From positions 65,519 to 129,518 of the forward strand of contig NZ_JBCFBA010000005.1 in assembly GCF_038562415.1 (NCBI RefSeq): a stretch of 64,000 nt of DNA. Direction: 5' to 3'. The notes beneath the pieces are model-generated. The model was given only the letters and a program-made list of their open reading frames with translations, did not search any database and was not told where the DNA came from. Each line of letters starts with the position of its first letter. Position 1 is the first letter of the stretch. The position numbers were made by a program, and so were the translations under genes. This stretch comes from Solidesulfovibrio sp. GTDB taxonomy: Bacteria; Desulfobacterota; Desulfovibrionia; Desulfovibrionales; Desulfovibrionaceae. Below are positions 1 through 64,000 of this stretch, piece by piece.

Positions 1-2
1 CC

Positions 3-677
3 GGCCTGCGGGCGTCGCTCGCCGGCCGCCCCCGGTCCCTGGGCCTGGCCTGGCTTGCCGCCGGCGCGGCCACGGTCGCGGCCATGACGGCCCTGGGCAG
101 CGTCCTGCCCGTCGGTATCTGGTGGCGCTGGAACATCCTGCTGCTCTGCCAGCCGGTGCGGCTGCCGCTGTATGCCGCCGCCTTTCTGCTCGGCGCCCAG
201 GCCGGCTTGCGCGGCCGGGATTTCGAGCGGCTGCGCGCCGGCCGGGCCTGGCCGAGCCTGGCCGGCGCGGCGGCCGCCCTGGCCGCGACCTTTGTCCTCG
301 GCCCGGCCGTCCACGTCGGCGGCCCCGCCCCGGCCGTGGCCATGGCCCTGTACGCCACGGCCACGGTCGCGGCCAACGGCCTGCTCCTCCTCGGCTGCCT
401 GCGCCTGGGCGCGGCCCGGCCGCGCCCCCTGTCGCCCCGGGAGGCGCTCCTGGCCAGGGGCTCCTACGCCGTCTACCTGCTGCACATGCCGCTCGTCGTT
501 TTCGCCGAACTGGCCTTGCCGGCCGGCCTGGCGCCGAGCCTGGCCATGCTCCTGGCCAGCCTGGCGGCCGTCTCGGCCAGCCTGGCCCTGGGGGCGCTGG
601 GCAAGCGCTTGGGACCCGCCGCCAGCCTGGCCGGCCTGGCGCTCTTTTTTGTCGGCATGTGCCTGGCCTACCCCTGA
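3..677 (+). CDS. Acyltransferase family 3 membrane protein, C-terminal part (cut by window edge)
   Basis: The frame is open from base 3 to the stop at 677, so the N-terminus lies outside the window. The visible 224 residues are almost entirely hydrophobic, with several Leu/Ala-rich membrane segments. Near residue 160 there is a SYAVYLLHMP segment, typical of the last helices of acyltransferase-3 (OafA/YrhL-type) integral membrane acyltransferases, which transfer acyl groups to cell-surface sugars. The catalytic histidine region would be upstream and cannot be checked. The family call is moderate; the substrate is unknown. Confidence 0.65.
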   Translation, partial: GLRASLAGRPRSLGLAWLAAGAATVAAMTALGSVLPVGIWWRWNILLLCQPVRLPLYAAAFLLGAQAGLRGRDFERLRAGRAWPSLAGAAAALAATFVLGPAVHVGGPAPAVAMALYATATVAANGLLLLGCLRLGAARPRPLSPREALLARGSYAVYLLHMPLVVFAELALPAGLAPSLAMLLASLAAVSASLALGALGKRLGPAASLAGLALFFVGMCLAYP

Positions 678-776
678 CCCAGGCGGACAGGCGGCCTCTT
701 TTCCCCAAGGCCGACCCTGGACGGCCGCGCCCTCAAACGGCATAACGCCGGAAGTCCACCACCTCCGGAGGCTCCC

Positions 777-1211
777 ATGAAGACCCCCCTTGCCGCCTTG
801 TTCCTGCTGTTGGTGCTGCTGCCGGCCGCCGTCCTGGCCCAGGAGGAAAAAACGCCCATCACCGACGACCAGAAACCGGCCGTGGAGGCGGCCACGGCCT
901 GGCTTTCCGGCATCGATGCCGGCGGCTACGGCGCCAGTTGGCAGCAGGCCGCGGCCTCTTTTCGCGGCGCGGTCTCGCAAAAGGACTGGGAAACGGCCCT
1001 GACCGCCTTCCGCAAGCCCCTGGGCGCCCTCAAATCCCGCGAGGCCACCCGGGCCAAGAGCCTGACGAGCCTTTCCGGCGCGCCGGACGGCACCTATGTG
1101 GTCATGGAATTCGCCGCCGCGTTTGCCAACAAGAAGGAGGCCTTCGAGACCGTGGCCTTCTCGCGCGAGGACGACGGGAAATGGCGGGCCGTGGGCTATT
1201 TCATCCGCTAG
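777..1211 (+). CDS. Secreted DUF4019-family protein
   Basis: This 144-residue protein has a clear Sec signal peptide (hydrophobic stretch at residues 5-21, cleavage near AVLAQ), so it is probably periplasmic. The rest fits the DUF4019 pattern: an N-terminal helix containing AATAWLSGIDAGGYGASW, then a W-containing beta segment ending in DDGKWRAVGYFIR. Function is unknown. A GGAGG ribosome-binding site lies 7 nt before the ATG. The gene ends 4 nt before the convergent ABC substrate-binding gene, so the two transcripts overlap tail to tail. Confidence 0.7.
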   Translation: MKTPLAALFLLLVLLPAAVLAQEEKTPITDDQKPAVEAATAWLSGIDAGGYGASWQQAAASFRGAVSQKDWETALTAFRKPLGALKSREATRAKSLTSLSGAPDGTYVVMEFAAAFANKKEAFETVAFSREDDGKWRAVGYFIR

Positions 1212-1215
1212 CGCC

Positions 1216-2172
1216 TCACTCGCGCAGGAAGGAGTGGTCCACCACCACGGTGAAATCCGGCGCGGCGTCGAGGATCTTTTCCCGCACCAAAAAATCGGCC
1301 GTCTGGGCCAGGCTGGCCACAATGGCCTCGTCCAGGCGCAGGCCGTAGGCGTGTCGGGCCATGGCCGCCGCAACCGCCGGCAGCGGCAGGCCGGTGGCCT
1401 CGGCCATGAGGCGGGCCGTCTCTTCGGGGTGGGCCGTGGCATGGGCTTGCGCCTTGGCCAGGGCGCCGAAGAATTTGACCAGCGTCTCCCGGTTGCCGGC
1501 CACGTATTTCGCCCGGGCGAGCAGCATGATCGGATAGTCGTTGCCAAGCCCGGACAGGTCGGCCAGCTGCCGCGCGCCCCTGCCCTCGGCCACCGACGGC
1601 GTGGGTTCGCTGGCGGCGAAGGCGTCGATGGAGCCGGCCGCCAGGGCCTCGGCCATGGCCGGCGGATCGAGGTCCACGAGCTGGACCGCCTCCACGGTCA
1701 TCCCGGCCCTGGACAGGGCCAGAAGCAGCCCGCCGTAGGTCGAGGTGCCCTTCTTGACGCCGATGCGCTTGCCCTTGAGGTCGGCCAGGGCCTTTTGCGG
1801 GGCGTCGGCCTTGACCATGACCCGGTGCCGGCCCTCGCCCGTGGCGTGGCTGGCCAGCATGACCACGCCGGGATGGCGCGCCACCATGACCAGGGCGGCC
1901 GTGTCGCCCATGCCGGCCACGTCCGCCGCACCGGAGTACAGGGCCTCGGCGCAGGCCGGGCCGCTGGAGAACTGCCTGGATTCCACCTCGATGCCGGCCT
2001 CCCGGAAAAACCCCCGGTTCACGGCCAGGATGGGGATCACGCTGCCGATGCGGTCCTGGTAGGCGAAACGCAGCTTCGCCGGTTCGGCCGCCCAGGCCCC
2101 GTCCCAGGCCGACAGGGCGAAAACGCCGGCCAGTACCAAAGCCGCGCCCGTCATCCACGTCTTGCGTCTCAT
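1216..2172 (-). CDS. ABC transporter substrate-binding protein, NMT1/SsuA-like
   Basis: This 318-residue periplasmic binding protein has a signal peptide (residues 1-29, MRRKTWMTGAALVLAG then AWAAEP). The mature start KLRFAYQDRIGSVIPILAVNRGFF is typical of the NMT1/SsuA/TauA group that binds sulfonates, nitrate or pyrimidine-like compounds. The start at 2172 was chosen because the signal peptide begins there; the longer frame adds only an improbable Arg/Pro-rich leader. It lies 13 nt downstream of the permease gene on the same strand, so the pair is an operon. The ligand cannot be read from the sequence. Confidence 0.85.
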   Translation of the reverse strand: MRRKTWMTGAALVLAGVFALSAWDGAWAAEPAKLRFAYQDRIGSVIPILAVNRGFFREAGIEVESRQFSSGPACAEALYSGAADVAGMGDTAALVMVARHPGVVMLASHATGEGRHRVMVKADAPQKALADLKGKRIGVKKGTSTYGGLLLALSRAGMTVEAVQLVDLDPPAMAEALAAGSIDAFAASEPTPSVAEGRGARQLADLSGLGNDYPIMLLARAKYVAGNRETLVKFFGALAKAQAHATAHPEETARLMAEATGLPLPAVAAAMARHAYGLRLDEAIVASLAQTADFLVREKILDAAPDFTVVVDHSFLRE

Positions 2173-2185
2173 GCCGCCTCCTTCT

Positions 2186-3010
2186 TCAGACGTTTTCGCG
2201 GGCCAGGGCCCAACGCCGGACCGTGGCCGCTTCCAATCGCCCCAGGATGCCGGCCTCGACCGTGAAGCCCACGGCGCAAATGACGGCGATGCAGGCGAAC
2301 GACGACAGGTAATCGAGGTTCCAGCGGGCCTGGATGAGCGAATAGCCAAGCCCGGTGCCCGTGCCGACGACCATCTCGGCCGCGACCAGCACCCGCCAGC
2401 CCGTGCCGCAGGCGATCCGCAGCCCGGTGAGGACCTGGGGCAGGGCGGCGGGCAAAAGCACCCGGAAAAAAAGCGCCGTCGGCCCGGTCCCGAACATCCG
2501 CGCCGCCCGCACCAGGTTCGCGTCCACGCCGGCGATCCCGGCCGCGACGCTCAGCGCCACCGGCGCGAAGGCGGCGGCCGCGATCATGAAGATCGTGGCC
2601 GCCTGGCCGATGCCGAACACGAGGATGGCCACGGGAATCCAGGCCAGGCCCGGCACCAGGAGGAAAAGGCGCGGCACGGGACCGGCGGCCACGGCAAAGG
2701 CGCGAAATCGGGCGGCCAGCAGCCCATGGGCGATGCCGCAGCAAACGGCGATGCCGACCCCGGCCAGCCAGCGGCCGAGGCTGTGGCCGATGTGGACGGC
2801 CAGGGCATGCCCGCCCAAGGTGCGCCCCGACACCAGCGCCAGCAAGCGCTGGGCCGTCTGCCAGGGGGTGGGGAAAGGAACGTCGCGAAGGGCGCTGATG
2901 GCTATTGCGGCAATTTCCCAAACGGCCAAGAGCATGCACAACCCGACAAGACCTTCGACAATACCCCGCACGAACCCGGGGATCGCCCTGTCTTGCCCGA
3001 GGGTGGACAT
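2186..3010 (-). CDS. ABC transporter permease, SsuC/TauC-like
   Basis: This 274-residue inner-membrane permease has about six hydrophobic helices. It contains the BPD_transp_1 coupling-loop region (AARMFGTGPTALFFRVLLPAALPQVLTGLR, residues about 170-200), which contacts the ATPase. It is the first gene of a two-gene operon with the substrate-binding protein. No ATPase gene lies on either side within the window, so the importer is incomplete here and must borrow an ATPase or be encoded in two places. Confidence 0.85.
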   Translation of the reverse strand: MSTLGQDRAIPGFVRGIVEGLVGLCMLLAVWEIAAIAISALRDVPFPTPWQTAQRLLALVSGRTLGGHALAVHIGHSLGRWLAGVGIAVCCGIAHGLLAARFRAFAVAAGPVPRLFLLVPGLAWIPVAILVFGIGQAATIFMIAAAAFAPVALSVAAGIAGVDANLVRAARMFGTGPTALFFRVLLPAALPQVLTGLRIACGTGWRVLVAAEMVVGTGTGLGYSLIQARWNLDYLSSFACIAVICAVGFTVEAGILGRLEAATVRRWALARENV

Positions 3011-3204
3011 CCTACCTCATACGAACAGCGTACATACAACAAGGCCGCTTCGTCCATGGCCTCGATACCGCATCGCCCTTTGGCCCGACGCCCCTCATGC
3101 CATGCCCGGGCCGGGCGGTCAATTGCGGCCGCAGCGGCGCGCCGCTGGACGATCCCGCCGCGACCGGGCATCATGGCCGAAAAGCGAACCGTTGCGGAGG
3201 CCGC

Positions 3205-3501
3205 GTGCCCATCCGTTTCCACAGCCCCTGCGTGTTCGTTGCCGACCTGGAGCGGGCCCGCGTCTTTTACGAGGACGTGCTGGGCCAGTCGCCGACGCTG
3301 GTCCTGGACGGCTACGTGACCTACCCGGGTTTTTCCCTGTGGCGGGCGGACACGGCCGGCAGGCATATCTTCGACGACGCCCTGGCCATCGCCCCCGGCC
3401 GGCTGGGCCGGGACAACTTCGAGTTGTATTTCGAGAGCGCGGCCATCGTCGCGGCCACGATGATGCCGCCGGGGTTCGTGCGGGCGGCGCTTTCTTCCTG
3501 A
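3205..3501 (+). pseudogene. VOC-family (glyoxalase/dioxygenase-like) gene, truncated
   Basis: A GTG start at 3205 gives 98 residues beginning VPIRFHSPCVFVADLERARVFYEDVLG, the first beta-alpha-beta half of a VOC fold, and continuing to NFELYFESA. A full VOC protein would then need the second half with its metal-binding Glu. Instead the frame runs into [18 protein letters not shown] and stops. The other frames downstream do not restore the missing half, so this looks like a truncated remnant. Only about 145 nt separate it from ribBA. Confidence 0.6.
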
Positions 3502-3649
3502 CTTCCGCCAGCGGGCCGCGAAAACCCCGCGCCCTTGCCTTGCCAACCCCCGTCGCGTAGACTATCTCCCCCTTGGACCCGGCCAGGCCGGGTCTTTGGT
3601 CTTTTCCACACGGGCGGCCCAAGCCCCCCCAAACGAGGTACACGCAGCC

Positions 3650-4870
3650 ATGCGCATCAGCCCTATCGAGGAAGCCATCGAGGAAATCCGCGCCGGACGG
3701 ATGGTCATCCTCGTCGACGACGAAGACCGCGAAAACGAAGGCGACCTCACCATCGCCGCCGAAAAAGTCACCCCCGAAGCCATCAACTTCATGGCCACCC
3801 ACGGACGCGGGCTGATCTGCCTGTCGCTTGCCCCCAACCTGGTCGACCAGTTGGGGCTGCCCATGATGACAAACGACAACAAGTCGCCCTTCGGCACCGG
3901 GTTCACCGTTTCCATCGAGGCGAAAGTCGGCGTCTCCACCGGCATCTCCGCCTTCGACCGGGCGACGACCATTCTGGCCGCCGTGGCCGAGGGCGCCGGC
4001 CCCGACGACCTGGTCACCCCGGGCCACATCTTTCCGCTGCGGGCCAAGGAAGGCGGCGTGCTCGACCGGGCCGGCCAGACCGAGGGCTCGGTGGACCTGG
4101 CCAGGCTGGCCGGGCTCAAGCCCGCCGGCGTGATCTGCGAGATCATGCGCGAGGACGGCAACATGGCCCGCATGCCCGACCTGGTGGAATTCGCCGAGCA
4201 GCACGGCATCAAGATCGCCACCGTGGCCGACCTCATCCGCTACCGCATGAAGTTCGGCCACCTGGCCGTGACCAAGGTGGCCGAGGCCGGGCTGCCCACG
4301 GCCTTCGGCACCTTCCGGGCCGTGGCCTTCACCGCGAGCGAAGACCACAAGACCCACATCGCCCTGGTCAAGGGCGACATCCACCCGGACGAGCCGGTGC
4401 TCGTGCGCGTGCACAGCGAATGCTTAACCGGCGACGTGTTCGGGTCGCTGCGCTGCGACTGCGGCAACCAGCTCCACGAGGCCATGCGCATGATCGAGGC
4501 CGAGGGCAAGGGGGTCATCCTCTACATGCGCCAGGAGGGCCGGGGCATCGGCCTGGCCAACAAGATAAAAGCCTACGCGCTGCAGGAGCAGGGCCTGGAC
4601 ACCGTGGAAGCCAACCTGCGCCTGGGATTTAAGCCCGACCTGCGCGAGTACGGCACCGGCGCCCAGATCCTGGTGGCCCTGGGCGTGTCCAAGATGCGGC
4701 TGATGACCAACAACCCCAAGAAGATCGTGGGCCTGGAAGGCTATGGCCTCGAGGTCGTGGAGCGGGTGCCCATCGAGACCCGGCCCTGCGCCGAGAACAC
4801 CTGCTACCTGACCACCAAACGCGACCGCATGGGCCACCTGCTGCACCTGCCCGCCCAGACGACGAAATAA
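3650..4870 (+). CDS. ribBA: Bifunctional 3,4-dihydroxy-2-butanone-4-phosphate synthase / GTP cyclohydrolase II
   Basis: This 406-residue cytoplasmic enzyme catalyses both entry steps of riboflavin synthesis. Residues 1-200 are the DHBP synthase domain, with [15 protein letters not shown] and the GHIFPLRA signature. Residues about 205-406 are GTP cyclohydrolase II, with the zinc ligands in [15 protein letters not shown] and the RQEGRGIGL motif. The start at 3650 ([13 protein letters not shown]) matches the normal N-terminus. ribH and nusB follow, the common ribBA-ribH-nusB order in this group. I see no recognisable FMN riboswitch in the 145 nt upstream. Confidence 0.96.
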
Positions 4871-4917
4871 CCCCGATTCCCAGCCAATCGGGCGGCGCGC
4901 CGCCCGGGAGAAAAACC

Positions 4918-5388
4918 ATGCTGCACATCAACACCATCGAAGGCCAGCTCGACGCCAAGGGGCTCAAGTTCGCCCTGGTGGCCGGCCGATTCAACGACTT
5001 CATCACCGAACGCCTGGTGGGCGGGGCCGTGGACTACCTGACCCGCCACGGCGGCGAGAAGGCCGACATCACCATCGTGCGCGTGCCCGGGGCCTTCGAG
5101 ATCCCCCTGGCCGCCAAAAAGCTGGCCACCTCCGGCAAGTACCACGGCGTGGTGTGCCTGGGCGCCGTCATCCGCGGCGCCACGCCCCATTTCGAGTACG
5201 TGGCCAACGAATGCGTCAAGGGCCTGGCCCACGTGATGCTCGAAGCCAACGTGCCGGTCGGTTTCGGCGTGCTCACCGTGGACACCCTGGAGCAGGCCAT
5301 CGAGCGGGCCGGGTCCAAGGCCGGCAACAAGGGCGTGGAAGCCGCCGCCGCCGTCCTGGAGATGGTGCGCGTTTTGGAGCAACTCTAA
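4918..5388 (+). CDS. ribH: 6,7-dimethyl-8-ribityllumazine synthase
   Basis: This 156-residue protein makes lumazine, the penultimate riboflavin intermediate, from the DHBP product of RibBA and the pyrimidine intermediate. Family motifs are all present: [15 protein letters not shown] near residue 20, [15 protein letters not shown] near 58, and [14 protein letters not shown] near 82, with the catalytic His in the last. Length is normal. The gene sits 47 nt after ribBA and 3 nt before nusB, so it is in the same operon. Confidence 0.96.
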
Positions 5389-5391
5389 CCC

Positions 5392-5898
5392 ATGGCTCAA
5401 GCAGCGAAATGCATCATGCCGGAAACCGAGGATAAAAAACCCGCCGCCTCGCGGCGCAAGGGCCGCAAGCAGGCCTTCGAGTGCCTCTACGGGCTCATTT
5501 TCGAATCCGCCGCCGACGAACGGTCGCTACGCCGGGTGTTCGCGCGCTGTCCCCACGACGTGGGCGAGGACAGCGAGGCCGACGCCGGCCGGGACTTCGC
5601 CTGGGAGCTCGTTTCGGGCGTGTGGCACAACCAGACGGCCATCGACGCCGTGATCGTGCGGTTTTCCAAGAACTGGAAGCTCTCGCGCATCGCCAAGGTG
5701 GAGCTGACCATCCTGCGCCTGGCCGTGCACGAAATCATGCACCGGCCGGACATTCCCCTACGCGTGGCCTTAAACGAGGCCATCGAGCTGTCCAAGCGCT
5801 ACGGCGACGAGAACTCGCGCAACTTCATCAACGGCATCCTCGACGCCATCGCCAAGGCCGTTGACAGCGGCGAGTTCGAAATCCAAAAGGACCTGTAA
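5392..5898 (+). CDS. nusB: Transcription antitermination factor NusB
   Basis: This 168-residue all-alpha RNA-binding protein joins NusE (S10) in rRNA antitermination. It contains the typical RRKGRKQAFECLYGL start, VELTILRLAVHEIM in the middle, and LNEAIELSKRYGDENSRNFINGILDAIAK at the end. The start could be 5392 or the internal Met at 5416; the extra eight residues are not conserved in the family. It follows ribH after 3 nt and precedes leuS by 54 nt. Confidence 0.93.
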   Translation: MAQAAKCIMPETEDKKPAASRRKGRKQAFECLYGLIFESAADERSLRRVFARCPHDVGEDSEADAGRDFAWELVSGVWHNQTAIDAVIVRFSKNWKLSRIAKVELTILRLAVHEIMHRPDIPLRVALNEAIELSKRYGDENSRNFINGILDAIAKAVDSGEFEIQKDL

Positions 5899-5952
5899 TT
5901 CAAGACTATTGCCGCGCATCCGCCAAGCGCCATCGCCAAGGAGCATTTTCCC

Positions 5953-8466
5953 ATGAGCAAGTACGTGCCCGAGGACGTCGAGAAAAAATGGCAGGCCATC
6001 TGGGAAGAGGGCGGCCACTTCAAGGTGGAGGCCGATCCTTCCCGGCCGAAATACTACGTCCTCGAGATGTTCCCCTACCCCTCGGGGCGCATCCACATGG
6101 GGCACGTGCGCAACTACTCCATCGGCGACGTGGTGGCCCGGTTCAAGCGCATGGAGGGGCATAACGTCCTGCACCCCATGGGCTGGGACGCCTTCGGCAT
6201 GCCGGCGGAAAACGCCGCCATCAAGCACGGCCTGCACCCGGCCGCCTGGACCATCTCCAACATCGACTCCATGCGCACGCAGTTAAAGCGCCTGGGCTAT
6301 TCCTACGACTGGCGCCGCGAGATCGCCACCTGCCACCCCGGCTACTACGTCCACGAACAGCGCTTCTTCCTGGACTTCCTGAAAAGGGGCCTGGTCTACC
6401 GCAAGCACGCGCCCCAGAACTGGTGCGAGACCTGCGGCACGGTGCTGGCCAACGAGCAGGTCATCGACGGCTGCTGCTGGCGGTGCGACCAGCCGGTGGT
6501 GCAAAAGGACCTGGAACAGTGGTTTTTGCGCATCACGGCCTACGCCGAGGAGCTCCTGGCCGACCTGGACACGCTGGCCGGCGGCTGGCCCGAGCGCGTG
6601 CTGACCATGCAGCGCAACTGGATCGGCAAGTCCGTGGGCGCCCAGCTGTCCTTCGACCTGGCCGAGCCCGTGGACGGCGAGACCGGGATCACCGTCTTCA
6701 CCACCCGGCCGGACACGCTGTTCGGCGCCACCTTCATGAGCCTGGCCGCCGAGCATCCGCTGGTGCCCAAGCTCATCGCCGGCAGGCCGCAAGAGGCGGC
6801 CGTGGCCGCCTTCGTCGAGGGCGTGCGCAACATGGACCGCATCGCGCGCGGCGGCGAGGACCTGGAAAAAGAGGGCGTGTTCACCGGGGCCTATTGCGTC
6901 AACCCGGCCACGGGCGCGCAAATCCCCATCTACGTCGCCAACTTCGTGCTCATGGGCTACGGCACCGGCGCGGTCATGGCCGTGCCGGCCCACGACCAGC
7001 GCGACTTCGAGTTCGCCCGGAAATACGATTTGCCGCTTCGGGTCGTCATCAGCCCCGAGGGAAGGACCCTCGACCCGGCCACCATGACCGAGGCCTACGC
7101 CGATCCGGGCGTGCTGGTCGATTCGGGCGCCTTCACGGGCCTGCAAAACGAAGCGGCCAAGGGCAGGATCATCGACTGGCTGGCCGAAACGGGCCGGGGC
7201 ACGCGGGCGGTCCACTACAAGCTGCGCGACTGGAACATCTCGCGCCAGCGCTACTGGGGCGCGCCCATCCCGGTCATCCACTGCAAGCGTTGCGGCGTCG
7301 TGCCCGTGCCGGACCAGGACCTGCCCGTGGAGCTTCCCCGCGACCTGGCCCTGCTGCCCGACGGCCGCTCGCCCCTGCCGGTCTCGCCGTCGTTTACCGA
7401 CGTCGCCTGCCCCCTGTGCGGCGGCAAGGCCCGGCGCGAGACCGATACCCTCGACACCTTCTTCGAGTCCTCCTGGTATTTCGCCCGCTACGCCTCGGCC
7501 AGGGAGCGGGGCCGGCCCTTCGATCCGGCCGAGATCGGCTACTGGCTGCCCGTGGACCAGTACATCGGCGGCATCGAGCACGCCATTTTGCACCTGCTGT
7601 ACTCGCGCTTTTTCGTCAAGGCCCTGCGCGACTGCGGCTACCTGGCCTTCGACGAGCCGTTTTCCAACCTGCTCACCCAGGGCATGGTCATCAAGGACGG
7701 CGCCAAGATGAGCAAGTCCAAGGGCAACGTGGTCGACCCGGACCTGATGATCGGCAGGTACGGGGCCGACACGGTGCGGGTGTTCATCCTTTTCGCCGCG
7801 CCGCCGGAAAAGGACCTGGAGTGGAGCGACACCGGCATCGAGGGGTCGTCGCGGTTCCTCGCGCGCCTGTGGCGCCTGGTGACCGAGGAACTGGCCGGGC
7901 TCCTTTTGCCCGTGGGGGCCTGCGCCAAAGCCGGGGAACTGGGAATCGACGGCCTGCCGCCCCTTTTCGCCGAACTGCGCCGCCGCGAACACGCCACCGC
8001 CGCCAAGGCCGGGGCCGACATCCGCGAGCGCTTCCAGTTCAACACGGCCATCGCCGCGGTCATGGAGCTGGTCAATTTCCTGTACGCCAACGTGGACGCC
8101 CTCAAGGCCGAACCCAGGGGGGCCAAGGCCGTGTCCTCGGCCGTGGCCACCCTGCTCACCGTGCTCTCGCCCATCGCCCCGCACATCTGCGAGGAGCTGT
8201 GGCGGCGCATCGGCCACGAAAAGCTCCTCATCGAACAGCCCTGGCCGAGCCACGACCCGGCCGCGCTCGTCACCGACGCGGTGGAGATCGTGGTCCAGGT
8301 GTGCGGCAAGCTGCGCGGCAAGGTGAGCGTGGCCCGCGACGCGGCCAGGCAGGACGTGGAAAAGGCGGCCCTGGCCGACGCCAACGTGGCCAAGCACATC
8401 GAGGGCAAGACCGTGCGCAAGGTCATCGTGGTGCCGGGCAAGCTCGTCAACGTGGTGGTCGGCTGA
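5953..8466 (+). CDS. leuS: Leucyl-tRNA synthetase
   Basis: This 837-residue class I aminoacyl-tRNA synthetase charges tRNA-Leu. The HIGH-type motif [15 protein letters not shown] is near residues 39-53. A CP1 editing domain follows, with [12 protein letters not shown] near residue 252. A zinc ribbon with CKRCG and CPLCGG lies in the middle, and KMSKS is at about 585-589. The anticodon-binding domain and the C-terminal domain ending in [13 protein letters not shown] are complete. An AAGGAG site precedes the ATG. A strong terminator lies 25 nt after the stop. Confidence 0.97.
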
Positions 8467-8491
8467 CCGCTTCCCCCGACAATGCCTCCAA

Positions 8492-8524
8492 AGGCCGGCG
8501 GGACCGACGTCCGCCGGCCTTTTT
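8492..8524 (+). terminator. Rho-independent terminator after leuS
   Basis: A 10-bp GC-rich stem (AGGCCGGCGG with its complement at 8511-8520) is followed directly by a run of five T. It closes the ribBA-ribH-nusB-leuS unit. Confidence 0.9.
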
Positions 8525-8650
8525 CGTGCCCGCCGGCACGGGATGCGCCGTCGGCCCAGGCCGCGGCGAAGGCGCCCCGGAGGGTCGGCCAACCCCACGC
8601 GCCCGGCAACAGCATGCGGAGCCAGGGCCGGGCCCCGGGTGCCGAGGCCC

Positions 8651-10576
8651 TCAGCCCGGCGTATCCGCCACGGCCTTGCCGGACAGAAACCGCCAGAGGG
8701 TATTGTAGCTGATGCCCAGACGCCTGGCGGTCAATTGCCTGTTCATGCCGTTTTGCCTGAGGGCGGCGTCGATGATGCGGGCTTGGCAATGCCGCAGCTG
8801 CTCCTTCATGGTGCCGTCCGGCGGCGGCGCGTCGCCGGCGGCGCCGGGGCCGGGATCCGGCATGGCCCGTTCCCGGAACAACTCCGCGAACAGCTCCTCG
8901 TCCACGTGGCGCTCGCCAAGCAACACCAGATAGCTCTCGAAAAAGGACAGGAGCTCCCGGATGTTGCCGGGCCAGGCATAGCCGCGCAGGGTCTCCAGCA
9001 TGGCCGGGGTCAGGTCGGCCGCCTCCAGGCCGTTTCGCCGCAGCAGCCCCTCGATCAGCAGCGGGATGTCCTCCAGGCGCTGGCGCAGCGGCGGCACGTG
9101 CAGCCGCAGCACGGCCAGGCGGAAAAACAGGTCCATGCGAAACGCCCCGGCCTGGGCCAGGGCCATCAAATCGCGGTGGGAGGCGCTGATGACGCGCACG
9201 TCCACGGGGATGATCTTGTCGCCGCCCAGGCGCATGAGCTCCTTGGCCTCCAGCACCCGCAGCAGGCGCAACTGCAAATTGTGGCTGATGTCCCCGATCT
9301 CGTCCAGGAAGATCGTGCCGTGGTTGGCCAGTTCGAACAGCCCGGCCTTGCCCCCCCGCTTGGCCCCGGTGAAGGCGCCTTCCTCGTAGCCGAACAGCTC
9401 GCTTTCCAGGAGCGTCTCGGACAGGGCCGAACAGTTGATGGCCACGAAAGCCTTGTCCTTGCGCGCGCTCAGGTTGTGCACGGCATGGGCCACGAGTTCC
9501 TTGCCCGAGCCGGTTTCGCCGTGGATGCAGATGGCGGAGCAGGTCTGGGCGAAACGTTCGATCTTGGCCGACAGCCGGGTCATGGCCGGGCTGTTCCCCT
9601 TGATGTCCTGGAGGGTGTGGCTCGGGGTGAGGCCGCGTCGCCGCAGTTCCTCGTGGATGAGGTTGCTGATGTCGTGGATCGAGGCGGTATCCCGGAACAT
9701 GGCCACCGCCCCGCGCAGTTGGGCGTTGATGGACACGGGCAGGGTGTTGACCACGAGCTGGTCCCGGTTGAGGGTCACGATGGCATTGAGCCGCGGCCGG
9801 CCGTCGGCCAGCACGGCGTTGAGGAACAGGGCCTCGAAGTGTTGGGCCAGGTCGTCGGGGCGCTGGGCCTTGCGGGGGAGCTTGAGGTACTGCCTGGCCT
9901 TGGCGTTGCTGAACACGATGCGCTTGTCGGTGTCGATGAAGACGACCCCCTCGCCGAGCAGCTTGAGGATGGCGATGAGCTGTTCGCGGTTCTTGGCCTC
10001 CTCCCGCTTGGCCAGGGCCAGGACCCTGGCCTGCTCGATGGCCTGCAGGATGCTGTGGGTGTTGGGCTCGATGATAAGGCCCAGGCCGCCCCGGGCCTCG
10101 ATGGTTGTCCGGCTGACCCCGCCGCCGATGACGATCCGGATGCCCTGGCGGTGGGCCGCCTCGACCCCGCCGATGAGCTCCTCCTTGGTGGCGTAGCGGA
10201 TCTCGTGGATCTTCATGCCAAGCAGGTCCTGCATGCATTCCAGGTCCCGGAATTCGTTGGCATGCACGGTGATGGCCACCTCGTTGGCCAGTTCCCTGGC
10301 CGTGATCAGGGACCGGATCACGTCCACGTCCGTTTTCTGGATCAGGACCACCGAGTGGCCGATGGCCCGCAGGATGCTTTCCCCGGTGCCGCCATGGCAC
10401 AGGATGACCTCGTAGCCCTTGTCCAGCAGCCCCCGGGCCACCTGTTCGCTTTCGTCGAAGGAAACGACCTGGGTGGTGATGGTTTCGTTCAAAAATTTGG
10501 TGCATTCGAGGACTTTTCGAACGACTTCCGCGGAATGCACGACCAAGGCGAATTTGTATCCGGCACCACCGGCCAT
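8651..10576 (-). CDS. PrpR-type sigma-54-dependent activator of GRE locus 1
   Basis: This 641-residue activator has four parts. Residues 1-190 are a PrpR_N-like sensory domain (YKFALVVHSAEVV, ILCHGGTGESI). Residues about 200-310 are PAS-like. The AAA+ domain starts near 320, with Walker A GETGSGKE near residue 350 and the sigma-54 contact motif GAFTGA. The C-terminus is a Fis-type helix-turn-helix (MNRQLTARRLGISYNTLWRF). The start at 10576 has an AGAGGAGGGG site just upstream. It is divergent from GRE1, which has a sigma-54 promoter, so it most likely activates that operon in response to the substrate. PrpR itself senses 2-methylcitrate; the ligand here is unknown. Confidence 0.9.
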   Translation of the reverse strand: MAGGAGYKFALVVHSAEVVRKVLECTKFLNETITTQVVSFDESEQVARGLLDKGYEVILCHGGTGESILRAIGHSVVLIQKTDVDVIRSLITARELANEVAITVHANEFRDLECMQDLLGMKIHEIRYATKEELIGGVEAAHRQGIRIVIGGGVSRTTIEARGGLGLIIEPNTHSILQAIEQARVLALAKREEAKNREQLIAILKLLGEGVVFIDTDKRIVFSNAKARQYLKLPRKAQRPDDLAQHFEALFLNAVLADGRPRLNAIVTLNRDQLVVNTLPVSINAQLRGAVAMFRDTASIHDISNLIHEELRRRGLTPSHTLQDIKGNSPAMTRLSAKIERFAQTCSAICIHGETGSGKELVAHAVHNLSARKDKAFVAINCSALSETLLESELFGYEEGAFTGAKRGGKAGLFELANHGTIFLDEIGDISHNLQLRLLRVLEAKELMRLGGDKIIPVDVRVISASHRDLMALAQAGAFRMDLFFRLAVLRLHVPPLRQRLEDIPLLIEGLLRRNGLEAADLTPAMLETLRGYAWPGNIRELLSFFESYLVLLGERHVDEELFAELFRERAMPDPGPGAAGDAPPPDGTMKEQLRHCQARIIDAALRQNGMNRQLTARRLGISYNTLWRFLSGKAVADTPG

Positions 10577-10606
10577 GAGCCCCTCCTCTGGGAAGCAGGA
10601 CTTCAA

Positions 10607-10634
10607 TATCGAGAGCCTGCTCTCATTATCGAGA
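10607..10634. promoter_or_regulatory. Candidate upstream activating sequence for the locus 1 activator
   Basis: TATCGAGA occurs twice as a direct repeat exactly 20 bp apart (10607 and 10627). Between and overlapping the copies is the palindrome GAGAGC-CT-GCTCTC. The element lies about 75-100 bp upstream of the sigma-54 promoter, the usual place for an enhancer site. Assignment to the adjacent activator is inference. Confidence 0.5.
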
Positions 10635-10707
10635 TACCCGCTTCGGGGCAAGGGCTGGATTTTTGATAAAAATAAACAATATCAAGTAATTACGAATATG
10701 CCTGCCA

Positions 10708-10723
10708 TGGCACACGCATTGCA
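10708..10723 (+). promoter_or_regulatory. Sigma-54 promoter of GRE1
   Basis: TGGCACACGCATTGCA matches the -24/-12 consensus TGGCAC-N5-TTGCW at every conserved position. It lies 106 nt before the GRE1 start, facing it. Confidence 0.9.
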
Positions 10724-10829
10724 ACAGTAAAAGAGCCGGCAGTACAAGGGCCAAGGCCAACGACGACTGGGTGCAACAAGGGACAAAGCGTATAGTATTT
10801 ACGATATTGCCGAACGCAAGGAGCGAAAC

Positions 10830-13313
10830 ATGGGTACGTCCGAAGGACAAATGCAGGGGCAACCGTTTTCCGGGACCGCCATGCCTGGGGAAAGTGTACG
10901 GGACTGCCCGCCGCTCTCCCGCGAAGTACAGAAGGAACGCTGCCTGGCCGCCGCGGCCGAGATGAAGGAATTCCTGCTCACCGCCCCCCAGACCGTGGAC
11001 ACGCAGCGGCTGGTCTATCTCCTGGAAGCCTACAAGGAATTCGACTCCGAGCCGACCATCGTCCTGCGGGCCCAGTTCTTCGCCAAGCTCTTGCACAACA
11101 AAACCATCTTCATCGACCAAAACCCCCTCGTCGGTACGGTCACGGGCCAGCACGCCGGCGTGTACGTCTATCCCGAATGGGATTCCCAATGGATCCTCAA
11201 GGAAATGAACCAGGCCATGATGAGCCACCTGGGCGAGGTGAACATCTCCCCCGAGGAACAAAAGCTCATGACCGAGGCGGCCAAGTTCTTCAAGACCAGG
11301 AGCGCCACCTGCAAGGCCCGCGCCCTGTCCCGCCAGATGCACGACTACGACCCGGCCGACGACATCAAGGCCGGCCTGTTCTGGGACGGCACCACCGTGA
11401 CCGTGGGTTCGGGCAACGTGGACTACGCCACGTTCATCGACAAGGGCCTGGCCGCCGTCATCGCCGAGGTGGAGGCCAAGCTCAGGTCCCTGCCGGTGAC
11501 CGTGGAGACCAGTTCCCGGATCGACTTCTACCGGGCGTCGCTGATCGCCATGCGGGCCCTGGTGCACCTGGCCCACCGCTACGCCGCCCTGGCGGAAAGC
11601 CTGGCCGCCAGGGAAACCGACCCGGTCAGGGCCGCGGAACTGGCCGAAATCGCCGCGGTCTGCCGCCACGTGCCGGAACATCCCCCCCGCAATTTCCGGG
11701 AGTCCCTGCAGGCCTGGTGGTTCCTGCACCTGGGCATCCAGATCGAACAGGCCGGCTGCGGCTCCTCGCCCGGCCGCCTGGGCCAGTTCCTGGAGCCCTA
11801 CTACCAGAAGGACAAGCGGGACAACGGCCTCACCCGCGAACAGGCCATCGCCTGGCTCAAGTGCCTGTTCGTCAAGATCCTGGAGTTCGGCTACTACCAG
11901 GGGCTGTCCTACGCCCGCATCGTCTCCGGCCACACCGGGCACACCATCTCCCTGGGCGGCCTGGACGCCGCGGGCATGGATGCCACGGCCGAGCTGGACT
12001 ACCTGCTGCTGGACACGCAAATCGACATGCGCAACATCCAGCCGACCCTGACGGTGCTCTACCACGACAGGCTCAAGGAGGACTTCCTGCTCAAGGCCGT
12101 GGAACTGGAACGCACGGGCCTGGGCCAGCCCCAGTGGCTCAACAACCGCGTCGTCATGGAGCGCCTGCTCACCCGCCACGCCGCCTGCGGCATCACCCTC
12201 AAGGACGCCCGCAACTGCGCCAACTTAAGCTGCGTGGGCACGGGCGTGGCCGGCAAGACGGCCTTCATCCGCGAAGTGGGCACCTTCAACCTGGCCAAGA
12301 TGGTGGAACTGGCCCTCAACGACGGTTTCGACCCCATGACCGAGAAGCACGTGGGCGCCGCCACCGGCGACCCGGAAGCCATGGCCGCCTTCGAGGACTT
12401 CTACGCCGCCTTCGAGGCGCAGATCGGCCACCTGTTCCGCAAGGCCCGCCCCTACGGCTCCATCTCCAACAAGGCCCTGGGCGACACCGTGCCCGGGCCC
12501 CTGCGCTCCACCATGTACGGCGGTTGCCTGGAAAGCGGCCGGCACGAGTACGAGGGCGGCCCCCGGTACTACCTCTACTATTCCATCAGCACCGCCGGCA
12601 TCGACGCGGCCAACGCCCTGGCCGCGGTCAAGCACCTCGTCTACGACACCAAGGCCCTGACCATGGCCCGGCTGCGCCAGGCCCTGGCCGCCGATTTCCA
12701 GGGCTTCGAGGAAATCCGGCAGCTGTGCCTGGGCGCCCCCAAGCACGGCAACGGCGACCCGGATGTGGACCGGCTGGTACGCCGCGTCTACGACTCCTCC
12801 ATGAACCAGTACCAGGCCTCGGGGGAGAGCTTCTACGGCAAGCACATGGCCAACATCGAGGCCTATTCCCTGTCCATCCACAACTACTTCGGCATGCTCA
12901 CCGGCGCGCTGCCAAGCGGCCGCAGCAAAGGCACGCCGCTGACCGACGGCAGCGTCTCGGCCACGCCCGGCACGGACAAGCAAGGCCCCATGGCCCTGAT
13001 CGGCTCGGCGGCCAAGGCCCTCGACACGGTGCGCTACGGCTCCAACCACTTCAACATGAAGTTCCACCCGGCCTCGGTGGCCGGCATGGCCGGGGCGCGC
13101 AAGCTGTTGTCCCTGATCAAGGCCTACATGGACATGGACGGCTCGCACATCCAGTTCAACGTGGTCGGCTCCGACACCCTGCGCGCGGCCCAGGCCCAGC
13201 CCGAGGACCACAAGGGGCTCACCGTGCGGGTGGCGGGGTTCAGCGCCTATTACACCCGCCTGCACAAGGGCGTGCAGGACGAGATCATCGCCCGCACCGA
13301 ACACGCCATGTAG
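10830..13313 (+). CDS. Glycyl radical enzyme 1 (CVGTG-type, substrate unknown)
   Basis: This 827-residue enzyme has the full glycyl radical architecture. The C-terminal radical site is VRVAGFSAYYTRL, with the radical Gly at about 803. The presumed thiyl Cys is at about 468, in NLSCVGTGVAGK. Dehydratase/lyase GREs (glycerol dehydratase, CutC, hydroxyproline dehydratase) have Cys-Val-Glu here; this protein has Cys-Val-Gly, so the usual acid/base Glu is missing. Pyruvate formate-lyase has two adjacent Cys, also not the case. An AAGGAG site precedes the ATG. The gene heads an operon with a HesB-like protein, an activase and two anion carriers. GRE2 is a paralogue with the same motif. The reaction cannot be named from sequence. 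Confidence 0.9.
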   Translation: MGTSEGQMQGQPFSGTAMPGESVRDCPPLSREVQKERCLAAAAEMKEFLLTAPQTVDTQRLVYLLEAYKEFDSEPTIVLRAQFFAKLLHNKTIFIDQNPLVGTVTGQHAGVYVYPEWDSQWILKEMNQAMMSHLGEVNISPEEQKLMTEAAKFFKTRSATCKARALSRQMHDYDPADDIKAGLFWDGTTVTVGSGNVDYATFIDKGLAAVIAEVEAKLRSLPVTVETSSRIDFYRASLIAMRALVHLAHRYAALAESLAARETDPVRAAELAEIAAVCRHVPEHPPRNFRESLQAWWFLHLGIQIEQAGCGSSPGRLGQFLEPYYQKDKRDNGLTREQAIAWLKCLFVKILEFGYYQGLSYARIVSGHTGHTISLGGLDAAGMDATAELDYLLLDTQIDMRNIQPTLTVLYHDRLKEDFLLKAVELERTGLGQPQWLNNRVVMERLLTRHAACGITLKDARNCANLSCVGTGVAGKTAFIREVGTFNLAKMVELALNDGFDPMTEKHVGAATGDPEAMAAFEDFYAAFEAQIGHLFRKARPYGSISNKALGDTVPGPLRSTMYGGCLESGRHEYEGGPRYYLYYSISTAGIDAANALAAVKHLVYDTKALTMARLRQALAADFQGFEEIRQLCLGAPKHGNGDPDVDRLVRRVYDSSMNQYQASGESFYGKHMANIEAYSLSIHNYFGMLTGALPSGRSKGTPLTDGSVSATPGTDKQGPMALIGSAAKALDTVRYGSNHFNMKFHPASVAGMAGARKLLSLIKAYMDMDGSHIQFNVVGSDTLRAAQAQPEDHKGLTVRVAGFSAYYTRLHKGVQDEIIARTEHAM

Positions 13314-13325
13314 CAACCGCCAACC

Positions 13326-13363
13326 GGCACCGGCCCGGGCGCGCCCCCGCCCGGGCCGGTGCC
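13326..13363 (+). repeat. Perfect GC-rich hairpin between GRE1 and the HesB-like gene
   Basis: Two 16-nt arms (13326-13341 and 13348-13363) are perfectly complementary around a 6-nt loop. There is no T run, so it is more likely an mRNA 3'-end stabiliser or processing site than a terminator. Comparable hairpins follow GRE2 and GRE3. Confidence 0.8.
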
Positions 13364-13382
13364 GCCAAAGCGAGGATTCGCC

Positions 13383-13664
13383 ATGCGCATCACCCCGCAA
13401 GCCCGCGAAAAGATCGTCGCCTTCATGGAAAACGCGGACGAAAACAAGCTGCGGGTCTCCCAGTTGTCCCTGGGCGGCTGTTGCAGCGCCAAGATCCAGC
13501 TCGGCGTGAGCCTGGCCGAGGAGGCCGAGGCCGGCGAGGAAGCATATGACGTGGACGGCATCGTGGTGCTCATCGACCCCGTGCTGCGCAAGCGGCTGGG
13601 AGAGGTGACCATCGACTGCGGCGACACCGGGATCGTGGTGCGCGCCGCGAACGACGGAGCCTGA
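13383..13664 (+). CDS. HesB/IscA-like small protein, Cys form (GRE1-associated)
   Basis: This 93-residue protein starts MRITPQAREKIVAFM, the usual opening of HesB/IscA-fold proteins. It has a central GGCCSAKIQLGVSL segment. The second Cys lines up with the Cys/Sec position of the four other HesB-like proteins in this window. The canonical C-terminal CG.C Fe-S ligand motif of A-type carriers is absent, so ordinary Fe-S scaffold function is doubtful. It lies between GRE1 and its activase, whose ATG is 2 nt after this stop. Its role is unknown, but the repeated association suggests a partner of the GRE or activase. Confidence 0.75.
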   Translation: MRITPQAREKIVAFMENADENKLRVSQLSLGGCCSAKIQLGVSLAEEAEAGEEAYDVDGIVVLIDPVLRKRLGEVTIDCGDTGIVVRAANDGA

Positions 13665-13665
13665 C

Positions 13666-14586
13666 ATGATGCCCGGGCGGGACGTTCCGGCAACGGGCCG
13701 GGTCTTCGACATCCAGCGCTATTGCGTGCACGACGGCCCCGGGGTGCGCTCCACGGTCTTCCTCAAGGGCTGCCCCTTGTCCTGCGCCTGGTGCAGCAAT
13801 CCGGAGTCCCAGGACCCCAAGCCGCAGATCCTGTATTTCCGGAATCTGTGCCACAAATGCGGCGTCTGCCTCAAGGCCTGCCCCCACGGGGCTCTGGCTG
13901 TCGAGAACGAGGCCCTGGTCCGCCACCCCGACCGCTGCCGGACCTGCGGCGCCTGCGTGGACGCCTGCCTGTACGAGGCCCGCGTCCTCAGCGGAAAGAC
14001 CATGACCGTGGAAGCGGTCTGCCAGGTGGTGCGGGAGGACTGGCGCCTCTACGCCCAAAGCGGCGGCGGGATCACCGTGGGCGGGGGCGAGGCCCTGGCC
14101 CAGCCGGAGTTCCTTGCGGCCCTGCTGGACGTGCTGCACGACGGCCTGGGCTACCATACCTGCCTGGACACCAGCGGCTTCGCCCGCTGGGCCACCCTGG
14201 AGGCGGTCCTGCCCCACCTGGACCTGATCCTTCTGGACATCAAGCATGTGGACGGCAAGGCCCACCGGCGGATGACCGGCGTGGACAACGCCGTGATCCT
14301 GGACAACGCCGCCAGGCTCGGCAGCCGGGGCTTCCCGGTGATCATCCGGGTGCCGCTGATCCCGGAGTTCAACGACGACGCGGCCAGCCTGCACGGACTG
14401 GGAGCCTTGCTGCGCGAGTTGCGCTTTCCCGAGGTGGAGATCATGCCCTACCACGCCTACGGCCTCTCCAAATACCAGGCCCTCGGCCGCGACTACCCCC
14501 TGGGGGCGCCGCCGCCGCCCGACGCGGCCCTGGCCGCCGAAGTGCTGCAAGCCTACGGCCTCAACGTGTCCGTCCACCAACGCTAA
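13666..14586 (+). CDS. Glycyl radical enzyme activase (radical SAM) for GRE1
   Basis: This 306-residue activase has the radical SAM Cys triad in GCPLSCAWCSNPE (about residues 38-50), which binds the SAM cluster. A ferredoxin-like insert follows with two further cluster motifs (CHKCGVCLKAC and CRTCGACVDAC), as in the activases of dehydratase/lyase and arylalkylsuccinate-type GREs. SGGGITVGGGE is the SAM-binding GGE motif. It would abstract H from Gly803 of GRE1. It directly follows the HesB-like gene and is co-transcribed. Confidence 0.93.
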   Translation: MMPGRDVPATGRVFDIQRYCVHDGPGVRSTVFLKGCPLSCAWCSNPESQDPKPQILYFRNLCHKCGVCLKACPHGALAVENEALVRHPDRCRTCGACVDACLYEARVLSGKTMTVEAVCQVVREDWRLYAQSGGGITVGGGEALAQPEFLAALLDVLHDGLGYHTCLDTSGFARWATLEAVLPHLDLILLDIKHVDGKAHRRMTGVDNAVILDNAARLGSRGFPVIIRVPLIPEFNDDAASLHGLGALLRELRFPEVEIMPYHAYGLSKYQALGRDYPLGAPPPPDAALAAEVLQAYGLNVSVHQR

Positions 14587-14686
14587 GAGGGCCACAGAAC
14601 CACGTTATACCGCACCATCCCGCATTGGTCTTGCCATCCGAGTCGCATGGAGCGTCAACGTTCGACACATCCAACGGAGCCAGATC

Positions 14687-16243
14687 ATGAAGACGTCGTT
14701 CAAATTCCTCCTCCCCTTGTTGGTTGGCCTCATCCTGTGGTTCCTGCCGGCACCCCAGGGCCTCAGCAGCAACGCCTGGGAATATTTCGCCATTTTCATG
14801 GCCGTCATCCTGGGGCTCATCCTGGAGCCGCTGCCGCCGCCCGTGTGCGGCCTGCTCGGCGTGGGCCTGATCGCCTCCCTCATGCTCGTGCCGCCCACGG
14901 CGCCGACCATGCCCCAGGCCAAGCCGGCGGTCACGGCAAGCGCCCCGGCCCAGGCCGCCCCGCCCCCGCCGGCCGCGACCCAGGCCCCGCCGGCCGCGCC
15001 AGCCGCCCCGGCGCCGGGGACGGCGCCAGCCAAGAACACCCCGACCAGCCAGATCAAGTGGGCCCTGTCCGGGTTCGCCGACCCCACGGTCTGGCTGGTC
15101 TTCGCCGCCTTCATCTTCGCCCAGGGCTACGAGAAAACCGGCCTGGGCCGACGCATCGCCCTGCTCCTGCTGCGGTTGATGGGCCGAAGCACCCTGGGCC
15201 TGGGCTACGCCGTGGCCATGTCCGACCTGTGCCTGGCCCCGTTCCTGCCTTCGAACACGGCCCGCTGCGGCGGCACCATCTACCCGATCATCCGCAACAT
15301 CCCGCCGCTGTTCGGCTCGACGCCGGACAACGACCCGCGCAAGATCGGTTCCTACCTCATGTGGGTGGCCCTGGCCTCGACCTGCGTCACCAGCGCCGCC
15401 TTCCTGACCTCCTTCGCCCCGAACTTTCTGGCCGTCTCCCTGGTCCAGAAGATCGCCAACATCGACATCAGCTGGACGCAGTGGTTCCTGGCCATGCTGC
15501 CGGCCTGCGCCGTCCTTTTCCTGGCCACGCCCTACCTGATCTACCGCATCTATCCGCCCACCCAGAAAAGCAGCCCCGAGGCACCCGTCTGGGCGGCCAA
15601 GGAACTGGCCGCCCTGGGGCCCATGTCCCGCGGGGAAATGACCATGGCCGTGCTGGCCATGTGCGCCCTCCTGTTCTGGATTTTCGGCGGCAAACTCGTT
15701 AACGCCACAACGGTCGCCCTGGTGGTGGTGGGGCTCATGATCCCCTTCAAGGTCGTGACCTGGGACGACCTGCTCGGCAACAAGCCGGCCTGGAACATCC
15801 TGTTCTGGTACGGAACGCTCATGGCCGTGGCCGACGGCCTCTACAAGGTGGGCTTTCTAAACTGGTTTTGCACGAACATGGCCAACGCCTTTTCCGGCTT
15901 CGCCACCGTGACCATGATCCTCCTGCTGGTCACGATCTTCTGGTACGCCAGCTTCTTCTTCGCCAGCATCACCGCCCTGACCACGGCGCTGTTTCCGCCC
16001 TTCCTGATGGCGGCCATGCTGGTGCCGGGCTTGCCGCTGAAGATGTTCATCCTGCTCATGTGCGGCAGCCTGGGCCTTCGCGGCATCCTGACGCCCTACG
16101 CCGTCACCCCGGCCATCATCATCTACGGCAGCGGCTACATCGCCACATCGGACCACTGGCGGCTGGGGTTTATCTTCTCCACCCTGTACCTGATCGTGTT
16201 CCTGGCTCTGGGCATCCCCACCATGTCCATGCTCTTCGACTGA
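14687..16243 (+). CDS. DASS-family sodium/anion symporter with a Pro/Ala-rich insert
   Basis: This 518-residue carrier has about 11-12 membrane segments and resembles the divalent anion:sodium symporter (CitT/TtdT/SdcS) family. Supporting segments are [28 protein letters not shown] and [21 protein letters not shown], the latter the SNT substrate/Na site. Residues about 69-122 are an unusual Pro/Ala-rich tract between the second and third membrane segments, which most family members lack. Family substrates are di- and tricarboxylates. It lies in the GRE1 operon, so it probably imports the GRE1 substrate, a co-substrate or exports a product. Confidence 0.85.
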
Positions 16244-16356
16244 GGCTCCCCACGGCCCATCACCCCCAACCCAGGAAAAGCCGCACGCTTCCTGGAAACG
16301 GATCACGCCGCGCGCGCTGCCGCGAAACCGGCGGCCGCGCGGCCGAGGAGAGGCAA

Positions 16357-17715
16357 ATGGCAGGCAAAAGAATCTACAACTCGCTCTATTTCTGGGTCAT
16401 CTTCGGCATCGTCGCCGGCATTGTCCTGGGCCTGGTCCCGGCCACCAAGAGTTTCGCCGAATCCATGCAGCCCTTTGGCACGGCCTTTATCCGCATGGTC
16501 AAGATGATCATCGCGCCGATCATCTTCTGCACCGTGGTCACGGGCATCGCCAAGATGGGCGACATGGGCAAGGTCGGCCGCGTGGGTCTCAAATGCATGC
16601 TCTACTTCTGGACCATGACCCTTTTCGCCCTGGCCATCGGCCTGGTCATCGTCAACCTCTACCAGCCCGGCGCGGGCATGGACGACTACGCCGCCAAGAT
16701 GCAGGCCAACCAGGCCGAGGTGGCCAAGGTCGAAGCCTATGCCGGCAAGGCCAGGAAGATGTCCACCGTGGACTTCCTCATGAACATCGTGCCGACCTCG
16801 GTGGTGGACGCCTTTGCCAAGGGCGAAATCCTGCAGGTCCTGTTCTTCTCCATCCTCTTCGGCATCGCCCTGGCCAACCTCGGCGACAAGGCCAAACGCT
16901 TCGTCGCGATCCTCGACGAGTTTTCCCGGGGACTCTTCAAAGTCGTTTATTATATCATGTACTTCGCCCCATTCGGCGCCTTCGGGGCCATCGCCTACGT
17001 GGTGGCCTCCCAGGGGGCCGACGCACTGCTTAAGCTGCTCTACCTCATGCTCGGCGTCTACTCGACCTGCCTCATCTTCATTTTCGGCGTGCTTTACGTG
17101 GTCTGCCGGCTGGCCGGCTTCTCGCTGTGGCGCTACCTGTGCTACATCAAGGAGGAGATCCTGCTCGTGCTCGGCACCTCCTCCTCCGAGGCCGCCCTGC
17201 CGCGCATGATGGCCAAGCTCGAGGCCGCCGGCGCCGACAAGTCGGTGGTCGGCCTGTGCCTGCCCATGGGCTACTCCTTCAACCTCGACGGCACCTGCAT
17301 CTACCTGACCATGGCCGCCGTGTTCCTGGCCCAGGCCACCAACACGCCCCTGGACATCTCCCACCAGCTCTACCTGCTGGCCATCCTGCTTTTGACCTCC
17401 AAGGGCGCGGCCGCGGTGTCCGGCGGCGGCTTCATCACCCTGGCCGCCACCCTGCAGACCGTGGGCACGATTCCGGTCGCCTCGCTGACGCTGCTGCTTG
17501 GCGTCGACCGGTTCATGTCCGAAGCCCGGGCCATCACCAACATGATCGGCAACGGCATCGCCACCATCATCGTGGCCAAATGGGAGAACGCGCTCAACGA
17601 GGGCCAACTCCGCGGCGCGTTGTCCGGCAGGCTTTCTGACGACTTTAGCAGTGATCCCGAAGAAATACTTGATGGAAGTCAGGCCGTGACCACGAACGAC
17701 TACCATAAGGCCTGA
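16357..17715 (+). CDS. Dicarboxylate/cation symporter, DctA/GltP family
   Basis: This 452-residue carrier shows the DAACS signatures: the serine-rich hairpin [12 protein letters not shown], the helix 7 region [26 protein letters not shown], and the helix 8 region [27 protein letters not shown] with VAKWE resembles the C4-dicarboxylate carrier DctA more than the glutamate carriers. A GAGGAGAGG site precedes the ATG. It is the last gene of the GRE1 operon, 113 nt after the DASS gene. Two anion carriers in one GRE operon suggest that a dicarboxylate (possibly fumarate, malate or an aspartate-like compound) is handled here. Confidence 0.88.
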
Positions 17716-17728
17716 CGGGCACATCGGT

Positions 17729-17783
17729 CGCCCCGCCATCCGGCCGGCCGCTCCTCACCGGAGCAAGGCCGGACGGCGGGGCG
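17729..17783. terminator. Long hairpin between convergent genes
   Basis: Arms 17729-17745 and 17767-17783 pair over 17 positions with one mismatch, which becomes a G-U pair on the minus transcript. It separates the carrier gene (+) from the DUF1566 gene (-). There is no clear T run, so terminator function is probable but not certain. Confidence 0.6.
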
Positions 17784-17845
17784 CATTCCCGGCTTGGCGG
17801 CCGACGGCAAGGCCTGGGCGGAAAAGCGGAACCCGTTTATCCGCT

Positions 17846-18862
17846 TCACTGATTGCCAAGCAGCAAGAGAGGGAACGGAACAGCGGGCGTTATCGGCGTG
17901 ACCTGGCCGCCACGGACACAAAGCACGTGCATGGCCGCCCCGCCGAGCGTATCCGTATACCCAAACTCCTGACTGAGACCAAAGGCTCGTGCATCCGTGT
18001 AGTTGTCTATCCCTGACGGACTGCTCGACCAGAGCCATAGGGATGGATTGCCCGTGGTAAATGCCGCGTCGAGGGCTGGCGTATCCGTGGAAAAATCGAC
18101 GACGCTGCCGAGTTCGCGCATGTCCGGCAAGCGCCAATCCGTATAGCCTCCGGTCGTTTGGCCATAACAATAGGCCAGGGCGCCGGGCCAGTTCATATCC
18201 GCGTCGCTGACATGTTTTTCCCACATCAATCCCGTGGCTTGATCGTTGACAACCGCACCTTCAGCGACAAAGGGGCCGTTGGGCAGGACTGCGCCACGAA
18301 CGCAGCGGGTGTAGGCTTCACCGTCCTTGTTCATGGCTCCGGTAGCGAGTCCGTTGAAGGAGAGGTACCAGGCGTTCGCATTCTCGGCATGTGACGTGGT
18401 ATTGGACCAGTATGGCGCGTCCCTGCGCGTATTGGGGAAGGCTTCCTGGTTGATGCATTTATTATTGACACACGAATAATGCTCATTGTTTTTCAAGTAA
18501 TATATTGTCTGAAGCTCTTTCATGCTGGGCAAACGCCAATCGTCATAATCCTCAAGAACCAATGCCGCGCAAGAGCTCACGGCCTCGGCCCAATTGCGCA
18601 GAATGGCATCGTCGTTGCGCTGCCAGGTCAGGCCGGTATGCGTATCCACGGCCAGGCTGAGGTTGCCCAGGTTGAACGTTTGCGCCGGCCTGCGGAAGTT
18701 CGCGTCCTGCCCGTAGCAGGCCTGGCCGGAATGCGGGCAATTGACAGGCTTCCCCTCCGCATTCTGGCAATCGGTGAGGCCGGTTCCGGTGACGGTCCAG
18801 GCCATGGCTTCGCAACAAAGGCACGCCCCTAAAACCAGCAGAAACAAAAGGTGTTTTTTCAT
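17846..18862 (-). CDS. Secreted protein with two DUF1566 domains
   Basis: This 338-residue exported protein has a signal peptide (MKKHLLFLLVLGACLCCEAMA). Two DUF1566 (Lcl C-terminal-like) repeats follow. The first includes TGLTWQRNDDAILRNWAEAVSSC and DDWRLPSMKELQTI. The second includes TGLMWEKHVSDADMNWPGALAYC and TDWRLPDMRELGSVVD. Each ends in a conserved CVRG segment. The domain occurs in cell-surface proteins of unclear function. It stands alone, divergent from the hydrolase gene. Confidence 0.8.
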   Translation of the reverse strand: MKKHLLFLLVLGACLCCEAMAWTVTGTGLTDCQNAEGKPVNCPHSGQACYGQDANFRRPAQTFNLGNLSLAVDTHTGLTWQRNDDAILRNWAEAVSSCAALVLEDYDDWRLPSMKELQTIYYLKNNEHYSCVNNKCINQEAFPNTRRDAPYWSNTTSHAENANAWYLSFNGLATGAMNKDGEAYTRCVRGAVLPNGPFVAEGAVVNDQATGLMWEKHVSDADMNWPGALAYCYGQTTGGYTDWRLPDMRELGSVVDFSTDTPALDAAFTTGNPSLWLWSSSPSGIDNYTDARAFGLSQEFGYTDTLGGAAMHVLCVRGGQVTPITPAVPFPLLLLGNQ

Positions 18863-19180
18863 ACATCACCTCATGCGGCACTGCGGTTCAGAAAACACTG
18901 CCAGCAGGCAACGCCCCGACGCTTGTGGAATTCCCTCTCTTTCGACCGAACTTCACCGCTGTTGTCAAGGCTTGTTCAACGGCTGTGGGAGAAACCGATC
19001 GCGAAGCCCAGTTGGGGGCCTTGCGGCAACAACCGGCACCTACCATTCCAAGGTGTTTCCGCCGAGCCCCTGCCCGTGGGTATTCCTGGTTGTTTACCCT
19101 TCCGCAATTTCCGTCTACCGTCTCACGAGCCTGCGATGGCGTACGACATCGCGACCACGCAAAGCCCCCGGGGACTGCCT

Positions 19181-20014
19181 ATGCGATTTCGAATTGGCCG
19201 GCTGTGCACTGGGCTGCTGGTGCTGGCCGCTGTTGGTTATGCCGCCGTCTGCGCGCGACTCTACCTGACCCAGGACAGCCAGGTCTTTCCGGCCCCTTCC
19301 CCTGATCCAGCCGGAGCCGAGGCGGTCGCCAAGGCCTCTGCGGACGTGGTCGAACTGCGCCTCGCCACCGCGGACGACACGGTCCTCTCCGGCCTCCTCA
19401 TGACCAGGACACGGGACGGCTCCCCGGCTCCCCTTCTCCTTTATTTCGGTGGCAACCAAGACCTTTGCCAAGATTTCTTCGTGAACGCCCCCAGGGAACT
19501 GTCGCACGTTTCCCTGGCCTGCCTTGATTACCGTGGCTACGGGGCGAGCCAGGGCAAGCCTACGGAGGCGTTGGTGAAAGCCGATGCCCTGCTTGCCTTT
19601 GACTTCCTGAGCAAACAGACAAAAGCTCCGTCCGTGATCCTGATGGGGAGAAGCCTGGGCACGGCCGTGGCCACATACGTGGCCGCAGAACGGCCGTCGA
19701 AGGGACTGATCCTCGTCACTCCGGCAGACAGCATCGCCGCAGTGGGCCAAGCGAGATATCCGTACATTCCGGTGAGTCTGCTTCTGCGGAATCCCTTTGA
19801 CGCAACGATTGACGCATCCCATGTGCAATGCCCGACGCTGGTCTTCATCGCTGCTTCGGACACGACGGTACCGCCGCATCACGGCGAACGCTTGGCTTCG
19901 TTTTTGCCTGGGCAAAAACGGGTCCTCGTGCTCGAAGGCAACCACAGCACCATTCTGCACAATCCCGGGTATTGGCCGGCGATACGCGCGTTCCTGGCGG
20001 GTTTGGAGAAATAG
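19181..20014 (+). CDS. Membrane-anchored alpha/beta hydrolase
   Basis: This 277-residue protein begins with an uncleaved-looking signal anchor (residues 5-25). The hydrolase core has the nucleophile elbow GRSLGTA, the acid in FIAASDTTVPP and the base in LEGNHSTI. It resembles the BEM46/YfhR-like serine hydrolases found on the periplasmic face of the inner membrane. An in-frame Met at 19136 would add 15 residues; 19181 is preferred because the anchor begins there. The substrate is unknown. Confidence 0.78.
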   Translation: MRFRIGRLCTGLLVLAAVGYAAVCARLYLTQDSQVFPAPSPDPAGAEAVAKASADVVELRLATADDTVLSGLLMTRTRDGSPAPLLLYFGGNQDLCQDFFVNAPRELSHVSLACLDYRGYGASQGKPTEALVKADALLAFDFLSKQTKAPSVILMGRSLGTAVATYVAAERPSKGLILVTPADSIAAVGQARYPYIPVSLLLRNPFDATIDASHVQCPTLVFIAASDTTVPPHHGERLASFLPGQKRVLVLEGNHSTILHNPGYWPAIRAFLAGLEK

Positions 20015-20417
20015 GCGGCAACCCAAGGGGCAGCGCCACGACCGTACCGTGTCCTCCTGCGCAAAACCTATGCCGCTCGAACCCCCTTCCCGCGTTTGCC
20101 AAGTTCAGGGGCGTGGTTTGACACGTGAGGCCAGACGGGGCATCTTCCCCTAAAAATGAGGAAGGGCTCGCAGAGCATGCTGTTTCCCCTTTTGAGCGTT
20201 TCGCCTCCTCCCTGCTAAGGGGAGGGGCTTTTCCGGCTCGCGGGCCGCTATCAAACCTGTGACGGAGGCGTCCCGGTTTGATTTTTGTCGCGCCCTGCCT
20301 TCCTGACCCCTCCTTGAATTATCGGACATGCCGCAGGAACGATCCTGTCTCTTTGTGCCGTGATCGCACGGGCCGTTTGCCCGTGGTTCGTGTTCGGTTT
20401 TCCCGGGAGGGAATGAT
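20015..20417. other. Intergenic stretch, nothing recognised
   Basis: About 400 nt lie between the hydrolase and MFS genes. I see no conserved ORF, RNA gene or mobile-element end. A GGGAGG ribosome-binding site for the MFS gene lies at its right end. Confidence 0.5.
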
Positions 20418-21557
20418 ATGCACCGCGCTCTTGCATTGGTGGGACTTTGCCTCGCCGTCTTTCTTGCCATGGTTGGCATGGGTATGGCCGGGCTGGCCCT
20501 GCCGCAAAAGTACATCGCTTTGTCCGGCAGCATGCGTTGCGCCGGCTGGCTGTCGTCGTTTTTTGCCATCGCCTCCATGGCCTGCCAATATCCGGCGGGA
20601 CGCTTGGCGGACAGGTTCGGTTATCGCCCGGTCCTGACCTGCGGGTTTCTTCTGATGGCTGCTGCCGCCGGGGTCTTCGGCCTGGCCGACACGACAACGG
20701 CGATCTACGCCGGTCGGTTTCTTCAGGGAGCCGGAGAAGCGCCCGTGTGGGCATCGGCACCGGCGCTGCTTGGAAGTTTGTATCCCGACAACCGTGGACG
20801 GGCGATGGGGTTTTACAACGCGTCGTTCCACCTCGGCCTCATGCTCGGGCCGATTGCCGGTGCGTGGCAGGCAAGGCGCTTCGGAGGCAACCCCTTTGAC
20901 GCTTTCGCCTGGCTTTGCATCGGAGCCGCAGCCCTGGTCCTGCTCACGGTGCGCACAACGCCGTCTCCTCGGCCTGGACGCGCGACGCCCAACGATGCGT
21001 CCGCGATGGCCCGGTCGCTTTGGCCCGTGGCGTGTTGCCTGCCGCTTTTCGGAGCCGTCTACGGCCTCATCACCAGCAGCATCCCTGTTCATTTCACCAC
21101 GGAAGAAGGTTTCTCGCAAAGCCGGCTTGGAATGTTTTTCTTCTGGCTTTATTCGGGAATCGCGGCAGCGCAATGCATCACAGGCAGGCTTTCCGATCGA
21201 TATGGTCGCAGGCCGTTCATGGCCGGTGGGATGTTGGGAATTGCCGCGGGATTGATTGGACTGTTTACCGGTCCACAGTCGCTTTTCCTGGCCGTTACCA
21301 TCCTGCTGGGGCTCGGATTGGGAACCTTCGCAGTGTCGTCCATGGCCCTGGTCAATGAGTCCGTGGCGCGGGGCAGCCAGGCAACCGCCTCGGGGTATTA
21401 TTATCTGGTGTGGGGGAGCGGGTACTTCGCGGGGCCCTTGCTGGCAAACGGCGTCGGCCTGGAGGCCGGGGCGATAACGTTGGCAACATGCCTTTTCTGT
21501 GCCGCCGTGCTGTGTTGCCGGCAACCCATGAGGCAAGGCGTGTTCCGGCGGCCGTGA
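20418..21557 (+). CDS. MFS transporter
   Basis: This 379-residue carrier has about 12 membrane helices. The loop 2-3 signature GRLADRFGYRPV (residues about 65-75) and its second-half counterpart GRLSDRYGRRPF are both present. It resembles drug/metabolite efflux members of the superfamily. It stands alone between the hydrolase and a HAF-repeat fragment, so the substrate cannot be guessed. Confidence 0.82.
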   Translation: MHRALALVGLCLAVFLAMVGMGMAGLALPQKYIALSGSMRCAGWLSSFFAIASMACQYPAGRLADRFGYRPVLTCGFLLMAAAAGVFGLADTTTAIYAGRFLQGAGEAPVWASAPALLGSLYPDNRGRAMGFYNASFHLGLMLGPIAGAWQARRFGGNPFDAFAWLCIGAAALVLLTVRTTPSPRPGRATPNDASAMARSLWPVACCLPLFGAVYGLITSSIPVHFTTEEGFSQSRLGMFFFWLYSGIAAAQCITGRLSDRYGRRPFMAGGMLGIAAGLIGLFTGPQSLFLAVTILLGLGLGTFAVSSMALVNESVARGSQATASGYYYLVWGSGYFAGPLLANGVGLEAGAITLATCLFCAAVLCCRQPMRQGVFRRP

Positions 21558-21632
21558 TCGCCGAAGGCGCAAGGAGGGGTGGCTGGCGCCTGGCTGGCCA
21601 CCTCGCCCGTTGTACGTCGATCGTCCGAGGGC

Positions 21633-22085
21633 CTATTGCAGCAACAACATCGTAACGGCAGGCGCGGCCTGCATCGGGGTCAGGAGGTAGGCGCGGCTGT
21701 TCCCGCTGTTGGCGACGATTTGCCGTTGGTCGTTGATGCCCGGGGCGTCCACGAGCACTTCGGTTGTCGGCAGGTCTTGCACGAGGCTGTTTAAGTCATA
21801 CATGGTCCCCCCGCTATGGAGGAAGGCGCGGTTGCCGTTGGTCAGGGAGAGCGTGTAACCCACCACCTGGTCGGAAGCGTTGACGCCCATGGCAAAGCTT
21901 TCCACGGCTCCCTCGGTGACGCCCAAGTCCAGCATGCCCCCGTCGCTGTAGAGAAATGCCCGCGTGGTTATTGTGCCGGCTGAGCTGTAACAATAGTCGA
22001 CGACCTGCCCGGAGCTGTTGCTACCGAAAGCGTAGCTTCCAGACGTGTACGGAGCGGGAGAGGGGCGAGCAACAGCCCTACGCAC
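21633..22085 (-). pseudogene. HAF-repeat protein fragment
   Basis: Up to 150 residues contain the extracellular HAF repeat pattern: AFLYSDGGMLDLGV, then ASDQVVGYTLSLTNGNRAFLHSGGTMYDL, then GINDQRQIVANSGNSRAYLLTP. The start of the frame (Arg/Pro-rich, no signal peptide) is not homologous, and intact members are several hundred residues long. The 5' part therefore seems to be lost, leaving a remnant. Confidence 0.65.
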
Positions 22086-22211
22086 CAGAGGCTTGGGCAG
22101 GCGCAGTGACGAAGCCCGGGAGCTTCCCAGCGTGGGCTGGACGTGCCGTCCTTATGAAGTTCTTCACAGGCCGTCAAGGCGTGTACATTTTCGCAAATTT
22201 GTTTGCGGAAG

Positions 22212-23018
22212 TCAGCTGTCACCACCATTTTGAGGGACAGCCGCTCCCTCATCCATTTTTTGAAAGCCCTTCCTGAACACTATCAACGAACAGTTCTTGC
22301 ATATATCCGCACCAGGAAATGTGTTTTCAGGCATCCTCCTCAATCGCTGTTCCAGAAACTCCACCGTCTCTTCCAACCGCGAGGCCGGGATGAAGACATT
22401 CACCTCGCCCCGTTCTGTTTTGCCCGAATTGTAACTGCCCGTACAACTCGGGGTTACGTTAAAACTTTGTTCCCGCCAACAGAACACGCCGCCTCCGCAT
22501 GCGGAAGAGCTTTCACATATCATGGGTCGTAGCGGATGCGTTTTTGTCGCAGCCATGTATTCTACGGCAAGACGGTGTGATTGAAAATTATCACAATAAA
22601 AATGGATGACATGCGGATCCATCACAGCGTTTCCAAGGGGGCCGACGGCGACACCTTGCAGCGAGTCAAGCGGCAGGCGCGGTTTTGAGCCCACAATGAG
22701 TTCCGCCACCTCCCTGCTCGCATACTCTTGCGCCACCGCCTCGATGTCATCCTCGTCAATGCCGGCCCAGCCAAAACTGATTCTGGCATTGTGGCAGCCG
22801 AGTTGCTTCTTTTCCCCGACAACCGTCTGGCCCTGCATTCTCGCGGCGATTTCCCACTGACAATACGTCAACGGCCGGGCGGGAATCACATGGGGAGTGA
22901 TCTCCTTGAAAAGATTCATTTCGTCTTCCGTGGACAGAAACGTAACGGCAATCGGATGATGGTAGAGGTGAAGCTCTCGCATCAAGATATCTTCCATTTC
23001 CCGATAACTGCGGGGCAT
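22212..23018 (-). CDS. DUF169-family protein in the GRE2 operon
   Basis: This 268-residue cytoplasmic protein fits the DUF169 family, whose function is unknown. Conserved Cys clusters are visible in LTYCQWEIAARMQG, QLGCHNARISFG, SSACGGGVFCW, PSCTGSYNSG and ICKNCS, suggesting a metal or Fe-S site. GAGGAGACTGCC precedes the ATG at 23018. It is the last gene of the run GRE2, HesB-like (Cys), HesB-like (Sec), DUF169, so it may support GRE2 or its product pathway. Confidence 0.75.
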   Translation of the reverse strand: MPRSYREMEDILMRELHLYHHPIAVTFLSTEDEMNLFKEITPHVIPARPLTYCQWEIAARMQGQTVVGEKKQLGCHNARISFGWAGIDEDDIEAVAQEYASREVAELIVGSKPRLPLDSLQGVAVGPLGNAVMDPHVIHFYCDNFQSHRLAVEYMAATKTHPLRPMICESSSACGGGVFCWREQSFNVTPSCTGSYNSGKTERGEVNVFIPASRLEETVEFLEQRLRRMPENTFPGADICKNCSLIVFRKGFQKMDEGAAVPQNGGDS

Positions 23019-23154
23019 GGCAGTCTCCTCGAATAGGGCAAGGGCCCGGCGGGCCAGAAGGCCGTCCGCTCCACGGCGACAACCGGAGCCGGGTGCGTCC
23101 TTAACCGGGGCCCTGCTCAATGCAGGCGTTTCATTGGAAATCGGGACAGGCGGG

Positions 23155-23442
23155 TCAATCCAGCGCAACCACCACAGGCATCCGGCTCTTATCAAGGGAG
23201 ACGGAAAAATGGGTACCGTATTGGTCCGCAAGTTCCTTGTCGATGACAAAAGGCAGGGATTCTGCTTCGCCTATCACGTCATTGGCCTCACGCGTATCAA
23301 TGCTCAGCCTGAGCATGATTCTGCTGTCTCAGGCGCAGCCGCACCGCGTCTCGCGTAGGCGCAGGCACGAGGAGTCCCCTTCCTTGTCGAGAAGGGCCTG
23401 GAGCCGGGCCACCGCTTCCGCGGTCAGGGCAATATGAAGCAT
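23155..23442 (-). CDS. HesB-like selenoprotein with in-frame UGA (GRE2 operon)
   Basis: Read from ATG 23442 to TGA 23155 this encodes 95 residues if the in-frame TGA at 23329-23331 (codon 38) is selenocysteine. The context is RCGCAU-DSRIMLRLSID. It aligns without gaps with GSAC-KSKIVLRLSID of the neighbouring Cys paralogue, so UGA stands exactly at the conserved Cys. Homology continues through the whole downstream part (SLPFVIDKELADQYGTHFSVSLDK), so the reading frame is under selection past the TGA. A palindromic hairpin starts 12 nt after the UGA, as in bacterial SECIS elements. AAAGGA precedes the start. HesB-like selenoproteins are a known group; their function is not established. Confidence 0.82.
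23300..23316 (-). promoter_or_regulatory. Predicted bacterial SECIS hairpin
   Basis: ATGCTCAGGCTGAGCAT is a perfect palindrome around a central G (8-bp stem, or 6 bp with an AGGCT loop) beginning 12 nt after the UGA. The Cys paralogue has a diverged, non-palindromic sequence at the same place. The second UGA gene (48782) shares the 12-mer core. Confidence 0.75.
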
Positions 23443-23462
23443 GCCGCAGTGTCCTTTAATGC

Positions 23463-23502
23463 GGCGCAGGTCCGCGGTTCGCGGACCCCCCAGACCTGCG
23501 CC
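23463..23502 (-). repeat. Hairpin between the two HesB-like genes of the GRE2 operon
   Basis: Arms GGCGCAGGTC (23463-23472) and its complement (23493-23502) enclose an alternative inner stem around GGTCCGCG. It lies between the Cys and Sec HesB-like genes and could tune relative expression. Confidence 0.55.
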
Positions 23503-23532
23503 GGCGTCCGGTGAGTGGGAAATGGTTGCGAG

Positions 23533-23817
23533 CTACTCCAGGGGCTTCACGTCAAAGCTCTGGTGCTCGTCCAGAACGACGGAAAAATTCTCTCCGTACT
23601 GCTCCACCAACTCCTTGTTGATGACGAACGGCAGGGATTGCGCCTGGCCTTCCACGTCATCATCCTCGCGTTCGTCGATACTGAGCCTAAGCACAATCTT
23701 GCTTTTGCAGGCGGAGCCGATCTTCGTTTCCCGCACGCGGACGACGGCGTCCGCGCCTTCCTGGTTGAGCAGGAATTTGAGCTTGTCCGCAACTTCGCTG
23801 GCCATGGAGATCTGCAT
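23533..23817 (-). CDS. HesB-like small protein, Cys form (GRE2-associated)
   Basis: This 94-residue protein starts MQISMASEVADKLKFLLNQEGADAVVRVRETKIG. The key segment SACKSKIVLRLSIDERE carries the Cys that is replaced by UGA in the next gene. The C-terminal half LPFVINKELVEQYGENFSVVLD closely matches that paralogue. It lacks the CG.C ligands of IscA-type carriers. It lies 66 nt after GRE2 in the same operon, with AAAGGA before its start. Confidence 0.78.
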   Translation of the reverse strand: MQISMASEVADKLKFLLNQEGADAVVRVRETKIGSACKSKIVLRLSIDEREDDDVEGQAQSLPFVINKELVEQYGENFSVVLDEHQSFDVKPLE

Positions 23818-23844
23818 ACGAAATATCCTTTTCCAGGCAGGCCA

Positions 23845-23859
23845 GCGGCCTCAGGCCGC
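23845..23859 (-). repeat. Small GC-rich hairpin after GRE2
   Basis: GCGGCC-TGA-GGCCGC lies 25 nt after the GRE2 stop and before the HesB-like gene, in the same relative position as the hairpin after GRE1. Confidence 0.5.
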
Positions 23860-23883
23860 CGGACTTCGCCGTATTGAGATGAG

Positions 23884-26319
23884 TTACATGGTGGCCGCGT
23901 ACTGAGTGCGCTTGATGATTTCGTTTTGCACACCCTGGTCCAGGCGGGTGAAGTACGCACTGAACCCGGCCACGCGCACGACGAGGTCCTTGTAGTTCTC
24001 CGGATGCGCCTGGGCTTCGCGCAACGTGTCGGAGCTGACGCAGTTGAACTGCACGTGGGAGCCGCCCAGGTCGAAGTAGGTCTTGACCAGGGTGAGCAGG
24101 TTTCGCGCCCCGGCCGGTCCTTCCAGGGCGGACGGCAGGAACTTCACGTTGAGGTGGTTGCAGTTGTTGCGGGTGGTGTCGATGGCCTGGGCCGCCGACT
24201 TGAGCAGGGCCGTGACGCCTTCCACGTCGGTGCCGGGCATGGCGGACACGCTCGCGTCGGTCAGGGCCACGCCCTTTTTGCGGCCGTTGGGCAAGGCGCC
24301 GGTCATGGGCGCGAAGTAGTTGTGGAACGACAGGGAGAAGGGATCCATATGCGCTTCGTAGTCGAAGAAATCCGTGCCCGAGTCGCGGTAGATCTTCTCG
24401 ATGTCGCGCATCATGCGGCGCACGAAGGCGTCCACTTCCGGATAGTCGTTGCCGTGCTTGGGCGCTTCGTAGCACATCGTGCGGATGTCCTCGTGGCCTT
24501 CGAAATTGACCTTCAGGGCGTCCAGCAACTGCGCCCAGGGCAGCTGCTTCGTGTCATAGACGAGGTGCTTGATGGCGTAGAGCGAGTTGGCCGCGTCCAT
24601 GCCGCCGGTGGTGATGCACAGGGACTGGGCGTACAGAGGGCCTCCCTGCTCCTCGTACAGCCCCTTTTCCAGGCAGCCGTCGATGACGCAGGAGCGGAAG
24701 ATGCTCGGCACCACCTCTTCCCGGGTCATGTTGCCCAGGTCGCTGATGCGACGCTGCACCAGGAAGCCGTGGACCATATGCTTGAGGTAGGCCTGGTAGA
24801 GGTCCTCGAAAGTGGCGAAGGTTTCCGGTTTGCCAACCGGGGGAAAGAGCTGCTTTTTGATGTGGGGGTCATAGCCGTCGTTGAGCGTCAGCTCCACGAT
24901 CTTGGGCAGGTTCGGCTGGCCTTCGAAGGTCACGTACGACCCCTTGCCGGCCATGCCGGTGCCCACGCAGCCGAAGATGACGGGACAGGTGCGGGCTTCG
25001 TCCAGGGTGACGCCCCGGCTGGCGAACCGCACCAGCGAACGCTGGATGGCCACGTTGGCATTCATGAGTTGGGGCTGGCCGGTGCCGCCACGGATGACGT
25101 CGATGGCCTTGTCCAGATAGGCTTGGGACATCTTGGGGTGATAAAACAGCGCCAGGGTGGGCTGGATGTTCTTCATGGCAATCTGGGTGTCCATGAGCAA
25201 CTCTTCCAGTTCCGTGCTGGCATCGTCTCCCTCGGCGGTATAGCCTCCCAGGGAGATGGTTTGGCCGGTGTGGCCGGACAGGGCCAGCGTATAGGCCGCG
25301 CCCTGGTACACGGCGATTTCCAAGTGCTTGACCCACTGGAACTTGAGCAGGATCAGAGCCTGGTCCCGGGTGAGGGTTCCCGCGTCCATGTCCTTTTTGT
25401 AAAAGGGGTCCATGTACTGGCCGTAGCGGCCGGGAGAGGTGCCGCAACCGGCCTGCTCGATTTCGATGGCCAGATGGGTGAACCAGAAGGCCTGGACGGC
25501 TTCGCGGAAGTTTCGGGCCGGGAATTCCGGCACGCGACGGCAGACGGCGGCGATTTCCAGCAACTCGGCCTTGGCTTTCGGATCGCTTTCGGCGGCGGCG
25601 GTGGCCTCGGCCAGATCGGCATAGCGATGGGCGTAGGCGACGATGGCGCCAAGGGCTATCTTGCAGGCGCGATAGAATTCGAGTTTGCTGATGTTGCAGG
25701 CCTTCTTCGGCAGGGCCTGCATATGCGCCTCGATTTCCTTCAGAATGCCGGAAATCCCTTTTTGCAGCACCTTCTCGTAGTTGCAGGCGCCGGAACCGGT
25801 GCTGTTGTCATTGACGGGGTACAGCCAACCGGATTTGACGAGGAGCTCGGCGTTTTCGCCGTAGATCTCCTTGTACAGCGTATTGGCACGGTCATAGGTG
25901 GTGCGCCCCTTCCACTGTTTGTAGACGGACTTCAGCAAATCCTCCGTCTCCTTGGGAATGCTCACCTCGCCCAGGGAGGACATCTTGACCATGTCGATTT
26001 CGTCTTTGATCCAGTTGACCTGCCACTCGGGATAGGCATACACGCCGGCACGTATGCCGGTCATGGTGCCAACGATGGGGTTTCCGTCGAGAAAGATATT
26101 CTTTTGTGTCAGCAGGCGTTCCAGCAGTTTGGCACGAATCACGACGATGGGCTCGCCCTTGCATTCCTCATACACCTGCATGAGAAATTCGAGACGTTGA
26201 GGATCCATCTTCTGCGGAGCTTCCAAAAGAAAGCTCTTAAGTTCCTTGATACGCGCATCCGTGGTTTCCCAGTTCAAACTGTAGCCAGAATCCTGGGTTT
26301 CCTTGTCGTCCAATAACAT
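23884..26319 (-). CDS. Glycyl radical enzyme 2 (CVGTG-type, substrate unknown)
   Basis: This 811-residue enzyme has the radical Gly at about 785 (VRVAGFSAYFTRL). The presumed thiyl Cys is at about 451 in IFGCVGTGMAGKG, again with Gly where dehydratase-type enzymes have Glu. It is a clear paralogue of GRE1: both have EQAGCG-SPGR-GQ, SGHTG-TISLGG, the same CVGTG loop and the same length, but differ in most other residues, so substrates may differ. AAGGAG precedes the start. It is first in an operon with two HesB-like genes and DUF169. No activase is downstream; the nearest is at 29320 on the other strand, beyond the divergent regulator. Confidence 0.9.
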   Translation of the reverse strand: MLLDDKETQDSGYSLNWETTDARIKELKSFLLEAPQKMDPQRLEFLMQVYEECKGEPIVVIRAKLLERLLTQKNIFLDGNPIVGTMTGIRAGVYAYPEWQVNWIKDEIDMVKMSSLGEVSIPKETEDLLKSVYKQWKGRTTYDRANTLYKEIYGENAELLVKSGWLYPVNDNSTGSGACNYEKVLQKGISGILKEIEAHMQALPKKACNISKLEFYRACKIALGAIVAYAHRYADLAEATAAAESDPKAKAELLEIAAVCRRVPEFPARNFREAVQAFWFTHLAIEIEQAGCGTSPGRYGQYMDPFYKKDMDAGTLTRDQALILLKFQWVKHLEIAVYQGAAYTLALSGHTGQTISLGGYTAEGDDASTELEELLMDTQIAMKNIQPTLALFYHPKMSQAYLDKAIDVIRGGTGQPQLMNANVAIQRSLVRFASRGVTLDEARTCPVIFGCVGTGMAGKGSYVTFEGQPNLPKIVELTLNDGYDPHIKKQLFPPVGKPETFATFEDLYQAYLKHMVHGFLVQRRISDLGNMTREEVVPSIFRSCVIDGCLEKGLYEEQGGPLYAQSLCITTGGMDAANSLYAIKHLVYDTKQLPWAQLLDALKVNFEGHEDIRTMCYEAPKHGNDYPEVDAFVRRMMRDIEKIYRDSGTDFFDYEAHMDPFSLSFHNYFAPMTGALPNGRKKGVALTDASVSAMPGTDVEGVTALLKSAAQAIDTTRNNCNHLNVKFLPSALEGPAGARNLLTLVKTYFDLGGSHVQFNCVSSDTLREAQAHPENYKDLVVRVAGFSAYFTRLDQGVQNEIIKRTQYAATM

Positions 26320-26378
26320 TTGGCTGTCTCCTTTGTCATTGAGTGAGGAACATTGCCTCTCGCTCCGATTTCACCCAA

Positions 26379-26394
26379 AGCAAGGGGTATGCCA
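26379..26394 (-). promoter_or_regulatory. Sigma-54 promoter of GRE2
   Basis: On the minus strand TGGCATACCCCTTGCT fits the -24/-12 pattern TGGCAY-N5-TTGCW. It lies 59 nt before the GRE2 start codon. Confidence 0.85.
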
Positions 26395-26567
26395 CAAAAA
26401 ATACTTTTACATTTCAGTATATTGCCCGACTTTTGCCGCAATCTCCATAAGTGAATTGATGGGCAGGCCGTGCGACGGGGCGAAACCCTTGAACGATACC
26501 TTGATAACAAGCTTGAATTATTTATATAAATAGCGAATCCCCACTCCGAGGGCGTGAACAGATCGTA

Positions 26568-26595
26568 CCGGAATCGATACAATTCACGATTCCGG
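26568..26595. promoter_or_regulatory. Candidate enhancer site for the locus 2 activator
   Basis: A perfect 9-bp inverted repeat, CCGGAATCG and CGATTCCGG, is separated by 10 nt. It lies about 175 bp upstream of the GRE2 sigma-54 promoter and in front of the divergent activator gene. Binding by that activator is inference. The rest of the 26395-26955 spacer holds no recognisable gene. Confidence 0.45.
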
Positions 26596-26790
26596 ATGGC
26601 CAGGCACATCCCGACGTCCGCCCCGGAGGCCCGACGCTTGCGAATGCCCCAACGGCATCGAACGCTCACCTGAATATTCCACTGCCATCATTCCGTTTTC
26701 AGGCCTTCCGACCAGGGCGATCGGCCACACGAAAGCATTGCGCCGCGTGATTCCACAGGCCGGGCGAGTCGGGGCGCATCGCCTCCTCCC

Positions 26791-26819
26791 TTGACAGGCG
26801 CTTCTTTTCAATCTAGTTT
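26791..26819 (+). promoter_or_regulatory. Possible sigma-70 promoter of the locus 2 activator
   Basis: TTGACA at 26791 is followed after 17 nt by TAGTTT, a weak -10 match. It points toward the activator gene starting at 26956. Confidence 0.3.
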
Positions 26820-26955
26820 GAAAAAAATTTACTTAAATAACAGTGGGTTTTGCGCCACACCCCCTCTTGCCGAACACAGCACAGATGCTTGAACGATCAT
26901 ATAGTGTAGGGTGAACGAATTCGTCGCAATCACCATGCGTAACCCAGGAAAGCGT

Positions 26956-28407
26956 ATGCAATTGCATAACTTCGACAACCCGAAGTCATTGGAAGACCTT
27001 GCCGGGAGCGCCTATACCAGCGTATTCGAGCTTCTCCACACTGGCATTTCCATCATGTCCGCCGAAGGCTATTTTCTGTACTCCAACAAAGCCTTTCTGG
27101 AGATGTTCAATCTTCCGGCAGATGTGTACGGAAAACATGTGTCTGACTTTTTTCTTACCGCCGAACAAGGCGTCATGACCACCATCCGCACGCGTAAAAT
27201 GACCATCTGTTCCAGCGTGACCAATAACAATGCGCAAGGGGTTTCTTTTCGTTATCCGCTTCTGGATGACAATGGCAAACTGCTTGGGGTGATCATCGAA
27301 AGCATCTCGACCAGCATCGACAAGGAAAAGCTGCTGTCGTTGCTGGAAACAGTCCGCAACCTTGAGGAAAAGGTCGATTATTTCGAACGCAAGTCACAAA
27401 AAAAACCTGGAATGCTGTATACTTTCGACAGCATTGTCGGGGAAAGCGACCCCATGGAGGCCATGAAAAAGCGCGGCCGTCGTTTTGCCAGAAGCAATGA
27501 GCCCATTTTGCTGTTCGGGGAAAGCGGCACCGGCAAGGAACTCATCGCTCAGGCGCTGCATTCCTCAAGCGAACGCGCCGGCAAGCCCTTCGTGACGGTC
27601 AACTGCGCCGCCCTGCCCCATGACCTCATGGAATCGGAGCTTTTCGGCTACGGCACGGGCGCCTTCACGGGCGCCAAGTCCGGCGGCATGAAAGGGAAAT
27701 TCGAACTGGCCGACAAGGGGACCATCTTCCTGGATGAAATCGGCGAAACGTCCATGCCCATGCAGGCCAAGCTCCTGCGCGTGCTGGAAAGCGGAGAAAT
27801 CCAAAAAATCGCCCACTCCGGGCGGCTGCATTCGGATTTTCGCCTCATCGCGGCGACCAACAAGAATCTGGCGCAGCTTGTGGAAGAGGGGACGTTCCGC
27901 GAGGATTTGTACCATCGGCTCAATATCCTCGAACTGGACATCCCTCCCTTGCGGGAGCGCATCAGCGACATCCCGCTGCTGACCCGCCATTTCATCGGGC
28001 AGATCATGGGGCACAAGCGAGCCCGGGAAATCCACATCTCCAACGAGCTCTACCGGGTCTTCGGGATCTATCCATGGCGCGGCAACGTGCGCGAACTCAA
28101 AAACGTGCTCACCTCCGCCCTCTACACCTTGGAAGGTGACGGGGACATATTGACCCTGCGGCATCTGCCGGAGCGATTCCTCCGGGAACTGCGTAGCGAC
28201 CGCCCCGAATCCCGCGAGGAACTCCCGCTGGAAGCCCCGGACCTGGCCAAGGCCGGCGCCCAGGCCGAACGCAAGACCCTCATGTCCGTCCTGGCCAGCA
28301 CGGAATACAACAAGACGCTGGCGGCGCGCGTTCTCGGCATCTCCCGCAACAAGCTGTACAAGAAAATGCGCGATCTCGGCCTGCGTGCCCCCGCGCACGA
28401 GTCCTAA
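26956..28407 (+). CDS. PAS-domain sigma-54-dependent activator of GRE locus 2
   Basis: This 483-residue activator has a PAS sensor (about residues 20-130, [23 protein letters not shown]) and a short coiled coil. The AAA+ domain follows with Walker A GESGTGKE and GAFTGA. A Fis-type HTH ends the protein ([20 protein letters not shown]). The start at 26956 is chosen for its AGGAAA site; a GTG at 26911 and an ATG at 26935 lack one. It lies between GRE2 (divergent) and an activase operon, both with sigma-54 promoters, so it probably controls both. It lacks the PrpR-type domain of the locus 1 activator, so its signal differs. Confidence 0.9.
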
Positions 28408-28632
28408 CCGGACACCCGGCGCAGTCCGTAGCGTGCCTTCCCCGCCGCGGGCAAGGCACGTTGCGCCGCGCACCCGCCAAGCCTGCCTCGCTGCCTTTCC
28501 GGGCATGAAGCCGGAGCGGACCGATTGGGCGGACGGCCGGCGCACGCCTCCCGGCCGCGTTCGACGGCCACCCGCACCGTCGCGCCATCCGCGCCGACGG
28601 ACGCACATCCCCCGCTTGGCAGACAATGTCTA

Positions 28633-28657
28633 ACCACCTGGACAAAGGTGGTTTTTT
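28633..28657 (+). terminator. Rho-independent terminator after the locus 2 activator
   Basis: ACCACCT (28633-28639) pairs with AGGTGGT (28646-28652), followed by six T. It lies 225 nt after the gene; the space between holds no conserved ORF. Confidence 0.8.
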
Positions 28658-28955
28658 CTTCTCCATCCGGTGTCCTGGCGCCCTTTGCGCACGCTGCGGG
28701 CCTCGAAGAGGCACCGCGGCGCAATAACGGCCGGCCAGGGCCGGCCTTCGGGCATCTGGTACAAATCGCACTCCTTTCGTGACAACTTGCCTAGGCCTTC
28801 CCATAACTTTGAAAAACATATCTCCATAAATTCAGTATATTAGCAAACAAGCCAGAGACGGACCGCATCAGACCAGCCAGCGCTTTCCTGCGGCCGAAGC
28901 GGGCGCACAGCCAATTTTTCCATTCTATCCTTTCAAAATCACTGAGTATTTTGTT

Positions 28956-28971
28956 CGGCACACGCCTTGCA
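28956..28971 (+). promoter_or_regulatory. Sigma-54 promoter of the activase/MFS operon
   Basis: CGGCACACGCCTTGCA matches the -24/-12 consensus except for the first base. It faces the activase gene but lies 348 nt before its start codon, leaving a long leader (28972-29319) in which I see no conserved ORF. Confidence 0.8.
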
Positions 28972-29319
28972 AAGACCAAAGCCACAACGAGGCGGAAAGT
29001 CCGCACGGGCAGCGTTGAAAATCGTCCGCGTAAACCGTGGCAGGCTCGAGCGGAGAGCGACGGACGAGAACCCCGGAAGCGCTTCCCGAACCGGACCAGG
29101 CAGACGCGCGGGGCGTTTGCGGCCATGCGGCCAGCGCTTCGCCGGCGTGACATGGGAGCGGATCATCAACGGGCGGCATGTCATGGAGAGTATCCGACCG
29201 CCGCTGTCCCCGCCGGCCGTTGCGAACGGAAGGCCATGCGCGGTCGGCCTGCGGTCCGGCTGGCGACACTCCGCCTCAAGGCCACGCTCATGATTCAAGG
29301 GGATGAAGGAGTGGAAGGA

Positions 29320-30213
29320 ATGCAGTCCGGCACTGTGTACAATATCCAGCGCATGTCCACCCAGGACGGGCCTGGCATGCGCACTACCGTGTTTCTGAAG
29401 GGATGTCCCTTGCATTGCCTCTGGTGCAGCAATCCAGAATCGCAAAGTTTTCAACAGCAACTTCTGGTTTTTGACAATCTCTGCCGTGGCTGCGGCAAAT
29501 GCATGGAAGTGTGTCCTCACGGAGCTGTCATTAAAAACGGAGAACTCTACGGCAGAGACATTTCCATTTGCCACGACTGCGGTGTCTGCGCGACAGCTTG
29601 TCCGGCAAAGGCCCGCATCATGTCCGGAACGAGCATGACCGTAGAGGAAGTGATGCAGGTCGTGCGCAAAGACAGCCTCTTTTACGGCAATTCTGGCGGC
29701 GGCGTCACTTTCGGCGGCGGCGAGCCCACCAGCGCTGGCGAATTCCTCATCGCCCTTCTGCACGCCTGCCGCCAAGAGGGTTACCATACCTGCGTCGACA
29801 CCTGCGGCCACTGCGCGCCGGAACAATTCAAGAAAGTGCTGGACCTGGCGGAACTGCTGCTTTTCGACTGCAAGCACATGAACCCCGAGCAGCATCGGCG
29901 TCTCACCGGCCAGGACAATGGCCTGATCATCGCCAACCTGCGCGAAGCGATGCGTGCGAGCGTGCCCGTGCGCATCCGCGTTCCGCTCATGCCCGGCCTC
30001 AACGACTCCGACGACAACATCGCCGCCATGGCCGCCCTGTTGCACGAGTTCGACAGGCGCGACGTGGATGTGCTGCCATGCCATGCGTTCGGGAAAAGCA
30101 AGTATGCGGCTCTCGGTCACCATGCGCCCGACCTGGCTGCCTATGAACCGAATGCATTGAAAGAGGTTCTGGACAGATTCCGCCGGCATGATCTCAACAT
30201 CACTATTGTTTGA
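29320..30213 (+). CDS. Glycyl radical enzyme activase (radical SAM), probably for GRE2
   Basis: This 297-residue enzyme has the SAM-cluster triad in GCPLHCLWCSNPE, two ferredoxin-type motifs (CRGCGKCMEVC and CHDCGVCATAC) and the SGGGVTFGGGE motif. The start at 29320 (MQSGTVYNIQRM) has AAGGAG 8 nt upstream; the Met at 29290 has no such site. GRE2 has no activase beside it, and this one is on the other side of the shared regulator, so the pairing is likely. It is followed after 31 nt by a HesB-like gene. Confidence 0.92.
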   Translation: MQSGTVYNIQRMSTQDGPGMRTTVFLKGCPLHCLWCSNPESQSFQQQLLVFDNLCRGCGKCMEVCPHGAVIKNGELYGRDISICHDCGVCATACPAKARIMSGTSMTVEEVMQVVRKDSLFYGNSGGGVTFGGGEPTSAGEFLIALLHACRQEGYHTCVDTCGHCAPEQFKKVLDLAELLLFDCKHMNPEQHRRLTGQDNGLIIANLREAMRASVPVRIRVPLMPGLNDSDDNIAAMAALLHEFDRRDVDVLPCHAFGKSKYAALGHHAPDLAAYEPNALKEVLDRFRRHDLNITIV

Positions 30214-30244
30214 TGCTCCGCAAACAGTAGACGATGACAATTCC

Positions 30245-30562
30245 ATGGTCTCGATAAAACTGACAAACGAAGCCGCCTTGCACCTTCGGAGACAGCTGGC
30301 GCAAGTCGGCGGCGGCGCCGGCATACATATTTGCCGGTGCGAATTCGGTGCGCCTGGCTGTGGACAAACACTAATGAATCTTGTCGTGGCGCAATGCAAG
30401 GATGGCGATGAGGAAAGCAAAGCCCTGGGAATTCCCTTTTCCGTCGACAGCGACATCCTGGCTGTATACGGAAGCAGCTTTTCCGTATTTCTCGATGACA
30501 GCGGATTCCCGACAGTACGTGTGATTCAAAAAATAGCAAACTGCATTCGAGCCGTACGATAA
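30245..30562 (+). CDS. HesB-like small protein (activase-associated)
   Basis: This 105-residue protein begins MVSIKLTNEAALHLRRQL, a HesB-type start. The Cys-rich segment CRCEFGAPGCGQTLMNLVV occupies the place of the Cys/Sec segment in the other copies. The later ALGIPFSVDSDILAVYGSSFSVFLDDSG matches the LPFVINKELVEQYGENFSVVLD part of the GRE2-linked copies. It is co-transcribed with the activase and is the most diverged of the five paralogues in the window. Confidence 0.72.
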   Translation: MVSIKLTNEAALHLRRQLAQVGGGAGIHICRCEFGAPGCGQTLMNLVVAQCKDGDEESKALGIPFSVDSDILAVYGSSFSVFLDDSGFPTVRVIQKIANCIRAVR

Positions 30563-30771
30563 ATTACTTGATATAGATCAGAATGCCGGCATGTCGACGC
30601 GACCTGAATGCCGACTTCAACCAACGTAAAAGGTGGCTAGTCGTGCATGGATCGAATTTACCTGGATATTCAGCATTGGTACGAATGCTATAGTGTCTTG
30701 AGTCGGTAGTGATTTCCGTGTGCCCAACAGGGGATGGCATCCCTAAACTTCTTGGCCAAGGAGCAAGGAAC

Positions 30772-32049
30772 ATGACTGAGGCGCATACTTCCGGGTATCG
30801 GTGGGTTATCTTGGTGCTCGCCTGCATTGCGAGCTTCCCCATGATGGCGGGACTTTCTTCCTTCGGGATCGTCGCTCCGCTTCTGCAACAGAAATTGTCC
30901 TTGACGGCGGACCAGGTGGAAACGGCGGGCAATATCCTGACCTGGGGCCTGTGGTTCGGCTTCGGTCTGTCCAGCTTTTTCATTGCCAGGCTCGGCATCA
31001 AAAAAACGCTGCTCTGCGGTTTGCTCCTCGTGGCCCTGCCGCAATTCCTTATCCCCATGGCCACGTCCTTCCAGGCGGTCCTGGCCCTTCGCGTCATCCA
31101 GGGCCTTTGCAGCATGTGCATCCCGGTCCTGTTCGCCTATGTGGCCGGCAGCGGCTGGTTTTCGGCCCGGGAGGGCGGCATCGCTACCGGGCTTTTCCTC
31201 GGCGGCATCAACTGCGGCGCCTTTTTCGGCGATGCGGTCGCCAACGCCCTCGTGAGCCAGGGCCTCGACACCACCATGTTCGTCATGGGCGCGTTCGCAC
31301 TCGCCGTACTGGCTCTTTGCGCGATGGGCCTGCGGACCCCCGCTGCCGCGACCCAGCCCGCCGCCACGGCCAAGGCCGTCGAGGCAGACGCCGCGGCCGC
31401 GTCCAGGTCGATTTTCGCCTACAAGGAGACCTGGCTGCTGCTGCTGCTTTTCATCCCCATGTGCACCCCGTACTGGGCCGTGCCGATCATCTGGCCGCAA
31501 TACGCCAAGTCCCTGGGCTTTGACGCGGGGCAGATCACCACGATCAACCTTTGGGTGAGCATCGTGGGCTTCATCGCCGTCATCGGCGGCGTGGTCTCGG
31601 ACGGCATGCTGCGCAAGACCGGCAACGTCGTGCGTTCGCGCCTGGGTTGCATCCTGGTCTTCATGATCATCGCCTTCATCGGCATGTTCGCCGCCGCCGG
31701 CGTGGACAGCTTAAGCCCCATGATCCTCACCATGATCCTGGCCGGGGCCTGCTACGCGGCCATCGCCGTCTATTGGACCCTGCTCGGCGTGGTCTATCCC
31801 CCCGATCCCGAACTCAACGGCAAGGCGGCCAGCCTGCTCACCTTCGTCGGCAACAGCCCGGTGGTCTTCCTCACCCCCCTAAGCGCCTGGATCGCCGGCA
31901 AGTCGTCCTGGAGCGCCGCCTTTGTCGAGATGGCCGTGGTCGCCGTCATCGTCATGCTCCCCACGCTCTATGCGCTCAAGAAAATGATCGCGGCGAAGCA
32001 GCGGGGCACACTCGAGCAACGGGCGGCCGCGCAACCGGTGGCCGGTTAG
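30772..32049 (+). CDS. MFS transporter, copy 1
   Basis: This 425-residue carrier has 12 membrane helices. The start at 30772 (MTEAHTSGYRWVILVLACIASFPMM) follows an AAGGAGCAAGG site. Its last 200 residues are nearly identical, also at DNA level, to copy 2 at 37131, while the central cytoplasmic linker differs (Ala-rich here, Asp/Glu-rich in copy 2). It lies after the activase and HesB-like genes, so it probably carries a substrate or product of the GRE2 system. The substrate is unknown. Confidence 0.85.
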   Translation: MTEAHTSGYRWVILVLACIASFPMMAGLSSFGIVAPLLQQKLSLTADQVETAGNILTWGLWFGFGLSSFFIARLGIKKTLLCGLLLVALPQFLIPMATSFQAVLALRVIQGLCSMCIPVLFAYVAGSGWFSAREGGIATGLFLGGINCGAFFGDAVANALVSQGLDTTMFVMGAFALAVLALCAMGLRTPAAATQPAATAKAVEADAAAASRSIFAYKETWLLLLLFIPMCTPYWAVPIIWPQYAKSLGFDAGQITTINLWVSIVGFIAVIGGVVSDGMLRKTGNVVRSRLGCILVFMIIAFIGMFAAAGVDSLSPMILTMILAGACYAAIAVYWTLLGVVYPPDPELNGKAASLLTFVGNSPVVFLTPLSAWIAGKSSWSAAFVEMAVVAVIVMLPTLYALKKMIAAKQRGTLEQRAAAQPVAG

Positions 32050-32192
32050 TCATTCGATGCAACATCGCAAGACTGTCTTCCCTGGCGCCGCGAGAGGAGC
32101 CAGGGGAGGCAGCCTTGGTCCAAAAAACGGTGGCCGTGGACAGTGGCTGTTTCTTTCATCCGGAGACACCCGGGATATGGCGGGGGTGACAG

Positions 32193-33134
32193 ATGCAGGG
32201 GCTTGGACTTTCACGCCTGTATTATGGAGAATACTGCGCCCCGATGCTTGAAAAGCAGTTCCCCGGGCTGGCCGGCCAAGTCGCGGCCGGCCTTGTGGGG
32301 GAGGGCTCGGAGTGTCTGGGCTTGGACGACGCCATATCGCGGGATCACGATTGGGGTGCCGCCGTCTGCTTGTGGCTGAACGCGCGGGACCACCGGCTCC
32401 ACGGGAAGGCCCTCCAGAAGGCGCTGGACGGGCTGCCCGGATGCATACGCGGCTTCCCTGTCCGGCGGGAGTCCCGGTGGGCGACCGGCCGCAGCGGCGT
32501 GCTGGAAATAGGGGCCTTTTATCATAGGCATCTCGGGTTTGGGCGCGGACCGGAATCCCTCCTGGAGTGGCTGCGCACCGACGAGTTCCGGTTAAGCGCC
32601 GCAACCAACGGCGCGGTTTTCGCGGATCCGGCCGGGGAATTCACGGCCATCAGGAACAAGCTGCTGGCGTTTTATCCCGAGGACGTGCGCCTGAAAAAAC
32701 TGGCGGCCCGATGCGCCACCATCGCGCAATCCGGGCAATACAATTTTCCGCGCTGCGTCAGGCGCAAGGAATATGTCGCCGCCGCCATGGCCGAGGCGGA
32801 ATTCATGGACAGTGCCTGCTCGGCCGTATTCCTGCTCAACAGGCGCTACAAGCCTTTCTACAAGTGGATGCACAAGGCCATGCGGTCACTTCCCGTGCTC
32901 GGGAAGGATGTGTTCGACAAGCTTTCTCAATTGCCGGATCTCACAGGTGAAAAGACTTCTATTTACGAGAAGAAAATCGATTTGATCGAAGAGATCGCCT
33001 CCATGCTGCTCACCGAGCTCAGGGCGCAGAAACTTTCCGATGCGACAGGCGATTTTTTGCTTGATCATAGCCTTTCTGTCCAGAGCAAGATACATGATGC
33101 GACCATACGGAAAATAAGTATCTTCGCAGGATGA
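32193..33134 (+). CDS. DUF4037-family protein (nucleotidyltransferase-like)
   Basis: This 313-residue protein fits DUF4037. LGLDDAISRDHDWGAAVCLWL (about residues 43-63) resembles the D-x-D metal site of nucleotidyltransferase-fold proteins, though the family function is not established. The C-terminal half is alpha-helical with RRKEYVAAAMAEAEF and NRRYKPFYKWMHKAM. A GGGGGTGAC site precedes the ATG. DUF4125 follows directly; the two families are often neighbours, which supports a joint function. Confidence 0.72.
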   Translation: MQGLGLSRLYYGEYCAPMLEKQFPGLAGQVAAGLVGEGSECLGLDDAISRDHDWGAAVCLWLNARDHRLHGKALQKALDGLPGCIRGFPVRRESRWATGRSGVLEIGAFYHRHLGFGRGPESLLEWLRTDEFRLSAATNGAVFADPAGEFTAIRNKLLAFYPEDVRLKKLAARCATIAQSGQYNFPRCVRRKEYVAAAMAEAEFMDSACSAVFLLNRRYKPFYKWMHKAMRSLPVLGKDVFDKLSQLPDLTGEKTSIYEKKIDLIEEIASMLLTELRAQKLSDATGDFLLDHSLSVQSKIHDATIRKISIFAG

Positions 33135-33158
33135 TCCGAAATGCAAAGGAGTCTTGGC

Positions 33159-33761
33159 ATGAAAAAGCCCATCATAGAGGAAATCATCGGACGGGAATGG
33201 GAAATGTTTTCCAACGTGTCCAACGCAGGAGGGCGGGCCGCCTGCCAACTCGACCCGGTCACCTTCGGCATCATGCGGCGCAGTCAAGCGGTTGGCTGGC
33301 CCGAAGACCTGCTGGAAAGCTACCGGGAAGACCTGGCGGTGGCGCAACGCGACGGCAGAAACCTCATGAGCGAGAAATACGCGCGCATGATGGAATCCAC
33401 CGTCCCCCGCGAATATGCGGCGATCGCCGACAGACTGCCCGGGATCGACGGGGAGACGCTCCGCCTGATCGAGGAGATTGTCGCCATCAATGTGCAATGG
33501 AAGGAAGAAGCGGCAGACCGATATCCCATCCTCAACAGCAGGGGAAGGCCCATCCATGCGAAAAATGATACGGCCTACGCCACCTCTTTCGAAACGTATC
33601 TGAAAGGGGAACTGAAGACCTATTCCCCCACGACCATACGGCTCTTGCACAAGCATACGCTGGACATGAAAAAAAACGGCCTGAACGAAATCGAGGCGAA
33701 CCTCCTCAATCAAGTGAAACAGTACGGCTACGCATCCTTAAACGAGGCCGAAGGCGTGTAA
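33159..33761 (+). CDS. DUF4125-family protein
   Basis: This 200-residue, mostly helical protein has the DUF4125 pattern: IIEEIIGREWEMFSNVSNAGGRAACQ at the N-terminus and FETYLKGELKTYSPTTIRLLHKH near residue 150. The start at 33159 has AAAGGAG 8 nt upstream; the Met at 33141 has no site. It is the last gene of the activase, HesB-like, MFS, DUF4037, DUF4125 series. Function is unknown. Confidence 0.75.
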   Translation: MKKPIIEEIIGREWEMFSNVSNAGGRAACQLDPVTFGIMRRSQAVGWPEDLLESYREDLAVAQRDGRNLMSEKYARMMESTVPREYAAIADRLPGIDGETLRLIEEIVAINVQWKEEAADRYPILNSRGRPIHAKNDTAYATSFETYLKGELKTYSPTTIRLLHKHTLDMKKNGLNEIEANLLNQVKQYGYASLNEAEGV

Positions 33762-33997
33762 TGAAGGCGTGTTCTGGGCCTGTCCTGGAGTCCAGGTGCA
33801 GGCTGGCCGGTTCATCGCCCCCACGGCCTCGACTGTCCGTTGGACGCCGGGCAGTCTGAAAACCCTTCCAGCCCCTGTGCCCAGGCAGGTGGCGGCTGCC
33901 GCGCTTGAACGAGGCGCGACGGCACGACTATCTGCCGTGCATGCGGCTGCATTCGCCGCTCTTCCAACACGGCACTTGCCTTATTGCCAAATAGAAG

Positions 33998-34040
33998 CCG
34001 GGAAGCATGCAAGGTGCTTCCCGGAAATATATTTTTTTTA
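33998..34040 (+). terminator. Rho-independent terminator of the activase/MFS/DUF4125 operon
   Basis: CCGGGAAGCA (33998-34007) pairs with TGCTTCCCGG (34015-34024), and a run of eight T follows at about 34032. It lies about 240 nt after the DUF4125 stop; the spacer holds no convincing ORF. Confidence 0.85.
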
Positions 34041-34283
34041 TCCACACCATGACTCTTATCTTCTCCATTATATTTTATTTCTTTATATTACGCCGACATA
34101 TTATCAATGTCTGCATATTATAATTTATATGTACATGCATATGTCTTCCATATTGAAGAATTTTTTACATATTGCATACTTCCTTTTATGCAATATTCTC
34201 TCATTGTTATAAACAGTCTTTCTACGGAATCCGACAAATCTTTTTAATAAGTACTGACAAGGCTAATTTGTAACTATCCTGAT

Positions 34284-34317
34284 ACACATTGCACCATCTT
34301 CGGGGCAATGTGTTTTT
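34284..34317 (+). terminator. Second terminator in an AT-rich intergenic region
   Basis: ACACATTGC (34284-34292) and GCAATGTGT (34305-34313) form a stem followed by five T. No gene lies between this and the terminator at 33998. It may end a small unannotated RNA or insulate the porin promoter. The surrounding 34030-34480 stretch is markedly AT-rich and has no conserved ORF. Confidence 0.65.
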
Positions 34318-34477
34318 GGCCATAAAACACAACGTTTCAATTTTTCCCATAAAAACAGTTGATTACAAATAAAAACACAGTGGTGTTGCACCGCACCGTT
34401 TCCGTTGTCCCACCTGCCAGGGCTGAACCAGCCTCCCGCATTCTCAATAATATACTGTAAATATAAAGTTTTTTACA

Positions 34478-34493
34478 TGGCACCTATTTTGCT
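34478..34493 (+). promoter_or_regulatory. Sigma-54 promoter of the porin gene
   Basis: TGGCACCTATTTTGCT is a perfect -24/-12 match. The porin ATG is 438 nt downstream. The leader (34494-34931) shows no conserved ORF. Confidence 0.85.
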
Positions 34494-34931
34494 GAGTGCA
34501 AAAGAAACGAACGAAAAATTTGATCGGAAAGGGCATCGGTAACACGTTTCGAGACCTCTGAAAGCATGACCTCCTGCGAACCGGTGTTGCAGGCTGGTCC
34601 CTTTCTTACGGCCGCAAGGGCATCCGCGTCGGTGCGCCCTGATGGCGGCCGCGGCCGGCGGGGCAGGGACGGCCGTCCATCCCTGCCTGCATCGCATTCC
34701 GGTTGCTGCGCCCGGTCTTCGCCAAGGCCGGACGCCGACCGGAACGCCCAGGGACGAGGAGCAAAAGCCGGCTTGGGCAATGTCCGGCCAACCGCATGCA
34801 CATGAGGTGCGAAGCGACAGCGCGCATCCGCGATAATCAAGAACGTGGCCTGTGCCGCGCCCCATCCGGATAGCCAAGCCGGCTATCGGAAGGAGCGCCC
34901 CCTGCAACCAGCAAACGTGGAGGAAGGATTG

Positions 34932-36407
34932 ATGCGAAGAATTGCCCTGTCTTTGTTGCTCGCCGCCCTGGTCATGGGAACGGCGACGTCGGCGCAGGCC
35001 GCAACCGAGGTCCGCATGGTGGGCGAAAGCATGATTTTCGGAAACTACTTCGCCAACCAGAACTTCACCGGCTGGAACAGGCCGTCGTGGACCAGCCCCA
35101 CGCCGACCTGGACCGGCGCCGGCACCCAGACCGAGGACCGCTTCCAGATATGGGAGCGTTTTCGCGTGCGCACGGACTTCATCGCCAATGAGGCCGTGAA
35201 GTTCCGCCTGGGACTGCATATCCAGGACATCTGGGGCCATGGCACCTTCACCGCCGCCAACCCGACCACGGCCATCCAGGTCTACCAGGCCTTCCTGCAA
35301 TTCAAGTTGCCCAACTGCGATGCCGAGGTCACGGCCGGCTTGCAAGACATGTCCCTGCCGTCCAGCGACCTTTTCTACCAGTCCGTGGTCTGGGGCGGCG
35401 ACCGCGCCGCCGCCCTCGTCGTCAAGGCCACGCTCATCCCCGACACCCTGGGGGTCACCGCCGGCTTTTCCCGGTTGATCGATACCAACAGGACGTTCGA
35501 CGGGTCCACGACCCAGGTCGGCGACGAGTTGGACCTGTACTTCCTGACCCTGCCCATCACCACCACGGCGTTCAAGACCACGCCCTGGGCTGCCGCCACC
35601 GTGGCCGGCCGGGATGTCAACTATTATACCAACGCCTCCTACGGGAACTCGGCCTTTGCCGAAAACCTGCTCTCCGCCGGGACACTGCTCGCGCCGACCA
35701 AGTGGAAAAACAACCAGAACGCCTATTTCTGGGTCGGCGACGCCTTCGAGATCACGGCCCTCGACCCTGTCAGGTTCTACGGCGACGTGATCTACGGCGC
35801 CGGGGCCATGGCCGACAGCAAAAAGAGCAAGCGCGCGGGTTGGTTCATCGACTTCGGCGCCGAATACACGGGATTTGACATCCTTACACCGAAGGCTTTC
35901 GGCTGGTGGTCCACCGGCGAAGACAAGTCCAACCGCAACGGCAGCGAGCGGCTGCCCACCCTCGACGGTTGCTGGGGCCCGGGCAACAGCTTCCTGTTCG
36001 ACAACAACCAGGACCTCTACATGAACAGCAACATGGGGATGAGCGCCGTGGGCAGTTGGGGCCTGGGCGCCTCCCTGGACAATGTCTCCTTCATGGAGAA
36101 ACTGTCCCACCGCCTGACCTTCATCTACCTCCAGGGCAACAACTCGGCCAGGGCCATCCGCTCCCTGAACGCCCTCCTCGGGAGCAACCCCTACTTCCAG
36201 ATGGGCCACGATCTGACCACGAACGAACATGTGCTCGGCGTGAACTTCGACAACAAGTACATGCTCTACGAAAACCTGGCCCTGCTTCTTGAAACGGGCT
36301 GGGCGCACGGCGAATTCCAGAAGAGCGTCTGGGGCAAGCGCCTTGTCGACGCTTCCCGCGACGGGGATACTTGGAAAGTCGCTTTCGGCTTCCAATACAA
36401 GTTCTGA
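34932..36407 (+). CDS. Outer-membrane porin, Desulfovibrio-type
   Basis: This 491-residue protein has a signal peptide (MRRIALSLLLAALVMGTATSAQA) and beta-barrel composition, with alternating hydrophobic residues and many Gly, Asn and aromatics. It ends in a terminal Phe (VAFGFQYKF), the Omp85 recognition signature. It resembles the homotrimeric porins abundant in Desulfovibrio. The start at 34932 follows GAGGAAGG. With its own sigma-54 promoter beside two MFS genes, it probably admits the same substrates across the outer membrane. Confidence 0.85.
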   Translation: MRRIALSLLLAALVMGTATSAQAATEVRMVGESMIFGNYFANQNFTGWNRPSWTSPTPTWTGAGTQTEDRFQIWERFRVRTDFIANEAVKFRLGLHIQDIWGHGTFTAANPTTAIQVYQAFLQFKLPNCDAEVTAGLQDMSLPSSDLFYQSVVWGGDRAAALVVKATLIPDTLGVTAGFSRLIDTNRTFDGSTTQVGDELDLYFLTLPITTTAFKTTPWAAATVAGRDVNYYTNASYGNSAFAENLLSAGTLLAPTKWKNNQNAYFWVGDAFEITALDPVRFYGDVIYGAGAMADSKKSKRAGWFIDFGAEYTGFDILTPKAFGWWSTGEDKSNRNGSERLPTLDGCWGPGNSFLFDNNQDLYMNSNMGMSAVGSWGLGASLDNVSFMEKLSHRLTFIYLQGNNSARAIRSLNALLGSNPYFQMGHDLTTNEHVLGVNFDNKYMLYENLALLLETGWAHGEFQKSVWGKRLVDASRDGDTWKVAFGFQYKF

Positions 36408-36435
36408 CAACGGCTTTCGCGCACCTCCCTAACCT

Positions 36436-36465
36436 GGCCGGGGTCTTCGGACTCCGGCCTTTTTT
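36436..36465 (+). terminator. Rho-independent terminator after the porin gene
   Basis: GGCCGGGGTC-TTCG-GACTCCGGCC forms a stem with a stable TTCG tetraloop, followed by six T. Confidence 0.92.
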
Positions 36466-36735
36466 GTTGCAGGAAGCAGCCCGTTGCCGCCGACACGGCC
36501 GCTGCGGCGGCAGTGCGAAGCCCCTCCGGAGTCTCCTTCCGGTACGATCCGCACCATTTCCGGTACAGTTTGACGGGAAAAAAACGTTATGCCAATTCAT
36601 TTTAACAAATTAATTCAGAGTGTTGCATTATACAGCAGCGACGTGCTGTCACGCGGTGTCCTTCCATCACGATTTACCCCTTCGGTGCATCCGCATTCTG
36701 ACGCCTAATCATTGGAGAATATTTATTATTTCAAT

Positions 36736-36751
36736 TGGCACAGGCCTTGCT
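36736..36751 (+). promoter_or_regulatory. Sigma-54 promoter of the MFS copy 2/clpA-like/hypAB unit
   Basis: TGGCACAGGCCTTGCT is a perfect -24/-12 match. The MFS start is 379 nt downstream; the leader 36752-37130 has no convincing ORF. Confidence 0.85.
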
Positions 36752-37130
36752 TTAAATAAAAAAATCGAGCGTGGAAAACCAGTGACCGCAGAAGCGAGGA
36801 ACGTTGCATGCAAGCTGGAGCGAAAATCGGCATGCAGCCGCTCTGCTTCCGTCGACTCCTCGCGAAATCGATACCGGACCGATGCACACAACGGTATGAC
36901 CAGGCTCGTGAATCCTCCTCAATATCATCCACTCCGGATTGCATGCATGCGATCGGCTCGAACCTCTCCCGCACCGATCATGCGGGAGGCCGACAAAGCG
37001 GACCTGCATCGCTTCGCCCGGAAATGGTCGGCTTTGGCGTCGACGCCGTGCTGGGCGTGCCCCGACGCACATCCCGTTCGCCCGGAAAGGGAACATCCCC
37101 TCTAAACCTCTTGGACAAGGAGCGAGGAAC

Positions 37131-38405
37131 ATGGCTGACGCGAAATCGTCCGGATATCGATGGGTGATCCTGGTGCTCGCGTGCATCGCGAGCTTTCCCA
37201 TGATGGCGGGACTGTCCTCCTTCGGGATCATCGCCCCGCAGTTGCAGCAAAAACTGTCCCTGACGGCGGATCAAGTGGGCACGGCCGGAAACATCCTGAC
37301 CTGGGGCCTGTGGTTCGGCTTCGGGGTGTCCAGTTTTTTCATCGCCAGGCTGGGCATCAAGAAGACGCTGCTGTGCGGCCTCGTGTTCGTGGCCGTGCCC
37401 CAGTTTCTCATTCCCCTGGCGAGCTCCTTTGAAGTGATCCTGGCCCTTCGCGTCATCCAGGGCCTTTGCAGCATGTGCATCCCGGTCCTGTTCGCCTATG
37501 TGGCCGGCAGCGGCTGGTTCTCGGCCCGGGAAGGCGGCATCGCCACCGGGCTTTTCCTCGGCGGCATCAACTGCGGCGCCTTTTTCGGCGATGCCGTGGC
37601 CAATGCCCTGGCGAGCCGCGGCATGAACGCCACCATGTTCTTTTTCGGGGCCTTCGCCCTGGCGGTGCTCGTCCTGAGCGCCCTTGGCCTCAAGACCCCC
37701 TCCCGGATCGACGAGGACGACGACGAGGACGACAGCCCGGCGGAGGCGGCCACGGCGGCCAAATCGGTTTTCGCCTACAAGGAGACCTGGCTGCTGCTGC
37801 TGCTTTTCATCCCCATGTGCACCCCGTACTGGGCCGTGCCGATCATCTGGCCGCAATACGCCAAGTCCCTGGGCTTTGACGCCGGGCAGATCACCACGAT
37901 CAACCTTTGGGTGAGCATCGTGGGCTTCATCGCCGTCATCGGCGGCGTGGTCTCGGACGGCATGCTGCGCAAGACCGGCAACGTCGTGCGCTCGCGCCTG
38001 GGCTGCATCCTGGTCTTCATGATCATCGCCTTCATCGGCATGTTCGCCGCCGCCGGCGTGGACAGCTTAAGCCCCATGATCCTCACCATGATCCTGGCCG
38101 GGGCCTGCTACGCGGCCATCGCCGTCTATTGGACCCTGCTCGGCGTGGTCTATCCCCCCGATCCCGAACTCAACGGCAAGGCGGCCAGCCTGCTCACCTT
38201 CGTCGGCAACAGCCCGGTGGTCTTCCTCACCCCCCTAAGCGCCTGGATCGCCGGCAAGTCGTCCTGGAGCGCCGCCTTTGTCGAGATGGCCGTGGTCGCC
38301 GTCATCGTCATGCTCCCCACGCTCTATGCGCTCAAGAAAATGATCGCGGCGAAGCGGCGCGGCTCCGCCTATCCCGGCGTGGCGGCGGATCCGGTGGCCA
38401 ACTGA
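37131..38405 (+). CDS. MFS transporter, copy 2
   Basis: This 424-residue carrier is a paralogue of the MFS gene at 30772. The two share the N-terminal YRWVILVLACIASFPMMAGLSSFG and a similar leader around the ribosome-binding site. From about 37768 to the C-terminus they are nearly identical in DNA. The central linker here is acidic (RIDEDDDEDDSPAE). It heads the unit that continues into clpA-like, Fe-S protein, hypA and hypB. The substrate is unknown. Confidence 0.85.
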   Translation: MADAKSSGYRWVILVLACIASFPMMAGLSSFGIIAPQLQQKLSLTADQVGTAGNILTWGLWFGFGVSSFFIARLGIKKTLLCGLVFVAVPQFLIPLASSFEVILALRVIQGLCSMCIPVLFAYVAGSGWFSAREGGIATGLFLGGINCGAFFGDAVANALASRGMNATMFFFGAFALAVLVLSALGLKTPSRIDEDDDEDDSPAEAATAAKSVFAYKETWLLLLLFIPMCTPYWAVPIIWPQYAKSLGFDAGQITTINLWVSIVGFIAVIGGVVSDGMLRKTGNVVRSRLGCILVFMIIAFIGMFAAAGVDSLSPMILTMILAGACYAAIAVYWTLLGVVYPPDPELNGKAASLLTFVGNSPVVFLTPLSAWIAGKSSWSAAFVEMAVVAVIVMLPTLYALKKMIAAKRRGSAYPGVAADPVAN

Positions 38406-38416
38406 CGCGCGTAAAA

Positions 38417-38463
38417 GGATGTCTCCTCCGCGGCCCGCCAGGGCAAAGCCGGGGGAGACATCC
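38417..38463 (+). repeat. Hairpin between MFS copy 2 and the clpA-like gene
   Basis: GGATGTCTCC (38417-38426) and GGAGACATCC (38454-38463) are perfect 10-nt arms with no T run following. It is probably an attenuator or mRNA stabiliser, as the next gene starts only 23 nt later. Confidence 0.6.
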
Positions 38464-38486
38464 TCGATGCCCGGTGGGGACACACC

Positions 38487-40811
38487 ATGAGCGAATTCAC
38501 ACCCCGGCTTCAGGAAGCCTACGACCTTGCCGCCAAGGAGGTGCGTTCCCGGCGTCATGGTTTTTTGAGCGCCGAGCACCTGCTTTATGCGCTGTGCCGG
38601 GAGCCGATCGCCATGGAGGTGCTCCGCCTGGCCGGCGGCGACGCCGGAAAAATCCGCGAGGGCCTCGACCGCCATCTGGACAAGAAAGCGCCCTTGCCGC
38701 GCCGGCAGTCCGAAAACGTGTTGCGGCACAAAAGCCTTGAGCGGGTGATCCATATCGCCCGGGTCAATGCCGATACGGCCGGCGCGCAACGGATCGGCGT
38801 CGGCGACATCCTCCTGGCCATGCTCGAGGAGGATACGAGCGCGGCCGCGTATTGCATCCGTGACCAGGGCGTTACCCATAGCGCCATCCGTTCCGCGATC
38901 GAGCGCGGCAACCTGGATGCGCAAAGCGAGCTGCGCCTCAACGCGGCCTTTGGAAACACCGTGCTCAGCCGGGCCGGAGACGGCGGGGATCCGGGGCTGT
39001 CCGCGTCCTCCGCCCTTGGGGCCTTCACCGTGGACCTCAGCCGCCGGGCGGAGACGGGAGGGCTCGATCCGCTCATCGGACGTACCGCCGAACTCGACCG
39101 CACCATCGAGGTCCTGGCGCGTCGCCGCAAGAACAACCCCCTCTACCTGGGCGAGCCGGGAACCGGCAAAACGGCCATGGCCGAGGGGCTTGCCCTGCGT
39201 ATCCTGCATGGCGACGTGCCCGCGGGCTTCAAGGACGCCCGCATCCATTCCCTGGATGTGGGGGCCTTGCTGGCCGGAGCCCGCTATCGCGGCGATGTGG
39301 AGGGCCGGGTGAAGGCCGTCTTAAAGGAGTTGGCCGAAATGCCGAAGCCTCTCCTTTTTATCGACGAGATTCACACCCTGGTCGGTTCCGGCCTGGGCGG
39401 CGCATCCGACATGGATATCGCCAACCTGCTCAAGCCGGTTCTCTCCCAGGGAGCTTTGCGCTGCATCGGCTCCACCACCTATGTGGAATACCGCAACCGC
39501 ATGGAAAAGGACCGGGCCTTGGTCCGCCGTTTCCAAACGATTGAAATCCGCGAGCCCTCCATCGACAGCTGCCTGGAGATCCTGAAGGGGTTGGAGGAGC
39601 GGTACGCCAGGCACCACGGGGTGCGCTACGCCGGGGACGCCCTGCATGCCGCCGTGGAATTGTCCGCCCGTTTCGTGCAGGACCGGCTGCTGCCTGACAA
39701 GGCCATCGACGTCATGGACGAGGCCGGCTCCCTTGTTTGCCTCCGAGGCGACCGCGGGCCTGGCGCCGCCGTGCTGCGCCAGGACGTCGAGCAGGTGGTG
39801 GCCCGCATGGCCGGCATCCCCCCACAGACGCTCTCCGGCACGGAAAAGGAACGCCTGCGCCGTCTCCAGCCGGAACTCGAATCACGCATATTCGGGCAGG
39901 ACAAGGCCATCGACACGGTCTGCCAGGCCATCATCTGCGCCCGGGCCGGGCTTTCCCGCGAAAAGCGTCCCGTCGGCTCCTTCCTGTTCTGCGGTCCGAG
40001 CGGGGTGGGGAAAACCGAGCTCGCCAAGCAGATCGCGGAGGCGCTGGGGGTGAAGTTCCTGCGGTTCGACATGAGCGAGCACATGGAGGCCCACGCGGTT
40101 TCGCGCCTGGTCGGCTCGCCTCCCGGGTATGTCGGCTACGACGAGGGCGGCCAACTGACGGAAGCCGTGCGCCGCACCCCGTACTGCCTGGTGCTGCTGG
40201 ATGAAATCGAGAAGGCGCATCCGGACATCTTCAATATCCTGCTCCAGGTCATGGATTATGCCACGCTTACGGACGGCAGCGGACGCAAGGCCGATTTCAG
40301 CAATGCGATCCTGATCATGACCTCCAACGTGGGATCGCAGGAAATCGCCGCCGGCGGCGTGGGCTTCCTGGCCGGGGCGTCCGACGCGGCCTGGCGCGGC
40401 ATGAAGGCCGTGGAGCGCGTCTTCACGCCGGAGTTCCGCAACCGGCTGGATGCCATAGTGCCTTTCGGCCCGCTCTCGAGCGCCCTTATGGGCCGCATCG
40501 TGGACAGCAACGTGGCCCTGTTGGGGCCCGGCCTCAGGGAGCGCGGCATCCGGCTGACCCTTTCGCCGCAGGCCCGCGCCTGGCTGGCCGAAAAAGGCTA
40601 TGCCCCGGCCTTCGGCGCGCGCCCCCTGCAGCGCCTGATCCGGGAATCCCTGGAGCGCCCCCTGTCCAGGGAACTCCTGTTCGGAGCCCTGGAAAACGGC
40701 GGGGAGGTGCTTGTCCTCCCTCCGCAAAAGGGAAAAGACGGCGAGGAACCCCGAACACTGCGCTTCGAAGTGCGGCCAACGAACACGCCGGAAAAAAAGA
40801 CGGCCCCGTGA
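38487..40811 (+). CDS. ClpA-like AAA+ unfoldase
   Basis: This 774-residue Clp/Hsp100 ATPase has an N-terminal Clp_N repeat domain (residues 1-140). AAA domain 1 has Walker A GEPGTGKT and [17 protein letters not shown] domain 2 has Walker A GPSGVGKT and [22 protein letters not shown] lies at the place of the ClpP-binding IGL/F loop of ClpA, so docking to ClpP is possible. No clpS or clpP is adjacent, unlike housekeeping clpA. With an Fe-S protein and hypAB downstream, it may be a dedicated unfoldase or disaggregase for a metalloprotein made by this region. Confidence 0.88.
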
Positions 40812-40858
40812 CGTCGCCGAAGGGCACGGCGGACGGCCCCTTTTCCCACGGAGGTTTC

Positions 40859-42058
40859 ATGGACCAGGGCGAGGAAAGAATCCGAAAAAATTACGAGTGG
40901 ATGGCCAAGATAGCCCGCAACGAGCCCACGGGGATTCCCGCCATGGACCCGCGTGCCGACGCGCCGCAGTATCAGCCGTATTATGCCCGACTGCGCGAAA
41001 TGCTGGAGACCTTGTGCTCCGGCTTTCCCGAGGCCTCGGAAATTCCCGGCATGCCGGAGGGCGCCGAGTGGCGCATGCTCAAAACGCTCTTCCTGCCCGA
41101 ACACGTCCGCTTGGCCGTCCACGTCCCGGTGCGCGGCTTCGGGACGGCGGCGGAGATCGCCCGCCGGGCCGCGTTGCCGGAAGGTACGGTTCTGGAGGCG
41201 CTGCTCGCCATGGCCGGTCGCGGCTGCATTTTCCACAAGCGTGAACATGGCGTCGATTCGTTCCGCCATCTGGGGCAGATTCCCGGCATCATCGAGTTTC
41301 AGCCCTGGCGGCTTTCCGTGGAATACCGCGAAGCGACCGGGGACTATGTTTCCGGCTACCTGCGCCCGGTCATGTTCGATCTGAACGTGCCTTCCTGGCG
41401 CTGGATTCCCATCAACGCCGAGGCCGTGGCGGACAATGCCATCCTGCCCTACGACAATGCCGAGAGGATTCTCCTGGGGGCGAAGTGCGTTTCCGTTTGC
41501 AGCTGCATGTGCCGCGCCGTGCAGGAGACGCCCTGCAAATATATGGAGCCGCCTTATGAATGCTGCCTGCAGTTGAACGAGTTCGCCGATTTTTATGTCA
41601 ATGACCTCAAAATATCGCGCTACATCACACATGACGAAATCAGAGCGTTGTTGCGCTACAACGCCGAACATCACATTGCCATGGAAGTCGCCGGTTCCCA
41701 GCGGGCGGAAATCATCTGCTGCTGTTGTGAATGCTGCTGCGAGCCGATCAGGATTTTCCGCAAATTTGGCGGAAAATCGGTAAAGCAAATCACGAATTAC
41801 GTACTGGAGTGCGACCTGGAGCGCTGTACGGGCTGCGGCGAGTGCGCCGCCCATTGTTTCACCCGGGAGGCCCTGCGCATGGTTGACGGAAAACCCGCCT
41901 ACACCAGGGAAAAGTGCGTGGGCTGCGGCGTGTGCCTGCGCAGCTGCCCGGCCGGGGCGCTCATTTTGCGGATCAAGAATCCCGAAGCCGTTTTCGAGCC
42001 TCCGGAAAGCCTCTACGACCTGCACGCCGTCCAGGCCAGGGGTCGCGGGAAAGGATAG
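40859..42058 (+). CDS. Cys-rich Fe-S protein with two C-terminal 4Fe-4S motifs
   Basis: This 399-residue protein has an N-terminal helical part, possibly winged-helix (GFGTAAEIARRAALPEGTVLEALLAMAG). A Cys-rich middle follows (CVSVCSCMCRAVQETPC, then CCCCECCC near residue 287). A C-terminal ferredoxin domain has two classic motifs, CTGCGECAAHC and CVGCGVCLRSC. It is probably a cytoplasmic electron-transfer or regulatory protein. GGAGG precedes the ATG at 40859. It lies 47 nt after the clpA-like gene and 16 nt before hypA. Confidence 0.8.
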   Translation: MDQGEERIRKNYEWMAKIARNEPTGIPAMDPRADAPQYQPYYARLREMLETLCSGFPEASEIPGMPEGAEWRMLKTLFLPEHVRLAVHVPVRGFGTAAEIARRAALPEGTVLEALLAMAGRGCIFHKREHGVDSFRHLGQIPGIIEFQPWRLSVEYREATGDYVSGYLRPVMFDLNVPSWRWIPINAEAVADNAILPYDNAERILLGAKCVSVCSCMCRAVQETPCKYMEPPYECCLQLNEFADFYVNDLKISRYITHDEIRALLRYNAEHHIAMEVAGSQRAEIICCCCECCCEPIRIFRKFGGKSVKQITNYVLECDLERCTGCGECAAHCFTREALRMVDGKPAYTREKCVGCGVCLRSCPAGALILRIKNPEAVFEPPESLYDLHAVQARGRGKG

Positions 42059-42074
42059 CCACGGCGGTTCGGAC

Positions 42075-42461
42075 ATGCATGAATTGGCCGTTGCCAAGCG
42101 GATCGCCCGGGTGGTCGTGGATTGCGCCAGGCAGAACCGGGCCGCCGGGGTCACGGACATCTATCTGAGAATCGGCGCCCTGCGCGGCATCACCGGGGAA
42201 TGGGTGCGGCGCTACTTCGTCTATGCCAGCCGGGGGACCGTGGCCGAAGGCGCGTTGCTGCATATCGACCGCGTGCCGGGGAGCGTCATTTGCCGGTGCG
42301 GCGCGGTCACTCCCCTTGAGCCGGGGCATCTGGACGATGTGGCCTGCCGGGAATGCGGCGGCACGGAACTGCGCCTCTGGAGCGGTCGGGAATTCACCCT
42401 GGTGGGCATCGGCGTTCGGGAAAAAGGCGGGCTGGAGAATGAAAGACATCCCATTGATTGA
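42075..42461 (+). CDS. hypA: HypA-like nickel metallochaperone
   Basis: This 128-residue protein begins MHELAVAKRIARVV, with the His2-Glu3 nickel-binding start of HypA. Two Cys pairs normally bind structural zinc. The second is a normal CREC, but the first reads CRC, one residue shorter than the usual C-x2-C. HypA delivers Ni to NiFe hydrogenase with HypB. No hydrogenase genes are in the window, so the target is unclear. The gene overlaps hypB by 23 nt. Confidence 0.85.
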   Translation: MHELAVAKRIARVVVDCARQNRAAGVTDIYLRIGALRGITGEWVRRYFVYASRGTVAEGALLHIDRVPGSVICRCGAVTPLEPGHLDDVACRECGGTELRLWSGREFTLVGIGVREKGGLENERHPID

Positions 42462-43104
42462 CCTACGCCGGGAGATCTTCGCGGACAACGACGCCTGCGC
42501 CTCGGATATCAGGCGCTTTCTGCGAGACAAGCGCATCTGCATGTTCAATCTGATGGGGTCCCCGGGGTGCGGCAAAACCAGCCTTCTGCTCCAGACCATC
42601 CGGCGGTTGAAGGGGAAAAACATCGCCGTCATCGAGGGCGACCTGGATTCCATGGTGGATTCCGAAAAAATCATGCGGGCCGGGGCGGACGTCATCCAGG
42701 TCAATACCGGCGGGGCCTGCCATTTGGACGCCGTCGTCGTGCAGCGCGCCCTGCACGTTCTTTCCCCCGGGCAGTATGACGCCATCTTTGTGGAGAATAT
42801 CGGGAACCTGGTGTGTCCCGCGGAATTCGACATCGGCGAGAACAAAAAGATCATGATGCTGAGCGTCCCGGAAGGCGATGACAAGATCCTCAAATACCCC
42901 TTGATGTTCACTGTCGCGGATGTCTTGATCATCCACAAGACCGACTGCCTTCCGGATGACGGCTTTTCCATGCAGAAATTCAGAGCGTGCGCGGCTCTTC
43001 TCAATCCCCATCTGCAGATTTTCGAGGTTTCCTCCCGAACCGGGAACGGCATCGGGGCCTGGACGCGCTACCTGGAAAAACTGCTGGAGGCCCCCCTGGG
43101 CTAA
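42439..43104 (+). CDS. hypB: HypB-like GTPase for nickel insertion
   Basis: This 221-residue SIMIBI-class GTPase has P-loop GSPGCGKTS near residue 39, switch/metal segment EGDLDS, the HypB-specific ENIGNLVCPAEFD, and the base-recognition segment HKTD. It lacks the His-rich N-terminus of Ni-storing HypB proteins. It overlaps hypA, so the pair is translationally coupled. The rest of the hyp set (hypC-F) is not present, suggesting either a second, specialised hypAB or a target other than hydrogenase. Confidence 0.88.
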   Translation: MKDIPLIDLRREIFADNDACASDIRRFLRDKRICMFNLMGSPGCGKTSLLLQTIRRLKGKNIAVIEGDLDSMVDSEKIMRAGADVIQVNTGGACHLDAVVVQRALHVLSPGQYDAIFVENIGNLVCPAEFDIGENKKIMMLSVPEGDDKILKYPLMFTVADVLIIHKTDCLPDDGFSMQKFRACAALLNPHLQIFEVSSRTGNGIGAWTRYLEKLLEAPLG

Positions 43105-43224
43105 ACGCCGTCCGTTCCGTCGCGGCGAGCCGCCAAAACGGGCCGTTCCCCGGCCGCCTGCGACCGCCGAGGCGGCGGCCGTCCTTTCTTTTCGTATCGG
43201 GACGGCCAAGGCCGAAGGAAATGA

Positions 43225-43250
43225 GACGCCGGACCGAACGGTCCGGCGTC
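43225..43250. terminator. Bidirectional terminator between hypB and the MFS copy 3 gene
   Basis: GACGCCGGACC-GAAC-GGTCCGGCGTC is a perfect 11-bp hairpin between two convergent genes. T content after it is low on both sides, but the position fits a terminator. Confidence 0.7.
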
Positions 43251-43256
43251 TTCGGA

Positions 43257-44564
43257 TCAATGCGACAAGGCTCTGGCGGCGGACGCCTTGCCAAAGGCAA
43301 CCGTTGTCACCTGCATGGGTTCAGCGACCGCCCAGGCGCTGTACAAGCCCATGAGCGCCACGCCGATATACAGCAGACAGGACAGCGCGTAGGCTTCGGC
43401 GGAAAAGCCCCCGCCGGGCATTCTCCCCTGGCTCTCCAGCAGCCAGCCCGTCAGCGGTTGAAAGATGGTCACGCCGAACAGGGAAGGAAAGGTGTTCAAG
43501 AGCCCGCTGCCCGTGCCGGTCGCCTCGTCGCCGAACAAATCGCGTACCGCGGCGAATCCCACGGCCGTGGCTCCCATGCCGCAGACCGCCAAGGCGAAAA
43601 ACCACGGATAGAAAGACCAGACCGGCAAGCGAGCCCCCCAGAGTGCGAGAATGGCGAAGAGGACCGCCAGCCCGGCGGCGTTGAGAAGCATGACCGGCCG
43701 TCTGGCCTGGAAGACGGCCTCGGAAAGCCACCCGGCGAGCGGGCCGCCGGCCAGCATGCCGAACCCCATCATGAGCAGGACACCGCCAGCCTGGCTTCGC
43801 GTCAGGCCATGGACATCCATGAGGTATGGTCCGCCCCACAGCCCGCCAAAGCTCATGTGGACACTGAACTGACAGAAGTACCACATGGCGATCCACCAGA
43901 AGTCGCGGCTTTGGCAAATGGTCTTCACCGAAACCCACAGCGCGGCGGGCGTGGCTTTCTGGGCTTCGCTCGACGTCGCCTCCGACGCCTCGGGCTTGTC
44001 CCGGACCAGGAACCATAACGCCACCGACAGCCCGAGGCCGATCCCGCCGAGCAGGACGAGACTCGTCCTCCAGCCGACAAAGGAACACAGCCAGGCCATG
44101 GGAGCGGAGCCGAGGATCAGTCCGACCCCGCCCATGCCGAGATAAATGCCGCTCATGCGCGCGAAGGAGCGGGGGGCGAACCAGCTGCTGATCAATTTGA
44201 TGCCGCAGATGAAGACCACCGAAAGGCCCAAGCCCATCAACGCCCGGCCGACGAACAGGCCGGAGACCGAGTCGGCAAGGCCGAAAAGCATGGCCCCGCC
44301 CGCAGCCAAAGCGAAAAAGAGCGGCAATGTGCGCCGTGGTCCCAAGGAGTCGGCCAACAGGCCGCTTGGCAGTTGCATCACGCCATACGTGAAAAAAAAG
44401 ACCGACGCCAAAATACCCAAGACCGACGCGCTCATATGCATGTCCTGTATGATATCCAGCGCCATGACGGCAGGACTGACGCGGTGAAATGTCACAAAGA
44501 CATAGGCTGCGCACAGGAGGAGAAAAATGAGGAGACCTTGCCGGTGATGTCTGCCTGAAGACAT
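43257..44564 (-). CDS. MFS transporter divergent from GRE3
   Basis: This 435-residue, 12-helix carrier has the loop 2-3 motif GLLADSLGPRRTLPL. AYVFVTFHRVSPAVMALDI at the first helix resembles the anion:cation symporter/hexuronate-like MFS groups. It is not close to the two MFS copies of locus 2. GAGGGAAT precedes the ATG. It is divergent from GRE3, so it is a good candidate for import of the GRE3 substrate. Confidence 0.82.
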   Translation of the reverse strand: MSSGRHHRQGLLIFLLLCAAYVFVTFHRVSPAVMALDIIQDMHMSASVLGILASVFFFTYGVMQLPSGLLADSLGPRRTLPLFFALAAGGAMLFGLADSVSGLFVGRALMGLGLSVVFICGIKLISSWFAPRSFARMSGIYLGMGGVGLILGSAPMAWLCSFVGWRTSLVLLGGIGLGLSVALWFLVRDKPEASEATSSEAQKATPAALWVSVKTICQSRDFWWIAMWYFCQFSVHMSFGGLWGGPYLMDVHGLTRSQAGGVLLMMGFGMLAGGPLAGWLSEAVFQARRPVMLLNAAGLAVLFAILALWGARLPVWSFYPWFFALAVCGMGATAVGFAAVRDLFGDEATGTGSGLLNTFPSLFGVTIFQPLTGWLLESQGRMPGGGFSAEAYALSCLLYIGVALMGLYSAWAVAEPMQVTTVAFGKASAARALSH

Positions 44565-45071
44565 GTTCTATTCCCTCGTCGTCTGGTCGACTGGCCTGCA
44601 CCAGTCGGTTGTCATTCGTCCGGCCAGCGAAACATGGTATCCGTATCATCGCGGCGCTCTCGAAATACGTAGCGATTAACGCATGCTGGTCGGCCTTTCC
44701 CTCGTCTGTCGTGGCCACCGTGCGCCCACCGGATCAATCGGTCCAACGGATTTTTTTTATCGAATCAATCGTGGAGAATGATGTATCGAGCCGGGCCAAA
44801 CGGTGTACCTTGCCCGGCGCCCCACAGGACAAGGGAATACCCACGCCAGCCGGCTACACCCGGACCTTTGCGCTTTCCTCCTGGCCAGACACGGGGCGGC
44901 CTTCTGGAGGCTCAGTCCGGGAGGTCTACTTGTCTCTCTTTCGGTACATCTTCCGGCGGTCGCCGCAACAGATTGTCCCCTGTTGCGCACAGCCAGGCCA
45001 GGGCCTGGAGCGCACTAGACAATCTGCTGTAATATTTATATTTTCTTGAAAAATATATCGGTAATTTTTGT
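44565..45071. other. Intergenic region between the MFS copy 3 gene and the GRE3 promoter
   Basis: About 500 nt hold no conserved ORF. It must contain the MFS promoter (minus strand) and any enhancer sites for GRE3; no strong repeat stands out. Confidence 0.4.
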
Positions 45072-45087
45072 TGGAATGTTTTTTGCT
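45072..45087 (+). promoter_or_regulatory. Sigma-54 promoter of GRE3
   Basis: TGGAATGTTTTTTGCT has GG and GC exactly 10 nt apart and a perfect -12 TTGCT; the -24 box is a partial match. It lies 129 nt before the GRE3 start. No sigma-54 activator is adjacent. Confidence 0.65.
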
Positions 45088-45216
45088 GAGAGATAGGTGA
45101 AACGCGAACTTCACTTGTGATTTCCGCTGACAAAACGGGAAGTTGCAAATGCGATGGGCGCAATAAGGATTCAGTATTGGCAAAAGGCGAAAAACGCTTC
45201 TTGAAAGGAGAAGACT

Positions 45217-47664
45217 ATGGCTAAAGGGAAGATCCAGAACGAACGTGTCCAGAAACGCCTCGACCGCTGGTTTGACACCCCGTGGCGCATCAACATCGAG
45301 CGCACCAAGACCTACACCGAGGGCTTCGCCAGTTCCGAAGGCGAGCATATGGTCATTCGCCGCGCCAAGGCCTTTGCGAATTGCTGCTACAAAATGCCCG
45401 TCATCATCCGCCCGGAAGACTACCTGGTCGGCTACCGCGACTGCGATGTGAAATCCGCCGGCGTGTTCCCCGAGTTCAGCGGCCCTGAATTCCTGGATGA
45501 CATCGAAACCTGCAAGGCCCGGCAGTACGAGCACTTCGACCTCAGCCCCGAGGACGAAAAGATCCTGGTCGACGACATCTTCCCCTATTGGAAGGGCAAC
45601 GGCGACTGGGCGCGTACGATGATCCGACAACTCGTGGACAACATGCCGGAAAAACTCAAGAACACCAACTTCGCCGATGCCACCTGCTTCCCGCCCATGC
45701 CGGCCAACATCTGCGGCCATGACCACCGCCGCGACACCGACACCGGCCACTACGACTTCCCGTGGCGGCGTTACCTGTACCTGGGCGCCGAAGGCGTGAA
45801 AAAGGAAGCCGAGGAAAAACTTGCCACCATCGACCCGTGCGACCTCAAGCAGGTGCAGAGCATGCCGTTTTGGAAGGCCGTCATCATCGCCATGGACGCC
45901 GCCATCTGCTACGGCAACCGTTTTGCCGACGAGGCGCTGCGCCAGGCCGAAGCATGCGAGGACCCTGTCCGCAAGAAGGAACTGCTTGAAATCGCCGACA
46001 CCTGCCGGCAGGTGCCTGCCAAGCCGGCCCGCAACATGCACGACGCGCTCCAGGCCTATATGTTCTTTAAGATCCTGAGCCGCATGGAGAGCATCGACCA
46101 TGCCAACGGCCCGGGCCTGGTCGACCGCTGGCTGCTGCCTTTCTATGAAAAGGATGTCCGCGAAGGCCGCCTGACCAAGGACGAGGCCATGGCCCTGCTG
46201 GAAGAGTTCAGCATCTGGTTTGCCGAGTCCGCCCACTACTACACGACCAATGTGTTGTCCTGGTACTCGGGCGCCGGCTCCTTCCACAACATGACCGTGG
46301 GCGGCATCGGCACCAACGGCTTCGACATGACCAATGACCTCACCTACATGATGCTTGACGCCTACATCCACACCAATCTGTTCCAGCCTTCGCTGTCCGT
46401 GCGCGTGCACAGCCAGACCCCGCAGGCCCTGCTGGAAAAAATCGGCGAGGTGGTGGCCCTTGGCGGCGGCCAGCCGTCCATCTGCAACGACGACGTCATC
46501 ATCCCGGGCCTGCTCGCCCTGCCGCGCGGCGACCACGATCCCGACCTGACCTACGAAGCCGTCAGAAACTACTATCCCGTCGGCTGTGTCGAACACGCGA
46601 CTCCTTTCCACTACGGCACCGTGATGCACAGCTACATCAACTACGGCGCCATCATCGAGCTCGCCCTGAACCAGGGCGTGAGCCATCTCTACAAGCGCAA
46701 GATGATCGAATCGGACCCCGGCGACGCCCGTGCATTCAAGAGCATGGACGAAGTCGTCGCCGCCGTCGAAACGGTCTTCAAGGACATCATGGATGTCGAC
46801 GAAGGCCTCGTCATGTGCCAGGAAACCATCGAACGCGAATTCTACCCCACCACCTGGCAGTCCGCCTTCATGGAAGACTGCGTCGCCCGCGGCCTGGCCA
46901 AGGAACAGGGCGGCGCCCGCTACAACTTCGGTGGCCCCGGCACCTGCGTGGGCTTCGCCGACGCGGGCGACTCCCTTGCCGCCATCGAAAAAGTCATCTT
47001 CATCGACAAGAAGTACACGATGCGCGAATTGTGCGATGCCCTCGACGCCAACTTCGAAGGCCACGAGGAACTGCGCAAGGCCCTGAGCGACGCTCCGAAG
47101 TTCGGCAGCGACAACGACTTTGCCGACAAGTGGTGCAACTACGTCCACGACCTGTACAGCAACTCCATCATCCAGCGCAAAAACGCCCGCGGCGGCCGTC
47201 TGCAGCCCGGCGGCGTGTCCATGTCCGTATTCGTGCCGCACGGCGCCGTCTGCGGCGCGCTGCCTTCCGGCCGCAAGGCCGGCGAGGCGCTGGCCAACGG
47301 CGTCGGCGCCGCCATCGGCGCCGAGTCCAACGGCCTCGTCGGCGCCTTCAACTCCATGGGCAAGATCAACTTCTCCGGCGACTACGACACCATCTGGAAC
47401 GTCCGCATCGACGGGGGCTCCTGTGACACCGCCGAGGGCCGCAGGGATTTTTCCGGACTGGTCCGTACCTTCGTCGACAAGAAGATCGCCCAGATGCAGG
47501 TGAGTTGCCTGTCCACCGACACCATGCGCGAGGCGCAGAAGCGCCCGGAAAACTATCGGGACCTGATCGTCCGCGTGGTCGGCTACAGCGCCAACTTCGT
47601 CACCCTGCCTCCCACCGTGCAGGATCTCGTCCTCCAGCGGGAGGAACATCCGCTGCAATCCTAA
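45217..47664 (+). CDS. Glycyl radical enzyme 3 (GCVE-type, lyase/dehydratase-like)
   Basis: This 815-residue enzyme has the radical Gly at about 789 (VRVVGYSANFVTLP) and the catalytic Cys457-Val-Glu459 in YYPVGCVEHATPF. Unlike GRE1 and GRE2, it has the Cys-x-Glu pair of dehydratases, CutC, decarboxylases and C-S lyases. The residue after Glu is His where many members have Pro, so it does not clearly match a characterised subgroup. AAAGGAG precedes the ATG. An activase and a UGA-containing HesB-like gene follow; an MFS gene is divergent. Desulfovibrio relatives use such enzymes on choline, isethionate and sulfopropanediol, but I cannot choose among these. Confidence 0.9.
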   Translation: MAKGKIQNERVQKRLDRWFDTPWRINIERTKTYTEGFASSEGEHMVIRRAKAFANCCYKMPVIIRPEDYLVGYRDCDVKSAGVFPEFSGPEFLDDIETCKARQYEHFDLSPEDEKILVDDIFPYWKGNGDWARTMIRQLVDNMPEKLKNTNFADATCFPPMPANICGHDHRRDTDTGHYDFPWRRYLYLGAEGVKKEAEEKLATIDPCDLKQVQSMPFWKAVIIAMDAAICYGNRFADEALRQAEACEDPVRKKELLEIADTCRQVPAKPARNMHDALQAYMFFKILSRMESIDHANGPGLVDRWLLPFYEKDVREGRLTKDEAMALLEEFSIWFAESAHYYTTNVLSWYSGAGSFHNMTVGGIGTNGFDMTNDLTYMMLDAYIHTNLFQPSLSVRVHSQTPQALLEKIGEVVALGGGQPSICNDDVIIPGLLALPRGDHDPDLTYEAVRNYYPVGCVEHATPFHYGTVMHSYINYGAIIELALNQGVSHLYKRKMIESDPGDARAFKSMDEVVAAVETVFKDIMDVDEGLVMCQETIEREFYPTTWQSAFMEDCVARGLAKEQGGARYNFGGPGTCVGFADAGDSLAAIEKVIFIDKKYTMRELCDALDANFEGHEELRKALSDAPKFGSDNDFADKWCNYVHDLYSNSIIQRKNARGGRLQPGGVSMSVFVPHGAVCGALPSGRKAGEALANGVGAAIGAESNGLVGAFNSMGKINFSGDYDTIWNVRIDGGSCDTAEGRRDFSGLVRTFVDKKIAQMQVSCLSTDTMREAQKRPENYRDLIVRVVGYSANFVTLPPTVQDLVLQREEHPLQS

Positions 47665-47674
47665 ACAGGTAACG

Positions 47675-47706
47675 GTGTGCCGGCCCGGAAAGCCGGGCCG
47701 GCACAC
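47675..47706 (+). repeat. Perfect GC-rich hairpin after GRE3
   Basis: GTGTGCCGGCCCGG (47675-47688) and its complement (47693-47706) form a 14-bp stem with loop AAAG. There is no T run, and the activase follows, so it may stabilise the GRE3 mRNA and lower activase expression. Confidence 0.75.
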
Positions 47707-47831
47707 CCCGTGGCGCAGAGGATATTTTGCAGGCAAAGCCGCAGTCCCGTTAGGGATACTGGAGCGGCTGCAAAAAAAAGAAGCGGGGCTCATTTTTATC
47801 GGCGGTAGCGGCCGCACTTTTGAGGTTATGT

Positions 47832-48731
47832 ATGGAAGGGATGATCCTCAAGATAGACAGATGCTCCAAGCACGATGGCCCTGGTCTGCGGACCGTCGTA
47901 TTCCTGAACGGTTGTCCTTTGCGCTGCCAGTGGTGTTCCACTCCCGAGTCCCAGTGCGAGAAACCGCAGCTGCTCCATATCGAAACACTCTGCGTCTTGT
48001 GTGGCCGCTGTGTCGTTTCCTGTCCGGAAAAGGCCCTGCAGGTCATTCCTGGCGGCATCATCATTGACCGCCAACGGTGCACTTTTTGCGGCAAATGCCT
48101 GCAGGTCTGCCTCAACCACGCCATGCGGGCATCCGGCACCAGCATGACGCTGGACCAGGTGTTCGACATCGTCAATCGTTCCCGCCCATTCTGGACCCGG
48201 ATGGCCGGCGGCCTCACCATCAGCGGCGGTGAAGTGCTCTTCCAGTTCGAGTTCTCCAAGGCTCTCCTGCAGAAATGTCACCGTGCCGGAATCAACACCA
48301 ATATCGAAACCAGCTGCTGCGCTCCGATGGAAAATGTACGCGAGCTGCTCCCCTATCTCGATCATGTGTGCTGCGACGTGAAACACATGGACGATGCCAC
48401 CCACAAAAAACTCACCGGCGTCTCCAACCGGCAGATACAGGAAAATATACGCATGATCAGCCACGAAAAAGACTTGATCCTTCGTTACCCGATCATTCCA
48501 ACCTGCAACGATTCGGAAGAAAATATCGACGCGACAGCGGCATTCATCAAGACCCTCGGGGATAAATTCAACCGCATCGACCTGCTTGCCTATCATCAGA
48601 TGGGTGCCGTCACCTACCGTCGGCTTGGCCGCGAATACGCGCTCGAAAGCGTTCCCACCCTCTCTCGTGAAAAAATGAAGCGCGTTCACGACAGGATGCT
48701 TGCCCACGGCATCCGGGCCGTTCTGGCCTGA
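47832..48731 (+). CDS. Glycyl radical enzyme activase (radical SAM) for GRE3
   Basis: This 299-residue activase has the SAM-cluster triad in GCPLRCQWCSTPE, two ferredoxin motifs (CVLCGRCVVSC and CTFCGKCLQVC) and GGLTISGGE. The ATG at 47832 has TGAGGT 5 nt upstream. It lies 167 nt after GRE3, with the hairpin between. It would install the radical on Gly789 of GRE3. Confidence 0.92.
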   Translation: MEGMILKIDRCSKHDGPGLRTVVFLNGCPLRCQWCSTPESQCEKPQLLHIETLCVLCGRCVVSCPEKALQVIPGGIIIDRQRCTFCGKCLQVCLNHAMRASGTSMTLDQVFDIVNRSRPFWTRMAGGLTISGGEVLFQFEFSKALLQKCHRAGINTNIETSCCAPMENVRELLPYLDHVCCDVKHMDDATHKKLTGVSNRQIQENIRMISHEKDLILRYPIIPTCNDSEENIDATAAFIKTLGDKFNRIDLLAYHQMGAVTYRRLGREYALESVPTLSREKMKRVHDRMLAHGIRAVLA

Positions 48732-48781
48732 CCCGGGGCCGTTTCCCCCTCCGGTATGAGGTGGGAAAGAAGGAGCAGCCG

Positions 48782-49051
48782 ATGGATATCACGATCACCG
48801 CCACGGCCGTGGCCAGGTTGCGCGAACTCCTGGCCCGGCAGGACAACGACGCCCGCATCCGCATCAGTATCGTGAAAGTGGCATGTGGCTGAAAAAAGCA
48901 GCTCGATCTCAGGCTGAGCATCGATGCCAATATTGACGGGAACGAAGACCGGGTGTTCGAACTGTATAACATGCCTTTTGTCGTAAACAAAAAACAGGAA
49001 AATGCATGTCGATCCGGCTGTCGCCTCGGGATGGCCGCCCTGCTCGCATAG
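48782..49051 (+). CDS. HesB-like selenoprotein with in-frame UGA (GRE3 locus)
   Basis: From ATG 48782 the frame starts MDITITATAVARLRELLARQD, a HesB-type opening. At codon 37 (48890-48892) there is TGA in the context ACGU-KKQLDLRLSID. This aligns with the Cys of SACKSKIVLRLSID and the UGA of the 23155 gene. A SECIS-like hairpin follows 10 nt later. Homology continues to MPFVVNKK. The last about 18 residues (QENACRSGCRLGMAALLA) do not match the paralogues and the gene is shorter, so the 3' end may be altered or frameshifted. It lies 50 nt after the GRE3 activase. Confidence 0.72.
48903..48924 (+). promoter_or_regulatory. Predicted bacterial SECIS hairpin (second copy)
   Basis: TCGATCTCAG-G-CTGAGCATCGA folds into a stem of about 10 bp with one bulged C on the 3' side, beginning 10 nt after the UGA. 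A bulge is also a feature of the E. coli fdhF SECIS. The CTCAGGCTGAGC core is identical to that in the 23155 gene. Confidence 0.72.
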
Positions 49052-49490
49052 TATTTTTTCACATTCTTTGGCGAGCCAGGCTTCTGGCTGCACGGCGTAT
49101 TCTGTGAGAAGAATCATCCTGCGGCATCGTCGCGCGCAATCAAGATCGCCACAGCGTCAGGTCCGGCATCAGAATCCGCACATGCCATTACGTACCTTCC
49201 GCTCAAGGAACCCCTGGCTGTCCCATCACCGGGTCTGAGTGTTGCTTTCTGGAGCAACGGTTCACGGACTGCCCGTTGTTCGCCGGAGAACAACGCGGCC
49301 TCGGTCAAAAAAGAATCCATACGCCACGGGCGATCCTGAACAAATAGGATTTCTGCAGTGGATTTTATTGTTCTCGGCTGCCTCCTGCAAAAAACAATCG
49401 ATTTTAACGATCAATCGGACAACATCCATTCATCCAAATTGTTTATTGCACAAACAATCAATCACTGCACCAGCGAGCAAAGGATCGAGC
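49052..49490. other. Intergenic region before the LysR gene
   Basis: About 440 nt hold no conserved ORF or RNA. Short frames here do not resemble known proteins. The right end is AT-rich and holds the AAAGGA site of the LysR gene. Confidence 0.4.
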
Positions 49491-50363
49491 ATGACGCTTG
49501 AGCAATTACATATTTTTGTCGGAGTCGCCGACCGGGAACATATGACAAAGGCGGCGACAGCCCTCAACATCACCCAATCGACGGCAAGTGCGGCCATTGC
49601 GGCACTGGAAATGCAGTATGGAGTTCCTCTTTTCCATCGCATTGGGCGGCGAATCAAGTTGACCGACGCAGGGCGTGTTTTCCTCGCCGAAGCCAAGGCC
49701 GTACTTGGCCGTGCGGCGAGCGCGGAACGGGTACTCTCGGAATTCAGCCTCCTCAAAAGAGGCAGGCTCACCCTCGTCGCCAGTCAGACAATTGCAAACT
49801 ATTGGCTTCCAGAGCATTTGGCCATTTTTCGCAAGCGCCATCCTCAAATAACAGTCGACGTGGCCATCGCCAACACAGAGCAAGCCACACATAGCATCCT
49901 CAGCGGAATAGCGGAACTCGGTTTCGTCGAAGGTACTGTTACTGAAGCCTCTATTGAACATTGGCCAATCGCACACGATCAGTTGGTGCTGGTCAGCAGC
50001 GATCCGTCCACAACAATTGATGATGCCTGGATACGGAGCGCGCATTGGATTATGCGGGAACATGGATCGGGCACCCGCTCGACTTTGGAGAGCGCGCTTC
50101 GCCAACGCGGCATAGATCCTGAGGGGCTCCATGTTCTCTTGACCCTTCCGTCCAACGAATCGGTCCGCACAGCCGTGGAAGCAGGGGCTGGAGTGACCGT
50201 GTTGTCGGCGTTCGTTGTTGCCCGCGCGGTCCGGACCGGCGCGCTCCATATCCTTCCTTTAGAGCTCCCCACGCGCCCTTTTTTGATGTTGCGTCACAAA
50301 GAACGGTATCAAAGCAAAGCGACTTATGCGCTCATCGAATGCATCAATGAGACAAAGCATTAA
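49491..50363 (+). CDS. LysR-family transcriptional regulator
   Basis: This 290-residue regulator has an N-terminal winged HTH (MTLEQLHIFVGVADREHMTKAATALNITQSTASAAIAALE). A periplasmic-binding-like effector domain follows (LTLVASQTIANYWLPEHLAIFRKRHPQITVDVAIANTEQ), resembling CysL/YeiE-type members. It lies downstream of the GRE3 locus on the same strand and may regulate it or a neighbour. No target site is evident. Confidence 0.88.
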   Translation: MTLEQLHIFVGVADREHMTKAATALNITQSTASAAIAALEMQYGVPLFHRIGRRIKLTDAGRVFLAEAKAVLGRAASAERVLSEFSLLKRGRLTLVASQTIANYWLPEHLAIFRKRHPQITVDVAIANTEQATHSILSGIAELGFVEGTVTEASIEHWPIAHDQLVLVSSDPSTTIDDAWIRSAHWIMREHGSGTRSTLESALRQRGIDPEGLHVLLTLPSNESVRTAVEAGAGVTVLSAFVVARAVRTGALHILPLELPTRPFLMLRHKERYQSKATYALIECINETKH

Positions 50364-50421
50364 AATAAACCGTTGTTCTGAAAAGTAGAATCTTCTCGTA
50401 AACACGGACGAGGAAATTTTA

Positions 50422-50760
50422 CATGAAGACGTCCCGCGACTCCGACAGCCAGATCCTGGCATCCTGAAGCAGGCCGAAAACGGTATTGCCGTGTCGGAAC
50501 TTTGCCGCGAACACGGCCTGGGCAGCGCCACGTTCTACAAATGGCGGGCGAAATGCGGCGGCATGGACGCCTCCCTCATGGCCCGAACGAAGGAGCTTGA
50601 GGAGGAAAACCGCCACCTCAAGCGCATGTACGCCGAAGCCCGGATGAAGGCCGAGGTTCTCCGGGAGGCGCTCGAAAAAAAGTAGCCAGGCCATCGCACC
50701 GCCGTGAGATGGCCAACGACGCCGTGAAGAGGAACGTGTCCTTCCCTTCGGCCTGGGAGC
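50422..50760 (+). pseudogene. IS3-family transposase remnant
   Basis: The OrfA start MKTSRDSDSQILA is interrupted by a one-base deletion near 50461, giving a premature TGA. Homology resumes in another frame as LKQAENGIAVSELCREHGLGSATFYKWRAKCGGMDA through ELEEENRHLKRMYAEARMKAEVLREALEKK, the HTH and leucine-zipper part of OrfA. The first OrfB residues (RPSHRREMANDAVKRNVS) follow and then decay. The rest of OrfB and both IS ends are missing. Confidence 0.8.
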
Positions 50761-50889
50761 GATTGGCAGGCTGGGGACATGGCTTTGGCCCCCGCCGGCG
50801 TCCGGCATGCCTGACCCAGCACTTTGACCATTTTTGCTACCTTGGCCAAATCACCGGGCTTTTTGAAGCCTTGCCGTAACCCTGGAATC

Positions 50890-50922
50890 AAAAAAGGGTT
50901 ACAGCTCGTTAGCTGTAACCCT
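50890..50922 (-). terminator. Terminator downstream of the tRNA 3'-end fragment
   Basis: On the minus strand AGGGTTACAGCT-AACG-AGCTGTAACCCT is a perfect 12-bp hairpin followed by six T. It is the native terminator expected just after a tRNA gene, and lies 7 nt after the CCA of the fragment at 50930. Confidence 0.85.
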
Positions 50923-50929
50923 GAAATCT

Positions 50930-50945
50930 TGGTGCGAAGGGGAGG
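50930..50945 (-). other. Probable attachment site: tRNA 3'-end fragment
   Basis: The minus strand reads CCTCCCCTTCGCACCA, the shape of a tRNA T-stem/acceptor 3' end with CCA, followed by a terminator. No tRNA body lies to its right. This is the pattern left when an element integrates in a tRNA 3' end. The integrase at the other end reads leftward, consistent with an intact tRNA on the minus strand beyond 64000. The stretch 50946-51211 has no gene. Confidence 0.6.
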
Positions 50946-51211
50946 CACATATTTTATATATAACCATCTGTATTTCAAAATGAAAAAAATTTTAAAAATT
51001 TTGTGTGCCCCTAAATGTGCCCCTAAAATTTCAGGCTACCCCCCTCCCACCACTTCCACCGCGTCGATTTTCCCACACGGCAGGCAAACAACTCCAAGCC
51101 CCTCCCCCATCGCAAGTTCTGGACACTTCATCAATCGATAATCACTTATTTACAGCGGCAACTTTTGATAGCGTTTTTTGCAAAAACTCTAGTTACCTTA
51201 TCATCTCAAAT

Positions 51212-52270
51212 TCAACACACATTAAATTTTGTCTTAATCCACACACACAAGTTGCGCAAAGGATGCCGAGCATGGCAAGCGTGTTTACCGTCACAATTAA
51301 AAGCTGAACTATTCATCTTTCCAGCAGTACCCTTGTCAAATAACATTGCCATATCATCGCAAAGTAGATGCATGAATGATGACGCCTCAATAAGAAGTTG
51401 ATACTTAGAACAATGAGACTCGGGGCTAGGCTTGTCTGGAGACCACAGAGCTCGATAGTAAAGCAACGCGGTTTCATATATAGAAAGTTGCGCCCGAAGT
51501 ATTTGGACATACGGCCTTGCCGTGATCTTTCCGTGGTTATTTATATCTATATGCTTTAATGTATGATACAGATGCCTTGCGTAATTCGAATAATATTCAT
51601 CCGTATATTGGTGATATAAATCATAAGCAGTTTTGAAAATGTCCCCTGGTTTTATTAGTGAGCTTTCTTCTTGGTTGAAGCTGGTGCGAATTAAATCATC
51701 GATATCATCCTTAATAACAGAAGGAAGTGCTTCGCCTTCTTTTGGAGAATTCTTAGTAGAATATAGCAGGTATTGATGAATATTTTTTAATAAATTATAA
51801 TATAGGATAAATGCCTTTTTACCGATAATATAATCACCATTATTTCTTGTTTTCTCTGCTTGCATTGAGTTGAGGTAGATTGTAGGAAATAGCATACCTC
51901 TTGAGTTCTTATCGTGTATGGCTAGCAAGTTAAAAAAAATATTCTCAAACTGTTGACGCGCCGTCAATTCAACTTGTTTGTATATTGTGTAAATTGCACC
52001 CCAAGTCGCAATCCCAGTAAACAAGGCCCCGACAGGTGAAAATACATTTTGTAGATCGTTTATTGGCCCAAAAATTCCAGCAAAAATACCAAATGAAAAC
52101 CTAAACAAAAAAGCACCGAGAAACCATAACACTAATACAATCAGCAATAGCGTAAATGGGTTTAGAGCAACTGACAAAATATAATGGGTTGCGCTGCCTG
52201 TCTTTTTCATGACGAAAACATCCCAGGGCATTCTTTGTGAAAAGTCCTTGCAAAAGTTTTGTTCAGACAT
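51212..52270 (-). CDS. Membrane protein resembling putative phage abortive infection protein (putAbiC)
   Basis: This 352-residue protein has two N-terminal membrane helices (about residues 28-60 and 75-95) and a helical cytoplasmic domain. QQFENIFFNLLAIHDKNSRG, then YARHLYHTLKHIDIN and YVQILRAQLSIYETALLYYRAL resemble the putAbiC family. The gene is markedly more AT-rich than the chromosome, suggesting recent transfer. It lies at the left end of the island, where satellites often carry anti-phage cargo. Defence function is inference from the family name and position. Confidence 0.65.
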   Translation of the reverse strand: MSEQNFCKDFSQRMPWDVFVMKKTGSATHYILSVALNPFTLLLIVLVLWFLGAFLFRFSFGIFAGIFGPINDLQNVFSPVGALFTGIATWGAIYTIYKQVELTARQQFENIFFNLLAIHDKNSRGMLFPTIYLNSMQAEKTRNNGDYIIGKKAFILYYNLLKNIHQYLLYSTKNSPKEGEALPSVIKDDIDDLIRTSFNQEESSLIKPGDIFKTAYDLYHQYTDEYYSNYARHLYHTLKHIDINNHGKITARPYVQILRAQLSIYETALLYYRALWSPDKPSPESHCSKYQLLIEASSFMHLLCDDMAMLFDKGTAGKMNSSAFNCDGKHACHARHPLRNLCVWIKTKFNVC

Positions 52271-52312
52271 TATCTTTTGTCAAGATGTAATGGCAATTAC
52301 ACGAGGTGGCCT

Positions 52313-52819
52313 ATGCCTGCTGCAGAGTACACTGTTCTTTCCAAGGCAGCTGTTATAGAACGAGCAAATTCGGTTCGACGTGATAATTTTGTCTCTGATG
52401 ATGCGTCAATAGAAGTACTTCGCTTAGTGCAAAAGCTGAATGGCACAGTCAATATCAATGGGGGCGCAGAAGAGACTTTGAATGTCAACCCCGACAAAAC
52501 ATTTGTGATAAACTTACCAAAAAACACTTCGTCTGTGAGGGATGTGTTTACAATCGCCCACGAACTTGGACATTTTTTCCTTCACACAAATTTTAAACGA
52601 GAGGGGACTGCAAAATTCAATCGATACGGAAGTAGTAGATCAGAAACTGAAGCGAATTGGTTTGCCGCAGAATTGTTAATGCCAAGGGATCGTTTTATAG
52701 AGGTAGCGCTGGAGTCAGGATTTGACCACAGAATGATAGCGACTCATTTTGGAGTTTCTGGTGCTGCCGTGAGAGTTAGAATGAGTGTTCTGGGAATTTC
52801 TGATTCTGCTAATGCCTAG
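52313..52819 (+). CDS. ImmA/IrrE-family metallopeptidase
   Basis: This 168-residue protein has the zinc site HELGH (TIAHELGHFFLH, about residues 90-101) and the downstream Glu region ETEANWFAAELLMPRDRF, both typical of ImmA/IrrE peptidases. These cleave phage or ICE repressors, or act as toxins with Xre partners. The start at 52313 has GAGGTGG upstream. No HTH repressor is adjacent. AT-rich like its neighbour, it starts 43 nt from the divergent putAbiC-like gene, so they share a regulatory region. Confidence 0.85.
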   Translation: MPAAEYTVLSKAAVIERANSVRRDNFVSDDASIEVLRLVQKLNGTVNINGGAEETLNVNPDKTFVINLPKNTSSVRDVFTIAHELGHFFLHTNFKREGTAKFNRYGSSRSETEANWFAAELLMPRDRFIEVALESGFDHRMIATHFGVSGAAVRVRMSVLGISDSANA

Positions 52820-52872
52820 TTTTTTGAGACCGCTATGCTTCCCAATTTAACTATCACTAAGCGCGGGCGATG

Positions 52873-53139
52873 CTAGATTTGGATGCCTAGCTTGCAGAGC
52901 TCGCGCAGCCAAAAGGACGTTTCCAATTCCTGGATTTCCCACCGGATGCGGTCGAATGTCCACTGGTGCATGCCCGTGGGCTTGAACGTAACTGGGTACG
53001 CCGTGCCAGCCCTGGCCTGGACCCTCTCGCGCAGCTTGTTCGACCGCCGCAACACCCGGGACTGTTTGTCCTCGTTTTCGACCGCGTAGGCGATACCGGC
53101 AATGCCGGCACCAGAAGCGCCGACCGGCGAACAAATCAC
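52873..53139 (-). CDS. Hypothetical protein, possibly 5'-truncated
   Basis: A GTG at 53139 gives 88 residues. The C-terminal half (FKPTGMHQWTFDRIRWEIQELETSFWLRELCKLGIQI) looks like real protein, but I do not recognise it. Upstream the frame is open to about 53190 without a good start. A near-repeat of about 20 nt (TTACACCTRRAAAAGGCCAG) just upstream may mark a rearrangement, so this could be a remnant. Confidence 0.35.
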   Translation of the reverse strand: MICSPVGASGAGIAGIAYAVENEDKQSRVLRRSNKLRERVQARAGTAYPVTFKPTGMHQWTFDRIRWEIQELETSFWLRELCKLGIQI

Positions 53140-53293
53140 CCGCGCGCTGGCCTTTTCCAGGTGTAAGTCGATTGTCAGCAGTCCTGGCCTTTTTTAGGTG
53201 TAACCTTGGTGTAAACTCCCGGCTCATTTCATGCGGCCGCGTCCCACCTGTCCCCCGTAGACCGCCTGGGCCTCGGCCTGCTACCAGCCCGCC

Positions 53294-53485
53294 ATGGCCA
53301 AGCCTTCGCTTACCGTCCTCCCCGGCTGGGATATGTACGAGTTTCACCTCGCCGCCGTCGCCACGCTACGGAAGGCCGGCCTCCACGACGAAGCCCGTGA
53401 GCTTCACCAGCGAGGGCTGGACGTGCCGTCCTTCTACCATATGCGGGAACTGGTCTTGGAATACGTGTCCTTGCGGACGGCGTGA
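53294..53485 (+). CDS. Small hypothetical protein
   Basis: This 63-residue frame (MAKPSLTVLPGWDMYEFHLAAVATLRKAGLHDEAR...) has protein-like composition with an amphipathic helix, but no recognised domain and no strong ribosome-binding site. It directly precedes the hairpin array. Confidence 0.35.
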   Translation: MAKPSLTVLPGWDMYEFHLAAVATLRKAGLHDEARELHQRGLDVPSFYHMRELVLEYVSLRTA

Positions 53486-53501
53486 TGCTACCATGGGGTC
53501 G

Positions 53502-53740
53502 AGTACCCGCCCTCGCGCGAAGGATTTGGTGGGTACTGACATGGGTACTGGTTACCACCTTCTCGCGCGTGGGAATCCTGGTAACCGCCCTGGTAACCGT
53601 CGTCGGTTGACACACCTCTCGCGTGAGGCAGCACTGTCAACTGGGCCGGGATGTCCGCAGCCTCGCGCGTGGAAACCTGTGCGGACATGGTGCGGGCAAT
53701 TCGGTCCCCGCACTCTCGCGCGAAGGAATTTGTGCAAACC
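53502..53740. repeat. Array of five CTCGCGYG elements within variable inverted repeats
   Basis: CTCGCGCG or CTCGCGTG occurs at 53512, 53562, 53618, 53662 and 53715 (spacing 44-56 nt), usually followed by an A/G-rich GGAA segment. Four copies lie inside perfect inverted repeats whose sequence differs between copies: AGTACCC/GGGTACT (53502, 53531), GGTTACC/GGTAACC (53550, 53580), GTTGACA/TGTCAAC (53606, 53635) and ATGTCCGCA/TGCGGACAT (53651, 53680). Each gives a hairpin with a 20-23-nt loop. The fifth has only weak arms. No gene is convincing from 53486 to 54077. Confidence 0.7.
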
Positions 53741-54077
53741 TACGTGCGAACCGCGAACCAGGGGACGACCGCCACGTCTTCGAATGACAGGTTTTGACAG
53801 GTTCGCAAGCGACGCGGCCAGCCGGGGAGAACTGACTATTACTGACCGTCGCAGGGAGGGGCGCAACCGACGTGGCGATCTCAGGTTTTCTCAGGTCCGA
53901 CGCCGTGCCCGGCGATTGAGATTTTTTGAAGGAAGTCACGCCCGCCAACGTGAGTTTTCGTGACCACCCGGGCGACGGTCATGCTGGATAAAATGCCCAC
54001 CGTTTCCTCCCTGTTTTTCTAAGCGCCAAGCGTTTGATCGACGCCTCGGGAATCACAGCGGCAATGTGAAGTTTTCT

Positions 54078-54434
54078 CTACCTCTCATGGGGTCCGTTTT
54101 TCCGCTTCGGTTTGCGGCCGTTCTCGGCGGCCTTGGCCTTGCCCTCGGGCGTCGTCGGCCCGGTGGACAAACCGCCATGGAGCGGGCAGCGGGCGCTTGT
54201 GTAGAGGTCTTTGCGCTTGCACGGCGTCCCGGCCCTGGTCCTGGCCCCGCAGGACAGGCCCCGCAGTTCATCCGGGAAAGGTGGGAACACGGGCGGCGGG
54301 TGCTGGTAACCCCGGGCGCGCCATTCAGCCGCCACCTTCTCGTGCTCGGCAAAGTGCTCGCGCCACAGCTTCCGCAGCCGGCGACGTTCGGCTTCGTCAA
54401 TGCCGTCCATGGGGTTCTCGCTGGCCGTGGTCAT
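54078..54434 (-). CDS. HGGxSTG-motif phage-type protein
   Basis: This 118-residue protein has a C-terminal Cys/His segment CGARTRAGTPCKRKDLYTSARCPLHGGLSTGP followed by a basic tail. Proteins with C-x-TRxGTPC...CxxHGGxSTGP occur widely in prophages and satellites; function is unknown, possibly nucleic-acid binding. The start at 54434 overlaps the next gene upstream by 4 nt. The protein at 55038 carries the same motif. Confidence 0.7.
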   Translation of the reverse strand: MTTASENPMDGIDEAERRRLRKLWREHFAEHEKVAAEWRARGYQHPPPVFPPFPDELRGLSCGARTRAGTPCKRKDLYTSARCPLHGGLSTGPTTPEGKAKAAENGRKPKRKNGPHER

Positions 54435-54655
54435 CCGTCCTGCCGTGCGTCCAGTTCCTCGGGCCAGGGCCGCGCCCGATGACCGTAAGACCGCGCCCGC
54501 CGGTTCAACAGCTTCCAAGCCTCCCGGGCGTCGATCTTGTTGCCCACCATGGGCAGGAAGCCGTTGTCCGCCTGGCGGTTAATGTAGCTGGGATAGCAGC
54601 CCCACCACGCGGCGAACTCGCGCCGGGACATGAGCAGCTTTGCAGTATTCCGCAT
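54431..54655 (-). CDS. Small helix-turn-helix-like protein
   Basis: This 74-residue protein contains MSRREFAAWWGCYPSYINRQADNGFLPMVGNKIDAREAWKLL, the layout of an AlpA/MerR-type winged helix used by small phage DNA-binding proteins. It overlaps the HGGxSTG gene by 4 nt, so the two are translated together. Confidence 0.6.
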   Translation of the reverse strand: MRNTAKLLMSRREFAAWWGCYPSYINRQADNGFLPMVGNKIDAREAWKLLNRRARSYGHRARPWPEELDARQDG

Positions 54656-54846
54656 GTGAACACCTCCACGCTTTTGGCCGTTTTCGTCAACGCATGGCTG
54701 AAGGATAATTCATTGATTCCATTGATGTTGTCATGGGTGAACACCTATGACTGGTTGTTTTTTTCTGTGCCTAGAAAAATCCTGCGGCTCCGTGCATCCG
54801 CTTTGAAAATGGCCTGGAAGGACCCGCTCGCAGTCGCCGTCCCTTG

Positions 54847-55041
54847 TTAAACCTGCACCTCTTCCCGGCTCCCCGGCACGCGCCCCAGGCGCTCGACGGT
54901 CAGCCCCAGCAGATAGGCCACACCCTGGGCATTGAGCGCCGGCACAGGGCGGTTGCTCTCGGCCATGGTGGATAGCTGGCCTTCGAGGACTTCCAGAGCA
55001 AGGACGGCCTGGGCCAGTTCGCGGCGCTCGGTTGCGTTCAT
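54847..55041 (-). CDS. Small hypothetical island protein
   Basis: This 64-residue helical protein (MNATERRELAQAVLALEVLEGQLSTMAESNRPVPALNAQG...) overlaps the start of its neighbour's stop by 4 nt, consistent with an operon. No domain is recognised. Confidence 0.55.
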   Translation of the reverse strand: MNATERRELAQAVLALEVLEGQLSTMAESNRPVPALNAQGVAYLLGLTVERLGRVPGSREEVQV

Positions 55042-56006
55042 ATTTCATCCTGTTCCGCGAGGAATTGTCGGGCCTCCCGAAGGAGTTGCCGCATTTCCCG
55101 TCGCCGCTCTTGGGCCTGGGCAGAATAGTCGCCATGCTTCCAGGCGTTTTTATTCCCCACAGGCGCTCCCGTGCTCTTGCCGCCGTGGAAGCGGCATTTA
55201 CCGTTGGCCATGGCCGGTTGCCGGCAGGGGTTCCCCGTCCGCTTGGAGCGGGCAGAGCATTTCTTGACCACCGCCAAGTTGAAGCGGCACGGCCTGGGCT
55301 TGCTGTCCGATTGCGTGCTGACATGGGGTTGATTCGTTGTTTCCATCGGTGTTCCCCTCCCCCCGGGGGGCTGGTTGAAGTTCCCGACGATGGCTTGGCC
55401 GCCGGGGTAGACGTGGACGTGCTCAACCACCACCTTTTGCTGGCCGCCCTTGCGATATTTGCCGAGGGCTTCCACCTGGACGGCGAAAGTCCGCATAAAC
55501 CGATCCGCGAAGGTCATGTTCATCTTGCGGCCCTCGAACGTTTGATCCTTCACGCAGGCCCGGCGCAAGCACTCCATGGCCGCGTTGTGGCAAGCGGACA
55601 TTTGAGCGGCAAGCAGCCCTTCAAGTTCGTTTTGAGGCGCAAGCCCGGTCATCGTGGCGGCAACAGCGTTGCTATGGTCCACTGTTTCAAGCCCGGCCGA
55701 CGGCGACGCATTGACCGCCTGATTGAGGAGCTTGCAGCAGAAGTCGGAATCAACCGAGCCAGCAGCCGCAGAAAAAGCCGCCATGGCATTGTCTGCCCCG
55801 TAGGACATGTCTTGCGTGATAGCGTCCCTGCCGTTCTTGCCATCTTTCGTCACAAACTTGACGGCGAGGGGCGTAGCCTGCCGACGCGTCACAAATTCCT
55901 CAAAGCGCCGCTTCTCGCTTTCGGTCATGGGTTTCGGCGTCTCTTTGGTGGGCTTGGTGCCCTCTTCCTTTTTCGGGGTAAGTGGCTTCTTTGTCTTCCT
56001 GGCCAT
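55038..56006 (-). CDS. HGGxSTG-motif phage-type protein, long form
   Basis: This 322-residue protein has a Lys-rich N-terminus (MARKTKKPLTPKKEEG). A central part resembles a phage structural or DNA-packaging associated region (KVVVEHVHVYPGGQAIVGNFNQ). The C-terminal motif is CSARSKRTGNPCRQPAMANGKCRFHGGKSTGAP, followed by NKNAWKHG. Such proteins are common in Proteobacterial prophages, with no established function. Confidence 0.65.
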   Translation of the reverse strand: MARKTKKPLTPKKEEGTKPTKETPKPMTESEKRRFEEFVTRRQATPLAVKFVTKDGKNGRDAITQDMSYGADNAMAAFSAAAGSVDSDFCCKLLNQAVNASPSAGLETVDHSNAVAATMTGLAPQNELEGLLAAQMSACHNAAMECLRRACVKDQTFEGRKMNMTFADRFMRTFAVQVEALGKYRKGGQQKVVVEHVHVYPGGQAIVGNFNQPPGGRGTPMETTNQPHVSTQSDSKPRPCRFNLAVVKKCSARSKRTGNPCRQPAMANGKCRFHGGKSTGAPVGNKNAWKHGDYSAQAQERRREMRQLLREARQFLAEQDEI

Positions 56007-56017
56007 GATGCTTGCTC

Positions 56018-56503
56018 CTATTGCTGGACGGGCCGGGCTCTATCACTGGCCTTGACTATGGCGGCAAGGCGCTTCCTGGCTCCTTCGCAATATTGACGCA
56101 GGAAGGACCAGACGGCGTATTCACCAGCCGCCCGACTGCCGGCAAAGAAAAATTGGACACGATGCCGGGCCATAAAGGAAAGGACGCTCTGACAGGCGCT
56201 ATGCGGATCAAGCCGACTGCGGTACTGCCCGGCGGCCAAGTCAGACCATGGGGCTTCGACCACCACCATGAAGGCGTCCATGCCCCGGGCTCGCTCCAGT
56301 TCGCGGACGAATCTTGGACGGTCCTGGGCAAGGCAATGAACAAGGTCGCCAAGCTCCTTGCGCTCGCAGGCCACCATGCTTTCCAGGCCCTTCACCGAAT
56401 AATCGCCCGTGACCAGGTTCCCGTCCTCTACGATCACGCCCTCGTACCTGGGGCCGTCAAAGGCGTAGCCGGCCTGTTCCCTGGTGTCGCGGACGATGAA
56501 CAT
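56018..56503 (-). CDS. ERCC4/XPF-type nuclease domain protein
   Basis: This 161-residue protein begins MFIVRDTREQAGYAF and continues with VTGDYSVKGLESMVACERKELGDLVHCL. Together these give the ERK-type metal-dependent nuclease site of the ERCC4/XPF fold. It lacks helicase and HhH domains. Such short forms occur in phages and may cut branched DNA or act in replication or packaging. The start at 56503 has GGAGG upstream and lies 2 nt past the preceding gene's stop at 56505, which is in the same operon. Confidence 0.75.
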   Translation of the reverse strand: MFIVRDTREQAGYAFDGPRYEGVIVEDGNLVTGDYSVKGLESMVACERKELGDLVHCLAQDRPRFVRELERARGMDAFMVVVEAPWSDLAAGQYRSRLDPHSACQSVLSFMARHRVQFFFAGSRAAGEYAVWSFLRQYCEGARKRLAAIVKASDRARPVQQ

Positions 56504-56504
56504 G

Positions 56505-57104
56505 CTATGCCTCCATGAAGTCGTCACGGTCAAAAGCATCACCGGCAGCAAACCAGAGCGATTGCACGGTTGCGCGTTGCCCGGCGGTCCAGGTCCGGGG
56601 ATAGATCGGCCACATGCTCCCGCCGTCGCCCCTGGTGAACTTCAGCCCCCTGTGCTGGCGCATGATCTCCAAGATGATCTTCACGGCCTCGGGCTGGGTC
56701 AGGATGGGCAGCTTGTCCATGTGGGCGGTCAGGTACGGCCGGGCCTCGACCAGCAGCGAACCAGCATAGGCGATAAGTTCGGGTTCGAGGCTCGGAGGAT
56801 AGACGGCGAGGATGCGCTCGCCCGCACGGACTACGCGCACGCCGTACAAGCGGCACACGTCGGACAGATCGAAAGCCGCCCACCAGCCATTGAAAACGGG
56901 ATCGGCATCATCGGGAGGACCGGGGAGCCAGCCCAAACCTGTGGGGTCTAGCTCCCGGCGCAGTTCTTCCCGACGTTCCCGGGCCACGTTGAGCACACGC
57001 TCGGCAACCTTGGCCGGCAGGCGGTCCAGCCCGGAGAGCTTCACCTTGCCATCCACGAAGGCGACCGCCGCGCCCATGTCGGTGATGATCCGGGCGGCGC
57101 TCAT
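56505..57104 (-). CDS. Hypothetical island protein
   Basis: This 199-residue cytoplasmic protein starts at 57104 (MSAARIITDMGAAVAF) and overlaps the primase/helicase stop by 4 nt, so it is co-translated with it. It includes LPAKVAERVLNVARERREELRRELDP and ends in RDDFMEA. No domain is recognised; its place between a primase and a nuclease suggests replication-linked use. Confidence 0.55.
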   Translation of the reverse strand: MSAARIITDMGAAVAFVDGKVKLSGLDRLPAKVAERVLNVARERREELRRELDPTGLGWLPGPPDDADPVFNGWWAAFDLSDVCRLYGVRVVRAGERILAVYPPSLEPELIAYAGSLLVEARPYLTAHMDKLPILTQPEAVKIILEIMRQHRGLKFTRGDGGSMWPIYPRTWTAGQRATVQSLWFAAGDAFDRDDFMEA

Positions 57105-60100
57105 ATCTCCACCTCCGCCGGGCCGGTCCATAGGCCGGTTCCCTCGGCCGGCTTCATGTCGATGACCGGGACCGTTTTCTGTTCGGAGTTATCGTTTTCG
57201 GCGGTTAGCTGGGTTACCCGGGTTACCACTTCAATATTGCTATCTTTTTTTGGTAACCCTCCGTTTTGGGGTTGGGTTACCTGGGTTACCGAAAGAGGGT
57301 TACCCGCTTCTGGTTCGGCCGAGGCATCCGGCGCGGTAACCCTGGTAACCCTCTGGTTTTCGGTTGGGTTACCGGGAAAGACCTGTGATTCCGGTTCGGT
57401 AACCCTGGTAACCGTAGTAACCCTATTTTTCGTTAATCCCTGGCGCGTTTCGTCGGCCTGATCGTCGAGGACCACCTCGGGCGCGAAGCGATAATATTTC
57501 GCAGCCTGCGGTTGCCCGGGGATTTTATGCAGGGAGGCGGGCTTGCCATCTTTGCCTGGAACGATGAGACCGCGCTCGACCAGATCTTTGACCAGCCGCT
57601 TGGTGTCATGCCCCCGGGCGATTTCCGATTTGAAGGCGGCCGGCGGCACGTAGTATTCCCAAGCGCCCGTAGCGTCTTCCTTGCGGCGAAACCCGGCCCG
57701 GTTGATGGTCTTGGTTTCGTCGGCCCGGTCGCCCCACACCTCGAACCGGCTGGACCCGTGTGCCTGGAAGAAAGCCCGGACCTGAGCAAGGGCGGCTTGA
57801 ATCTCAGACGCGCCCGTGCCGCCGCGCAACACCAGCCAATCCTGGAAGCATCGCGCCGCCGCCCGGGTCGCCTCGCCCTTGGGCCAGGGCAAGACCCCGT
57901 AGGCCGCGCCGCACTCGCCACCAGCGGCCACCAGGGCAAAACGGTTGCACACACGCTTGACTTGGCCATCGGCCCCGGCCGGACAGTGTTCCGTCATGAA
58001 AGACTTGATGAGCGCCGGGACCACCCGCATGGCTTCGTCATAGCCGGCCGTCACCTTCTCCAGGAACGCCCGCAAAGCCACGCCATAGGTCAGCTTGGCG
58101 GCTTCCTTTAGGTGGCGGGAAAAGGCGTCTCCATCGTGGAAGCCGTGCAAGTCCTCGAAGATGCCGAGCCCCACGCCAGCATCGGCGTAGATGTCCACGA
58201 CGCGCACCAACTGGCCCGCCATGGCCCGGCTTTTGCCGTCCTCCCTGATCTTGTCGGCCAGGGTGATTTCCCCAGTGCTCAAGAACAGGATGCGCCATTC
58301 CGCCGGCTTCCGGGCGGTTCCCTGCTTGGTGGCCCGGGTCTTGCCGGTTTCGTTGGTCAGCATGTAGGCGGTCTCGCCCGCTGCCTGGGGCGTCACCTGA
58401 GACAGTTCGTCCAGGCAGAGAAGCGCGTCGCTACGCCCCGCCGCCACCCCTTCCAGGCCGTTGGCCGTGGCCCGCCATTGCAGGACATAGCCCCTGACCC
58501 CGCCGCCGCCGCACACAGAGCCAGCCACCACCAAGGCCGTGGTCTTGCCCAGGCTGGACCCACCAACCAGATGCAGGCCGCCCGACTCGGCACAGGCCAG
58601 ATACAGCAGCGGCGCGGCCAGGGCAGCGGACACGGACAACACCAGCCGGGAGTTGCCGACGCAAAAACGGCCAAGGGAATCTTGCCATTCGGCCAGCGCG
58701 CCCTGGACTTTGAAGGGATTGTCCACGCGCTCGGCTTGCAGGATGACGGATTCTCCGGCCTCCAAACCAAAAACAGCATCGGGCAGGATGAACCGGCGGC
58801 CATGCCAACCGATGCGGGAGACACATCGTGCGCGGCCACGCGGGCGACACAGAGAAAGGAAGTCATGCAGGCGAGCACGGCCTTTGCCAGGAGCGATGTC
58901 CAGTCCCATAGCCAGAAGTTCGCCCCGTAGATCGTCACCAGAACCGCGCAAAGCCCGCATGGGCATGGCCCACCGATGGGCGTTGCCGTCCGGGTCGCGG
59001 ACCTCGACCAGTCGGCCCCATTCCAGATCATCGCCTTCGCGGGTCAGAGCCAAGACCTTGATGGGGGAACAGACACGGACCCAATCAGTATTGCCGTCAT
59101 TGTCTTCTACACGGTAGAATATTCCCGTGTCCCTGGCCTGGAACCCCTCGGGCAATCGGTCCAGCCGGCCCAAGACGATGGGACTTTTCACCCTGGCAGC
59201 GCATCCGTTGCAGTGCGTCCCGAAGTCGGCCTTGATGCTCTCACAGGTTCGAGGGCCGGCCTTGCTCATGGCCTGCTTGAGCTTGGCGTCTGTCTCGGCC
59301 AGGCTGTACTTAGGATGGGCCTTGCTCCAATCATGGGCCAGTCTTGTGCCGTCTTTGCACCGAACCCAGATGGACATGGCCGCGTACCATTCCGGCTCGG
59401 GCAGGCCGGCGGCATCATCGCGGCAGTGCCGTGCCCAGGCGCATTTGCCCACGATCAACTTGATGTCGGCATCGGCCACGTCGTCGTGGGCTTCGGCGTG
59501 ATCCGGTTCGTCTGGGGGCGTCTCCACCGAGGGCAACACGGCTTCGACAGCGGCCAGATCATACCGAGCCGCGAGGTCCACATGCTCGGCCGGGACCGTC
59601 ACCAGCACGGGCTGGTCCGTCTTGCGGTTCCACGTGCCGGGCAGGCGCAACACGCGGGGCAGATCGGATGTGTTGTCCAGCTTCCACCCGCGCTCCTTGC
59701 CCATGGCGATGATGAAGCGTTGCCACCGCTCCGACAGGTTCTTTGCCCTGGTCCATTCCGCTTCCGTCGAAAGCCGCATCGGTTCCGGGAAAAGCCAGTA
59801 CGGTTGCAGCCCCCCGCCCGTGAAGACGATGAGCGAGGGTTTGAGGGGCAAGGTCTTGATGAAGTCGAGGGCTTGCTCGAAGCTGATCGGCAGATTCTTT
59901 TCAGCATGGCCGGGGCCGCGCACGTCGAGGTCCAGCCAGAGTCCCGGAAGGGCAATCACGTCCTTGGCCTCGCCGCGCTTATTCTGGGCCGGCTTCTCCT
60001 TTCGCAAGCAGACGCCGTGCCAGATGTTGGCGGTCTTGGCCTGGGTAAGCGCCCACTTCTCGGCATCGGCCAGCCGGGAGCGATGGAAGGCCGCCGTCAC

Positions 60101-60217
60101 CGTCTTGCCGCCCGGGGTCTTGGTGAAGAAGGTCAACCAGCCGTCGAAGTCGGCATCGGTCCAGAGCAGGGCGAGAAATCCGGCGGGGTTTTGCAGGGTA
60201 TCAAGGGCGGCTATCAT
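57101..60217 (-). CDS. Large DUF927 primase/helicase-type replication protein
   Basis: This 1038-residue protein has three parts. Residues 1-330 resemble the RepB/primase-like N-terminus of satellite replication proteins (LPGLWLDLDVRGPGHAEKNLP, VFTGGGLQPYWLFPEP), with a PriCT-like helical part and CNGCAARVKSP. Residues about 440-800 are a DUF927 ATPase with Walker A GGSSLGKTT and Walker B-like LLCLDELSQ. The C-terminus holds Val-Thr-x-Val-Thr repeats encoded by an iterated DNA heptamer. It probably initiates replication of the excised island, and shares its operon with the nuclease and HGGxSTG genes. Confidence 0.82.
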   Translation of the reverse strand: MIAALDTLQNPAGFLALLWTDADFDGWLTFFTKTPGGKTVTAAFHRSRLADAEKWALTQAKTANIWHGVCLRKEKPAQNKRGEAKDVIALPGLWLDLDVRGPGHAEKNLPISFEQALDFIKTLPLKPSLIVFTGGGLQPYWLFPEPMRLSTEAEWTRAKNLSERWQRFIIAMGKERGWKLDNTSDLPRVLRLPGTWNRKTDQPVLVTVPAEHVDLAARYDLAAVEAVLPSVETPPDEPDHAEAHDDVADADIKLIVGKCAWARHCRDDAAGLPEPEWYAAMSIWVRCKDGTRLAHDWSKAHPKYSLAETDAKLKQAMSKAGPRTCESIKADFGTHCNGCAARVKSPIVLGRLDRLPEGFQARDTGIFYRVEDNDGNTDWVRVCSPIKVLALTREGDDLEWGRLVEVRDPDGNAHRWAMPMRALRGSGDDLRGELLAMGLDIAPGKGRARLHDFLSLCRPRGRARCVSRIGWHGRRFILPDAVFGLEAGESVILQAERVDNPFKVQGALAEWQDSLGRFCVGNSRLVLSVSAALAAPLLYLACAESGGLHLVGGSSLGKTTALVVAGSVCGGGGVRGYVLQWRATANGLEGVAAGRSDALLCLDELSQVTPQAAGETAYMLTNETGKTRATKQGTARKPAEWRILFLSTGEITLADKIREDGKSRAMAGQLVRVVDIYADAGVGLGIFEDLHGFHDGDAFSRHLKEAAKLTYGVALRAFLEKVTAGYDEAMRVVPALIKSFMTEHCPAGADGQVKRVCNRFALVAAGGECGAAYGVLPWPKGEATRAAARCFQDWLVLRGGTGASEIQAALAQVRAFFQAHGSSRFEVWGDRADETKTINRAGFRRKEDATGAWEYYVPPAAFKSEIARGHDTKRLVKDLVERGLIVPGKDGKPASLHKIPGQPQAAKYYRFAPEVVLDDQADETRQGLTKNRVTTVTRVTEPESQVFPGNPTENQRVTRVTAPDASAEPEAGNPLSVTQVTQPQNGGLPKKDSNIEVVTRVTQLTAENDNSEQKTVPVIDMKPAEGTGLWTGPAEVEI
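57212..57413. repeat. Eleven GGTWACC heptamers within the primase gene
   Basis: GGTTACC or its complement GGTAACC occurs at 57212, 57221, 57252, 57275, 57284, 57298, 57335, 57344, 57367, 57398 and 57407. Eight form four pairs with 9-nt spacing, and the pairs recur every 60-63 nt with one single copy between each. On the coding strand the pairs encode Val-Thr-x-Val-Thr and two of the singles encode Gly-Asn-Pro, in a different frame. Three more copies lie in the hairpin array (53550, 53580, 53592). Confidence 0.85.
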
Positions 60218-60552
60218 TCCGCCCCCTTCATGCCCCGATAGAGGTACAGGGCGACACGGTGGGGCTTACCTTCAGACGTGAAGTCATCGGTCGGTACCGT
60301 ATCAATCATATGTCCGCGTGCGCGGAGCTCCAGAACCCGTGCGGCAGGGTGAAGGATGTCGTGATACTTGCGAGCGGCCAGGGTCGAGACGGGGCCTTTG
60401 TGCAGAGCGGCCAACAGCCGGGACCGCTGGGCCGAAGCGGAATTGTCGTTGCCATTTTCGGCAGGGCTGGGCAGAATGGTTTCGTCACCGCTGACAACCA
60501 CCTTTTCCGCAAAGCCCCGGCCGTCACCGGGGTTTTGCATTTTGGTGTCCAT
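60214..60552 (-). CDS. Helix-turn-helix island protein
   Basis: This 112-residue protein starts at 60552 (MDTKMQNPGDGRG). SRLLAALHKGPVSTLAARKYHDILHPAARVLELRARGH is a DUF-type winged HTH seen in phage proteins; a short basic end follows (PHRVALYLYRGMKG). It overlaps the primase start by 4 nt and is the gene just upstream, so it may regulate or assist it. Confidence 0.65.
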   Translation of the reverse strand: MDTKMQNPGDGRGFAEKVVVSGDETILPSPAENGNDNSASAQRSRLLAALHKGPVSTLAARKYHDILHPAARVLELRARGHMIDTVPTDDFTSEGKPHRVALYLYRGMKGAE

Positions 60553-60560
60553 GATGCCCC

Positions 60561-60779
60561 CTACTGCAACCGCTCGATAAGGGCTTCGATGTCCTTGGCC
60601 CTCCAAGCGACACACCGCTCACCGATGCGGACAGGTTTGGGGAAACGGCCGGTCTTGACGCCCGCCCACCATGTGGACCGCGACACAGGGACCAACGGCG
60701 GGATGCCACGTTTCTTGTCACCGACGATTTGAGGAAGCCGCAGAAGGGATGCCTCGGAAAGATGCTGATGCACTGCCAT
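60561..60779 (-). CDS. AlpA-family regulator 1
   Basis: This 72-residue protein has the AlpA winged-helix pattern SEASLLRLPQIVGDKKRGIPPLVPVSRSTWWAGVKTGRFPKPVRIGERCVAWRAKDIEALIERL. AlpA proteins activate excision or the integrase gene in P4-like elements. The start at 60779 is chosen where the homology begins. It precedes the replication genes. Confidence 0.8.
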   Translation of the reverse strand: MAVHQHLSEASLLRLPQIVGDKKRGIPPLVPVSRSTWWAGVKTGRFPKPVRIGERCVAWRAKDIEALIERLQ

Positions 60780-60968
60780 GGGTATTCTCCTAACAATATG
60801 GTTGCCGCTAAACCCTGTTGCGCCTAGCTGGACAACCCTAACCCCGCGTAATGGGCCGCCGCTTCTGGCGGGCATCCACGGGCGCAAAAAAGGGTTCCGG
60901 CGGGTATTGACAGGATGTTGTGGAAGACATCCGAGAGAACTATCCACGCTTTTTTTTGTGGTCATGAC

Positions 60969-61175
60969 CTACGTCCCCTTGCCCGACGCCAGCCGGTTCA
61001 CCAGTTCGTCAATCTGGCTTTCAGGCCACGCCACAGCACGCGCCCCCAGCTTCACGGGCCGGGGAAACACGCCTTGGCGCACAAGGTCGAGGAAGCGGCT
61101 ACGCTTGTAGCCAACGCGGTCGAGGACTTGGGGGAGACGAAGGAGACGCTCGGACTTGTGAATATCGGCTTGCAA
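60969..61175 (-). CDS. AlpA-family regulator 2
   Basis: This 68-residue second AlpA-type protein has ERLLRLPQVLDRVGYKRSRFLDLVRQGVFPRPVKLGARAVAWPESQIDELVNRL. It is clearly a paralogue of the one at 60561. Two AlpA copies in tandem suggest a two-step control of integrase and replication genes. Confidence 0.82.
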   Translation of the reverse strand: MQADIHKSERLLRLPQVLDRVGYKRSRFLDLVRQGVFPRPVKLGARAVAWPESQIDELVNRLASGKGT

Positions 61176-61294
61176 CTGGCCATTCTCCTTTTAGGAGTGA
61201 CCACCCTCGCGGCGAGACTCGCGGGCCGTGGGGTGGAATGGTCAGTTTGAACCAAAAAAGTCCGAGAATGAAAAAGAACCAGAAAACGCTTTTT

Positions 61295-61334
61295 GGTTCC
61301 TGGAACCTATTTCGCTGTTTTGGTTCCTGGAACC
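61295..61334. repeat. Twin palindromes GGTTCCTGGAACC
   Basis: GGTTCCTGGAACC occurs at 61295 and 61322, 27 nt apart, with a further GGTTCCAGAA-like half at about 61350. They lie at the 3' end of the unknown AT-rich gene and upstream of AlpA regulator 2, a plausible operator. Confidence 0.5.
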
Positions 61335-62296
61335 AGTTTGCGTTTCCGGGTTCCAGAAGTGCACTTCCGTTTGGGGTGCAGCGGCTTCTTCTTGTCAAAC
61401 GTAAGCACCTCAGCAGCTGCAATGCAAGCCTCGGTCCTTCTTAGAAAGTGATAATAGTCTGGATCATATCCTAATCCTAATTTTTCAAAACAAGAAAGTT
61501 GTTCAAACTCTTTAATAGCTTCAATTTTAGAGCCATGCCGACAACCGAGAACATTGACCTTGTCCCAGAGCCAAAGCCCAATGGCTCTAGACTTGTCGCC
61601 TGCTCTATCATAAGATACATCCGGCTTCCCGACTATTTGCTGATACTCGATCTCGTAGCTTTTATCATCTAGATCGTATAGACTTTTTTCTCTGTCATTA
61701 AAATCCGGTATAGCCATAAGAGTCAATACTTTCATAAGTGTATTGAACTGCTCGTCAAGCGGTTCATTAAGGTCTATTGTGCAAACAGCCTTTCGCTGCC
61801 CTCCTTTTTCATCAAATTTTATATTGTTGGCAGCATTGACAGGCAATCGGATGCTGCCTTCTCTTCTTTTATAGCTAGTACATAAATTTGGAATCGTCCA
61901 ATAAATATCCTCGTTTTTCGACAGAACATCTAGCAGCGATGACGGATCATCACCAAAATTAGTCCATGTCTCGCCTCCTATTTTGTCTATTTGAATAAAA
62001 ATTTTAGCTGCCTCTATGATAAGGCTAACCCCTTTTTCACCTAGCTCTTTTGCATATCTATCCTTTGATATCATTAGCTCAACATATGACTTCTTCATTG
62101 TCTTGCTGCTTAAATGATTAGCCGTGTCTTGAACGAGAAATCTAAATTTCATGCCGGTCTTTATCCCCAGCTGCTCAAACTCCTCCTCTAGGTCAAACAA
62201 TTTATCGGCAAGCGGAATATAACTTGGATTTCTGGCAACATATTGTTGTTTGAAGAAGTGATATCCTGCAAGCCAATATGCAAGGTCGCGTCCCAT
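61307..62296 (-). CDS. AT-rich unknown protein (island cargo)
   Basis: This 329-residue soluble protein starts MGRDLAYWLAGYHFFKQQYVARNPSYIPLADKLFDLEEEFEQLG. I recognise no domain. It is clearly lower in GC than the neighbours, with a Lys/Arg-rich C-terminus (KKPLHPKRKCTSGTRKRKLVPGTKTAK). Position between integrase-side genes and AlpA is a usual cargo slot in satellites, so a defence or accessory role is possible but unproved. Confidence 0.6.
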   Translation of the reverse strand: MGRDLAYWLAGYHFFKQQYVARNPSYIPLADKLFDLEEEFEQLGIKTGMKFRFLVQDTANHLSSKTMKKSYVELMISKDRYAKELGEKGVSLIIEAAKIFIQIDKIGGETWTNFGDDPSSLLDVLSKNEDIYWTIPNLCTSYKRREGSIRLPVNAANNIKFDEKGGQRKAVCTIDLNEPLDEQFNTLMKVLTLMAIPDFNDREKSLYDLDDKSYEIEYQQIVGKPDVSYDRAGDKSRAIGLWLWDKVNVLGCRHGSKIEAIKEFEQLSCFEKLGLGYDPDYYHFLRRTEACIAAAEVLTFDKKKPLHPKRKCTSGTRKRKLVPGTKTAK

Positions 62297-62408
62297 CTCC
62301 CAAGCCCCCTCAGCTTGTCCCTGTTATGAATCCCCGCCCAGGCCGGTAGGGTTCCGGCTCTTCGGGAGCTACCCTAGGGCGGGGAAATGTCGTCTATGCG
62401 GTCGTCAG

Positions 62409-62606
62409 CTATGCCGGGGCCTCGGCAGAATCGCCCATGGCCTCGCACAGTCCGATTGCCGTCTCAGCTTCGGCCGCCAAGTCCTCCACCACATCCACCA
62501 GTCCGGGCAGGGCTTCCGTGCTTTGCAGATAGTCCTTCAAAAAGATGAGTTTCGAGGAAATCCGGTGAAGGTGATCTTCAAGCGTTCTCGTGCTGGAGCT
62601 ACACAT
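62409..62606 (-). CDS. Small hypothetical island protein
   Basis: This 65-residue acidic helical protein begins MCSSSTRTLEDHLHRISSKLIFLKDYLQS and overlaps the upstream gene by 8 nt. No domain is recognised. Confidence 0.55.
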   Translation of the reverse strand: MCSSSTRTLEDHLHRISSKLIFLKDYLQSTEALPGLVDVVEDLAAEAETAIGLCEAMGDSAEAPA

Positions 62607-62919
62607 GGGTGGCCTCCTTCGGCTCAAGAGCAACGCCCACGATCTCGCCCGTGGCGGCACCGGAATAGTTCGCCCGGGCGCGGATGAACTGAATATGCCC
62701 GATATGCTTGTCGAGGGCTTCCTCGGCGGCATCGAATTGACTTTCGGCTTGCTTCAACAACGATTCAAGGATGGACCCGATATGCGCGGGGTCAACACTC
62801 GGCCCCGCATGGCCTATCTCGTCCAAGTTCAAGAGCATTTCCTTGAACGCACAGAGGGGCATAAGGGCATCTTCAGCAAAAATTGCGAGGCGGCTGGAAT
62901 ACGTATTGTTTTCGCTCAT
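62599..62919 (-). CDS. Small hypothetical island protein
   Basis: This 106-residue acidic helical protein (MSENNTYSSRLAIFAEDALMPLCAFKEMLLNLDE...) has coiled-coil tendency at residues 48-75. It overlaps its downstream neighbour and starts 3 nt after its upstream one, so it is part of an operon. No domain is recognised. Confidence 0.6.
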   Translation of the reverse strand: MSENNTYSSRLAIFAEDALMPLCAFKEMLLNLDEIGHAGPSVDPAHIGSILESLLKQAESQFDAAEEALDKHIGHIQFIRARANYSGAATGEIVGVALEPKEATHV

Positions 62920-62922
62920 GAC

Positions 62923-63132
62923 CTACATCTCCACCTTGAATGCGAAGTCACCGCACCAGCTATCCGCCAACACTTCGGGCCAGATGCCCACATGCCCATG
63001 CCCGCCCGTCACCTGTCCCGCGACAATCCACGGGGAACGCTTGTGGCAGGAATTGTCAAGCCGCCAGCGACACGCCGCGCACCGGGGCCGCTTGCTGGTC
63101 CTGTGCCCGTGCGATATGCCCGTCTCAGTCAT
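62923..63132 (-). CDS. Small Cys-containing hypothetical island protein
   Basis: This 69-residue protein has CAACRWRLDNSC and a His-rich middle (GGHGHVGIW), a possible small zinc-binding fold as often seen in phage genomes. Function is unknown. Confidence 0.5.
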   Translation of the reverse strand: MTETGISHGHRTSKRPRCAACRWRLDNSCHKRSPWIVAGQVTGGHGHVGIWPEVLADSWCGDFAFKVEM

Positions 63133-63245
63133 GGCCGTACCTTCCTTTCAGGTCGGTTGTGATAGGCCCTGGCCGGTGCGCTACCACCAGCCGGGGCCGA
63201 TTTATAAGGTCCGCCCCCTTCAGGCGGATTCCTCCATGGTGGTGG

Positions 63246-64000
63246 TCATTCCCCGGCCGTCGCGTGAAGCGGCGTCACCTTCGCCCCGGCCTTGAGCGTG
63301 TCCAGGTAGTCGGCCCATGCCTGCATCATCTTGCGGCGCTCGGGCAGGTATTGCGCGAAGTTGTAGGCCGCCCGGACGGTATCACGCTCCCCGTGGGCAA
63401 GCTGGCGCTCGATGGCGTCATGAAGCCAGCCCAATTCATTGAGCAGGGTTGAGGCCATGGAGCGGAAGCCGTGCGAGGTCATTTCCCTCTTCTCGAACCC
63501 AAGGTAGCGCAAGGCCGCATTGAGCGTATTCTCGGACATGGGGATGGCGGCCGAACCCCGGCCGGGAAAGATGTACTTGCCCGCTCCGGTCAGGGGATGC
63601 AGTTCCCGCAGGATGGCCAGGGATTGCGTGGAGAGCGGCACAAGATGCTGTTCGTTCATCTTCATGCGCTCGGCCGGGATGCGCCATTCCGCTTTGTCAA
63701 AGTCGATTTCCGACCACTCGCCTTTTCGCAGTTCTCCAGGACGAAGAAATACCAGCGGGGCCAGCCTCAGGGCGCAGCGGACCACGAAAGACCCTGTGTA
63801 ATTCTCGATGAACCGCAGTAGCCGCGCCACCTCCTTGGGGTCGGTGACGGACGCATGGTGCTTGACGTTGCGAGGCTGCAAAGCTCCCCGCAGATCGACG
63901 GATATGTCGCGCTCGGCCAGACCGCAGGCCACGGCGTAGCGGAAAACCTGTCCGGTGCTCTGCATCATGCGCCGGGCCGTGTCCTTGGCTCCCCGGGCTT
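63246..64000 (-). CDS. P4-type tyrosine recombinase (integrase), C-terminal part, cut by window edge
   Basis: The frame is open to base 64000, so the N-terminal arm-binding part is outside. The visible 250 residues hold the catalytic domain: the first Arg in LAPLVFLRPGELRKGEW, HGFRSMAST with the second Arg, a His in RQLAHGERDTVRAAYN, and the nucleophile region AAYNFAQYLPERRKMMQ. It reads leftward from the right edge. This fits integration in a tRNA 3' end on the minus strand just outside the window, matching the tRNA fragment at 50930. Confidence 0.92.
   Translation of the reverse strand, partial: ARGAKDTARRMMQSTGQVFRYAVACGLAERDISVDLRGALQPRNVKHHASVTDPKEVARLLRFIENYTGSFVVRCALRLAPLVFLRPGELRKGEWSEIDFDKAEWRIPAERMKMNEQHLVPLSTQSLAILRELHPLTGAGKYIFPGRGSAAIPMSENTLNAALRYLGFEKREMTSHGFRSMASTLLNELGWLHDAIERQLAHGERDTVRAAYNFAQYLPERRKMMQAWADYLDTLKAGAKVTPLHATAGE

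Follow-up and report, generated by a model that had tools for sequence, protein, structure and literature searches.

Oxygen inactivates glycyl radical enzymes (GREs), whose activases rely on Fe-S clusters. A-type carriers have three ligand cysteines, two of which lie in a C-terminal tail (PMC7144353, available sections). In the available parts of PMC13188914, PMC9312934 and PMC1794560, the HesB-like selenoprotein of the reviews is the family of model TIGR01911, and a UxGP motif is given for it in PMC13188914, whose available text does not contain NF033940, ErpA or the term 'glycyl radical'. In 2006, D. vulgaris and D. desulfuricans were each credited with one HesB-like selenoprotein (PMC1794560, available part). 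For D. vulgaris, the available text of PMC4641369 describes DVU2275 as a divergent sigma-54 regulator and places an annotated pyruvate formate-lyase (PFL) in one sigma-54 operon (DVU2272-DVU2269) that also holds an activase and other genes and is called the 'pyruvate formate-lyase' operon; 'selen', 'HesB' and 'glycyl radical' do not occur in that text. In the open-access literature, we found no paper that links the NF033940 family (ErpA-related iron-sulfur cluster insertion protein) to selenocysteine (Sec) or to GREs.

We analyzed a 64,000-nucleotide stretch of Solidesulfovibrio sp. (contig NZ_JBCFBA010000005.1), hereafter called the window. An earlier note on this DNA had proposed that a HesB-like gene carries a UGA codon exactly at the conserved Cys, next to a Cys twin and behind a GRE. 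Comparison with related sequences indicates that this UGA is very probably decoded as Sec with a bSECIS hairpin downstream, and that the protein is tied to the GRE2 system of the same locus. The features discussed below are collected in Table 1.

Table 1. Features of the window, with positions counted from its first nucleotide
Feature	Position	Strand	Evidence or remark
Putative ErpA-related (NF033940) selenoprotein gene (Sec gene), 95 aa, UGA as Sec38	23155-23442	-	translation and NF033940 score
Predicted Sec codon, in-frame UGA	23329-23331	-	opposite Cys of the twin and of homologues
bSECIS-like hairpin	23300-23316	-	7-bp stem; GGC loop, opening 19 nt past the UGA
Cys twin, 94 aa	23533-23817	-	NF033940, 92.6 bits
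DUF169 protein, downstream of the Sec gene	22212-23018	-	neighbour cluster c8, in 8 sources including the window
Glycyl radical enzyme GRE2, 811 aa	23884-26319	-	active site GCVGTG, glycyl site RVAGFSAY
Sigma-54 promoter match TGGCATACCCCTTGCT	26379-26394	-	about 60 bp upstream of GRE2
Divergent sigma-54 enhancer-binding regulator	26911-28407	+	closest PrdR, 382 bits, below cut-off of 795
GRE activase, radical SAM, ferredoxin-type clusters	28951-30213	+	TIGR02494, 342.1 bits
Third, divergent ErpA-related gene, no UGA	30188-30562	+	39.2 bits, below cut-off; just past the activase
Second GRE, 827 aa	10830-13313	+	active site SCVGTG; sigma-54 match 10708-10723
ErpA-related Cys gene	13383-13664	+	36.9 bits, below cut-off; directly past the second GRE
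Activase of the second GRE	13666-14586		after the ErpA-related Cys gene
Third GRE, 815 aa	45217-47664	+	active site GCVEHA
GRE activase, third GRE	47820-48731	+	TIGR02494, 317.3 bits
Second UGA-bearing ErpA-related gene	48782-49051	+	in-frame UGA 48890-48892; bulged hairpin with GGC loop

Results

An in-frame UGA opposite the cysteine of an adjacent twin

Translation of the Sec gene from its ATG start codon to the closing TGA gave MLHIALTAEAVARLQALLDKEGDSSCLRLRETRCGCA-U-DSRIMLRLSIDTREANDVIGEAESLPFVIDKELADQYGTHFSVSLDKSRMPVVVALD. When U was read as C, BLASTP aligned the product with the Cys twin without gaps (45/86 identical, 52%; E = 3e-34), and the UGA fell on a Cys. The reading of the earlier note, in which translation continues through the TGA in the frame of the Cys paralogue with matching residues on both flanks, is thereby confirmed, and the Sec gene adjoins its twin behind a GRE as described there. 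Identity between the two genes was 60% over the 52 codons past the UGA and 38% over the 34 codons ahead of it. An inverted repeat with 16-nt arms (88% complementary) lies between the Cys and Sec genes at 23462-23503, overlapped by a perfect 8-bp one (23469-23487); it is absent from our list of terminator-like sites on the minus strand and is possibly an mRNA processing or attenuation element.

With C at the UGA, the Sec protein scored 85.6 bits against NF033940, above the cut-off of 65, and a profile search of the genome with this model returned the Sec gene at 78 bits with 1 TGA inside the match. The score against Pfam PF01521 fell short of the gathering threshold (23.9 versus 26.3).

Conservation of the UGA column and of the region past it

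Among 348 genomes of the class, 64 had an NF033940 match at E ≤ 1e-4 and 52 had one above the cut-off; many genomes had two adjacent matches, one of them with a TGA. For the comparison we used 60 loci from 53 of the 64 matching genomes, with the window standing for its own genome. Genomes with weak matches only (G068, G263, G268, G272, G275, G276, G290, G295, G307 and G316; 7 of the 10 with a TGA in the match) were left out. Three second matches of low score, in G065 and G070, were omitted as well. The profile search of these loci, the window and a locus of a different type in the window's own genome (L014, see Discussion) yielded 96 sequences. Without the three L014 sequences, 48 carried UGA (two of them in the window) and 40 carried Cys at the column, and five had no clear Cys. 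The common form of the motif was GGGU, and a divergent member at 8048 of locus L087 read CGVU.

The Sec/Cys column, with UGA read as C, was invariant in an alignment of 20 chosen members. In 103 close Sec pairs from relatives, which share sequences among them, dN/dS was 0.124 ahead of the UGA and 0.229 past it, pointing to purifying selection that persists past the UGA among relatives. Conservation of this region in homologues had been proposed in the earlier note as a check, and the region was found to be conserved.

Gene order was classified in the 55 loci whose hits reached 90 bits: 17 were Sec-Cys, 3 Cys-Sec (the arrangement of the window), 24 Sec only and 8 Cys only, with one each of CC, CCC and UU; the single classes are somewhat inflated by contig ends, as in the Sec-only locus L102, which is cut at a contig end and whose Cys copy lies on L064 of the same genome. 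The matched stretches of 19 of the 20 Sec/Cys loci were 76-274 nt apart on one strand, and those of L087 were 3.1 kb apart. Mapped on a tree with 94 rows, the labels Sec and Cys required 15 changes (each a gain or a loss), at least 12 of them forced by the starred branches, versus 31.6 for shuffled labels, in a short alignment with many open forks and an unsettled bootstrap.

In a draw of 395 genomes from the phylum, 9 had a match at E 1e-6 and 5 exceeded the cut-off. One of these five (G361, locus L126) is outside the taxonomic family of the window and has GRE2 together with Sec and Cys genes. A scan of named genomes returned only two Pseudodesulfovibrio MAGs. Another genome of the phylum has a UGA-bearing HesB-like sequence, GGUACTASLRL (L128, 9841-10047), about 4 kb from a GRE that is 46% identical to the second GRE of the window.

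A hairpin downstream of the UGA

The palindrome ATGCTCA-GGC-TGAGCAT begins 12 nt past the UGA, occurs once in the 64-kb window and was absent from 100/100 dinucleotide shuffles. In the bSECIS model, as given in the available part of PMC13188914, the loop has 3-9 nt with a G in its first two positions, the stem has 4-16 bp, the spacing is 16-37 nt and the MFE is at most -7.5. A script of these rules accepted the Sec gene of the window (-8.9 kcal/mol, spacing 18; another folding reached -11.4) and returned no hairpin from the window's own Cys twin. Folded alone, the hairpin was unexceptional (z = -0.94; 37 of 200 shuffles were equally good), and so was its pairing relative to redraws of synonymous codons (P = 0.38). 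We therefore dropped single-sequence folding energy as proof of a SECIS and built the Sec case on comparison rather than on the single hairpin.

At fixed columns (11-17 paired with 23-29 past the UGA), 43 distinct Sec sequences formed 6.53 of 7 pairs, compared with 5.34 ± 0.14 under a synonymous null (z = 8.3; because related genomes and pairs are non-independent, this and the other z and p values reported here overstate the certainty) and with 1.3 to 3.0 for slid helices. Pair changes on both sides of the helix were seen at three pairs (C-G to T-A, G-C to A-T and T-A to A-T). Just 4 of the 7 pairs were formed in two of the 43 Sec sequences, one of which is the second UGA gene of the window. 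The same helix reached 4.63 pairs in 38 distinct Cys genes versus a null of 4.11 (z = 3.1), an excess that could be explained if some Cys genes descend from Sec forms. The scripted bSECIS rules were passed by 28 of 44 distinct Sec sequences (16 missed them) and by 7 of 38 distinct Cys sequences. For these counts duplicates were collapsed, which gave 43 or 44 Sec and 38 Cys sequences, and the five hits that show no clear Cys in the column were excluded; the L014 rows were excluded from both hairpin and distance counts. The earlier note had described the palindrome 12 nt past the UGA and its absence from the Cys paralogue; both hold for the window, but the absence does not extend to Cys twins generally, as those of L081, L112 and L057 keep the hairpin.

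UGA forms track the selenocysteine machinery

The genome of the window (completeness 100) contains selA (619.6 bits), selB (353.8 bits), selD (332.6 bits) and a tRNA-Sec (83.8 bits), which ARAGORN called as tRNA-SeC with anticodon tca. The search for selA, selB, selC and selD suggested by the earlier note thus returned selA, selB, selD and the tRNA-Sec. The selD gene (L131) has one in-frame TGA and is itself likely to encode a selenoprotein.

Among the 53 genomes with GRE2 or an ErpA-related match, the UGA form occurred in 46 of the 48 in which at least one of selA, selB and tRNA-Sec was found and in 0 of the 5 with none detected (p = 7.3e-6; the five fall in two genera and are not five independent events). 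selB and tRNA-Sec were searched in 13 chosen genomes and in the window's own genome, and selA was the marker for the other UGA-bearing genomes. selA was found in 43 of the 46 UGA-form genomes. Two others with the UGA form, G070 and G074, have selB and tRNA-Sec with no selA detected, and in G330 (96% complete, 5% contamination) the UGA form and a tRNA-Sec were found and selA and selB were not. Seven genomes are Cys-only: G076 and G117 have the machinery, and searches for selA, selB and tRNA-Sec returned none in G143, G150, G184, G188 and G193. Three of these seven-plus-three exceptional genomes are less than 90% complete. The presence of the machinery, the conservation past the UGA and the tracking of the machinery by UGA forms together uphold the proposal of a selenocysteine gene.

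Association with one type of glycyl radical enzyme

GRE2 relatives with at least 54% identity were present in 52 of the 348 class genomes, the window's own included. Excluding G148 and G183, where GRE2 identity is below 54%, from the count of co-occurrence, 51 genomes had both a GRE2-like enzyme and an NF033940 match above the cut-off, 295 had neither, and one genome each had a single member (p = 4.7e-59). In one of the single cases, G165, the GRE2 sequence is a fragment at the end of a contig (L073); in the other, G144, the ErpA-related match reaches 64.0 bits, 1 bit below the cut-off. For 90 of the 96 family hits that scored 50 bits or more (the window and 65 loci), a GRE lay no more than 3 kb away, and 88 of the 90 were downstream of it on the same strand; three of the eight exceptions have no GRE in the available piece. 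The pairing of a Sec with a Cys gene recurs among these loci and goes with one GRE type. Eleven loci, L105 (9102-9629) among them, also encode a C_GCAxxG_C_C redox protein (cluster c6) close to the Sec or Cys gene. In L105, TauE and DUF4125 genes lie beyond the regulator.

PFL has a Cys-Cys pair in its active site, where GRE2 has GCVGTG. GRE2-like rows that cover the catalytic Cys read GCV[G/S/T/A][T/S]G, and the motif is GCVE in the four most similar enzymes with solved structures (choline lyase, diol and glycerol dehydratases and one named formate C-acetyltransferase). GRE2 scored 84.1 bits against the PFL model TIGR01255 (cut-off 994.2) and 479.8 bits against TIGR01774 (cut-off 678.2). GRE2 belongs to an uncharacterised GRE type without the usual active-site Glu. 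The label 'pyruvate formate-lyase' is doubtful for this type, which has neither the Cys-Cys pair of PFL nor the Glu of the four compared enzymes.

The window contains four exact matches to the sigma-54 promoter, versus 0.20 expected; two of them are listed in Table 1, and the other two are at 34478-34493 and 36736-36751, the latter upstream of the MFS transporter gene at 36939. A scan of 22000-26900 for consensus terminators returned sites on the plus strand only (4 versus 5.2 in shuffles), which is compatible with a single GRE2-Cys-Sec transcript. Because the matched stretches of 19 of 20 Sec/Cys pairs are this close on one strand (76-274 nt), and both genes of the window lie behind one sigma-54 match, the twins are probably co-transcribed and not switched. 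The true start of the activase gene beyond the regulator is probably near 29320, as the domain begins at residue ~127.

Other GREs and ErpA-related genes of the window

Two further candidates for a GRE were rejected, one being a leucyl-tRNA synthetase (5953-8466) and the other ClpA-like (38487-40811), so that three GREs are retained in the window. Relatives of the third GRE at E 1e-200 were found only in the window's own genome, 1 of 348 of the class, and this comparison gave no ortholog for the second UGA gene; the third GRE was possibly acquired horizontally. In the second UGA gene, the UGA lies in the Sec column of the family, and the C-terminus past NKK, QENACRSGCRLGMAALLA, has no match in the family. 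Its hairpin failed the scripted energy rule (-3.1), folds to -10.3 with a bulge, and forms 4 of 7 pairs at the helix columns (P = 0.49). This gene may be divergent or decaying. An int-alpA RNA (RF02996, 54.4 bits) was found at 62319-62384 on the minus strand and is perhaps part of an integrated element.

Predicted fold

An AlphaFold2 model based on a seven-sequence alignment had a pLDDT of 93.5 and placed Sec38, modelled as Cys, between two strands. The best structural matches among those listed were IscA (Z 11.2; rmsd 2.3 over 90 residues), DsrR (Z 10.9) and SufA (Z 10.5). A profile of the 20 chosen members matched ErpA HI1723 (E = 5.7e-6), with the Sec/Cys column on its first Cys. Of the features of A-type carriers, the fold is kept, whereas only the first of the three ligand cysteines is retained, as Sec or Cys, and the C-terminal CxC is missing. 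The protein is thus predicted to have the fold of an A-type Fe-S carrier in which Sec would replace the first cluster-ligating Cys and the CxC pair is lacking.

Discussion

The UGA is very probably decoded as Sec with the hairpin just downstream. In the mechanism that we propose, the NF033940 protein would be a dedicated accessory of the GRE system with one selenolate or thiolate per chain. This single selenolate would sit at the cluster-facing site, and the protein, which is perhaps dimeric, would serve either the activase, through its Fe-S clusters, or the GRE, through its redox state. The most likely role is the loading or repair of activase Fe-S clusters, to which we give nearly an even chance. 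The protein lacks two of the three ligands that true A-type carriers have, which argues against an Fe-S role.

The Cys twin may serve as a partner subunit or, alternatively, as a form that works without selenium. The view that it is a selenium-independent backup and not a partner is plausible, although we place it somewhat below even: it fits the Cys-only genomes, since the five relatives in which no machinery was detected have Cys forms only, so that Cys forms presumably work. On the other hand, the twins are adjacent in 19 of 20 pairs and have one sigma-54 match in the window, and a partner subunit fits such adjacent and probably co-transcribed genes. The many Sec-only loci imply that a Sec/Cys heterodimer is not obligatory and that a Cys partner is apparently not needed everywhere.

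It is also possible, though somewhat less likely than the Fe-S role, that the Sec protein is not an Fe-S carrier but assists the GRE in selenol/thiol redox reactions or in handling its radical, a role that could cover oxygen protection, release of a spent radical or reduction of the active-site Cys. The single conserved Cys/Sec per chain without a CxC tail, the near one-to-one tie with a single GRE type and the redox protein encoded nearby in 11 loci are consistent with such a role. DsrR suggests that the A-type fold can serve other work. However, the fold and the ligand position are those of Fe-S carriers, and the common GGGU form has neither CxxU nor UxxC, the CGVU of L087 being the one divergent exception.

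The broadest reading is that the Sec and Cys A-type-like twins act jointly as a dedicated maturation or rescue factor for the GRE class without the usual Glu, and that lineages have repeatedly re-evolved this pair because its Sec and Cys forms have distinct tasks within a single complex. We regard this as speculative and rather unlikely; if true, it would mean that a selenoprotein is built into glycyl-radical chemistry. The almost perfect co-occurrence of a selenoprotein family with a single GRE type points to maturation or protection at a level that has yet to be described. In addition, the recurring Sec/Cys twins and the five Cys-only relatives without detected machinery provide a natural comparison of Sec with Cys.

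The label 'HesB-like' in the earlier note is correct at the level of the superfamily, but the gene does not fall into the published UxGP family of TIGR01911 and belongs to NF033940 instead. That it is a plain member of TIGR01911 is very improbable. The superfamily is shared and the position of Sec is comparable, but the Sec protein and the Cys twin scored only 26.9 and 21.9 bits against TIGR01911 (cut-off 66.35), and 29.9 and 26 bits against NF038090, the other HesB-type selenoprotein model (IscA_HesB_Se; cut-off 85). The Sec protein reads U-D-S-R in place of UxGP, and the UxGP type is encoded at a separate locus of the same genome, L014 (1447-2545 of contig C37), which reads GGUAGP and whose three rows are parted from the other 91 by the tree (100/100). 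On score, motif and tree, membership in TIGR01911 was rejected. At L014, a Cys form (GGCCGPS) and another, divergent copy stand in tandem behind the UxGP gene; Sec/Cys tandems are thus also present in the UxGP family.

The view that the UGA is an ordinary stop in a decayed duplicate of the Cys twin is hardly credible and was rejected on selection and machinery tracking: mechanical ORF calling does not return the gene as one ORF, the C-terminus of the second UGA copy (48782) is unmatched, and conservation relative to one of two UGA copies of L083 is 49% past and 53% ahead of the UGA, but the UGA occupies one alignment column in many genomes, dN/dS past it is 0.229 among relatives, UGA forms are absent from the five genomes without detected Sec machinery, and the gene is better conserved past the UGA than ahead of it in comparison with both its twin and L081.

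Among known systems, NF033940 includes both the Sec protein of the window and its Cys twin above the cut-off; the name of the model is silent on Sec and on a GRE partner, and Sec members may already be known to NCBI. The window type shares with TIGR01911 the HesB/A-type superfamily and Sec in place of Cys, and the TIGR01911-type gene at L014 also has Cys-type relatives in tandem; the window type differs in that it is far under the TIGR01911 cut-off, reads GGGU or GCAU without UxGP and occurs in a GRE context. With IscA, SufA and ErpA (PF01521), it has the fold and the position of the first ligand in common, but it is without their C-terminal CxC. DsrR of Allochromatium vinosum (2k4z), whose fold also matches that of the window protein, is an IscA-like protein attached to one metabolic system, and we know of no link of DsrR to Sec or GREs. 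The gene layout at DVU2275 and DVU2272-DVU2269 of D. vulgaris, as described in the available text of PMC4641369, resembles that of the window, and one of the two HesB-like selenoproteins in the PMC1794560 list (D. vulgaris, D. desulfuricans) could belong to the window's type.
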